Below are positions 1 through 39,866 of a stretch of DNA of 39,866 nucleotides, in pieces. Below the pieces are notes generated by a model. That model did not search any database. It had not been told where the DNA came from and was given only the letters and a program-made list of their open reading frames with translations. The stretch is taken from positions 1 to 39,866 of the forward strand of contig NZ_JADEWL010000058.1 in assembly GCF_015207665.1 (NCBI RefSeq), given 5' to 3'. The translations under genes and the position numbers were made by a program. Origin of the DNA: Plectonema cf. radiosum LEGE 06105 (GTDB lineage: Bacteria > Cyanobacteriota > Cyanobacteriia > Cyanobacteriales > Nostocaceae). Every line of letters begins with the position of its first letter. Within the stretch, counting starts at the first letter, position 1.

Positions 1-24
1 ATTTTTAATTAATAACTCCTCATT

Positions 25-222
25 CCTCATTCCTCACTCAAAACTCAAAACTCAAAACTCAAAACTCAAAACTCAAAACTCCCAACTCCTAACTCCTAAC
101 TCCTAACTCCCAACTCAAAACTCAAAACTCAAAACTCAAAACTCAAAACTCCCAACTCCTAACTCCTAACTCCTAACTCCTAACTCCTAACTCCTAACTC
201 CTAACTCCTAACTCCTAACCTC
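25..222. repeat. 7-bp tandem repeat tract
   Basis: Long runs of two interleaved heptamers, AACTCAA and CTCCTAA, with CTCCCAA joints. The mixed block (several AACTCAA units, then several CTCCTAA units) is itself present twice. This is the short tandemly repeated repetitive (STRR) type common in filamentous cyanobacteria. It ends about 55 bp before the start of the DUF937-like gene. I see no coding signal in it. Confidence 0.9.
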
Positions 223-277
223 CATTTTTATTTAATATAAACGTGAAGATACCTATTCAACATGAAATATTAAGACT

Positions 278-802
278 ATGGGATTATTTGATGAAGTTCT
301 CAGTGCAATTAACAGTCCCGATCGCCAGGGCAGTATGGATCAAATTGGTGGTATTCTCAATACCGTACAACAGTTGAGCGGTAATGCTGGTACGGACTCT
401 TCCACAATGGAGTCTGCTATGGGAATTGTCGGAAATTTTGTCCGCTCTTCTTTACAAGAAAAACGAGTCGCCCAAGGTGAACAGCAAGCACAATCCATAG
501 TAAATCAATTTAGCGGTACTTCTCCTAATTCTCAAGCTGTTAATGCTCTTTTTTCTAGCGGTATGCAGCAGCAGGTAGCTCAAGCTATTGCTCAGCGTAC
601 TGGCTTGGATGTGAATATGGCTTTACAAATGCTACCGATGTTGGTTCCTTTGGTGCTGCAATTTTTACAGTCGGGTGCTAGTTCTCAAAACCCCCAATCT
701 GGTGAAAATTCCGTTCTTCACAGCTTCCTCGATGCTGACGGCGATGGTAATGTAGATATTTCCGATGCTATTCAATTAGCTAGCCGTTTTATGAAACGAT
801 AG
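278..802 (+). CDS. DUF937/YidB-like protein with C-terminal Ca-binding-type loop
   Basis: A 174-residue protein. The N-terminal 130 residues are Gln/Ala/Met-rich and helical, starting MGLFDEVLSAI, and resemble the DUF937 (YidB-like) family of unknown function. There is no signal peptide. A hydrophobic stretch around residues 117-131 (MLPMLVPLVLQFL) is too short and helical to be a sure membrane span. The last 25 residues carry DADGDGNVDISD (about 152-163). This places Asp at positions 1, 3, 5, 9 and 12 of an EF-hand/dockerin-like calcium loop. The gene stands alone, 342 bp before the secretion-like cluster and on the same strand. A link to that cluster is possible but unproven. Confidence 0.7.
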   Translation: MGLFDEVLSAINSPDRQGSMDQIGGILNTVQQLSGNAGTDSSTMESAMGIVGNFVRSSLQEKRVAQGEQQAQSIVNQFSGTSPNSQAVNALFSSGMQQQVAQAIAQRTGLDVNMALQMLPMLVPLVLQFLQSGASSQNPQSGENSVLHSFLDADGDGNVDISDAIQLASRFMKR

Positions 803-1144
803 ATTCAATTATCAATTATCATTTATCAAAATCTATTGGTAATTGGTAATTGATGATTAATATAGTTAATAATTATACATACAGAATATCTTTTTTATCT
901 TAATCTATTTTAATATTACCAATTGATGTATAAATTATCAAATCATTCTTATAGAAGATTGACTAAAAGTAGATTTAATTGTATTGAAATCAAACTGATG
1001 AATAAAAAAGATTTTGTAAATTATCTTTTATCAATCATTTATCAAAAGTTTGTAGTATAATGTGAAGAAATAATTAACTTTCAAATAAATTTTTCAAAGA
1101 ACAAGATTTCATGATTCTTTATTTATAGGGAAATATCGTGAAAA
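803..1144 (+). promoter_or_regulatory. AT-rich spacer with candidate -10 box ahead of the secretion-like cluster
   Basis: This 342-bp stretch has no convincing ORF. It opens with short TTATCA/GGTAATT repeat units and is very AT-rich. A perfect TATAAT lies at 1056-1061, about 84 bp before the first cluster gene, but I find no good -35 at the usual spacing. It could be an activator-dependent or extended promoter, or chance in AT-rich DNA. Confidence 0.3.
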
Positions 1145-1828
1145 TTGATGTTAAATTGTGAAAATATCGCAACTCACGTTCTCTGTGTAGACATCTGTAA
1201 TATACTGACGGGAATAAAACAAATGGGTGCGAAAATTTTTATCCAAAAAGGTTTTGTCAAAGCTTTCACTAACAAAGTCGCAAAAGGGTTTTATAATCTG
1301 TTTGAGATAGTTGATAATTGCTGTATTATTTTGACAAAATTCGTACCATTTTTAGCGGCTTGTGCAGTTTTTTTAAGCGTCTTAAGTTTGCACAATCCGA
1401 TATTATTATTTTGTTTGCTGTTAGGTAGTTTAATTGTAGTAGTAATGCAGCAAGTTTCCTGTAGGTTTAATTTACCGAAGCGTCAATTAATCGGATTGCA
1501 AATAATCGCGATCGCAATTGTTCTAACTGCATTTTGGTTGGATTATTTTGCAGCACCAGCCCAAGCACAATTTTTCGGTAAAGCTGAAGATTTTTTTCAG
1601 AACACTTTAACTCAAGGCTCTACGGATTCAGGTACTAGAGCCGCTGTGAGTTTAGTATTTAACGTTTTACGAGCGCTTTATTTACTTTACATTGCCGTCG
1701 CTTTAATTGGTGTAGTAAATGCAGTACGTAAAGATGAAGATTGGCAAAATATCGCTAGGACACCTTTATTAGTAGTTGTCGCTGTCACGATTGCTGATGT
1801 GTTAACTGGATTTATTATCGGTAGTTAA
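1145..1828 (+). CDS. VirB2/TrbC-like pilin precursor (candidate)
   Basis: A 227-residue membrane protein. Residues 1-135 include hydrophobic spans at about 66-80, 85-102 and 116-132. The third ends in APAQAQ, which looks like a signal peptidase I site after Ala141. The remaining ~86 residues have VirB2/TrbC pilin architecture: a short polar start, a hydrophobic helix (about 167-192), a polar loop with VRKDEDW, and a second hydrophobic helix (about 206-225). The order ahead of VirB3-like and VirB4-like genes matches VirB2. The long membrane-spanning leader is unusual, because VirB2 leaders are normally one short signal peptide. An alternative ATG lies at 1223 (Met27) behind a GGGA. The assignment rests on architecture and position, not clear sequence identity. 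Confidence 0.5.
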   Translation: MMLNCENIATHVLCVDICNILTGIKQMGAKIFIQKGFVKAFTNKVAKGFYNLFEIVDNCCIILTKFVPFLAACAVFLSVLSLHNPILLFCLLLGSLIVVVMQQVSCRFNLPKRQLIGLQIIAIAIVLTAFWLDYFAAPAQAQFFGKAEDFFQNTLTQGSTDSGTRAAVSLVFNVLRALYLLYIAVALIGVVNAVRKDEDWQNIARTPLLVVVAVTIADVLTGFIIGS

Positions 1829-1883
1829 ATCAGTTGACAGTTGACAGTGGACAGTGGTTAGTGAATAAGATTCAAGAAGCAAC

Positions 1884-1936
1884 CATCAACCAACAACCAT
1901 CAACCATCAACCATCAACCATCAACCATCAACTAAC
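1884..1936. repeat. CAACCAT heptamer repeat
   Basis: Five to seven copies of a 7-bp unit CAACCAT, with some degenerate. The tract ends just before the start codon of the VirB3-like gene, which has no other obvious ribosome-binding sequence. Confidence 0.85.
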
Positions 1937-1941
1937 AATTA

Positions 1942-2301
1942 ATGGATAAAGAATTTAGACCAGTAAATCAAATTTTAGGAACTCAACCTTCATTAGGTCC
2001 TCTTCCAGCAGACCAAATTTTTCCTTGGATGGTAATTGCGTTGGCTGCTTATTTTATTGTAAATGGAATTTTTGGTGGTCTTTTTAATGATGATTTTCAA
2101 AAGTGGTTGTGGACAGTTTTAATTGCTGGTTGGGGAATGGCTACTTGGTGGATATTAACGGGTGGTAGAAGTTGGCGTTTTTTAAGCAAGTTTATTGGTG
2201 TTCCTACTTGGACGAGAGGAATTGCACGTTATCAAAGTTTTTTGTCAGTAAACTATGAAGTCAAAAATCGGCAAAAAAAGCGTCGCAAACGTCGCAGGTA
2301 G
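1942..2301 (+). CDS. VirB3-like inner-membrane protein
   Basis: A 119-residue protein with two hydrophobic segments (about 28-48 and 55-74), as in VirB3/TrbD. It sits directly upstream of the VirB4-like ATPase, which is the conserved VirB3-VirB4 order. The C-terminus is extremely basic (KNRQKKRRKRRR). The last 47 bp overlap the ATPase gene in another frame, suggesting translational coupling. In type IV systems VirB3 anchors VirB4 at the inner membrane. Size, topology and position fit, but the family is too divergent to be certain by eye. Confidence 0.6.
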   Translation: MDKEFRPVNQILGTQPSLGPLPADQIFPWMVIALAAYFIVNGIFGGLFNDDFQKWLWTVLIAGWGMATWWILTGGRSWRFLSKFIGVPTWTRGIARYQSFLSVNYEVKNRQKKRRKRRR

Positions 2302-5005
2302 TACAGTTAGATTAACACCTTTTGAGGATGCTTTACATCTGGCAACAATGTTAAAGATATCTCTTGATGGTCGAGATGTTGGTGCTTATATTTTAAATAA
2401 GGGTAATAATAAAGATAGTTTTTCTTTTGTATTTGGTTTCGATTGTCGAGGAATTCACACTACTTTAAGACCAGAACAAATTGATACTATTTGTAATAAC
2501 ATTGAAGCAGGATTAAAAGATATTCCTGATGGTGAAAAACTGACGTTTCATTTGGGTTCCTTTACTCAAGAAAATCAACGGCAGCAAGAGTTAATAAGTT
2601 TAATTAAACAAGCTGCTTCGCCGAATATTAAATATTTATTGATGGCAGAACGTGCTAGGGTTAAAGAATTGACTCAAAGCGGTATTCGTAAGCCAAAATT
2701 TTTACGGATTTACGTTACCTATACTGTTGAACCAGATAGTACAAATACCGATGATTGGATTGAAAGGTTATTAGCTAAAGGTGAAAAATGGTGGTTAAAA
2801 TTTAAAGGAGATTTAACTGCAAGTCAGCATCAACGTATCGAAACTATTGTCAGAAGCGCTTATAAACAAGGTTTTCGTCGTTGGGAACAGCTTTTAGCTA
2901 ACAAAATGGGATTGGATATCAAACCGATGAATGTAAACCAACTTTGGAGTGAAATTTGGAGACGCTTTAACGATACTCAACCGATCGATATTCCTCAGTT
3001 GCTTACTTTGGATGAGAAGGGATTACAAGAACAGGTTTATTCCGATTTAGCTAGTACTAAATTATTAATTGACAATCTGCACAGTACAACTTTATTAATG
3101 GAAAGAGGGATACCCTGTGCCGATCGCAGTTGGGTTAATGTAAACAATCGATACGTTGGTGTGTTAACTTTTCTGGAAAAACCCGGAGGTTGGCAAAATA
3201 AATCATCACAGTTACGCTACCTTTGGGAATTAGTTGCAAGGGAAACTGTTGTCGATACAGAGATATTTTGTCAGCTGAGTGCAGCAAATCCAACCTTTGT
3301 GAAAACCACTCTGCAACGGGTTTTGAAGCAATCCAACATGACGGCAAGGTTGGCTGAAGAGAAAAGTAAAACTATTGATGTCAACGCTCAGTTGAAGTTA
3401 AGAAAATCAGTAGCAGCACAAGAACAGATTTATGAAGGTGCAGTTCCCATCTATACGAGTATTGCAATATTGGTGCATCGCAACAGCGTAGAAAAATTGG
3501 ATGAAGCTACAAGATATATTGAAAACTGTTTTCAACGTCCAGCGCAAGTTATTCGCGAAACGGAATATGCTTGGAAGATTTGGCTGCAAACTCTACCTAT
3601 TGTGTGGGAAGGTTTATTAGCGAAACCTTTTAACCGTCGTCAGCTGTATTTAACTAACGAGGTACCGGGTTTAATTCCTTTGGTGAAGACTAGGGAAGGT
3701 GATGGGAAAGGTTTTGAATTAATTGCGGAAGAAGGAGGAACACCGATACAGTTGGATTTATTCAACCAACATAAAAATTTAGCTTTATTTGCGACAACTC
3801 GCGCTGGTAAATCGGTATTGGTTTCGGGAATCCTCACTCAAGCTTTAGCTCATAATATTCCGGTGGTAGCTTTGGATTTTCCTAAACCTGATGGTACTTC
3901 TACTTTTACCGACTATACGCAATTTATGGAAAATTGGGGAGCATACTTCGATATTTCCAAACAATCGAACAATCTATTTGAACAGCCAGATTTACGGGCT
4001 TTGAGTTATGAGGAGCAAAAAGATAGATTTAGTGATTACGTGGCTTTTTTAGAATCAGCTTTGATGACGATGGTATTAGGTTCATCGGGGGAAAGTCAAC
4101 TTTTAACTCAAACAGTGCGATCAATTATTAACTTAGCGCTGAATGCATTTTTCAACGACGAAGGGATAAGGAAGAGATATGAAGATGCAATAAACCAAGG
4201 ATTTGGTTCTACAGCTTGGCAGAAGACACCCACCTTAAGAGATTTTCTCACATTTTGTTCACCAGAGCATTTAAATTTAGAAACTCAGGGTAGAAGAATA
4301 GAAGATGCTTTGAATCAAATTGATTTGCGGTTGCGATTTTGGTTATCGAGCAGAGTTGGACAAGCAATTTCCGCACCATCGAGTTTTCCTACCGATGCTC
4401 AACTGTTAGTATTTGCCTTGAGGAACTTATCCGATAGTGAAGATGCTGCGGTATTATCTTTAAGTGCCTATTCAGCAGCATTAAGAAGAGCATTGAGTAG
4501 TCCAGCGTCGATATTTTTCATTGATGAAGCACCGATTTTATTTGAATTTGACCAAATTGCCGATTTAGTAGGTAGAATTTGTGCTAACGGAGCAAAAGCA
4601 GGAATCAGAGTTATTTTATCAGCCCAAGACCCCGATACCATCGCCAAATCCAAAGCAGCATCGAAGATTTTACAAAACTTGACAACCAGATTAATAGGTA
4701 GAATTCAACCAGTTGCAGTTGATAGTTTTGAAAGTATTTTAAAATATCCCCGTGAAATAATTAGTCGCAATGCATCAGAAAGTTTCTTTCCTCGTAAAGA
4801 AGGAATTTACAGTCAATGGTTATTAGACGATAACGGGATTTATAGTTTTTGTCGTTATTATCCAGGTTACGAACAATTAGCAGTAGTGGCAAATAATCCC
4901 AACGAACAAACAGCGAGAAATCAATTTATGAAAACCCATGAAGATAAATATGAAGCCATTTCTGCATTTGCTCGTCAATTAGTAGCATCTTTAAGGAATC
5001 AATGA
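2255..5005 (+). CDS. VirB4/TraC-family type IV secretion ATPase
   Basis: A 916-residue ATPase and the best anchor for calling this cluster a type IV secretion-like system. A VirB4-type N-terminal domain of about 500 residues precedes the motor domain. The P-loop is ATTRAGKS (about 513-520), with Ala in place of the usual first Gly. Walker B is IFFIDEAP (Asp757-Glu758). It is followed by ILSAQDPDTI, like the sensor/Gln motif of VirB4/TraC/VirD4 ATPases, and then a conserved Thr-Arg stretch. VirB4 proteins energise assembly of the channel and pilus. The start at 2255 overlaps the VirB3-like gene. Its N-terminus (MKSKIGKKSV) has no TM segment, so it is probably cytoplasmic and membrane-associated through VirB3. 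The alternative is a TraC/TrbE-type ATPase of an integrative element. Confidence 0.85.
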   Translation: MKSKIGKKSVANVAGSTVRLTPFEDALHLATMLKISLDGRDVGAYILNKGNNKDSFSFVFGFDCRGIHTTLRPEQIDTICNNIEAGLKDIPDGEKLTFHLGSFTQENQRQQELISLIKQAASPNIKYLLMAERARVKELTQSGIRKPKFLRIYVTYTVEPDSTNTDDWIERLLAKGEKWWLKFKGDLTASQHQRIETIVRSAYKQGFRRWEQLLANKMGLDIKPMNVNQLWSEIWRRFNDTQPIDIPQLLTLDEKGLQEQVYSDLASTKLLIDNLHSTTLLMERGIPCADRSWVNVNNRYVGVLTFLEKPGGWQNKSSQLRYLWELVARETVVDTEIFCQLSAANPTFVKTTLQRVLKQSNMTARLAEEKSKTIDVNAQLKLRKSVAAQEQIYEGAVPIYTSIAILVHRNSVEKLDEATRYIENCFQRPAQVIRETEYAWKIWLQTLPIVWEGLLAKPFNRRQLYLTNEVPGLIPLVKTREGDGKGFELIAEEGGTPIQLDLFNQHKNLALFATTRAGKSVLVSGILTQALAHNIPVVALDFPKPDGTSTFTDYTQFMENWGAYFDISKQSNNLFEQPDLRALSYEEQKDRFSDYVAFLESALMTMVLGSSGESQLLTQTVRSIINLALNAFFNDEGIRKRYEDAINQGFGSTAWQKTPTLRDFLTFCSPEHLNLETQGRRIEDALNQIDLRLRFWLSSRVGQAISAPSSFPTDAQLLVFALRNLSDSEDAAVLSLSAYSAALRRALSSPASIFFIDEAPILFEFDQIADLVGRICANGAKAGIRVILSAQDPDTIAKSKAASKILQNLTTRLIGRIQPVAVDSFESILKYPREIISRNASESFFPRKEGIYSQWLLDDNGIYSFCRYYPGYEQLAVVANNPNEQTARNQFMKTHEDKYEAISAFARQLVASLRNQ

Positions 5006-5050
5006 ACAGTTATCAGTTAACAGTTAACAGTTAACAGTTATCAGTTATCA
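5003..5050. repeat. AACAGTT/TATCAGT heptamer repeat
   Basis: About six 7-bp units of AACAGTT with TATCAGT variants. They fill the spacer between the ATPase stop and the next start codon. Confidence 0.85.
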
Positions 5051-5057
5051 ACCAACT

Positions 5058-5834
5058 ATGAACAAAACATTTTTTTTTACAGTTTCACTTACATTAATAA
5101 CCTTGCCAGCAACCGCTCAATTAGGTAATGTTTGGACAGATTTTCAGAATTACGCCATCGATTTACAAAACTATCTCAAAGATAATATATCAGATACATT
5201 GCAACCTGTAGAGTCAGAAACTCAAATTGCGATCGACAGCTTTAATGGAGAATTAAATATCCCCAATCCGGTTGCTGTGAGGAAAAGTTTAAATGACGAT
5301 ATTACAATTAATTCCTTATCAGATAATTTTGAGAATAATCCAGCAGTAAACGCTAAATTAGTTGGAAACGAAATTGATAGACAACTTACTCGTGGTATTG
5401 CGGTAGGAATTTTAGGAGAAGAAGCACAGATACGTTCAAGAAATAAATTAGAAAGTATTGATACGTCAATTGATTTCACAACACAAATCGCTCAACAAGC
5501 ACGACAAAGTTCAAATAATCTATTAGATAATCTTACAGAGTTAGGTAGTAATTTTAATCCATTATCATCATTAACTAATCGGAATCAATCAGAATTAGTT
5601 AAATTGCAATCACAAAGTATTCAAATAGAAAGCGAACAATCAAAAATGATTGGAGATAATCTAGCTCAAACAATGCAGTTACATCAAACATTGCAATATT
5701 CTAACTTGAATTTAGCTAATATTTCTCAAGAAATAGAAGAAACAAATCGCGCTAGAAGAGTCAACACATCCGCAGAAGCCGCAAGACTTTTAAGAACTAC
5801 TTCTCAAGTTGATTTAATTGGAAGGAAAAAATAG
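5058..5834 (+). CDS. Exported helical protein in VirB5/TrbJ position
   Basis: A 258-residue protein with a clear Sec signal peptide. It has Lys3, a hydrophobic core FFFTVSLTLITLP, and cleavage after ATA at residue 20. The mature part is polar, Gln/Asn/Ser-rich and predicted helical, with a coiled-coil-like tail (about 170-240). It has no cysteines and no recognisable catalytic motif. VirB5 and TrbJ are periplasmic or pilus-tip helical proteins of similar size encoded between VirB4 and VirB6. The gene here sits exactly between those two homologues. The identification is positional and architectural only. Confidence 0.5.
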   Translation: MNKTFFFTVSLTLITLPATAQLGNVWTDFQNYAIDLQNYLKDNISDTLQPVESETQIAIDSFNGELNIPNPVAVRKSLNDDITINSLSDNFENNPAVNAKLVGNEIDRQLTRGIAVGILGEEAQIRSRNKLESIDTSIDFTTQIAQQARQSSNNLLDNLTELGSNFNPLSSLTNRNQSELVKLQSQSIQIESEQSKMIGDNLAQTMQLHQTLQYSNLNLANISQEIEETNRARRVNTSAEAARLLRTTSQVDLIGRKK

Positions 5835-5837
5835 TTG

Positions 5838-5864
5838 TAGAGACGTAGCACTGCTACGTCTCTA
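5838..5864. repeat. GTAGAGACG palindrome, copy 1
   Basis: A perfect inverted repeat with 13-bp arms (TAGAGACGTAGCA) around one central base. It lies just after the stop of the VirB5-position gene. Related palindromes occur near 10740 and 16427. It could act as a weak terminator or mRNA-stabilising hairpin, but no T-run follows. Confidence 0.8.
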
Positions 5865-5939
5865 GAGTTATGAGTTAATAATAGAAGATTAATCATAAAC
5901 TCAAAGAAACGCTGAGGTTCACGTAAAGTAATAACCACA

Positions 5940-6003
5940 GAATCCGGGTTTTTACAATAATTATCTGTAACAGCAAAAAACACTCATAAAAACCCGACTT
6001 CTT
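5940..6003. repeat. Small mobile-type repeat with GAAGTCGGGTTTTT-like ends, copy 1
   Basis: A ~64-bp element starting GAATCCGGGTTTTT and ending AAAAACCCGACTTC, so its ends form an imperfect inverted repeat. The middle carries ATTATCTGTAACAG. Relatives lie at 22165-22226 and 24668-24730, with half-copies elsewhere. It resembles a non-autonomous palindromic repeat. Confidence 0.75.
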
Positions 6004-6049
6004 ACCCGACATATACCAATCCTTTATCATTTAAATTTATAATCCAAAA

Positions 6050-7081
6050 ATGTTATTAGCACAAATTGGTATCAATGAAATTTTAAAAGATGGTGCAACT
6101 ACAGCACAAAGTATTGCTGAAGGTTGGGATAAACAATGGGTGGATTTGTTGCAAAATAACACCAATAATAATTTGTATGGAGCGCTAACTAATTTAGGTG
6201 TATTTTTTGCGGTTGGTACTTTACTAATTTTTATGACCCAATGGTTAAAAGATACCATAAATAACGATTATTCCCGCCCCATATCAGATTTAATTTGGCC
6301 TTTTATTGTAGTGTTATTTTTAGCTAATACTGGCAATGGAACTGTATTATCAAACTTAACTTTAGGAGTACGAAATTTTGTTAATGGTATTAACCAACAA
6401 GTAGTGGAATCAACTGATGTCAATCAGACTTATCAGCAAGCAATTAATATGAGTATTGCCGAAGATGTGGTAGGTTCTTTTTTACGTCCCTGTCAATCTT
6501 TGAATGGGGAACAGCAAAGACAGTGTTTTGTCAAAGCTACAGAAAAAAGTGATATTTTATGGCAAGAATATAGAAATTTATACGGTAATAAACCCTGGAT
6601 AAATCGATTAGAAAATCAAGTTAATCAAATTACTTTAGGAACTGGTATTTTATCGGAAGAAGCATTTAATTCTTTAATTGGTTCCACCTTCCAAGTTACT
6701 ATCAAAAACTTTTTAATTTCTCTGCAATCAGCTTTTCAGAACTTGATAGAAGCTACAATGTTATTAATAGCAGCTTTAGGTCCTTTAGCGGTGGGTGGTT
6801 CATTATTACCAGTAGCAGGTAAACCGATTTTTGCCTGGTTGACGGGATTTTTCTCCTTGGGAATTGCTAAAATTTCTTTCAACATTATTGCCATATTAAC
6901 AGCATCTGTAATCGTAAATAGTCCAGCGCAAAATCTTAATACCAATCCTGATTTAATGTGGTTTATCATCTTCCTAGGAATATTAGCCCCTCTTCTATCT
7001 CTAATAGTATCTGCTGCTGGAGGATTTGCTGTATTTAGCGCTATTAATAATACTGCTTCCTGGGTAAAAGAAAGAGTGTGA
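6050..7081 (+). CDS. VirB6/TrbL-like polytopic membrane protein
   Basis: A 343-residue protein. The N-terminal ~45 residues are polar. Several hydrophobic helices follow, at about 46-62, 78-92, 229-256, 260-290 and 300-330. A long soluble loop (about 100-225) has two cysteines in FLRPCQSLNGEQQRQCF. A central or C-terminal block of closely packed TM helices rich in Gly/Ala (AALGPLAVGGSLLPVAG) is typical of VirB6/TrbL inner-membrane channel components. It follows the VirB5-position gene, as in classic virB/trb operons. The ATG at 6050 is preceded only by AT-rich sequence. The assignment is good at superfamily level. Confidence 0.65.
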   Translation: MLLAQIGINEILKDGATTAQSIAEGWDKQWVDLLQNNTNNNLYGALTNLGVFFAVGTLLIFMTQWLKDTINNDYSRPISDLIWPFIVVLFLANTGNGTVLSNLTLGVRNFVNGINQQVVESTDVNQTYQQAINMSIAEDVVGSFLRPCQSLNGEQQRQCFVKATEKSDILWQEYRNLYGNKPWINRLENQVNQITLGTGILSEEAFNSLIGSTFQVTIKNFLISLQSAFQNLIEATMLLIAALGPLAVGGSLLPVAGKPIFAWLTGFFSLGIAKISFNIIAILTASVIVNSPAQNLNTNPDLMWFIIFLGILAPLLSLIVSAAGGFAVFSAINNTASWVKERV

Positions 7082-7123
7082 ACAACACTGAGTGAGGAGT
7101 TAGGAGTGAGGAGTTATGAATTT

Positions 7124-7157
7124 CAACCTTTAACCTTTAACCTTTAACCTTTAACCT
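7124..7157. repeat. CCTTTAA heptamer repeat
   Basis: Five units of the 7-bp CCTTTAA, ending within 8 bp of the next start codon. The tract directly precedes the first VirB8-position gene. Confidence 0.85.
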
Positions 7158-7161
7158 GCTC

Positions 7162-7962
7162 ATGGTGCGTTTGTTAGAAAAACGAAAACGAAAAGGAAAT
7201 CTTTTAGTAACCATTGCTGTCATAACCTTTGGTTTACATTTATTAACTTTAGTTTTATTAATAATTCAAGGGTTGACTATTCGCCAATTAAGTGTTCAGA
7301 AAACTCCTACTTTTGTACAGTTAATTGACGGAAAACCTGTAAATAATAATGACGAATTGCAGCGAAAACCCGAATTAATTAGCGAATTCGTGAGTAAAAC
7401 GATGATATCCATGTTTAATTGGACTGGAAAATTACCAGCACAAAATATAAATCAATTTAGTAAGCCAAAACAAGATTTAGGAATACCAATTAAAACTCCC
7501 CAAGGTGGAAGTAAAAAAGTTACTACAAGTAGTTGGATATCTAGCTTTGCTTTTTCAGAAGATTTTCGTAAAGGTTTTTTAGCTACGGTAGCTGAATTGA
7601 CTCCACCAGAAGTTTTTTCTAGTAATTCCGAGCAAGTAATATCAGCACAATTAAATATTACTAGAATTTATCCTCCGCAACAAATTGAACGGGGTAAATG
7701 GAGAGTGGGAATCGTTGCGAATCTGGTTCAAAGACGCAGTAATGATAAACAAATAGTTACACCATTTAATAAAGATATTTTCGTCCAAGCAATAGATACT
7801 TTTGATTACCCAATTACAGAAAATCTTACTGACTTACAACAAGCAATTTACGCAACTCGCAGTGATAAATTAGAAATTTACGAAATTCGAGATTTATGTT
7901 TGACAGATCGATATGACAATCTAGCTACAGACGGATTTAATCGTTGTCAAAATCGGCGATAA
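7162..7962 (+). CDS. VirB8-position membrane-anchored protein, paralogue 1
   Basis: A 266-residue bitopic protein. It has a short basic cytoplasmic start (EKRKRKG), one TM helix (about 16-36, ending VLLIIQGL) and a large periplasmic domain. The sequence after the TM (TPTFVQLIDGKPV) matches the next gene (PQILVQLADGRVI), as do the TM itself (FGLHLLTLVLL against FALHFLTLILL) and the later motif GKWRVGIV/GKWKVEIL. The two are therefore tandem paralogues. One TM plus an alpha/beta periplasmic domain before VirB10 is the VirB8/TrbF plan (NTF2-like fold). That fold is inferred, not demonstrated. Confidence 0.55.
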   Translation: MVRLLEKRKRKGNLLVTIAVITFGLHLLTLVLLIIQGLTIRQLSVQKTPTFVQLIDGKPVNNNDELQRKPELISEFVSKTMISMFNWTGKLPAQNINQFSKPKQDLGIPIKTPQGGSKKVTTSSWISSFAFSEDFRKGFLATVAELTPPEVFSSNSEQVISAQLNITRIYPPQQIERGKWRVGIVANLVQRRSNDKQIVTPFNKDIFVQAIDTFDYPITENLTDLQQAIYATRSDKLEIYEIRDLCLTDRYDNLATDGFNRCQNRR

Positions 7963-8027
7963 TTCAATGATTTTATGAATTAATTTGCGATCAAGTTAGC
8001 ATCGACTGTTAAGATTTCCCTAAAAAA

Positions 8028-8726
8028 ATGCAAACCCTAAATACAGATAAAAATCAAACTAATATCGTCCCCTTGTTCGCGATCGCAACATTTGCCTTAC
8101 ATTTCTTGACTTTGATTTTACTGATGTTTCACGGGGGAATGTTACAGCAAGTTAAGCGTAAATCTGTACCCCAAATTTTGGTACAATTAGCAGATGGTCG
8201 AGTTATCACCGCTGATGCTACGAGTAATTTGGAACGCGATATGCCGAAAGCATCTAGCTTCGCTAATCGGCAAACAATTCGCCGTTTTGTAGGTGAAACT
8301 ATGACTTTAATGTTTACTTGGTCGCAAAAACAATCATCAACGGTAGTTTGGAATATTACTTCTGAATTATTAAGAAATGATTTTCAGCGGAAATTTGCTC
8401 AGAGATTTAATAACTTTGAGTTAGAAAGTCCCGAAGAAAATGTTTTAGTAATTCAAAGGATTTCTCAACCGGAAGTAATTTCCGAAGGAAAATGGAAAGT
8501 TGAAATTTTAGGCAATCGTTTAATTTTTAGTCGGGGTGATAATTTAGGTAAGTCAGTTCCTTTTAACAAACAAATTTTCGTTGAAGCTATAGATGAAGTA
8601 AATTCTTTACCAAATATTCCAACTCCTTTAAATTTAGCAGTTTACCGACTCGGAGAAGCCAGAATACAAATTTATAATATTTGTGATATTGAAGATAAAA
8701 GCTGTTATGAAAATAAAGATATTTAA
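8028..8726 (+). CDS. VirB8-position membrane-anchored protein, paralogue 2
   Basis: A 232-residue protein with one TM helix (about 14-36) and a periplasmic domain. It is paralogous to the preceding gene through the TM segment, the VQLADGR strand, a FVGETMTLMFTW helix (against FVSKTMISMFNW), GKWKVEILG and PFNKQIFVEAID (against PFNKDIFVQAID). The conserved Met/Trp-containing helix followed by Trp-Arg/Lys-Val strands suggests a VirB8-like assembly factor. It lacks a ~35-residue insertion found in paralogue 1. Two VirB8-like subunits in tandem could form a hetero-oligomer. Confidence 0.55.
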   Translation: MQTLNTDKNQTNIVPLFAIATFALHFLTLILLMFHGGMLQQVKRKSVPQILVQLADGRVITADATSNLERDMPKASSFANRQTIRRFVGETMTLMFTWSQKQSSTVVWNITSELLRNDFQRKFAQRFNNFELESPEENVLVIQRISQPEVISEGKWKVEILGNRLIFSRGDNLGKSVPFNKQIFVEAIDEVNSLPNIPTPLNLAVYRLGEARIQIYNICDIEDKSCYENKDI

Positions 8727-8873
8727 GAAGATGAGAATTTTCAATTTACTGTGATGATTTTTTATATTTTTTACATTTTTTATATTTCGTATATTTTTTT
8801 ATATATATAATTAATATTTTATTTGATATTTTTTTTAATTAAATTAACTTTTGAAATTATTTATTCTCCATTC

Positions 8874-8939
8874 CCAATTACCAATTACCAATTACCAATT
8901 ACCAATTACCAATTACCAATTACCAATTACCTATTCCCT
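8874..8939. repeat. CAATTAC heptamer repeat
   Basis: Eight to nine units of CAATTAC (with CTATTCC at the end) directly before the VirB10-like start codon. A very AT-rich stretch (8755-8830) precedes it. The frame stays open through the repeat and would add ITNYQLP repeats to the protein. I treat that as non-coding. Confidence 0.85.
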
Positions 8940-8942
8940 ATC

Positions 8943-10580
8943 ATGACTAAATACTCAACATCATCCCAAAATACTCAAACTGGACTTACCGAATGGGAAA
9001 TGCGGATGGCAAAATTGGTTGGTTTGGATGAACCCATACCCTCAGAAATGGGAATGGAAGATGCATCAATTACAAATGTAAATCCTCAAACAGATGAACT
9101 CAATAACAACGTCACTTCACAACCACTTTCGGCTAATCCCTTCGCTAAAGCCGGTTTAGTGGCTGCTGCAACCTTGGCTGTAGTTATGTTTGCTGGTGGA
9201 TTTTTATCTCAATTAATGAGTAACGATACAAAACCGACACAAAACACCATCGCTACCCCAATCTTACCCCAACCCGAAACCAAACCCCGTCAGCAACAAT
9301 TAGAAGAACAAGTCGAAGGGTTGAAAACCAAACTAGCACTTTCCCAACAACTCGAAGCGGTAAAATCTGCACAAGAAAAGCTCAGAATGGTTAAGCCTAC
9401 ATCATCAACACCTTCCATAGCAGCTAAACCAACTCCCGAAATTCAACCGCAAACTATTCCCCGTGACGCATCCATGTCGATGATTCGTCCCAAACCTCAA
9501 ACACCACCAACACGCATTGTTGAGGTACCTAGAATCGTCACAGTTGAGCGTATTGTTAATGTCCCGCAATCCACAAATGACAGTGGAAGTATATCGCGTT
9601 CAGCTATGCTGTCTCGATCGCAACCCAAAAAATCCCCATCAGAGCAACAGGAAGTATTACCAATATTACCACCCGCACCAACCCCACAACCCCTAGTAGA
9701 AATCGCACCACCAGAACCTAATCCGATGCAAGAATGGGCAAGGTTAGCAAAATTAGGTAGTTACGGACAGGTATCTCTGAGCGAAAAACAGACTGTCAAC
9801 AATCGAACATCACCCTCACAAGTTGCAGTTGAAAGAGATGTGAAAGAGAAAGAAACTCAAAGTAAGCCTGTTATAGAAACACGAACCCGTACAGTCACAA
9901 AATCAGTCAGAAGAAATCCTCAAACAATCCCAGTAGGGAACAGTGCGAAAGCCATATTAACTACAGCAATCTACGGTGAAACTACCAAATCAGACAGAGA
10001 AGATACTGAAAATAGTAATAGCAATAACGTTTATGTAGTAAGTTTAAAACAAGCCCTAAAAGCCGCTGACGGTACGGTAGCACTACCGATAGGAAGCCAA
10101 ATATTAACCAAAATTGATTCTATCTCTGAAAACGGTTTAATGCAGTTAGAAATAGTCAAAATTATGATGCGAAAAAATGGTGAAATTGCAGAAAAAAACG
10201 TACCCCAAAACGCGCTGATGATTCGTGGTAAAAATGGTAAACCATTAATAGCTAATCAATATTCTAACAGTGGTTCATCTATGGCTCTGATGGATGCGGA
10301 ATTATTTGCTTTAGGGGGATTAGGTAAAGCAGCAGAAATAATTAACCGTACCGAATCTCAAGTAGTCACCGGAGAAAATGGTACAGTAGCCGTCACCAAT
10401 GTCAACCGTAATCCCAGTACGGCTGCTGCTATATTAGAAGGCGGAATGAAAACCGTAATTCCACAAATTACCCGCCGCAATCAACGAGCTATGTCTGAAA
10501 TGTCCCGTAAAACAAACATTTGGTTTTTACCTCCGGGCAAAGAAGTTGAAATATTTGTCAATCAAGAAACAGAATTTTAA
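8943..10580 (+). CDS. VirB10/TrbI-like envelope-spanning protein
   Basis: A 545-residue protein if it starts at 8943 (MTKYSTSSQ). The open frame reaches 8823 only through heptamer repeats. The plan is VirB10/TrbI: cytoplasmic N-terminus, a single TM (about 66-88, AATLAVVMFAGGF), a coiled coil (about 115-147), a long Pro-rich periplasmic linker (about 150-320), and a conserved C-terminal domain from about residue 335. That domain holds AILTTAIYGET, then ALPIGSQILTKID, matching the IPqGSrl strand of VirB10, and LEIVKIMMRKNGEI. VirB10 bridges the inner membrane and outer-membrane core. This is the second-strongest identification in the cluster after the ATPase. Confidence 0.75.
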   Translation: MTKYSTSSQNTQTGLTEWEMRMAKLVGLDEPIPSEMGMEDASITNVNPQTDELNNNVTSQPLSANPFAKAGLVAAATLAVVMFAGGFLSQLMSNDTKPTQNTIATPILPQPETKPRQQQLEEQVEGLKTKLALSQQLEAVKSAQEKLRMVKPTSSTPSIAAKPTPEIQPQTIPRDASMSMIRPKPQTPPTRIVEVPRIVTVERIVNVPQSTNDSGSISRSAMLSRSQPKKSPSEQQEVLPILPPAPTPQPLVEIAPPEPNPMQEWARLAKLGSYGQVSLSEKQTVNNRTSPSQVAVERDVKEKETQSKPVIETRTRTVTKSVRRNPQTIPVGNSAKAILTTAIYGETTKSDREDTENSNSNNVYVVSLKQALKAADGTVALPIGSQILTKIDSISENGLMQLEIVKIMMRKNGEIAEKNVPQNALMIRGKNGKPLIANQYSNSGSSMALMDAELFALGGLGKAAEIINRTESQVVTGENGTVAVTNVNRNPSTAAAILEGGMKTVIPQITRRNQRAMSEMSRKTNIWFLPPGKEVEIFVNQETEF

Positions 10581-10728
10581 AAAACTTAGGAGTCAGGAGT
10601 TTTGAATATATTATTTTACATTTAATAGAAAATTATGTTAACTATCAATCAAGATAGAATTAAAAATTGATGTTAGCGAATCATTTTAATAGTATTTTGC
10701 GGGATGATCTATACATATCAAAATACTG

Positions 10729-10753
10729 GGAGACGTTGCACTGCAACGTCTCT
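10729..10753. repeat. GTAGAGACG-type palindrome, copy 2
   Basis: Inverted repeat GAGACGTTGCA-C-TGCAACGTCTC, related to the one at 5838-5864 but with compensated arm changes (GTTGCA/TGCAAC instead of GTAGCA/TGCTAC). It lies between the VirB10-like gene and the last cluster gene. An ATTT/GTTT-rich repeat follows up to 10815. Confidence 0.8.
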
Positions 10754-10839
10754 ACACAATTTATTTATATATCATGATTATTTATTTGTTTATTTGTTTA
10801 TTTATTTATTTTGAACTATTAACTTTTTGAAAATTTCCG

Positions 10840-11379
10840 ATGAAAAAAACGCTCAATCTGTCCCTCGGTTCCCTAATGTTTTCCGCAACAAGTATATTAA
10901 TAGCAAGTGCTGTATTAGCAAATAATGCCGTTTTACGTTCAATATTTTCCTGTCAAGCTCAGGGTTTGGGGGGTGCAATTCCGAGTATTAAAGTTTGGTA
11001 TCAACAAGGTACAAATTTAAGCTTTATTCCCGCAGAAGAAACAATCAAAAAAGTCTGGTTAGATGACCCATCACAAGTTACTCTAGATTTTGATGGTCCC
11101 ATGTGTGTGCAATTTGGAGAAGAAAACGCTAACACAGCAGATTGTGAAAACTCCGCAGCAAGTGTAATTCACCTCAGAAGAATCGAAAAACTTGATATTC
11201 CTGGACTCCCAAATACAGATAATACACTTTTAACGGTAATTACAGAAACAAATAGTAAAAAAAGACTCTATACATTCCGAGTAATATATCAAGAAGGTAG
11301 TCCCGAATATAATACTTTAGCAGTATTTGCAGACCCCCCGAATTTCGGAGAAACACCATGTGTAAGAGTTGAAGAGTGA
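10840..11379 (+). CDS. Exported protein, possible VirB9/TraK-like subunit
   Basis: A 179-residue protein with a signal peptide. It starts MKKTLNLSLG, then a hydrophobic core, and is probably cleaved after AVLA at residue 27. Mature cysteines are Cys38, 89, 102 and 174. The mature part is beta-rich: IKKVWLDDPSQVTLDFDG, then VIHLRRIEKLDIPG, LLTVITET and RLYTFRVIY. A start resembling 'I..v.LddPs', followed by strands and a 'LTVIT...YTFRV' segment, recalls the N-terminal domain of VirB9/TraK/TrbG outer-membrane-complex proteins. It would supply the missing partner of VirB10. The family link is weak, and a cyanobacterium-specific exported protein is equally possible. It converges with the ABC exporter remnant, 23 bp away. 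Confidence 0.45.
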   Translation: MKKTLNLSLGSLMFSATSILIASAVLANNAVLRSIFSCQAQGLGGAIPSIKVWYQQGTNLSFIPAEETIKKVWLDDPSQVTLDFDGPMCVQFGEENANTADCENSAASVIHLRRIEKLDIPGLPNTDNTLLTVITETNSKKRLYTFRVIYQEGSPEYNTLAVFADPPNFGETPCVRVEE

Positions 11380-11402
11380 GGAGGTAGAGGCAAAAGTAAG
11401 TA

Positions 11403-12572
11403 TTAATGAATCCCAGACTGTACGCGCCACAAACTTGCATAAATTCTATCAAGTGCGAGTAAATCCTCGTGCTTACCCTGCTCGACAATTTGACCATTAT
11501 CCATGACATAAATACAATGACTATGGCGAATTGTGGACAAACGATGGGCGATCGCAATTGTCGTCCGATTTTGGGTAATTATTGCTAGGGATTTCTGAAT
11601 AGCCGCTTCCGTTTCATTATCCACCGCTGAAGTCGCTTCATCTAAAATTAAAATCGGTGGATCTTTAAGAATTGCACGGGCTATGGCAATTCGTTGTCTT
11701 TGTCCACCAGAAAGTTTTTGACCCCGTTCGCCCACGATAGTATCGTATCCTTGGGGTAGTTGCAAGATAAATTCATCAGCCTGGGCTAATTTGGCAGCAT
11801 GGATAATTTCTGACTCAGTAGCATCAAAGCTACCATAAGCAATATTCTCCGCCACCGTACCGTGAAATAAAAACACATCTTGACTCACCCAACCGATACA
11901 GCGTCGTAAATCAAACAAATTGAGGTCGCGGATATCAATACCATCAACTAAAATCCGCCCACTTTGTACTTCATAAAACCGTAGTAAAAGTTTAACTAAA
12001 GTGCTTTTACCCGAACCCGTTGCTCCCACAATACCGATTGTAGCTTTTGCGGGAATCTGGAGAGATAAATTTTTGAGTATATCGTTGCGCTCATTGTAGG
12101 CAAAGGTAATATTATCAAATTGCACTTCACCAGCTATAGTTTCGATTGGTAAAAAGCGATTGCCGTGAGGAATTGCGATCGCAGTATCCAGTAAACCCAT
12201 GACACGCCGCACCGATGCCATTGCTCGCTGATATTCATCCATGATTTCACTCAGTTCAGTGAACGGCCAAAGTAAATCTTGCACAATAAACACCATAAAC
12301 CCGTAAGTACCCACACTGAGGCGACCTTGTAGCACTTCCCGACCACCCAAATACAGAGTCAGCACAAACCCTAATAAAATCAAAAATCGCAGCACGGGTT
12401 GAAAAGCCACACTCAAGGCGATCGCCTTTTTGTTACTGCGACGATAGGATTCACTTTCTTGGTAAACGCGATCGCTTTCATAAGCTTCAGCCGTAAAGCT
12501 TTTGATGGTGGCAATTCCAGAGATATTGTTAGCGAGGCGGTGGATCGTTGCTAATTCGGGTGGAATTTCAAC
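11403..12572 (-). pseudogene. 5'-truncated ABC exporter (membrane + ATPase half-transporter)
   Basis: The frame carries the end of an ABC exporter membrane domain (GIATIKSFTAE, then several TM segments) and a complete ATP-binding domain. The latter has Walker A GATGSGKST, signature [14 protein letters not shown], Walker B ILILDEATSA and H-loop IAIAHRLST. The C-terminus is intact. Homology runs upstream to about 12560-12575 and then stops without a start codon. The first half (about 250-280 residues with 3-4 TM helices) is missing. A TTG at 12416 could initiate a fragment, but it is inside the conserved domain. Exporters of this type (MsbA/HlyB-like) need the whole TM domain, so this is probably non-functional. 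Confidence 0.8.
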
Positions 12573-12759
12573 TTTTGCAGTTCGGGGTATTGGTAAGAAT
12601 TGGTGGAAATTAGAAAAAAATACTACAATTCCTAACGAACTTAGACTAGTTAATGATTATGGCAATCATTGGTTGTGGGAACCAAGTTATACAATGCGGT
12701 TAGAGGAATATAAATCCGCACTTCGTTTAGTTGGTGATACATTTTATAAAGTAAGTTGA
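12573..12759 (+). pseudogene. Tail of a possible Tse2-like ADP-ribosyltransferase toxin
   Basis: An open frame from about 12573 to the TGA at 12757-12759 encodes a C-terminal-looking peptide: WWKLEKNTTIPNELRLVNDYG, then HWLWEPSYTMRLEEYKSAL. The pattern of Trp, 'IP..L..v.D..nHw...P...M.leey...L' resembles my recollection of the Tse2-type toxin family. The frame is also open further upstream (to 12502), but that part is antisense to the ABC exporter. The likely breakpoint between the two fragments is near 12570, where both lose their N-terminal parts. The family call is tentative. Confidence 0.35.
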
Positions 12760-12761
12760 AG

Positions 12762-12947
12762 ATGTTATTGAACATGAATTTATCTCCAAAAGCAATTAGA
12801 TTTATTCTTGAAGCATTAGAGTTTAGGATTGCTGCTTATCATCAACAGTTAGAGATAGAAGGAATGAAAAAATCGTTTATTACACCTATAGTTGGTGCCA
12901 AAGTGAGACGTAACAGTGTACATAGGTACAGTTTTAATTACAGGTGA
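12762..12947 (+). CDS. Small ORF, possible broken partner of the toxin tail
   Basis: An ORF of about 61 residues begins at ATG 12762, 2 bp after the previous stop (an in-frame TTG at 12756 is also possible). The first ~35 residues (LSPKAIRFILEALEFRIAAY) read as a natural helical small protein. The last part (KVRRNSVHRYSFNYR) is unlike it and may be out of frame after a small deletion. It overlaps the end of the DUF5615 gene on the other strand by 10 bp. The tight spacing suggests it was co-transcribed with the toxin fragment, as an antitoxin or immunity partner. I recognise no family with certainty. Confidence 0.4.
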   Translation: MLLNMNLSPKAIRFILEALEFRIAAYHQQLEIEGMKKSFITPIVGAKVRRNSVHRYSFNYR

Positions 12948-13291
12948 GCAGTAATTGAATCACGACTCATTTCAATATAGGAGTGACTCTCAAATAATTT
13001 AACTAAAGCTTTTAAGTTAGCTGCAAATAATGCTTCTAATTCTAAGTTATTAATATTACCTGTTGTTATAAGTAATAATTTAAACGGTTCTTGAATCGTT
13101 AAAAAAGAATTTAAAAAATCAGAATCCTTCGTAATTAATATGCGCTCATCTCCTATTGATATCGCGTTAATTTCTATATCTGATGTAGCATTTCGATTAG
13201 GCAAATCTCTTGTATGAATTGTATCATAACCCGCAAATTCTAGGAATCGAGCAAGTCGAGCAGGTAATTGGGCATCAACCAGAAATCTCAT
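12938..13291 (-). CDS. DUF5615 PIN-like toxin
   Basis: A 117-residue protein with the DUF5615 (PIN-like, Mut7-C-related) layout. The N-terminal strand MRFLVDAQLP has the conserved Asp, then HTRDLPNRNATSDIEI, a central RILITKDSDF with acidic residues, and a C-terminal helix. Such proteins are presumed ribonuclease toxins paired with DUF433 antitoxins. The start codon overlaps the upstream DUF433 stop by 4 bp (ATGA), so translation is coupled. Length is normal for the family and no damage is visible. Confidence 0.85.
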   Translation of the reverse strand: MRFLVDAQLPARLARFLEFAGYDTIHTRDLPNRNATSDIEINAISIGDERILITKDSDFLNSFLTIQEPFKLLLITTGNINNLELEALFAANLKALVKLFESHSYIEMSRDSITAHL

Positions 13292-13524
13292 GAAGCAATT
13301 TTGTGTATACTTTTAACTTGGCTAAGACGCACAGCAAATTGCAGAGCCGCAAAAATATCTTCCCGCTCTAAATCGTCATAATCTGCTAAGATTTCATCTG
13401 GTGTCATGCCTGCGCTAAGTAATTCCAGAATCAATTCTACAGGATAACGAAGTCCTCTTATACAAGGCTTGCCGTGACAAATTTCGGGATTGTAGGTAAT
13501 GCGTTTTAAAAGGTTACTGCTCAT
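13288..13524 (-). CDS. DUF433 antitoxin
   Basis: A 78-residue protein starting MSSNLLKRITYNPEICHGKP. It carries the DUF433 signature CHGKPCIRGLRYPVELILELL and SAGMTPDEILADYDDLERED, a winged-helix-type DNA-binding domain found in antitoxins paired with DUF5615. The ATG at 13524 is chosen because homology begins there. The frame stays open to 13662, but those extra residues look like antisense noise. The gene is upstream of and overlaps the toxin, so the two form one operon. Autoregulation is usual for such pairs but is not shown here. Confidence 0.85.
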   Translation of the reverse strand: MSSNLLKRITYNPEICHGKPCIRGLRYPVELILELLSAGMTPDEILADYDDLEREDIFAALQFAVRLSQVKSIHKIAS

Positions 13525-13648
13525 AGTGTTATTTTTGTAAATCATACGTTTGTTGATATATTCTAAGTGATTCAGTGGGGAATTTTCGAGAGACAGCGGG
13601 TTTAGCAAGAAATTAAGGAAGAGGGAATAAAAGAGGGCGATCGCGCGA

Positions 13649-13804
13649 ATGGCAGTTCTCAAGCTGGCTGGTGGTGGTATGTTTGACGTAGTAATCGCTC
13701 AGGCTGCTTTGAAGGTTGGTGTGGATTATCTTGTTACGCTCAATCCTAAAGATTTTGTTCGGTTGGGAGATGAAATTGCGGCTTTCGTGAAAGTCCCTGA
13801 GTAA
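13649..13804 (+). pseudogene. C-terminal stump of a PIN-domain protein
   Basis: A 51-residue open frame encoding LAGGGMFDVVIAQAALKVG, then YLVTLNPKDFVRLG. This is the C-terminal part of a PIN (VapC-like) ribonuclease: the Asp of GGMFD and the TLNPKDF strand are characteristic. The first two-thirds, including the first catalytic Asp and the central Glu, are absent. A stop codon lies in frame 21 bp upstream of the ATG. It is therefore a relic of a third toxin-antitoxin module in this strip. Confidence 0.75.
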
Positions 13805-14252
13805 GATGTGCTTGAGAGCTTACTGAAGGTATCGCTTCTTCCCTAAATAAATAATGCCTCCATGGGGCGATCGCCCTTTTCTGGCTTTAATAATAATGGC
13901 GATCGTACGGGAGCTGTTCCACTCACAAGGGTAGAATACTTACTTTAATTTAGGGTGGTTGAAAGTTTATTGGTGTGCTTAGTCAGTTTTGTTCGGTTCC
14001 GCAAAGCTTTCACCCAACCTACAAGCTAGGGACACGCTTGCGCGAACGTAGGGAAGAGGGTAGGGGGGTTAGGTATTTGCGTAAATTTGAAACCATATAA
14101 ATGTTTTCCGGAGATATCTAATATATCCCTAATCTTTTATTCACACAAAATATGTTGGGTTACGACGCAAATTCAATTTTTCGTGAAAATGATATTTCTT
14201 CGTGCGTCTAACCCAACCTACTAACTGAGTGCCTAACTTGAGTGCCAAACAA
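13805..14252. repeat. Gene-free spacer with two GTTGGGTT-type inverted repeats
   Basis: No plausible gene. An imperfect inverted repeat at 14154-14217 has ends GTTGGGTTACGACGC and GCGTCTAACCCAAC. A looser one lies at about 13953-14027 (GGGTGGTTGAAAG and CTTTCACCCAACC). These GTTGGGTT/AACCCAAC ends belong to a common dispersed cyanobacterial intergenic repeat. Two GCGATCG-containing words lie near 13865-13905. Confidence 0.6.
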
Positions 14253-14681
14253 TTAAAATGTCCAACCAATAGAACCAGTAATGGTAAGTGGCGCACCCCT
14301 CTGAATGAAGGTTCTACCAAAGGAATAGCTGCTATAGTCTATATCAAACAGGTTGCGAATGTTAACAGCCGCTTTAAAACCATCTCTACGGTAATAAATC
14401 GCCGCGTCGGTACGTAAGTGACTGGGTAGTTCAAAGGAATTTGCGAGATCGCCCTGTCTTTCGCCGATATAAAACAGTCCTAAGCCAAACCCTAAGCCTC
14501 TTAAATTACCTTTCTGAATTTCATCGGTTGTCCAAAGGCTAGCTTGATTAAATGGTACATTGTCTAATTGATTGCCAATGGGAGTAGCGTTATCTTTGGT
14601 GACTTCTGCATCGGTATAAGCATAGGAGGCAATAATTTTCCAACCAGGTAATATCTCACTTCGTAAACGCTTAGGACACAA
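14253..14681 (-). pseudogene. C-terminal fragment of a TonB-dependent siderophore receptor
   Basis: About 140 residues match the last beta-strands of a TonB-dependent outer-membrane receptor of the ferric-siderophore (FhuA/FecA-like) type: PGWKIIASYAYTDAEVTKDN, FGLGLFYIGERQG, LPSHLRTDAAIYYRRDGFKA, VNIRNLFDIDYSS, and the terminal strand TGSIGWTF ending in Phe as required by the BAM machinery. Complete receptors are about 700-850 residues. The plug domain and about 16 strands are missing upstream of 14660, where homology stops. It is a relic. Confidence 0.85.
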
Positions 14682-14774
14682 ATAATGAAGGCATACCCAC
14701 TTAACTAAAGTTAGGGGCTTGAAACCGAATTAATTACGAATTACGAATTCATATGGTCAAGGAACAAGTTTAGA

Positions 14775-16388
14775 TCAAAGTTTTTGCATAAGAATGTGAT
14801 ATCCTATACCCCATGCCCAATTTCCCATACCCAATCCTAATAAAACCCAACATAACCAATCACCCCAACGTACATATAAAGTTTGGGTTTTTCGTCGATA
14901 AATAGTTTCTGCGTGGGTTTCGTAAGTATTATGTCCCGATATCCACAATGTTCTCCCGTGGGGATTGACAAATGCTGAATATCCTGTATTAGTAGCTCTT
15001 GCTGCCCATCTATCATTTTCAATGGCTCGCATGGTATCCTGAGCATGATGCTGAAATTGCATTGCTGCACTATAAGGGTCGTTATTAGAAGCTGTGAGAA
15101 TAAACTCTCCACCCTTCTGGGTTTGATTACGAAATTGTTCCGCAAAGGCTGATCCGTAACAAATCCCAACGATAGCTCTACCAAAAGGTGTTTCCACAAT
15201 CTGGTTTGATTTTCCTGGTATTTGTCTTGCGGTTATGGGAGATAATCGATTAATAATACCGCCTAAAATATTTTCAAAAGGAATGTATTCTCCTAAAGGT
15301 ACCAGTTTTTCTTTATCGTAATGGCTATAAATTTCACCTTCACCTGTAAAAGTAAATAAACTATTGGTATATCTACCTTTTCCCTGACGTTTATAACCTC
15401 CAACCCAAGCTAAAACGCCTTTTTCTCGCACTGCTGTAATCAACGGACTTTGAATAATCTCATCTTCAAAAAAAGGTAACGCACCTTCTGGAGTTAAAAC
15501 TGCTTCTACACCTCGATCAACTAAATCCAAGTAACCCTCGGTATAATTTTTGATGATGCGCTGGTTCCCTTGGGATTTAAATTTGATTCGATTGGGAATA
15601 TTTCCCTGAACAATTCCTACTTTTAAAGCAGTTGCCGACGGTTGGGAAAGGGGACGAGAATACAAGCCAAAACCGATTAAATGAGAAAAGATAAATAGCG
15701 CGATCGCAATTATTCCCAATTGCTGAAAACTTTTGATATTTTGACTTTTAGTTTCTTCTAATACTGGTATTTTATTTTTTTTACCATAATCTACAACGGA
15801 AAAGCGAGCAATTAAAGCTTCTGCTAACAACCCATTAACCGCAACTATTACCGCCGTTACCGCTGTTGGTCCGGAAATTTGACCCAAATGTAAAATTACT
15901 AAATTATGCGGTGATTGTGTGTAAGAAAGCGAACTCCACCACAAAGGTCCGGCACTCCAAACTCTTTCTAAAGCACACCAAATAGCTGTACCAATCAGAA
16001 CGCGAATCAAACTATTTTGAGTTGAAAATATCCTGAGTAATTTAGACCAAAGTATAACTAATAAACCTCCCCAAAAGGAGATAAACAACCAAGCAAATAA
16101 AGCTATGGCGATGCTTCCCAACCACGGAACACCCAACCAAGTCAAAGGATGAAGTCCCGTAATCCAATACAAAGCGGTTCCGTGATAACCCAAACCCCAT
16201 AAGAGAGAGGGAGAGAGAGTTTTATGTTTTGGGGTTACGACTATTATCCATAGGGGAATCAAAGCAAACCATGCTAAAAACCAAGCACCCACAGGAGCGA
16301 CGGTTAACCCCATTACAATCCCACTTGTTAAAGCAATTATTGGTTTTGAGTTGCGAGTTATGAATTTGGTAAAAATATTAGATTTCAT
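14775..16388 (-). CDS. lnt: Apolipoprotein N-acyltransferase
   Basis: A 537-residue inner-membrane enzyme that adds the third acyl chain to the N-terminal Cys of lipoproteins. The N-terminal half holds about seven TM helices (including 18-50, 92-120 and 223-243). The C-terminal half is a nitrilase-like domain starting at LKVGIVQGNIP (about 255). The catalytic triad is visible: Glu301 in LTPEGALPF, Lys361 in DKEKLVPLGEY and Cys410 in VGICYGSAF. A last TM lies near 514-530. Length is close to E. coli Lnt (about 512). It lies 84 bp downstream of gyrA on the same strand, with a palindromic repeat between them. Confidence 0.95.
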   Translation of the reverse strand: MKSNIFTKFITRNSKPIIALTSGIVMGLTVAPVGAWFLAWFALIPLWIIVVTPKHKTLSPSLLWGLGYHGTALYWITGLHPLTWLGVPWLGSIAIALFAWLFISFWGGLLVILWSKLLRIFSTQNSLIRVLIGTAIWCALERVWSAGPLWWSSLSYTQSPHNLVILHLGQISGPTAVTAVIVAVNGLLAEALIARFSVVDYGKKNKIPVLEETKSQNIKSFQQLGIIAIALFIFSHLIGFGLYSRPLSQPSATALKVGIVQGNIPNRIKFKSQGNQRIIKNYTEGYLDLVDRGVEAVLTPEGALPFFEDEIIQSPLITAVREKGVLAWVGGYKRQGKGRYTNSLFTFTGEGEIYSHYDKEKLVPLGEYIPFENILGGIINRLSPITARQIPGKSNQIVETPFGRAIVGICYGSAFAEQFRNQTQKGGEFILTASNNDPYSAAMQFQHHAQDTMRAIENDRWAARATNTGYSAFVNPHGRTLWISGHNTYETHAETIYRRKTQTLYVRWGDWLCWVLLGLGMGNWAWGIGYHILMQKL

Positions 16389-16412
16389 AATTAATTACAT
16401 ATCAAAACAGTT

Positions 16413-16441
16413 GTAGAGACGCGATACCCTTGCGTCTCTAC
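16413..16441. repeat. GTAGAGACG-type palindrome, copy 3
   Basis: Inverted repeat GTAGAGACGC - 9-base loop GATACCCTT - GCGTCTCTAC between gyrA and lnt. It has the same outer arm (GTAGAGACG) as the elements at 5838 and 10729 but a different interior. It may be a processing or termination hairpin on the gyrA transcript. Confidence 0.8.
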
Positions 16442-16472
16442 ATTAATGGTTAATACATTACCAAAATTTGAT

Positions 16473-19178
16473 TTATTCTTCCGTTTCTACAACATGATCT
16501 GCTGGTTCTATAACAATTGTATCGGTCACTTCTACAGCATCTCCATCAGATAATTCTTCTGATTCTTCACTATTATCAGCGGGAACTACTGCAACTCCGT
16601 TAATAAAATCTTCATCATCAAGACGCTGTACCCTTACTCCAGTAGCAGAACGTGATTGGATGGAAATGGCATTTACTGCCTGCCGGATAATGATACCGCG
16701 ACTCGTGACCATCATAATTTCATTTTCTTCACTAACAATGCGTAAAGTTGCTAAATGGTCTTGAGTTTTACGGTTTTTGAACTTGGTTGCCATTAAACCT
16801 TGTCCGGCGCGATTTTGCAAGCGGAATTGGGCTACTGGTACCCGTTTTCCATATCCTCCCGTAGTAATAACTAATACCCAAAGCCCGGAATTACTATTAT
16901 CCGCAATTTCTACAGCTTCAGGATTATCTGCATCTTCGATTTCAGTTGTTTCGGTTTCAATTGCTTCAATTTCGGTTGCTTCAACTTCAATGGCTTCGGT
17001 TTCAGCTTCTATTGCTGGTGCGATGTTATTCAGAATATCTGCTGGAAGAACATCCATTCCTACCAATTCGTCGCCACCTTTACGCAACTTCATGGCTTTT
17101 ACTCCACGAGTCGCTCTACCCAAAGGACGTAATTGTGAGTGAGTGCAGCGGAAATGAATCGCCATACCCATGCGAGAACCGATAATTACACTATCTTCTG
17201 CTTTCGCACGACGTACCCAGCGCAATTCATCCCCTTCTTCTAAGGAAATGGCAATCAAACCGTTGGCTCGAATATGACTAAAGGCAGCTAAGGCAGTTTT
17301 CTTGATATAGCCACCCTTAGTGAGCATTACCAAATATTCATCTTGGCTAAATTCGCTGACGGGTACAATCGAGGTAATTTTTTCTTCTCTAGGAATCGGT
17401 AGCATTTGTACTATGGGTGTACCCCTACTGGTGCGGGAACCCAAGGGTAATTGATAAGCCCTCAAGCAATAAACTACACCACGTTCGCTGAAGAATAAAA
17501 TACTATCATGGTCGCAACAAGTTAAGAAATGCTCAATGTTGTCATCATCTTTAACTTTAGCTGCGGCTTTACCTCTGGTAGCACGGCTTTGCGCTTCAAA
17601 GGTATTAACCGGCATCCGTTTGATATAACCTTGCTGAGTCAGTAAAATTATCGCTTTTTCATTGGCAATTAAGTCTATATCATCTAAATCCCCTTCCTTG
17701 TGGGTAATTACCGTGCGGCGGGGTGTAGCGTGTTTTTCTCTTAATTGCTTAACTTCGGTTTCAATAATTTCTAATATTCGTTCTCTGCGAGCCAGAATAT
17801 CTTGTAAATCAGTTATTTGAGCCTGTAAAGAATCGTGTTCTAAACGAATTTTATCAGCTTCCAAAGCTGTCAAACGGCGTAACTGCATTTGTAAGATTGC
17901 GTCGGCTTGCGCTTCCGATAATCCATAGTTACTAATTAATTCTCCCTTCGCCGTCGGTGCATCCGCAGCATGACGAATCAAGGCAATAATCTGGTCTAAA
18001 TGGGACTGCGCGATTAACAAACCTTGTAAAATATGGTCTCTTTCTTCCGCTTTCCGCAACTCATAGCGTGTGCGTCTGGTAATCGACTCAATGCGGAAAT
18101 CTAAGAAAACCTGCAAAAACCGCTTCAATGTTAGTAAAATGGGTTCTCCATTTACTAACGCAAGCATATTTGCACCAAAATTCGCTTGCAGTGGCGTTAA
18201 CTTGTATAAATTATTTAAAACCACGCGGGGATAAGCATCGCGCTTGAGTTCTATAACAACTCGCATCCCATCGCGATCGCTCTCATCCCGGATATCAGAA
18301 ATCCCGTCAATGCGTTTATCGTTAACTAACTCGGCAATTTTTTCAATTAATGCCGCTTTATTAGTTTGATAAGGCAACTCGGTGATAATGATTGCTTCTT
18401 TTTCCTGTCTTCCCCGCTGTTGAAGAGTCTCAATACTCGCTACTCCGCGCATGGTAATCGAACCGCGCCCGGTAGTGTAAGCTTCCTTAATCCCTGAAGT
18501 ACCGAGGATTTCAGCACCCGTCGGGAAATCGGGGCCTTGAATATATTTATTTAATTCAAGATCGGTAATTTCCGGATTATGAATTAGGGATACTAATCCG
18601 TCGATCAATTCTCCCAAATTATGAGGCGGGATATTAGTCGCCATCCCCACCGCAATCCCAGAAGAACCATTTAATAGTAACTGCGGTAGCCTTGCTGGTA
18701 AAACCGTAGGTTCCTGTTGTGAACCGTCGAAGTTATCGGCAAAATCGACAGTTTCCGATTCGATATCTTGCAGTAGAGCGTCAGTAGTTAAAGATTGTAG
18801 GCGGCATTCAGTGTAACGCATAGCCGCCGGAGGGTCGTTATCAACACTTCCGAAATTACCATGCCCCGAAATTAAAGGCGACCTCATCGAAAAACTTTGC
18901 GCCATCCGCACCAAAGCATCGTAAACAGCCGTATCACCGTGGGGGTGGTACTTACCCAACACCTCCCCCACAACACGGGCGCACTTACGGAAAGGGCGGT
19001 CTGCCGTCAACCCCAACTCGTGCATAGCGTAAAGAATGCGACGATGCACAGGCTTCAGACCATCCCTGGCATCTGGCAAAGCGCGACCGACAATCACGCT
19101 CATCGCATATTCCAGATAAGACCTGGACATCTCGTTTCGCAGATCCGTCGGGATTATCCGCTCCTGAGAGGTTGTCAT
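16473..19178 (-). CDS. gyrA: DNA gyrase subunit A
   Basis: A 901-residue type IIA topoisomerase subunit that cuts and rejoins DNA during negative supercoiling. The N-terminal breakage-reunion domain has [19 protein letters not shown] and [17 protein letters not shown]. The catalytic Tyr122 lies in AAMRYTECR. Residues 83 and 87 (E. coli quinolone positions) are Thr and Asp. The C-terminal beta-pinwheel follows from about residue 500. The canonical GyrA box is replaced by [12 protein letters not shown], which I recall from other cyanobacterial GyrA proteins. An acidic Glu/Thr/Ile/Ala repeat of about 40 residues (about 722-761) interrupts the pinwheel, and the tail is also acidic. ParC is the alternative, but the length and N-terminus favour GyrA. 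Confidence 0.93.
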
Positions 19179-19542
19179 AACCGAAAAAACTCCAAAAATC
19201 GCAAATTTTAGGGCTTAAAATCGAAAAAAAGCCAAATTATTCCAAATGATGCTTGAATAATCGCCATTATTTGGTACAATTTTAGCACATTTTGCGCGTT
19301 TTTGCAGGGAATAGGGAGTAGGGAGCGGGGAAGAATACCTAGTTCCCGGAGTCAGCCGGGGAACCAGAACAAGAGCCGGAAACTGTTGTTGAAACTGGTG
19401 CAAGATTTGATTAAACTCAACGAGGTTGTCGCCAACCCCAATCTCCGTCAAAAGGACTTCTTTTCGCTTGCACTTTTATGTGTCTTTGAATAGAAGTTTC
19501 CGTATGTCGGGAAATCTTTGTCCTATAACTATTAAACAAGTC
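19179..19542. other. Spacer between gyrA and the J-domain gene
   Basis: A 364-bp stretch holding the gyrA promoter region. The part nearest gyrA is AT-rich (19180-19290). The middle (about 19310-19460) is GC-richer and carries a 63-codon open frame on each strand, neither recognisable. No clear tandem repeats or terminator are seen. Confidence 0.5.
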
Positions 19543-20184
19543 TCAAAAAACCTGCTCTAACTTCATAAAATCGCGCTGTACCTCGTTAATCAAAGACTTA
19601 TTCTTAGGGTCGGTCTTCAAAGCTTTTTTCAGGTAAATTCTTGCCTTAAGCAACTGTTTTTCCGCAATTAACGCCCTTCCCCAAAGTTGATATGATATGG
19701 CTAACCATTGTCGTACTTCAGCATCATTAGGCAAACGTTCCACCAAAGCTTCCGCGAGCGCAATAGCTTGCGGGAAACGTCTTTCCTTCAAAAACTGCTG
19801 TAGCTGTTCGTAGGTTTTCCACTTCAAACGTCGCTCAATTTCTTCAATTTGGGGGGGTTTTGGTTTCGGCTGTTGGGATGGCGATCGCAATGGTTGTGAA
19901 TGCGAACTGTGCTGCGGTGTCTCCTTCACCCGATCTGATTTTTTTTGTAGCGTTTCAACAGCTGGCGAGGTTTTTTGATAGGAACTTTGTTCTTGGGGCG
20001 GTATACATTGCAATAACAATTTGTATGCCTCAGTTAAGGCAATAAACTTTTCCTTAGCCCTTTCATCATTGGGATTAATATCCGGATGATATTGCTGCGC
20101 CAGTCGGCGGTAAGACGATTTGATGTCGGGAAAAGAAGCTCCCGATCTTAAACCCAGTAAACGGTAGCAATCTAAAAGATCCAT
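19543..20184 (-). CDS. J-domain protein with TPR-like C-terminus
   Basis: A 213-residue co-chaperone-like protein. Residues 1-60 are a J domain (YRLLGLRSGASFPDIKSSYR) with the HPD motif at 33-35 needed to stimulate Hsp70 ATPase. A Pro/Ser/Gln-rich linker (about 65-110) follows. The C-terminal 95 residues (AEALVERLPNDAEVRQWLA, then KARIYLKKALKTDPKN) look like two or three TPR repeats. It has no Gly/Phe region or zinc fingers, so it is a type III J protein. The linker and TPR part suggest delivery of Hsp70 to a particular partner, which is unknown. Confidence 0.85.
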   Translation of the reverse strand: MDLLDCYRLLGLRSGASFPDIKSSYRRLAQQYHPDINPNDERAKEKFIALTEAYKLLLQCIPPQEQSSYQKTSPAVETLQKKSDRVKETPQHSSHSQPLRSPSQQPKPKPPQIEEIERRLKWKTYEQLQQFLKERRFPQAIALAEALVERLPNDAEVRQWLAISYQLWGRALIAEKQLLKARIYLKKALKTDPKNKSLINEVQRDFMKLEQVF

Positions 20185-20510
20185 TTCGAGCTATCCGGAG
20201 CGCACTTTTAACAGTGATTCAACTTACCTAATCATTAAAGTAAGTGATTGATTATAGTATGTTTACAGCAATAAGCTGAAGCTACTAATGATAAAGACTA
20301 AAGTTCCAATTTAAAGTTCATAACGTACATCTTGATGGGGAATGGTAATTGGTAATTGGTAATTGGTAATTGGGATACCTTCCAGATAAAGGTAAGAAGT
20401 AAGTACTTATGAATTGAGAAGAGTTAAAAATTAGGGCTCAATTAAAACTTAAGAATTATGTCTACCCCCATTACCCATTACCCATTACCTATTACCTATT
20501 ACCCATTCCA
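20185..20510. repeat. Spacer with GGTAATT and CCCATTA/CCTATTA heptamer repeats
   Basis: A 326-bp gene-free stretch. Four units of GGTAATT lie at about 20343-20371. Five or six units of CCCATTA/CCTATTA lie at about 20468-20506, right against the clpP stop codon. The rest is AT-rich without recognisable signals. Confidence 0.75.
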
Positions 20511-21107
20511 CTAAACAGGTCGCTCTTCAATTACTTTGTCAATCAAACCATATTCTTTGGCTTCTTCGGCGGACATGAAAAAGTCACGATCCATGTCTTT
20601 TTCAATTTTTTCGATTGATTTACCAGTATTCTTAGCATAAATGCCGTTTAGCTGATGACGAATCCGCAGAATTTCCCTGGCTTCAATTTCAATGTCGGTT
20701 GCTTGTCCGCGAGCGCCCCCGGAAGGTTGGTGAATCATAATCCGCGAATGAGGTAAAGCCAATCGCTTACCTTTGGTTCCACCAGCAAGCAAGAACGAAC
20801 CCATTGAAGCAGCTAAACCCACACAAATTGTCACCACATCCGACTTGATGTGCTGCATTGTGTCAAAAATCATCAATCCAGAAGTGACCATTCCACCAGG
20901 TGAATTGATGTATAAATAAATATCTTTACCTGGGTCATCCGAATCAAGGTATAGCATCACCGCTACAATTTGGTTAGCGAGTTCGTCATCAATATCTCGC
21001 GGCAGAAAAATAATCCGTTCGCGGTAAAGACGATTGTAAATATCAATCCACTGTGTATATTGTTCCCCCGGCATCCGGTAGGGAACTTTTGGCACGCCAA
21101 TAGGCAT
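20511..21107 (-). CDS. clpP: ATP-dependent Clp protease proteolytic subunit (ClpP, partner of ClpR)
   Basis: A 198-residue serine peptidase. The catalytic triad is complete: Ser in GLAASMGSF, His in [10 protein letters not shown] and Asp in [21 protein letters not shown] forms the oxyanion strand. It lies 207 bp downstream of clpR on the same strand. In cyanobacteria this corresponds to the ClpP3 subunit that forms a mixed ClpP3/R ring working with ClpC. The number 3 is inferred from the neighbour, not from a tree. No propeptide is evident ([14 protein letters not shown]). Length is normal for the family. Confidence 0.93.
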
Positions 21108-21314
21108 AATTCTATAACTCCGTTTTATAATTTACTGGGAATGAGCAATCAATTTTGGATTTTAGATTTTGGATTTTACATTTACATTTATGCGGAGCCA
21201 TAATTAAAACTGAATTGTTTGAAACCGTGAATAATTCAATCCAAAATCCTTTGATCTAAAATCTAAAATTGTTTCGGTGAGTAATTAGTCCGATTACGAT
21301 ATGCAAACCTATTA

Positions 21315-21977
21315 TTAAAGGATGCTAGCGGCTACGGGATGGGCAAGTTCTTCTTTTTCAAACACCCGGTCAATCAAGCCGTATTCCACAGCAGCTTGAG
21401 GTGTCAGGTAAAATAAGCGGTCCATATCCTTCTCAATTCTTTCAGTAGTTTGCCCGGTATTACGAGAAAGAATATCTAACATTGTCCGCTTATTTGCCAA
21501 AACTTCTTTAGCTCGGATTTGAATATCCGTTGCTTGACCTTGGGCATAGCTTTTTGGCTGATGCAGAATAATCGTAGAGTGAGGTAAGCTAGCGCGACAA
21601 CCTTTAGAACCAGCACTTAAGAGCATTGCAGCCATTCCCATTGCCGAACCAATACAAATGGTGTGAATGGGAGGCTTAATATATTTAATCGTATCGTAGA
21701 TAGCAAAAGCTTCAGTTTCAAAGCCAACGGGGTCGCCACCGTAACTAGAAGTACCAGTAGAATTGATATAAATTTTAATCGGTTTTTCTGGGTCATCTGA
21801 CTGTAAATAAAGCAGTTCGGCAATGATAAGTTCCGTAACCGCAGGCACCAGAGGCATCCCAAGATACACGATGCGTTCTTTCAATAGTAAAGAAGGTAAA
21901 TCCGGCGGTGGTGTGCGAGTAAAGCTATCTCCGCCGTAATAAGGCGCTTGCACAGCCTTGATGGGGGAATTTTCCAT
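21315..21977 (-). CDS. clpR: ClpR, inactive ClpP-like subunit
   Basis: A 220-residue ClpP paralogue. The nucleophile position reads CIGSAMGMAAML where ClpP has [12 protein letters not shown]. Gly therefore replaces the catalytic Ser, while His (IILHQPKSY) and Asp (EKDMDRLFYLT) remain. It also carries a ClpR-type insertion TGTSSYGGDPVGFETE after the YINS strand. Such subunits occur in cyanobacteria and plastids and are structural partners of ClpP3. It is first in a two-gene operon with the active subunit, which fits mixed-ring assembly. The ATG at 21977 gives the typical MENSPIKAVQAPYYGG start. Confidence 0.93.
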   Translation of the reverse strand: MENSPIKAVQAPYYGGDSFTRTPPPDLPSLLLKERIVYLGMPLVPAVTELIIAELLYLQSDDPEKPIKIYINSTGTSSYGGDPVGFETEAFAIYDTIKYIKPPIHTICIGSAMGMAAMLLSAGSKGCRASLPHSTIILHQPKSYAQGQATDIQIRAKEVLANKRTMLDILSRNTGQTTERIEKDMDRLFYLTPQAAVEYGLIDRVFEKEELAHPVAASIL

Positions 21978-22499
21978 TTTTCAACTGTTGCCTGAATAAT
22001 GCTGTTAACTGTAGTACATATTAACGCGATGCAAGGGACTGTGGAGGTGTGGATTTCTCGCTTTTTATTTTCTTTTCTATAATTTGTAATTTGTCTGAGG
22101 TAAATATTAGATTATCGGCGAAAACTCAAAGCGATACATAATTGTCAATTCGACAACTATCACAGAAGTCGGGTTTTTAGGATAAATCTCTGTAATAACA
22201 GACAATTCTGGTAAAAACCCAACTCCTAACCCCACTACAGTTTCCTGATGATTTAAGCAGCAATCGAATTCGTGAACATCTAACTCACCTTAAAGTTAGC
22301 AGGAATACAATTGATTGCATCAAAAAAATCAAATATCAACCAACTGTACAAATTGCTCTTAATTTAATTTTTAAGTAAGTAAGATTATGAATATCATTTA
22401 AGATATTGAACTCATGCAGGAGTTTTCCTTTTTGGAATCAACTGCATTCTGGAGTTGTTTATATATAATGTATATTCCGTGAAAGGAACCGCAACCAAT
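21978..22499. other. Divergent spacer between clpR and the VWA gene
   Basis: A 522-bp gene-free stretch that must carry both outward promoters. It contains a dispersed repeat at 22165-22226. An AT-rich tail with TATATATAATG lies near 22461-22471, about 30 bp before the VWA start. No tRNA or other RNA is recognised. Confidence 0.5.
22165..22226. repeat. Small mobile-type repeat with GAAGTCGGGTTTTT-like ends, copy 2
   Basis: A ~62-bp element starting GAAGTCGGGTTTTT and ending AAAAACCCAACTCC. The interior TCTGTAATAACAGACA is itself palindromic, resembling the CTGTTAGTACAGA of copy 3. Confidence 0.75.
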
Positions 22500-23747
22500 A
22501 TGAAAGTTAGCTTGTTGCCCGAACTAAATGATCGCAATCTAGATGCAAACCAATCAAGCTCTCAACGTCAGTTGGCAGTTTCTCTGACTGCTCAGGTAGA
22601 AAACTTCGATCGCAACGTTCCCCTCAACTTATGTTTGATTCTAGACCATAGCGGTTCCATGAACGGTCGTCCCCTGGAAACTGTCAAAAAAGCCGCAAAC
22701 CGTATTGTTGATCGACTCAAAAATGGCGATCGCCTTAGTATTATAGTTTTCGATCATCGGGCTAAGGTACTGGTTCCCAATCAGGTAATTGAAGATAGAG
22801 AAGGTATCAAACAAAAAATAAATCGTCTCAGTGCTGATGGTGGAACTTCCATTGATGAAGGTTTGCGTTTGGGAATTGAGGAATTAGCAAAGGGTAAAAA
22901 GGAAACAATTTCTCAAGCTTTTTTATTAACTGATGGTGAAAACGAACACGGTGACAATAATCGCTGTCTCAAATTCGCTCAATTGGCTGTAGATTACAGT
23001 CTAACCCTGAATTCTCTAGGATTTGGCGATAATTGGAACCAAGATGTTCTCGAACAAATTGCTGATGCTGGTGGTGGTAGTTTGTCCCATATCGAACAAC
23101 CAGAGGAAGCCGAAAATAAGTTTAATCAGCTTTTTAGCCGTATTCAAACCGTCGGTTTAACCAATGCTTATCTACTATTTTCTCTCATGCCCAAAATACG
23201 ATTAGCAGAACTTAAACCAGTTGCCCAAGTATTTCCTGATACTATTGAATTACCAGTACAACAGGAAGCAGACGGACGTTTTAGCGTGCGTTTGGGTGAC
23301 TTAATGAAGGATAGTCAAAGAACAGTTTTAGCAAATATTTATTTAGGACAGTTACCCGAAGGTACCCATACTATTGCTCAATTACAGGTTCGTTACGATG
23401 ACCCAGCAAGTAATATGACAGGGTTACTTTCGGAAACTATCCCTGTAGAAACTCATGTAGTTCAATCATACCAACCTGTAGTCAATCCCAAAGTTCAACC
23501 CCATATTTTAGCATTAGCCAAGTATCGGCAAACCCAGCTTGCAGAAGCCAAACTACAACAAGGCGATCGCGCTGGTGCAGCCACCATGTTGCAAACCGCA
23601 GCCAAAACAGCTTTGCAAATGGGAGATAATAGTGCAGCAACAGTTTTACAAACGAATGCTACCCGCTTACAATCTGGAGAAGAACTATCAGAAGCAGACC
23701 GTAAAAAAACCAGAATCGTTTCTAAAACTACATTACAAGATTCTTGA
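22500..23747 (+). CDS. von Willebrand factor A (VWA) domain protein
   Basis: A 415-residue protein starting MKVSLLPEL at 22500, behind an AAAGGA sequence. The frame also opens at 22455, but that extension looks non-coding. The VWA domain (about 42-215) has the MIDAS motif LDHSGSMNG (Asp49, Ser51, Ser53), a Thr in GGTSIDEGL and LLTDGENEHG with the last Asp. The C-terminal half has a beta-sandwich-like region and an Ala/Gln-rich helical end (KLQQGDRAGAATMLQTA). There is no signal peptide or TM segment, so it is cytosolic. Such proteins act as metal-dependent protein-binding modules. The partner is not evident from neighbours. Confidence 0.9.
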   Translation: MKVSLLPELNDRNLDANQSSSQRQLAVSLTAQVENFDRNVPLNLCLILDHSGSMNGRPLETVKKAANRIVDRLKNGDRLSIIVFDHRAKVLVPNQVIEDREGIKQKINRLSADGGTSIDEGLRLGIEELAKGKKETISQAFLLTDGENEHGDNNRCLKFAQLAVDYSLTLNSLGFGDNWNQDVLEQIADAGGGSLSHIEQPEEAENKFNQLFSRIQTVGLTNAYLLFSLMPKIRLAELKPVAQVFPDTIELPVQQEADGRFSVRLGDLMKDSQRTVLANIYLGQLPEGTHTIAQLQVRYDDPASNMTGLLSETIPVETHVVQSYQPVVNPKVQPHILALAKYRQTQLAEAKLQQGDRAGAATMLQTAAKTALQMGDNSAATVLQTNATRLQSGEELSEADRKKTRIVSKTTLQDS

Positions 23748-23776
23748 TTTATTTACACAGTTGACAGTTGACAGAG

Positions 23777-23841
23777 CTACTCCTAACTCCTAACCCCTAA
23801 CTCCTAACTCCTAACTCCTAACCCCTAACTCCTAACTCTCC
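23777..23841. repeat. CTCCTAA heptamer repeat
   Basis: Seven to nine units of CTCCTAA/CCCCTAA directly before the nuclease start codon. The same unit makes up part of the tract at the left end of the window. Confidence 0.85.
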
Positions 23842-23855
23842 TCCTCAAGTGATCT

Positions 23856-24662
23856 GTGAAAGGAAAACTATTTTTTGTTATTCCCGTATTCGTATCAATT
23901 CTAATTGCTGGTTGTCAACTGCTGTTAACACAACCAGTTAGTCCTCATTTAACAATGGGTAATCCCAGTAATGCAGGAGAAAATCCTGATAATTATCTCA
24001 TCATAAAACCCCAATACGCTTTATCATACAATCGGGAAAGAGGTACACCAAATTGGGTCGCTTGGCAACTAAATCAAAGTTGGTTGGGTAATATTCAACG
24101 TCAAGATGATTTTCGTCCCGATGATTCTCTACCAGAAAACTGGTATCGCGTAAAACCTAACGATTATACTGGTAGCGGCTATGACCGAGGTCATATGGTT
24201 GCTTCTGCTGATAGAACAGCCAATGTAGAAGATAATTTAGCTACTTTCTTAATGACTAACATTGTTCCGCAAACTCCTGAGAACAACCGGGGTGCCTGGC
24301 GAGAACTAGAAGAATACTGTCGGTATTTGGTAAAACAAGGTAAAGAACTTTATATTATTGCTGGTGTTGATGGAAGTTCTAAAAAAATTGGTAGAACTAA
24401 GCAAGTGACTGCACCCGCATCAACTTGGAAAGTGATTGTGGTTTTGGATCAACCGGGACAAGATATAGGAACGATATCTGAAAATACTAGAGTTATTGCT
24501 GTAAATATTACCAATCGTAAAAATACAGGTAATGATTGGAAAAAATATCTACTCTCAGTTGATCAACTCGAAGCAAAAACAGGTTACAATTTCCTCGACC
24601 GAGTTCCAGAATCGGTTCAGCAGGTAATTGAAAGTCGAGTTGATCGCAGTAATGTTCGGTAG
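23856..24662 (+). CDS. nucA: NucA-like DNA/RNA non-specific endonuclease, putative lipoprotein
   Basis: A 268-residue secreted nuclease of the beta-beta-alpha-metal (DNA/RNA non-specific endonuclease) family. The signal sequence ends LIAGC (Cys20), a lipobox, so it may be lipid-anchored. The active site YDRGHMVASADR gives Asp110, Arg111 and His113 (general base). Asn144 in PENNRGAW is the metal ligand, and Glu152 and Arg156 follow in RELEEYCR. The spacings His+31 (Asn) and His+39 (Glu) equal those I recall for Anabaena NucA (His124, Asn155, Glu163). The start is GTG. A NuiA-like inhibitor gene lies 114 bp downstream on the opposite strand. Confidence 0.93.
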   Translation: MKGKLFFVIPVFVSILIAGCQLLLTQPVSPHLTMGNPSNAGENPDNYLIIKPQYALSYNRERGTPNWVAWQLNQSWLGNIQRQDDFRPDDSLPENWYRVKPNDYTGSGYDRGHMVASADRTANVEDNLATFLMTNIVPQTPENNRGAWRELEEYCRYLVKQGKELYIIAGVDGSSKKIGRTKQVTAPASTWKVIVVLDQPGQDIGTISENTRVIAVNITNRKNTGNDWKKYLLSVDQLEAKTGYNFLDRVPESVQQVIESRVDRSNVR

Positions 24663-24667
24663 GGTTA

Positions 24668-24730
24668 GAAGTCGGGTTTTTATAATCATTGTCTGTTAGT
24701 ACAGATATTTACCTTAAAAACCCAATTTCT
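24668..24730. repeat. Small mobile-type repeat with GAAGTCGGGTTTTT-like ends, copy 3
   Basis: A ~63-bp element starting GAAGTCGGGTTTTT just after the nucA stop and ending AAAAACCCAATTTCTG. The core CTGTTAGTACAGA is palindromic. It sits between the convergent nuclease and inhibitor genes and could serve as a bidirectional terminator-like hairpin. Confidence 0.75.
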
Positions 24731-24776
24731 GTGATATTCAACTATCAACTATCCCTCATCCATCATCAACTAATTA

Positions 24777-25187
24777 TTAAGTTTCGACAGTTTTTGTTGA
24801 CAAACCGACCCAATCTCCTGATTTTAGTTGACCAACGATGTAAACATCGATTTCAACTTCACCTATTTTGTAAACTTGGATATGGTCTAAATTTTGCTTT
24901 AAAGTTTCTAAAAGAGTTTGATATTTTTTTGCTGTTTCTCTTTCCTCATCGTCGTACCAGTCTTTTTCAGTTGTAGCTGACTGAAAAAAATTATCTATCT
25001 GTAGTATTTTGACAGGAGCTTTTAAGGAATGATTCGTTTTTTCTAGTAAATTATGGGTATTAAATTCTTTTAATTCTTGATTAGACCATATAAAAACATC
25101 AAAAGGATAATCTGATTCGCTCATCCATACTAAATTTTGAGAAAGGGATTTCAATTTTTTTGGAATATCAAACTCGTTATTATTCAT
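24777..25187 (-). CDS. nuiA: NuiA-like nuclease inhibitor
   Basis: A 136-residue cytosolic protein matching Anabaena NuiA throughout: VWMSESDYPFDVFIW, IDNFFQSATTEKDWYDDEE, YKIGEVEIDVYIVG and the C-terminal STKTVET. In the NucA-NuiA complex, as I recall it, NuiA Glu24 and the C-terminal Thr contact the nuclease active site or metal. Here residue 24 is Glu and the last residue is Thr136. It would protect the cell from the nuclease before export. The start ATG at 25187 gives family-typical length. The frame extends to 25283, but through a dispersed repeat. Confidence 0.9.
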   Translation of the reverse strand: MNNNEFDIPKKLKSLSQNLVWMSESDYPFDVFIWSNQELKEFNTHNLLEKTNHSLKAPVKILQIDNFFQSATTEKDWYDDEERETAKKYQTLLETLKQNLDHIQVYKIGEVEIDVYIVGQLKSGDWVGLSTKTVET

Positions 25188-25225
25188 AATTAATATCAAA
25201 TCCGTTAGCATCGAAATTATATATT

Positions 25226-25269
25226 TTGAACGCAGAGGAACGCAAAAATAAGCGCAGAGGAACGCAGAT
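25226..25269. repeat. Direct repeat of the CGCAGAGGAACGCA type
   Basis: Two near-identical copies of GAACGCAGAGGAACGCA/AAGCGCAGAGGAACGCA in the leader of nuiA. A similar word (CGCAGAGACGCAGAG) recurs near 35303. Confidence 0.7.
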
Positions 25270-25307
25270 TTTTTTTTCATCACTTTCGTTCTACTGACTT
25301 TTTAATA

Positions 25308-25490
25308 TTACTTTTTCTTTGCTTTCCAAGTTCCACCATAAACGTAAAATGGATTATTTTGACTAACTTTTTCCCAACATTGGGGACATACAAAAACCCA
25401 ATCGCCATTTTCATAATACTTTACTCTGTACAATATAAATGAAGATTTACCACATAGGGAGCAAAGTTTATTACGTAAGGAACGTGACAT
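25308..25490 (-). CDS. Small zinc-ribbon protein
   Basis: A 60-residue basic protein with two Cys pairs, CSLCGKSS and VCPQCWEK, about 25 residues apart. Between them is a strand-rich RVKYYENGDWVFV. This is a four-Cys zinc-ribbon layout. The function is unknown; binding to RNA, DNA or protein is possible. It lies 120 bp upstream of nuiA on the same strand. Its start codon abuts the tandem repeat array. Confidence 0.7.
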   Translation of the reverse strand: MSRSLRNKLCSLCGKSSFILYRVKYYENGDWVFVCPQCWEKVSQNNPFYVYGGTWKAKKK

Positions 25491-26163
25491 TTATCAGTTA
25501 TCAGTTATCAGTGAACGGTTATCAATTAACAATAATCATCAGTCGGGTTTGCCATAATTATCTATGGCGGTTTTCACTTGGGTGCAATACAAATTTGACC
25601 TCACCTCGCCCTCTGGGCACCCCTCTGCCTTATTAAGGAGAGGGGAAGGGGGTGAGGTTTTAGTGTATTGGACTTTTATCAGTTATCAGTTATCAGTTAT
25701 CAGTGAACGGTTATCAATTAACAATAATCATCAGTCGGGTTTGCCATAATTATCTATGGCGGTTTTCACTTGGGTGCAATACAAATTTGACCTCACCTCG
25801 CCCTCTGGGCACCCCTCTGCCTTATTAAGGAGAGGGGAAGGGGGTGAGGTTTTAGTGTATTGGACTTTTATCAGTTATCAGTTATCAGTTATCAGTGAAC
25901 GGTTATCAATTAACAATAATCATCAGTCGGGTTTGCCATAATTATCTATGGCGGTTTTCACTTGGGTGCAATACAAATTTGACCTCACCTCGCCCTCTGG
26001 GCACCCCTCTGCCTTATTAAGGAGAGGGGAAGGGGGTGAGGTTTTAGTATCTATGGCGGTTTTCACTTGGGTGCAATACAAATTTGACCTCACCTCGCCC
26101 TCTGGGCACCCCTCTGCCTTATTAAGGAGAGGGGAAGGGGGTGAGGTTTTAGTGTATTGGACT
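25490..26163. repeat. 192-bp tandem repeat array, four copies (last shortened)
   Basis: The landmark CTATGGCGGTTTTCAC occurs at about 25562, 25754, 25946 and 26051. Spacing is 192, 192 and 105 bp. Full units combine TATCAGT heptamers, GAACGGTTATCAATTAACA, a CAGTCGGGTTT half-element, and a hairpin-forming block from CCTCACC to GGGGGTGAGG. The last unit lacks the heptamer part. Copies are almost identical, implying recent amplification. Confidence 0.95.
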
Positions 26164-26309
26164 CAACTGAAATTTGCTATATCATACCGGACAAACTTTT
26201 ATAAAAACCCGACTTCTCAAGCTGATTTTTAACACAAAAATAATCGATGCAGTTAATTAAACCGCATCGATTGCATTAGTTTTACTGGATTTAGACATAC
26301 TCCAAAAAC

Positions 26310-27386
26310 TTACGCAAATGCAGAAGCTTGGGGTTTTGCAAAAATCATTCTACCGGCTGAAGTCTGCAATGAACTGGTAACTACAACTCGCACTTCACCA
26401 CCAACAAAAGGACTCCCTTCTTCAACCACTACCATCGTACCGTCGTCTAAATAGCCGATACCTTGACTGGGTTCTTTACCTTCTTTGAGTATTTTCAAAT
26501 CGATATTATCACCCGGTAAATAATTCGGTCGTACTGCATTTACCAAATCATTTACATTTAAAACAGATACTTTCTGTACGCTAGCAACTTTTGATAAATT
26601 GTAATCGTTAGTTAAGAGAGTCGCGTTGATTTCTTGAGTAAATTTGACTAACTTCGCGTCTACTGTCGAAATATCATCATAATCAACTGAATTAATTACA
26701 ATACGTTCGGGATAAGCCGTTTGAATTCGGTTAAGAATTTCTAACCCCCGTCTTCCTCTTACCCGCTTTTGATCTTTACTAGCATCAGCTACTTGTTGTA
26801 ACTCTAATAAAATAAATTGCGGTACGAGAAGTTGTCCTTCCAGAAAGCCGGTTTCTAGGAGCGTTTCAATGCGACCATCAATAATGCAGCTAGTATCTAA
26901 AACTTTAGTAGAAGCAGGTTTTAAAGTTCCTTCTGCTACCATCGTTTCTAATGTATTAGGATTAATTAATCTTAATAAACCGCGTCCATGGGTATCTGCT
27001 AAATTCATGCCACTATACGCCAAAGTTATACTACCCATAACAGCGACTAATGGCTTGATAAAGCTAAAATCATCGGGAATTGGTAGTAAGAATAGAGGAG
27101 CCAACATTAAGTTAGCTACCAACAATCCAATTACTAAACCAATTGAACGTGTCAAAATAACTTCCAGGGGTAATTCTCGGACTTGTGATTCCAAGCGACG
27201 ATATCCGGTTTGGACTCGGAGTCCAACAGCACCACCAATGATGGCTGCAAAAGCTGCAACAACGAAGCGTAAAGCTTCTAGATTAGTTACACTGTCTAAT
27301 GTCCCGTGGGGTAATAAATCGGTGCTGTAATAACCTATCCCCGTTGCTGCTAAGACGAATGAGAAAATAATAATAGCGTCAAACAT
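26310..27386 (-). CDS. PIN-TRAM membrane protein (YacL family)
   Basis: A 358-residue protein. There are four N-terminal hydrophobic helices (about 2-20, 38-55, 80-102 and 108-125). A PIN domain (about 165-285) follows: VLDTSCIIDGRI with the first catalytic Asp, FILLELQQVAD with Glu, and TVDAKLVKF and LLTNDYNLSKVA with further acidic residues. A C-terminal TRAM domain (about 292-345, GIGYLDDGTMVVVEEG) comes last. This matches the YacL/PIN-TRAM family, a presumed membrane-tethered ribonuclease. Start 27386 (MFDAIIIF) is chosen over 27413 because an AGGAAA lies upstream of it. It is alone in its transcription unit. Confidence 0.9.
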   Translation of the reverse strand: MFDAIIIFSFVLAATGIGYYSTDLLPHGTLDSVTNLEALRFVVAAFAAIIGGAVGLRVQTGYRRLESQVRELPLEVILTRSIGLVIGLLVANLMLAPLFLLPIPDDFSFIKPLVAVMGSITLAYSGMNLADTHGRGLLRLINPNTLETMVAEGTLKPASTKVLDTSCIIDGRIETLLETGFLEGQLLVPQFILLELQQVADASKDQKRVRGRRGLEILNRIQTAYPERIVINSVDYDDISTVDAKLVKFTQEINATLLTNDYNLSKVASVQKVSVLNVNDLVNAVRPNYLPGDNIDLKILKEGKEPSQGIGYLDDGTMVVVEEGSPFVGGEVRVVVTSSLQTSAGRMIFAKPQASAFA

Positions 27387-27640
27387 GATTGTATTGTTTT
27401 CCTGCAACTGCATTACCTGATTAGATCAAGTAATTTTTTATATAACCGGGTTAAAAATCTTAAAAATATTTGCAGTTATCCGTGATTGTTTGGGATAAAG
27501 GGTCTGCAATTATTATAACCAAATATTTTCAGCTTCTTTATTATGGTATTTTTGTTATAAAATCGGACAAAAATGTAAATTTTTCATGATTTTTTACTAT
27601 TTATTATTAATTTGTAATCTAAGTTAAACTGTTTTTCATA

Positions 27641-28846
27641 ATGCCCCATAAACTTATTAGTTCAGTGAGTTCTCGATTCCCTAATGCTGCCTACATACAC
27701 ATTCCTTTTTGCAGACGACGCTGCTTTTACTGTGATTTTCCCATATATGTGGTAGGAAACACCATCAGGGGTGAAACATCCGGCTCAATTTTTCAATATG
27801 TTGAAGTTTTATGTCAAGAAATTGCTAAAACCCCTACGGATAGTAAACTTAATAAACCTTTAGAAACAATTTTTTTTGGTGGTGGTACTCCTTCGTTACT
27901 TTCTACCCAACAATTACAAAAAATATTAGAAGTTTTAGATGGGAAGTTTGGTATTGACAGTTCGGCTGAAATCTCAATGGAAATTGATCCAGGTACTTTT
28001 GACTCATCTCATTTACAAGGATATATAAATGCAGGTGTAAATCGCTTCAGTTTAGGGCTACAAGCTTTTCAAGAAAAATTATTGCAATATGCCGGACGCT
28101 ATCACACCGTTTCGGATATCTTTACTGCTGTTGATGTAATTTATCAAGCTGGTGTAATTAACTTTAGCATAGACCTAATTTCTGGTTTACCGCATCAGAC
28201 CTTAGATATATGGGAAGAATCATTATTTGCATCAGTTAAAATTGCACCTACACACATATCTATATATGACCTGACAATCGAGCCTGGTACTGCTTTCGGA
28301 CGTTACTACAAACCGGGGGATCGCCCTTTACCCACGGATGAAACAACAGTAAAAATGTACCGGATGGCACAAGACATTTTAACGTCAGCAGGTTATGAAC
28401 ATTATGAAATTTCTAACTACGCTAAACCAGGATATCAATGTCGTCACAATCGAGTTTATTGGGAAAATAATTCTTATTACGGTTTTGGAATGGGTGCAGC
28501 GAGTAATGTTATGGGGAAACGCTTTACTCGTCCCCGCAAAACCAAAGAATATTATGCTTGGGTAAATGGTGGAAGTATAATCGATTGCCAAGTTACAACG
28601 CCCCATGAAGTTTTATTAGAAACCTTAATGTTGGGATTACGTTTAGCTGAAGGAGTGAATTTGCAAGTATTAACAGAACAATTTGGTGAAGATAAAACTG
28701 CACAAATTTTACAAGTATTACAACCTTATTGCGATCGAGGTTGGGTGCAATTGATCGATGGAAGATTACGATTACATGATCCCGATGGATTTTTATTCTC
28801 TAATGTCGTGTTAGCAGAATTATTTGAAAAACTGACCACGGATTGA
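27641..28846 (+). CDS. hemW: HemW-like radical SAM protein (coproporphyrinogen oxidase-like)
   Basis: A 401-residue radical SAM enzyme. The iron-sulfur motif is IPFCRRRCFYCDF (Cys24, Cys28, Cys31). Also present are the SAM-binding GGGTPSLL, EIDPGTFD and LGLQAFQEKLLQYAGR, and a HemW/HemN C-terminal domain (NRVYWENNSYYGFGMGAAS). The short N-terminus without the HemN extension favours HemW, a heme chaperone, over true HemN. Length is typical of HemW. The gene has an AT-rich 250-bp upstream region divergent from the PIN-TRAM gene. Confidence 0.9.
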   Translation: MPHKLISSVSSRFPNAAYIHIPFCRRRCFYCDFPIYVVGNTIRGETSGSIFQYVEVLCQEIAKTPTDSKLNKPLETIFFGGGTPSLLSTQQLQKILEVLDGKFGIDSSAEISMEIDPGTFDSSHLQGYINAGVNRFSLGLQAFQEKLLQYAGRYHTVSDIFTAVDVIYQAGVINFSIDLISGLPHQTLDIWEESLFASVKIAPTHISIYDLTIEPGTAFGRYYKPGDRPLPTDETTVKMYRMAQDILTSAGYEHYEISNYAKPGYQCRHNRVYWENNSYYGFGMGAASNVMGKRFTRPRKTKEYYAWVNGGSIIDCQVTTPHEVLLETLMLGLRLAEGVNLQVLTEQFGEDKTAQILQVLQPYCDRGWVQLIDGRLRLHDPDGFLFSNVVLAELFEKLTTD

Positions 28847-28876
28847 AAAGGATTGCACTGATTTCACGGATTTAAT

Positions 28877-28970
28877 TACCCATTACCAATTACCAATTAC
28901 CAATTACCCATTACCAATTACCAATTACCAATTACCCATTACCCATTACCAATTACCCATTACCAATTCC
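28877..28970. repeat. CCAATTA/CCCATTA heptamer repeat
   Basis: About thirteen 7-bp units alternating CCAATTA and CCCATTA, between hemW and the DUF1622 gene. The tract ends within 5 bp of the latter's start codon. It is the longest run of this unit in the window. Confidence 0.88.
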
Positions 28971-28974
28971 CTAT

Positions 28975-29376
28975 ATGGAACTTTTAGTCAAAAATCTCAG
29001 TACTATTGCAATACATATTTGTCAATTATTAGCCTTATTCGTGATTTCTATTGGTCTTCTCAAAGGTTTAATTATCTTTTTGCGGAATGCTTTATCTTTT
29101 TCAGCTTCTGCTAAAACCTTTCAGGAAAGCCGCTTGCAGATGGGTTATTCCTTTTCCTTGGGATTAAACTTTTTAATTGGTGGTTCTATTCTCAGAACTA
29201 CCATAACCCCCAATTGGGAGGATATTGGACGATTAGCTGCAATTATTCTGATTCGGACAATTCTAAATTACTTGTTACTGAGAACTATCCAAATATCGAT
29301 TCCGGAAAATGGTTCATCAGAATTAAATAGTTCTCTCGATATGAAAAAATCTTTACATGAGAAAACCGTGGATTAA
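28975..29376 (+). CDS. DUF1622 membrane protein
   Basis: A 133-residue protein with three hydrophobic helices (about 9-33, 56-68 and 82-103). The DUF1622-like pattern includes FQESRLQMGYSFSLGLNFLIGG and a charged C-terminal tail. DUF1622 is a small bacterial inner-membrane family of unknown function. It lies downstream of hemW on the same strand, but the repeat-filled gap does not prove co-transcription. Confidence 0.8.
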   Translation: MELLVKNLSTIAIHICQLLALFVISIGLLKGLIIFLRNALSFSASAKTFQESRLQMGYSFSLGLNFLIGGSILRTTITPNWEDIGRLAAIILIRTILNYLLLRTIQISIPENGSSELNSSLDMKKSLHEKTVD

Positions 29377-29491
29377 TTATTAATTAATTGTGTTAAAAAT
29401 TAATTCCGGTTATTAATAATCATTAAGTAATTCAGCTTAAAAAACTGAAATTGCATCAAAAGGATTTCACAAATCTTAACTCCGATATTTG

Positions 29492-29902
29492 TTAAGGTAC
29501 AATCAACACCGGACAAGGAGACAGATTAATCACGCGATTGGTAACGCTATCGTGGGAACCTTCATCGGTTAATCCCAATCCGCGACAGCCCATGATGATC
29601 AAATTCACTTTCATTTCATCGGCAACATCGCAAATGACAAAGGCTGGTTTACCAATTTTATCTAAAATTTTGGCTTCTATGCCTTGAGCAGAAAAGAATG
29701 CTTGAGCATCTTTGAGTAATTGCTCAACCTTTTTTACTGACTTCATCGCATCATCCTGGGGGGATTCTTCGGGGGTAGTTTCTTCGACTACGCTCAGCAA
29801 TATCAGGTTGCTTTGGTACTTTTGCACAATAGAGGCAACTACCTCTGCTGCTTCTCGTGCTTCCCGACTTTGATCTACTGAAAAAAGAACTGTTTTAAAC
29901 AT
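29492..29902 (-). CDS. Universal stress protein (UspA family)
   Basis: A 136-residue protein with the Usp fold. It has the N-terminal strand MFKTVLFSVDQSREAREAAE with the conserved Asp, ILLSVVEE, and the nucleotide-loop region IIMGCRGLGL followed by SVTNRVINLSPCPVLIVP. The G-x2-G-x9-G(S/T) ATP motif is only partly kept: GCRG is followed by EGSHDSVT. ATP binding is therefore likely but not certain. It is divergent from pgk across an 87-bp spacer. Confidence 0.9.
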   Translation of the reverse strand: MFKTVLFSVDQSREAREAAEVVASIVQKYQSNLILLSVVEETTPEESPQDDAMKSVKKVEQLLKDAQAFFSAQGIEAKILDKIGKPAFVICDVADEMKVNLIIMGCRGLGLTDEGSHDSVTNRVINLSPCPVLIVP

Positions 29903-29989
29903 ATTTCACCTCTGACCCGTAACTCTGTAAAATCTTGATAGTCCTATTTTCAATCACATTAACAAAAAGGCGATCGGGAGAGTTTAATT

Positions 29990-31195
29990 ATGTCCAAAAA
30001 AACTTTAGCAAATTTGTCTAAAAGTGATTTGCAAGGTAAACGTGCTTTGGTACGAGTTGATTTTAACGTTCCTTTGGATGATGCAGGCAATATTACGGAT
30101 GATACCCGTATCCGCGCTGCTCTCCCCACAATTCAAGATTTGATTAGCAAGGAAGCCAAGGTGATTCTAACTAGCCATTTTGGCAGACCAAAGGGTGAGG
30201 TTAAAGATAAACTACGGTTAACTCCTGTCGCAAAACGTCTTTCTGAGTTGTTGGGTAAAGAAGTTATCAAGTGCGATGACTGTATTGGTGATGAGGTGAC
30301 AAACAAAGTCGGGGGATTACAAAACGGAGGCGTACTATTATTAGAAAACGTCCGCTTCCACAGTGAGGAAGAGGATAATGACCCCGAATTTGCCAAAAAA
30401 TTAGCTGCAAATGCTGATTTGTATGTAAATGATGCTTTTGGTACTGCACACCGCGCTCATGCTTCTACTGAAGGTGTCACTCATTATTTGAGTCCTTCTA
30501 TTGCTGGATATTTAATTGAGAAGGAATTAGAGTATTTACAAAACGCCATCGAAAATCCCCGACCTCCTTTAGCAGCAATTATCGGTGGTTCTAAGGTTTC
30601 TAGCAAAATCGGTGTGATTGAAACTCTACTCGATAAATGCGACAAATTAATCATCGGTGGTGGAATGATTTTTACATTCTACAAAGCCCGTGGTTTAAAT
30701 GTTGGTAAGTCTTTAGTTGAAGAAGACAAGATCGAATTAGCAAAAACGTTGGAAGCAAAAGCCAAAGAAAAAGGTGTCGAATTTTTGTTGCCTACAGATG
30801 TCGTTGTAGCAGATAATTTTGCACCTGATGCTAATTCCCAAACTGTCAGTATCGATAATATCCCCGATGGTTGGATGGGTTTAGATATCGGTGCTGATTC
30901 CATTAAAACGTTCCAAGAAGCTCTTGCAGACTGTAAATCAGTTATTTGGAATGGTCCGATGGGTGTGTTTGAATTCGATAAATTCGCGGTTGGAACTGAA
31001 GCTGTAGCTCGCGCATTAGCAAATCTCAGCAAGCAAGGCGCTACTACCATTATCGGTGGTGGTGACTCTGTTGCAGCCGTGGAAAAAGTTGGCTTAGCTG
31101 ACCAAATGAGCCATATTTCTACCGGAGGTGGTGCTAGTTTGGAATTGCTTGAAGGTAAGATTTTACCCGGAATTGCAGCCCTCGATGATGCCTAA
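29990..31195 (+). CDS. pgk: Phosphoglycerate kinase
   Basis: A 401-residue enzyme of glycolysis and the Calvin cycle that interconverts 1,3-bisphosphoglycerate and 3-phosphoglycerate with ATP. Visible motifs are the N-terminal signature [11 protein letters not shown], substrate-binding [41 protein letters not shown], and the C-terminal nucleotide loop [14 protein letters not shown] with [13 protein letters not shown]. Length is typical. The start follows GGGAGAG. Cytosolic and presumably constitutive. A nested hairpin lies 60 bp after the stop. Confidence 0.97.
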
Positions 31196-31254
31196 TTATT
31201 CAATTTACCCCTTAGAACCCGATAAAATCATCCGGTTCAATTAATCAGTCATCA

Positions 31255-31293
31255 CCAATCGATTGGGGGATTCTCCCCCAAGCCCCCGATTGG
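31255..31293 (+). terminator. Nested hairpin downstream of pgk
   Basis: An inner perfect stem TTGGGGGA-TTC-TCCCCCAA (31263-31281) is enclosed by an outer stem CCAATCG/CGATTGG (31255-31261 and 31287-31293). Only a poor T-run follows. It could be a transcription-stopping or mRNA-protecting structure, or a copy of a dispersed palindrome. Confidence 0.5.
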
Positions 31294-31338
31294 AGAAGAA
31301 CCTTAACATATCACAAATACTTTTTTCCCTAAGTTGCT

Positions 31339-31581
31339 TTAACCTTCAATATTTTCACTCTTCAGCTTTGTCGATGATGGCTTGAGAAATAGCCATGCAA
31401 TAAAAAATGTTACTGCGGTAAACAATTGCACCAAATCTAGTGCCGATAGATAACCATCTGATAATGAAGCAATACTTCTATCTGTAATCCCAAATAACCA
31501 ACATGATACGCCAACCAACCAAACCCCATTTTTGAGATTTTCAATCAATCCTTTCGTTTTTAGCGATTTCTGCTTATTCAT
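31339..31581 (-). CDS. Small two-helix membrane protein
   Basis: An 80-residue protein with a basic start (MNKQKSLKTKG) and two hydrophobic helices (about 20-34 and 52-66). Between them is a polar loop (DRSIASLSDGYLSALDL), and the tail is charged. No family is recognised. It converges with pgk and its upstream region faces uvsE. Confidence 0.55.
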   Translation of the reverse strand: MNKQKSLKTKGLIENLKNGVWLVGVSCWLFGITDRSIASLSDGYLSALDLVQLFTAVTFFIAWLFLKPSSTKLKSENIEG

Positions 31582-31944
31582 AATTTCCTATTTTGTAAAA
31601 AAATAGCAAGGAGTAAATACCAATCTCTCCATACATCTTTACGATTCTTAACTCTGTGACTTTATATTAATAAATATTTCTATGGCTTGACAGATTGCAT
31701 TTAATGCATAATACAAACTGAGTTGATCAATTTTGATTATAAGCAAGTCGCTTCAGTAGTTTTGTGCCAATTTTGACCAAGTGATTTATAAAACTTTAAT
31801 TTTCTTAAAAGAATTTTATTGATCGGGGATTAAAAATATAACTGTCTTTAGAATTAGGATGTTTATGTCTTCAGGTAGTTTTGATTACAGAGGTAAAGTA
31901 GTTCAATAGAACTAGTTATGAAATTTGATTATATTAATTAGAAA
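31582..31944 (+). promoter_or_regulatory. AT-rich spacer with candidate promoter and palindrome ahead of uvsE
   Basis: A 363-bp divergent spacer. TTGACA at 31687-31692 is 16 bp from TAATAC at 31709-31714, a plausible but poor -10. The palindrome TGCATTTAATGCA (31696-31708) sits between the two boxes, where a repressor could act. The predicted transcript would have a leader of about 220 bases before uvsE. No gene is seen. Confidence 0.3.
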
Positions 31945-32892
31945 ATGACCGCAATCCAGCTTAAGAATTCAACATCAGCACAATTGAATCATCAAAGGAA
32001 TTTGCCGGAGTTGGGGCTGGTTTGTATCACTGCTTCTCAAGAGGTGCGTTTTCGGACAATGACACGCACTCACTATCTCAAGTTTGACGAAAAAGAGCGC
32101 AAAATTGCCCTCAAGTTGATTTACAGGGATAATTTACAACGGCTGAATACTGCATTAACTTTTTGCGATCGCCATTCGATTAAACTTTATCGAATGACTT
32201 CTAATTTATTTCCTCTGTGTGATATGGAAGACGGAATAGGGGAGAATTTATTAGAGGAAATGAGCGGGGATTTAGCCAAAATTGGATGTAGAGCGGCAAA
32301 ATTGGGTATGAGAATGGTGTTGCATCCAGATCAGTTTGTAGTGTTGAGTTCCGAAAACCCACAGGTTGTAGAAAACAGCATCAAAATTCTGCAACGTCAC
32401 GCTCGTACAATGGATATGTTGGGTTTACCTTGTTCATCTTGGTCTTTGATGAACATTCACGGTGGGAAATCTGGACGTGGGAAACAATTAGTGGAAGTAA
32501 TTTCACAGCTACCGGAAAATATCAAAAGCCGTTTGACTTTAGAAAATGATGAAAATGCTTATAGTGCCAAAGAAATTTTAGAAGTTTGTCAAAATGCTAA
32601 AATTCCTTTGGTTTTTGATGCTCATCATCACATTTGTCATGAAAAACTTGATAATTATGATGATCAAAGTGTTACCGAAATGTTTTATGCTGCAAGAGAA
32701 ACTTGGGATAATCCAGATTGGCAGTTAGTTCATATTTCTAACGGACAACAAGCTTTCAACGATAGAAAGCATAGCGATTTAATTACCGATATGCCTGCTT
32801 GTTATCGTCAAGCACCTTGGATAGAAGTCGAAGCCAAGCGTAAGGAAGAAGCAATCGACCATTTACGTAATTGGTGGAAAGTTAGGAGTTAG
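31945..32892 (+). CDS. uvsE: UV damage endonuclease UvsE/UVDE
   Basis: A 315-residue repair nuclease with a TIM-barrel fold that nicks DNA 5' of UV photoproducts. Family features are the N-terminal ELGLVCI and RTMTRTHYLKF, RMTSNLFPLCD, the metal-ligand segments VLHPDQFVVLSS, MNIHGGKSG, LTLENDENAYS and FDAHHHICHE, and HISNGQQAFNDRKHSD near the end. All expected His/Glu/Asp ligands appear present. The N-terminal ~24 residues are variable. It is a photolyase-independent UV repair route, and nothing nearby indicates SOS control. Confidence 0.92.
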   Translation: MTAIQLKNSTSAQLNHQRNLPELGLVCITASQEVRFRTMTRTHYLKFDEKERKIALKLIYRDNLQRLNTALTFCDRHSIKLYRMTSNLFPLCDMEDGIGENLLEEMSGDLAKIGCRAAKLGMRMVLHPDQFVVLSSENPQVVENSIKILQRHARTMDMLGLPCSSWSLMNIHGGKSGRGKQLVEVISQLPENIKSRLTLENDENAYSAKEILEVCQNAKIPLVFDAHHHICHEKLDNYDDQSVTEMFYAARETWDNPDWQLVHISNGQQAFNDRKHSDLITDMPACYRQAPWIEVEAKRKEEAIDHLRNWWKVRS

Positions 32893-32964
32893 GAGTTGGG
32901 AGTTAGGACTTAATTACAAATTATACCTTTAACCTTTATCCTTTAACCTTTGACCTGTAACAAA

Positions 32965-34566
32965 ATGGCAATAGCGATCGATTTTGGCACTAGTAATACT
33001 GTAATTGCTCGTTGGAACCCGGTAACTCAACAGCCAGAAACTTTAAAAATACCAGAATTATCTATTCAACAAGGTTTGAATCCACCGTTGATTCCTAGTT
33101 TGCTGTATGTGGAAGATGCATCAATTGCTCAAGTTTTAATTGGACAACAAGTTCGCGATCGCGGTGTTGATATTAAAGGTGATTCGCGGTTTTTTCGCAG
33201 CTTTAAACGGGGAATTGGTGCGGATATTCAAGGTTTTTTACCGGAATTGGATGGATGTAATATTACTTTTGAACAAGTCGGTGAATGGTTTTTACAAAGA
33301 ATTATCAAGCAATTATCCTCTGTTGAAGGTGGTTTAGATTCTCTAGTGTTAACTGTTCCGGTGGATAGCTTTGAAGCTTATCGTCACTGGTTGGGAAAGG
33401 TTTGTGAACCGCTGTCTATAGAACAGGTGCGGATGTTGGATGAACCGACAGCGGCGGCTTTAGGTTATGGTTTAACTGGAGAAGATTTATTATTAGTAGT
33501 TGATTTTGGTGGGGGAACTTTAGATTTATCTTTGGTACGTTTGGATAAAAGCGTACAGCAAGAAAGTAAGAAGCCTTTGGGATTTTTGCTGAAATTTGGC
33601 AATAAGTCCTTAGCTGAAAACTCCAAACAAAAGGTCAAAACTGCCCGCGTACTTGCAAAAGTTGGTCAAAACCTGGGTGGTACAGATATTGATAATTGGT
33701 TAACTGATTATTTCGCCAAAACTCAAGATTTAGCGATTAGTCCTTTGACAACGAGACTTGCGGAAAAGTTGAAAATCCAGCTTTCTACCCAAAATCAAGC
33801 TAGTGAAGTTTATTTTAATGATGAAACATTTGAAAGTTATGAGTTGGAATTAAACCGCGATACATTTGAAAATATTTTGCAAAAACATTCATTTTTTGTA
33901 ATGCTTGATGATTTAATATCACAGTTATTGCAGCAAGCTCGTCGTCAAGGAATCGAAATTGCGGATATTAATGCAGTATTGTTAGTCGGGGGTACTTCCC
34001 AAATCCCAGCGGTGCAGAAATGGATTAAAAATTACTTTGATGCTGACAAAATTCGTAGTCAACAGGCTTTTGAAGCTATTGCTCACGGAGCATTACAATT
34101 AGCCAGCGGTGTAGAAGTCAAGGATTTTCTGTATCACAGCTACGGGATTCGCTATTGGAATCGTCGCCAAAATTGCCACAATTGGCATCCTATCATTAAA
34201 GAAGGGCAGCCTTATCCGATGAATAAGCCAGTAGAATTATATTTGGGTGCTTCCTTAGAAAATCAACCTAGTATAGAATTAATTATCGGAGAATTAGGAA
34301 CCCAAAGTGGTGGAACCGAAGTTTATTTTGATGGCGATCGCTTAATCACTCGTCGTGTAGAAACTAGCACAACTGTAGTAAAAGCTCTCAATGATAGCGA
34401 TGGAGCGAGAAACATTGCTCAACTTACACCGCCTGGATTTCCAGGAAGTGATAGAGTAAAAGTTTTTTTAGAAGTTGACGAACAACGATTTTTAAGAATT
34501 ACAGTTGAAGATTTATTGAGTGGTGAAACGTTATTAGAAAATCAAATTGTAGCGCAGTTGAGTTAA
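32965..34566 (+). CDS. Hsp70/DnaK-like ATPase
   Basis: A 533-residue protein with an actin-like Hsp70 ATPase domain. Phosphate loop 1 is AIDFGTSNTVIA, phosphate loop 2 VVDFGGGTLDLSL and the adenosine motif VLLVGGTSQIPAVQKW. A central segment LDEPTAAALGYG matches the DnaK connect region. The C-terminal part is only about 130 residues (EGQPYPMNKPVELYLG, then beta strands), lacking the helical lid and EEVD-type tail of DnaK (about 640). It is a divergent cyanobacterial Hsp70 homologue. ATG 32965 is preferred over TTG 32950 because homology starts at MAIAIDFGT. CCTTTAA repeats precede it. Confidence 0.88.
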   Translation: MAIAIDFGTSNTVIARWNPVTQQPETLKIPELSIQQGLNPPLIPSLLYVEDASIAQVLIGQQVRDRGVDIKGDSRFFRSFKRGIGADIQGFLPELDGCNITFEQVGEWFLQRIIKQLSSVEGGLDSLVLTVPVDSFEAYRHWLGKVCEPLSIEQVRMLDEPTAAALGYGLTGEDLLLVVDFGGGTLDLSLVRLDKSVQQESKKPLGFLLKFGNKSLAENSKQKVKTARVLAKVGQNLGGTDIDNWLTDYFAKTQDLAISPLTTRLAEKLKIQLSTQNQASEVYFNDETFESYELELNRDTFENILQKHSFFVMLDDLISQLLQQARRQGIEIADINAVLLVGGTSQIPAVQKWIKNYFDADKIRSQQAFEAIAHGALQLASGVEVKDFLYHSYGIRYWNRRQNCHNWHPIIKEGQPYPMNKPVELYLGASLENQPSIELIIGELGTQSGGTEVYFDGDRLITRRVETSTTVVKALNDSDGARNIAQLTPPGFPGSDRVKVFLEVDEQRFLRITVEDLLSGETLLENQIVAQLS

Positions 34567-34664
34567 TTTGGGAATTGGGAATAGGGCATTGGTAATTGTT
34601 AATTGCAATTTAGAACAGTTTCAATTGCCTACAATAGATAATTGTAGAGACAGCGTACACAGCC

Positions 34665-35261
34665 ATGCAAAGCAGAGAAACTACAATAGAACTTCGTTTA
34701 TGGACAGTCGAAGAATACCATAAGATGGCAGAAGCTGGTATTTTTGATGAAGACGAACGAGTTGAGCTTTTAGAAGGGAAAATAATTTGGATGAGTGCGA
34801 TAGGAACAGCCCATCGTTCTGCTGTAGGAAGAACAGACTATTTACTCAAAAATCTGTTAAAAAATCGGGCTTGGGTATCAATTCAAGATCCAATACAGTT
34901 AGATAATTATTCAGAACCAGAGCCTGATATTGCTGTTGTCAAAATTGACCAATTAGATTACGCTGACCATCATCCTACACCTGATGAGGTTTATTTAGTT
35001 ATCGAAGTTGCGGATACTACTTTTAAAAAAGATTGTGAAATAAAAGGGAAGGCTTACGCAGCAGCAGGTATTGCTGATTATTGGGTTTTAGATGTAATTA
35101 ATCGTCAACTTCATGTATTTAGAGAAGCTTCGGAAAATGGTTATCAAAGTGAAGTGATATTAGGGGAAGGTGAGAGTATTTCGCCTTTGCAGTTTCCTGA
35201 TTTGAGTATTAATATTTTAGCAATGCTGCCGCCAGTAATTTATAGTAATACTAAAGTTTAA
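34665..35261 (+). CDS. Uma2 family (DUF820) putative endonuclease
   Basis: A 198-residue protein of the Uma2/DUF820 family, which is greatly expanded in cyanobacteria. The core is RLWTVEEYHKMAEAGIFDED, VELLEGKIIWMSAIG, EPEPDIAVVK and VYLVIEVADTTFKKD, then YAAAGIADYWVLDV. The Asp of PDIAVV, Glu of VIEVAD and a following Lys form a PD-(D/E)XK-like active site. Biological role is unproven, and many copies are thought to be selfish or stress-related. Length is normal. Confidence 0.92.
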   Translation: MQSRETTIELRLWTVEEYHKMAEAGIFDEDERVELLEGKIIWMSAIGTAHRSAVGRTDYLLKNLLKNRAWVSIQDPIQLDNYSEPEPDIAVVKIDQLDYADHHPTPDEVYLVIEVADTTFKKDCEIKGKAYAAAGIADYWVLDVINRQLHVFREASENGYQSEVILGEGESISPLQFPDLSINILAMLPPVIYSNTKV

Positions 35262-35442
35262 AATTACTCTCTTCCCGGCAGAAGATTACTGATTAAAAAA
35301 ACCGCAGAGACGCAGAGTACGCTTCTTGAAAGAGGTAAAAAGAGATGAGCCGCACTCTACAAGCGGTTCGGGGGAGTAATTTATGGTGGGGTGAGAAGTC
35401 GGGTTTTTTGCCGTTTCTGTTCCCTGTTCCCTGAAAATAAGA

Positions 35443-36459
35443 TTAAATCGAATAATAAAGCGGAAAAGATTTTGCATCTTTGGGTTTTACATACACCTTT
35501 TGCTGGGGTTCTAAATGTAATTCATCAAATCGATCTCGTGTTAAATGGGCTGTTACGACTTGTCCATCATCTAAAGTTAACTCTGCTTGAATTTCCCAAC
35601 CCAAATGTATTAATCTACTGACTCTAGCCGGAACTGTGGTTCCGTTGGGGGAAGTCTCAATAATTACATCTTGGGGACGCAAAAACATTTCTGATTGTGG
35701 GGAATCGAACCCATTGCTTTGAAATATTCCCGAAGTACTTGGTAAAATATTCACAGGACCAATAAAACTCATCACAAACGCTGTAGCGGGATGGTCGTAA
35801 ATTTGTGCTGGTGTACCAATTTGTTCTACCTGACCTTTATTCATTACCACAACTTGATCGGAGACTTCCATAGCTTCTTCTTGGTCGTGAGTCACAAATA
35901 CCGTGGTAACATGAACTTCATCATGCAATCGTCGTAACCAAGCGCGTAAATCTTTACGTACTTTTGCATCCAGCGCTCCAAAGGGTTCGTCTAACAATAA
36001 AACTTTTGGTTCCACCGCTAAAGCTCTTGCTAATGCAACCCTTTGTCTTTGTCCCCCAGAAAGTTGGGATGGATACCTGTCTCCGAGTCCACTTAATTGG
36101 ACTAAATCTAACAACTGCTCGACTCGTGCTTTAATTTTTGCCTTTGGTGCTTTACTAATTTCTAACCCAAAAGCAATATTTTTTCGTACCGTCATATGCT
36201 TAAACAAAGCATAATGTTGAAACACAAACCCGATATTTCGCTCTTGTACGCTTTGATATGTGGCATCTTTACCAGTTAACCAGATTTTACCGCTATCTGG
36301 CATTTCCAAACCCGCAATTAGTCGCAATAAAGTAGACTTTCCCGAACCCGAAGGACCTAACAAAGCCACTAATGAACCGCTTTTGATTTCCAAGCTGACA
36401 TTATCCACGGCTTTGAAACTATCAAACTGCTTGCACACATTTTCAACTAATATGCCCAC
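35443..36459 (-). CDS. cysA: Sulfate/thiosulfate ABC transporter ATP-binding protein
   Basis: A 338-residue ATPase of the CysA type. It has Walker [11 protein letters not shown]-loop FVFQHYALF, signature [15 protein letters not shown], Walker [13 protein letters not shown] and H-loop [15 protein letters not shown]-terminal TOBE-like regulatory domain follows from about residue 235 ([20 protein letters not shown]). FIGPVN and the [14 protein letters not shown] helix are typical of sulfate importers. The membrane (CysT/CysW) and binding-protein genes are not in the window, so it is either an orphan or its partners lie elsewhere. A shorter MFLRPQ-type tail makes other oxyanions possible. Confidence 0.88.
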
Positions 36460-36629
36460 TGTTCAAACATCCTTTCTAACTAATCTACGGTTTACTGGTA
36501 GAGATGCAGTGTTTTATATATACCATAAAATTTCTAGTTTTAAATTTTAGATAATTAGATTACTACTCTTTTTTTTGCCGCTCTGGTACGCTTCATCTCT
36601 ATCAAATCTCCTTCCTCTGTGTTCTCTGC

Positions 36630-36748
36630 GCGGCAGTTGCTACAACGGAGGGAGCCTCCCTTCGGGTTCATCAGTTTGATGGGACGGAAACCGACCCCAT
36701 CAACTGATTCACCGCAACGCACTGCCTTGTCTAGTAAGGTTTTTTTTT
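36630..36748 (+). ncRNA. Structured intergenic element, candidate small RNA or dispersed palindromic repeat
   Basis: An outer stem can form between GGCAGTTGC (36632-36640) and the GCAAC...CTGCC region (36714-36725). Inside are a GGAGG/CCTCC hairpin (about 36648-36660) and a long hairpin at 36670-36708 (ATCAGTTTGATGGG, inner CGG-AAA-CCG, CCCCATCAACTGAT). CCTT-N7-AAGG followed by nine T bases (36740-36748) then resembles a weak terminator. The GCGGCAGTTGCTACAAC start resembles a palindromic repeat common in Nostocales intergenic DNA, as I recall. It lies between cysA and the small membrane gene. Transcription is unproven. Confidence 0.45.
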
Positions 36749-36810
36749 ACAAATAATCGCCGGGAAAAAGCAGAATTATGGGATGCCCTGCTTTGTCAAA
36801 GAACAGAAGT

Positions 36811-37074
36811 TTAAACGAATAATAATATTACATTCAAAATGATCAGAACAGCTAAAAGTAAGCCATTTACAACAAAATCCTGTTGATGCTGTTTAAATTT
36901 TCTTTCAAATAAAGCCCCTCCTTTCGCAAACAAAAAAACCTTTATAGGTTTGGGAATTTTGTCGTAATAGGGTTTATATCGCAGCAGATTTGTTATTAGT
37001 TGGATGCTTCCGTAAACAGTAGTTCCAAAAAGTGCTAACCGGAAGATGCTGTATAAATTAAAGTAATTCTCCAT
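36811..37074 (-). CDS. Small membrane protein paired with the DUF1232 protein
   Basis: An 87-residue protein with two hydrophobic helices (about 10-28 and 68-87) and a basic middle (RYKPYYDKIPKPIK, FERKFKQHQQDF). No family is recognised. Its ATG overlaps the stop of the upstream DUF1232 gene by one base (TAATG), so the two are translationally coupled and probably work together at the membrane. Confidence 0.65.
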   Translation of the reverse strand: MENYFNLYSIFRLALFGTTVYGSIQLITNLLRYKPYYDKIPKPIKVFLFAKGGALFERKFKQHQQDFVVNGLLLAVLIILNVILLFV

Positions 37075-38039
37075 TAGATATGTTTGAGGATAATTTTTAC
37101 GGCGATCGCCAAAATAGCAGCGATAATACTACCAGTCAAAGTAATTTTGACAATGCGGTTATATTTCCGTACTTCTATATCGGCTAATTGTTCTGCAACT
37201 TCAATTCCTTTACTCGCTGATTGTTTAGCATATTTACTTAACTCAAAAGCTAAAGTTGAAACAACGGAAATAATTACTGCTGCATCATCGGCGAGTCCAA
37301 CGAAAGGAATTATATCAGGAATTGCATCGAAAGGCGAAATCAGATAAAGTAACGAACCAATTGCTAATGCTTTTGATTTCCAAGCGACTTTTGGATCTAC
37401 AGCCATTTGGAATAATGATTGAATTTTCGGCCAAATTTCCTTAATTTGACCTCGATTCATCGATGGTAATTTTGCTGCTATTTTCTGAATATCTTGGGGA
37501 TTGGCAGATTTTACCAGTTGATGAAATATGTTTTTGATTTTATTGCTATTGCTAGCAGTTTCTAACTTTTTATCGACTTGTTCAATAGCTTCTACTGTTT
37601 GAATTTCGTCTTCTTCTTTTTTAGTTAATTGATTAAAAAGCTTTTTTAATTTATTTGGATTTGTTGTTTGTGTTTCTTCGTTAATGTGCGGTTTAACTTC
37701 TTCAATAGAAGTTTGAGTTGGTGATTCGGCAGGAACATCGTCATCATTTCGCCAAATTTTTTGTATAATCGATTGCAATCTATTTTTTTTATCACTTTGT
37801 TTATTAGTTGTAGTTTCTACCTCTTTCATCGTTAATTCCATATCTGGTGAAGTTTTTTGCTCGGAATGGGAGTGTTTGCGGAACTTATTCCAGATTTGCT
37901 GAAAAAATCCCTTGTTTGCTTCAGAGGAAGTTTCAATTGCGGGTGATAGTTGGATATCTGTAGTCGGTGGATTATCGTTGTCATCTGGTTGTTTTTTTAA
38001 CTTGCCAAAAAATCTATCCTTGATTCTCATACTCATCAC
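37074..38039 (-). CDS. DUF1232 (YkvA-like) domain protein
   Basis: A 321-residue protein. Residues 1-190 are highly charged and repetitive. A motif like FFQQIWNKFRK (about 46), IIQKIWRNDDD (about 89) and LKKLFNQLTKKEED (about 130) recurs three or four times, suggesting internal duplication of a short helix. The C-terminal DUF1232 domain (about 210-262) has SLLYLISPFDAIPDIIPFVG and LADDAAVI. A final TM helix lies at about 297-318. DUF1232 is a membrane-associated family of unknown function. The gene is first of a two-gene operon. Confidence 0.85.
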   Translation of the reverse strand: MMSMRIKDRFFGKLKKQPDDNDNPPTTDIQLSPAIETSSEANKGFFQQIWNKFRKHSHSEQKTSPDMELTMKEVETTTNKQSDKKNRLQSIIQKIWRNDDDVPAESPTQTSIEEVKPHINEETQTTNPNKLKKLFNQLTKKEEDEIQTVEAIEQVDKKLETASNSNKIKNIFHQLVKSANPQDIQKIAAKLPSMNRGQIKEIWPKIQSLFQMAVDPKVAWKSKALAIGSLLYLISPFDAIPDIIPFVGLADDAAVIISVVSTLAFELSKYAKQSASKGIEVAEQLADIEVRKYNRIVKITLTGSIIAAILAIAVKIILKHI

Positions 38040-38221
38040 CTGATATTTTCACTCTATTTCTAAATATAAGCAAATTGTTTGCTGTTAAGTAGGTTGGTTT
38101 TGAAAATTGTAATTAGAGGATGAGGGAGTAGTGGCAAGACAAAGATATTGGTAAGATATAAAGATAGTGATGATGTTCTTGTTTCATATAATGTAGTTTT
38201 AATAAAAACCAGTATAAAATC

Positions 38222-38455
38222 ATGACAAATCAACCATATTCAGAACAAACAATTGGTAACTTGACTAGAGCGCAACTAGAAGAAATTATTAAAGCGATCA
38301 CTAAAAGAACTATTCAACAAGAGATGATAGCTACTGGGCAAAATAAATCTCAATATGCCGCAGAAACGTTTGGTGCTTGGGAAGACGAACGAACCGATGA
38401 GGAAATTATCAAGGAAATCTATGATAATCGTAATAGCAATTTAACATTAACATAA
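38222..38455 (+). CDS. Antitoxin of a VapBC-type module
   Basis: A 77-residue acidic, helical protein (TRAQLEEIIKAITKRTIQQEM, then AWEDERTDEEIIKEIYDNR). It lies 8 bp upstream of a PIN-domain toxin. Its C-terminus with WEDERTDEEIIKEI resembles the toxin-neutralising tails of small cyanobacterial VapB-like antitoxins. The N-terminal DNA-binding fold is not recognisable. The call rests on size, charge and position. Confidence 0.7.
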   Translation: MTNQPYSEQTIGNLTRAQLEEIIKAITKRTIQQEMIATGQNKSQYAAETFGAWEDERTDEEIIKEIYDNRNSNLTLT

Positions 38456-38463
38456 TTTGCATT

Positions 38464-38865
38464 ATGAAATATTTACTTGATACTGATATTTGTATCTATT
38501 GGTTAAAAGGTAAAACTACAGTTAAAAATAGAGTAAACAAAGTAGATTGGACGGAGATCGCTATTTGTGTAATTACTGCTTCAGAACTCTATTTCGGTGC
38601 ATATAACTCCAGTAAAATCGAAAAAAATTTAATAGCTGCTGAAACTTTTATTCAATCTCTTGCTGTCTTAGATTTGAGTAATGACACCCTCAAAAAGTTT
38701 GGTCAATTAAAAGCTCAACTTCGTCAAGCAGGAAAACCTGTTGCAGATTTTGATTTACTTATTGCTAGTGTTGCTTTGACAGAGAATTTAATTTTAGTTA
38801 CTAATAATAGCCGTCATTATCAGCGTATTGTAGGATTAAATTTAGATAACTGGAGCGTTGTATAA
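38464..38865 (+). CDS. VapC-type PIN ribonuclease toxin
   Basis: A 133-residue PIN-domain protein. It starts MKYLLDTDICIYWLKG (first catalytic Asp), then TASELYFGAYNS (Glu), VADFDLLIASVALTENL (Asp pair) and ILVTNNSRHYQRIVGL (C-terminal acidic or Asn site). All four acidic-site positions of VapC are recognisable. It follows its presumed antitoxin by 8 bp in the same direction. Targets of such RNases are usually tRNA or rRNA, but here unknown. The operon lies downstream of a spacer with no clear promoter. Confidence 0.9.
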   Translation: MKYLLDTDICIYWLKGKTTVKNRVNKVDWTEIAICVITASELYFGAYNSSKIEKNLIAAETFIQSLAVLDLSNDTLKKFGQLKAQLRQAGKPVADFDLLIASVALTENLILVTNNSRHYQRIVGLNLDNWSVV

Positions 38866-38879
38866 ATAAAATTTAACGC

Positions 38880-39833
38880 TTATATTAATGTCGTTCTATC
38901 AACTAAAAATAAAAACATACATTCCCATACTAAACGAGGTTGTGCATAACATAGTAAGGATTTACGAGTCTTTTCAAGTTGTTGAATAATATCTGGTTGT
39001 CGTAAGTTTTGCCAATATATCTGTTGTAAATAATCAACTAACCATAACTGTGCTTCGTTATCTAAAGCCTTGTCAACTTGTTTGGCTAATTCTAATGCAG
39101 AACGATAATTTTTAGGTACTTGAGTACAGGAATTTAATAAATCGAGGGGAATATTTTGCATTTGTTCGTAAGCTTCAATAGCTTTTCCTGGACTACCTGC
39201 TGCAAGGTTTAAGACTGTGGGATGATTTAATATTTCGCCGTTTCCTGATAATGTTAAAACTTGAGACATTGAGGCTGTATCTAAACAATAAAAAGGAATT
39301 TTTTGACATCTAGAAACTAAAGTTGTTAAAAGAGAATCGGGTGTTGGTGCAATTAAAATTAAGGTTGCTTTCCCTGGTTCTTCTAAAGTTTTGAGTAAAG
39401 CATTTGCAGCGGATTCTGCCATTGTTTCGGCTTGTTCTAAGACTACTACATTTCGAGATGCTTCTAAAGGTGGACGACTCAAAAAATTAGTAATTTCGCG
39501 AATTTGTTCTAAGCGAATGATTGGCGGTGCTTTGCGTTTTAATCCTTTTTCAGCGGCAACGGATGCAGTTAATAACTTTCCTTGATATTGGTAACTTGGC
39601 TGTACCCAAAGTAAATCAGGATGGTTTCTTTTTGCTATTTTACTTTTAATAATCATGCTATCTTGATGATTTTGAGTAAACAGCAATTCTAAAAAACATT
39701 GTGCAGTTAAACTTCGTCCCACCCCAGAAGAACCTACAAATAAATATGCTGGTGCAATTCTATTTTTGGCAACAGCTTGTTTGAGTAATTCTACAGCTTG
39801 ATTTTGTCCTATAACGGGTGCAAAAAAATCCAT
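38880..39833 (-). CDS. holB: DNA polymerase III delta-prime subunit
   Basis: A 317-residue clamp-loader ATPase-like protein. It starts MDFFAPVIGQNQAVELLKQAV, has P-loop FVGSSGVGRSLTA (an Arg in place of the usual Lys), then RLEQIREITNFL, VVVLEQAETMAESAANALLK, LEEPGKATLILIAPTPDSLL and SRCQKIPF. The SRC motif supplies the Arg finger typical of delta-prime. The variant P-loop fits a subunit that need not hydrolyse ATP. No DnaX Zn motif is noticed. ATG 39833 is preferred to TTG 39839. The gene's upstream region runs off the window. Confidence 0.88.
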   Translation of the reverse strand: MDFFAPVIGQNQAVELLKQAVAKNRIAPAYLFVGSSGVGRSLTAQCFLELLFTQNHQDSMIIKSKIAKRNHPDLLWVQPSYQYQGKLLTASVAAEKGLKRKAPPIIRLEQIREITNFLSRPPLEASRNVVVLEQAETMAESAANALLKTLEEPGKATLILIAPTPDSLLTTLVSRCQKIPFYCLDTASMSQVLTLSGNGEILNHPTVLNLAAGSPGKAIEAYEQMQNIPLDLLNSCTQVPKNYRSALELAKQVDKALDNEAQLWLVDYLQQIYWQNLRQPDIIQQLEKTRKSLLCYAQPRLVWECMFLFLVDRTTLI

Positions 39834-39866
39834 TTTCAACCATCAGCAGGGAGTACGGGGGGGGAT

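What the first reader, a model, noticed from the sequence alone, without database searches (positions are those of the whole stretch)
1145..11379. Reduced type IV secretion-like locus without coupling protein, VirB11 or relaxase
The sequence shows nine same-strand genes in near-classical virB/trb order (2, 3, 4, 5, 6, 8, 8, 10, 9-like). The ATPase and VirB10 motifs are recognisable. None of the visible flanking genes resembles VirD4, VirB11, VirB1, a relaxase or an integrase. Inference: this may be a dedicated secretion or surface-filament apparatus of cyanobacteria rather than a conjugative element. I know of no characterised chromosomal system of this kind in Nostocales.
Basis: partly seen in the sequence, partly recalled or inferred. 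Interest (0 to 1): 0.85.

Follow-up and report, generated by a model that had tools for sequence, protein, structure and literature searches.

The report
Chromosomal non-conjugative type IV secretion machine
Most examined species of one large family of filamentous cyanobacteria carry a well-kept descendant of a plasmid DNA-transfer machine that lacks its DNA-loading parts, lies on the chromosome where this could be checked, and in a good share of relatives sits beside phosphate-scavenging genes, which suggests a secretion device tied to phosphate hunger.

Summary
In detail: nine same-strand genes at 1145-11379 form a type IV secretion operon. Profile comparison pairs each with a gene of the cyanobacterial plasmid type (MPF_C), plus a second VirB8. 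VirD4 and the gene before it on plasmids are missing; no relaxase or integrase was found nearby. It is not a local oddity: at least 149 of 217 genomes of the window's family carry a VirB4 at 78% identity or more. Of 64 named loci with enough DNA, 63 have all eight core genes, 62 in full-size frames; none of 98 loci shows VirD4 in the DNA held; dN/dS medians are 0.08-0.36. VirB4 forms one clade apart from plasmids. Seven of 15 carrier genomes, five of them drafts, show no VirD4. So this looks like a domesticated, coupling-protein-free T4SS. New lead: PhoX lies within 6 kb upstream in 9 of 25 upstream clusters (12 of 98 loci, 0.28 expected), and SphR-type Pho boxes precede the operon in 9 of 25, at 11-bp spacing only. 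The window's own promoter and flanks show neither, though its C103 paralogue shows both. Substrate unknown. MOB-less cyanobacterial T4SS were counted in 2011: a new variant of a known kind.

The parts
1145..1828 (+). VirB2-like pilin candidate (conserved part from about 1223)
   Evidence: pairs with plasmid MPF_C first gene, hhalign P 100; ORF
1942..2301 (+). VirB3-like small membrane protein
   Evidence: pairs with plasmid gene before virB4, P 100
2255..5005 (+). VirB4/TraC ATPase, Walker A ATTRAGKS
   Evidence: NCBIfam TIGR00929, TIGR02746 below cut-off; the same Walker A string found in 95 of 96 long chromosomal-type VirB4
5058..5834 (+). VirB5-position protein, predicted helical
   Evidence: pairs with plasmid gene after virB4, P 99.9; all-helical low-confidence model
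6050..7081 (+). VirB6-position membrane protein
   Evidence: P 100 to plasmid gene
7162..7962 (+). VirB8-position protein a
   Evidence: P 100 to the single plasmid gene at this position
8028..8726 (+). second VirB8-position protein b, tandem paralogue not seen on the plasmids compared
   Evidence: P 100 to protein a and to the plasmid gene; one copy in each of the nine plasmid records L139, L140, L150-L156
8823..10580 (+). VirB10/TrbI (true start probably about 8943)
   Evidence: PF03743 above cut-off
10840..11379 (+). VirB9-position protein, homologue of the plasmid gene after virB10
   Evidence: hhalign E 1e-57; weak Foldseek match to a Dot/Icm core chain
14775..16388 (-). lnt, recurrent chromosomal neighbour (context, not part of the machine)
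   Evidence: PF20154, PF00795; homologous neighbour in L059, L083, L111, L124, L134
16473..19178 (-). gyrA, recurrent chromosomal neighbour (context)
   Evidence: PF00521; homologous neighbour in L059, L083, L124, L134

Best explanation
This is a type IV secretion machine of the cyanobacterial MPF_C type that works as a cell organelle and not as part of a conjugative element. Shown by comparison: common descent with plasmid MPF_C operons, a VirB4 group of its own, no VirD4, a second VirB8, retention under purifying selection. Inferred: that the chromosome captured it from a plasmid (the tree is not rooted), early in the heterocystous cyanobacteria; and that, without a coupling protein, it takes substrates from the membrane or periplasm, energised by VirB4, and passes them through the VirB10 channel to the outside or onto a surface filament. 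It probably belongs, in many lineages, to the phosphate-starvation response: phosphatase genes lie beside it and SphR-type Pho boxes precede it more often than expected (shown statistically, not by expression).
For: One VirB4 group of 96 chromosomal-type rows, SH-aLRT 100 in a quick tree, apart from 25 plasmid or other rows. 63 of 64 named loci have all eight core genes and 54 of 64 the ninth; 62 of 64 have the eight in single frames of at least 70% of median length. Median dN/dS 0.08 to 0.36 for all nine genes, near-full-length copies only. At least 149 of 217 family genomes carry it. Eight of 15 fetched loci lie on contigs of 6.0 to 7.9 Mb. Seven of 15 carrier genomes show no PF02534 VirD4 and no MOBV relaxase; a plasmid VirD4 query agrees. 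PhoX, PhoD or PstS lies upstream in 29 of 98 loci: PhoX in 12, against 0.28 expected over 1031 kb of flank, and in 9 of 25 upstream clusters (0.08 expected if one locus per cluster is counted), at a mean of 1.9 PhoX matches per genome. With a matrix from published Pho boxes, 9 of 25 clusters score p<=0.05 and 7 of 25 p<=0.01, against 14 and 2 of 120 other flank genes (Fisher p 0.005 and 6e-5) and 0 of 8 plasmid MPF_C operons; four other spacings give 1-2 of 25. TTAA pairs 11 bp apart: 10 of 25 against 1.8 expected, z 6.4.
Against: The window's own promoter has no significant Pho box (p 0.125) and its 7-locus cluster has no phosphate gene in the flanks held; 16 of 25 clusters show no significant box and 15 of 25 no phosphate neighbour. 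Five of the nine best boxes read on the minus strand. The C103 box is significant with the published matrix but p 0.06 with my first weights. Clusters share ancestry, and 2 of the 12 PhoX loci are duplicates and one is a 133-aa fragment. Five of the seven VirD4-free carriers are drafts of 50-240 contigs. No cargo and no expression data; an RNA-seq paper on phosphate-limited Nodularia has no mention of secretion or VirB (term search), though I did not test whether that strain has the locus. The plasmids in the same genome carry VirD4, so supply in trans is possible here.
Confidence: 0.55

Rival explanations
1. A DNA-uptake machine like Helicobacter ComB, which also lacks VirD4 and VirB11, here used to take up DNA for phosphate or for recombination.
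For: Gene set without coupling protein resembles ComB (recalled). The phosphate link fits DNA as a phosphorus source; the window holds a non-specific nuclease with its inhibitor 12 kb away.
Against: Cyanobacterial transformation is known to use type IV pili (recalled); ComB has no VirB5 or doubled VirB8 (recalled); I recognised no competence gene among the recurrent flank families printed, most of which were not scanned against Pfam. The nuclease has no Pho box.
Confidence: 0.15
2. A contact-dependent weapon or host-interaction system that injects effectors into neighbours, grazers or symbiotic partners.
For: Guglielmini et al. suggested protein secretion for MOB-less T4SS, naming cyanobacteria and grazers (passages). 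The locus is broken into pieces in Richelia intracellularis (L119), a diatom symbiont (recalled). Only 1 of at least 16 genomes of genus g5 has a match.
Against: Known killing T4SS use VirD4 to recruit effectors (recalled). I saw no effector-immunity pair among the recurrent flank families, an eye check only.
Confidence: 0.15
3. A relic of an integrated conjugative element, decaying after losing VirD4 and relaxase.
For: Clear kinship with plasmid MPF_C; a few broken or rearranged copies (L059 virB10 in two frames, L072, L119, L123).
Against: 62 of 64 loci with all eight genes in full-size frames, purifying selection, a site with gyrA shared by several families.
Confidence: 0.05
4. A helper that serves resident plasmids, with VirD4 and relaxase supplied in trans.
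For: The same genome holds plasmid VirD4 and MOBV genes.
Against: Seven of 15 carriers show no VirD4; the plasmid operons compared have their own MPF sets.
Confidence: 0.07

Closest known systems
MPF_C conjugation systems of cyanobacterial plasmids (reference pCC7120alpha, alr7206 virB4 and alr7213 virD4 per PMC8600333, record itself not held; here Nostoc TCL26-01 pTCL26-01_B, Calothrix NIES-22 plasmid4 and others)
   Same: same gene order and homologous genes from VirB2 to the gene after VirB10
   Different: no VirD4, no preceding gene Y, no relaxase nearby, two VirB8 genes, chromosomal in most checked cases, a separate VirB4 group
T4CP-independent protein secretion T4SS (Bordetella Ptl, Brucella VirB)
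   Same: VirB core without coupling protein, periplasmic substrates (recalled; PMC4793230 passage, says some pT4SS lack a T4CP and secrete from the periplasm)
   Different: PMC4793230 associates only MPF_I and MPF_T with protein secretion (passage); no substrate known here
Helicobacter ComB competence T4SS
   Same: no VirD4, no VirB11 (recalled)
   Different: different MPF family (recalled); no tie to competence genes noticed
MOB-less T4SS counted in cyanobacteria by Guglielmini et al. 2011
   Same: VirB4 without relaxase in cyanobacteria (passages)
   Different: the passages read give no locus, conservation or phosphate link

Membership tests
MPF_C type IV secretion | VirB4 of the cyanobacterial clade | tested here: met
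   VirB4 matches in 114 plasmid records, 60 listed, the listed ones cyanobacterial: one at 74%, the other 59 at 38-61%; joint tree. No VirB4 of other MPF types was put in the tree
MPF_C type IV secretion | type-specific gene set in order | tested here: met
   all nine genes pair with plasmid genes
conjugative element (plasmid or ICE) | VirD4 coupling protein linked | tested here: not met
   0 of 98 loci, in the DNA held
conjugative element (plasmid or ICE) | relaxase in the genome | tested here: inconclusive
   MOBV absent from 10 of 16 carriers; MOBP and MOBF were not searched genome-wide, and MPF_C plasmids can carry them
conjugative element (plasmid or ICE) | integrase nearby | tested here: not met
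   none among 20 of the 27 window ORFs of 120 aa or more outside the operon; shorter ORFs not scanned
T4CP-independent protein secretion T4SS | no coupling protein available | tested here: met
   none detected in 7 of 15 carriers, two of them with 5 contigs or fewer (G168, G270); function itself untested
T4CP-independent protein secretion T4SS | secreted protein substrate | not testable with these tools
   needs exoproteomics
Pho regulon member | tandem 8-bp SphR boxes, 3-bp linkers, upstream | tested here: inconclusive
   9 of 25 clusters at p<=0.05, not in the window (p 0.125)
Pho regulon member | induction by phosphate starvation | not testable with these tools
   no expression data held
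VirB9/TrbG/TraK family (ninth gene) | VirB9 fold or profile match | tested here: inconclusive
   no Pfam match for the window protein; weak DUF4138 E 0.067 in 2 of 30 relatives, TraN E 0.19; low-confidence model matches a Dot/Icm chain, E 8e-3, prob 0.96, among many Ig-fold hits

The most novel reading that the evidence does not exclude
Heterocystous cyanobacteria turned a conjugation machine into a phosphate-starvation export organelle: Tat-exported, already folded phosphatases (PhoX, PhoD) are picked up in the periplasm by a coupling-protein-free MPF_C channel and displayed or released outside, the first protein-secretion T4SS of this type.
Probability: 0.18. Interest if true: 0.9.

Novelty: new variant of a known kind. 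Interest (0 to 1): 0.72.

Why it matters
If right, a large family of ecologically important cyanobacteria shares an envelope machine that I found described in none of the searches named. It would extend protein-secretion T4SS beyond the two types credited with it in PMC4793230, show domestication of a conjugation system in free-living phototrophs, and offer a candidate route by which cyanobacteria move phosphatases across the outer membrane. The phosphate link makes the function testable by one starvation experiment.

Tried and rejected
Local decay of an integrated element was disfavoured on conservation and selection. Structure models of the ninth and fifth proteins were poor (mean pLDDT 53.5 and 57.6), so fold matches are leads only; PDB profile searches with five alignments gave nothing useful, and VirB4 had no PDB match at 0.01. 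Pfam or NCBIfam scans of alignments A3, A4, A7 gave no T4SS family. No Rfam match in the window. The promoter scan found fewer sites than shuffles. A nuclease gene at 23856 shows no Pho box. The first Pho scores used weights I set by hand; one search repeats with published sites. All shuffles there are first-order Markov resamples (200; 50-100 a sequence). Rows dropped before counts: 16 of 80 named loci too short for the gene count; VirB4 of 850 aa or less from the chromosomal tree rows; copies more than 15% off the median length from dN/dS. Five pairs among the 98 loci are the same VirB4 sequence held twice. Literature searches for this locus or a phosphate link showed no description in the listings and passages seen; only open-access text is held.
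Full report
Observation. The window is the whole of contig C32 (39866 bases) of a 7.6 Mb draft genome. Nine + strand ORFs fill 1145-11379. Public profiles recognise only VirB4, below curated cut-offs, and VirB10. The rest were identified by comparison with nine plasmid operons: hhalign of family alignments pairs each window gene with the plasmid gene in the same position, probability 99.9 to 100. The usual plasmid order is B2-B3-B4-B5-B6-B8-B10-X-Y-VirD4; the window order is B2-B3-B4-B5-B6-B8a-B8b-B10-X. X is the ninth gene. Y and VirD4 are missing and VirB8 is doubled. This contig also carries gyrA, lnt, two clpP genes, pgk and a DNA polymerase III delta-prime gene, so it is chromosomal.

Spread. 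The own genome has four VirB4 genes: the window, C103 (75%, complete operon without the ninth gene), C305 (62%) and C46 (38%). In an even sample of the order, 94 of 291 genomes have a VirB4 at E<=1e-50; 15 of these hold one at 75% identity or more, 13 of them among the 29 listed genomes of the window's family. In all 217 genomes of that family searched, 184 have a match at 1e-200; the listing, cut at 150 rows, holds 149 distinct genomes, all at 78% or more, so 149 of 217 is a lower bound; it is higher than 13 of 29 probably because large genera weigh more. In genus g5 (4-6 Mb genomes) 1 of at least 16 has a match. One scan of named genomes gave 80 loci (92 found, best 80 kept): Nostoc, Calothrix, Rivularia, Scytonema, Tolypothrix, Fischerella, Chlorogloeopsis, Mastigocoleus and others, with rearranged copies in a Snowella MAG and in Gloeothece.

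Integrity. Of the 80, 64 have at least 1.2 kb before and 8 kb after virB4; 63 of these have all eight core genes and 54 the ninth; Nostoc T09 has a deletion. In 62 of 64 the eight genes lie in single frames of at least 70% of the median length; the other exception is L059, whose virB10 is in two frames. VirD4 is absent from the DNA held for all 98 chromosomal-type loci, some of them short contigs and five of them duplicates; Y appears only in L057, the 69% outlier. The Walker A string was found in 95 of 96 VirB4. Median dN/dS over random pairs is 0.08 (VirB4) to 0.36 (VirB10).

Descent. A quick VirB4 tree of 122 rows puts 96 chromosomal-type rows on one side of a branch with SH-aLRT 100; L057 is next to them at 96, and 25 plasmid or other rows lie outside. 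It is unrooted and holds no other MPF type. One member of the group, Gloeothece PCC 7822, lies on an 880 kb plasmid record. The window's neighbours lnt and gyrA recur downstream in Richelia SL_2_1, PCC 7702, Chlorogloeopsis PCC 6912 and Fischerella PCC 7414; other lineages share other sites, so the operon has also moved.

Not conjugation. Seven of 15 carrier genomes have no PF02534 protein at E<=0.01: the single-contig G270 and the 5-contig G168, and five drafts. None of the seven has a MOBV relaxase match. A plasmid VirD4 query found nothing in 8 of 10 genomes tried, the seven included. G279 has a strong but different PF02534 protein. Other relaxase families were not searched genome-wide.

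Phosphate link. PhoX (PF05787), PhoD (PF09423) or a PstS-like PF12849 protein lies upstream in 29 of 98 loci: PhoX in 12 (two duplicates, one 133-aa fragment), PhoD in 5, PstS in 14, one of these a weak 85-aa match. None lay downstream, where less DNA is held. At 1.9 PhoX matches per genome, 0.28 PhoX are expected in the 1031 kb of flank. By 25 clusters of upstream sequence, 9 have PhoX, in seven of them at 437-950 bp; two of the nine also have PhoD; one further cluster, the largest, has PstS. The clusters share ancestry; merging by eye those with shared flanks leaves about seven. Upstream of virB2, boxes of the SphR type (three 8-bp repeats with 3-bp linkers; PMC1906773, passages and section 6) score p<=0.05 in 9 of 25 cluster representatives and p<=0.01 in 7 of 25; four other spacings 1 to 2 of 25 at 0.05; 120 other flank genes 14 and 2; plasmid operons 0 of 8; PhoX neighbours as positive control 10 of 10. 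TTAA pairs stand out at 11 bp (z 6.4; next, 22 bp, z 2.4). Against: the window itself gives p 0.125 and its cluster representative p 0.24, with no phosphate neighbour; five of nine best boxes read on the minus strand; PF12849 proteins are common (4 to 12 per genome), so that neighbour is weak. In this same genome, however, the C103 copy has PhoX 885 bp upstream and a box at p<0.01 (p 0.06 with my first weights).

Mechanism and rivals. Shown: kinship with plasmid systems, absence of VirD4, retention, phosphate neighbourhood. Inferred: capture from a plasmid, and VirB4-driven export without a coupling protein from the envelope. Speculative: phosphatase cargo. DNA uptake and effector injection remain open.

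Novelty. MPF_C and MOB-less cyanobacterial T4SS are known as classes (PMC3158045, PMC8600333; passages). The conserved chromosomal lineage, its doubled VirB8, absence of VirD4 and phosphate link were not seen in the listings and passages of the searches named under Tried and rejected.

Noticed in passing
L119 (Richelia intracellularis), 100-6000: The same operon is broken into pieces (virB4 in three, virB5, virB6 and virB8a in two each).
   Followed up: no
L057 (G165 C124): A 69% outlier with two VirB8 genes but still carrying X and Y, next to the chromosomal group in the tree: a possible intermediate.
   Followed up: partly
L141-L143 (G000 C289, C261, C262): The genome also holds plasmid-type MPF_C genes with VirD4 on three contigs, and MOBV relaxase matches on five contigs.
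   Followed up: partly
23856-25283: Non-specific nuclease (PF01223) next to its inhibitor NuiA on the opposite strand.
   Followed up: partly
12938-13662: Two small overlapping minus-strand ORFs look like a DUF433/DUF5615 toxin-antitoxin pair between the operon and lnt (recalled, not searched).
   Followed up: no
5838-5864 and 10730-10752: Two similar small palindromic repeats lie in gaps of the operon.
   Followed up: no
L058, L140, L151, L152, L154, L156: The plasmid collection's typing gives MPF_T for these records, whose operons are of the cyanobacterial type.
   Followed up: no
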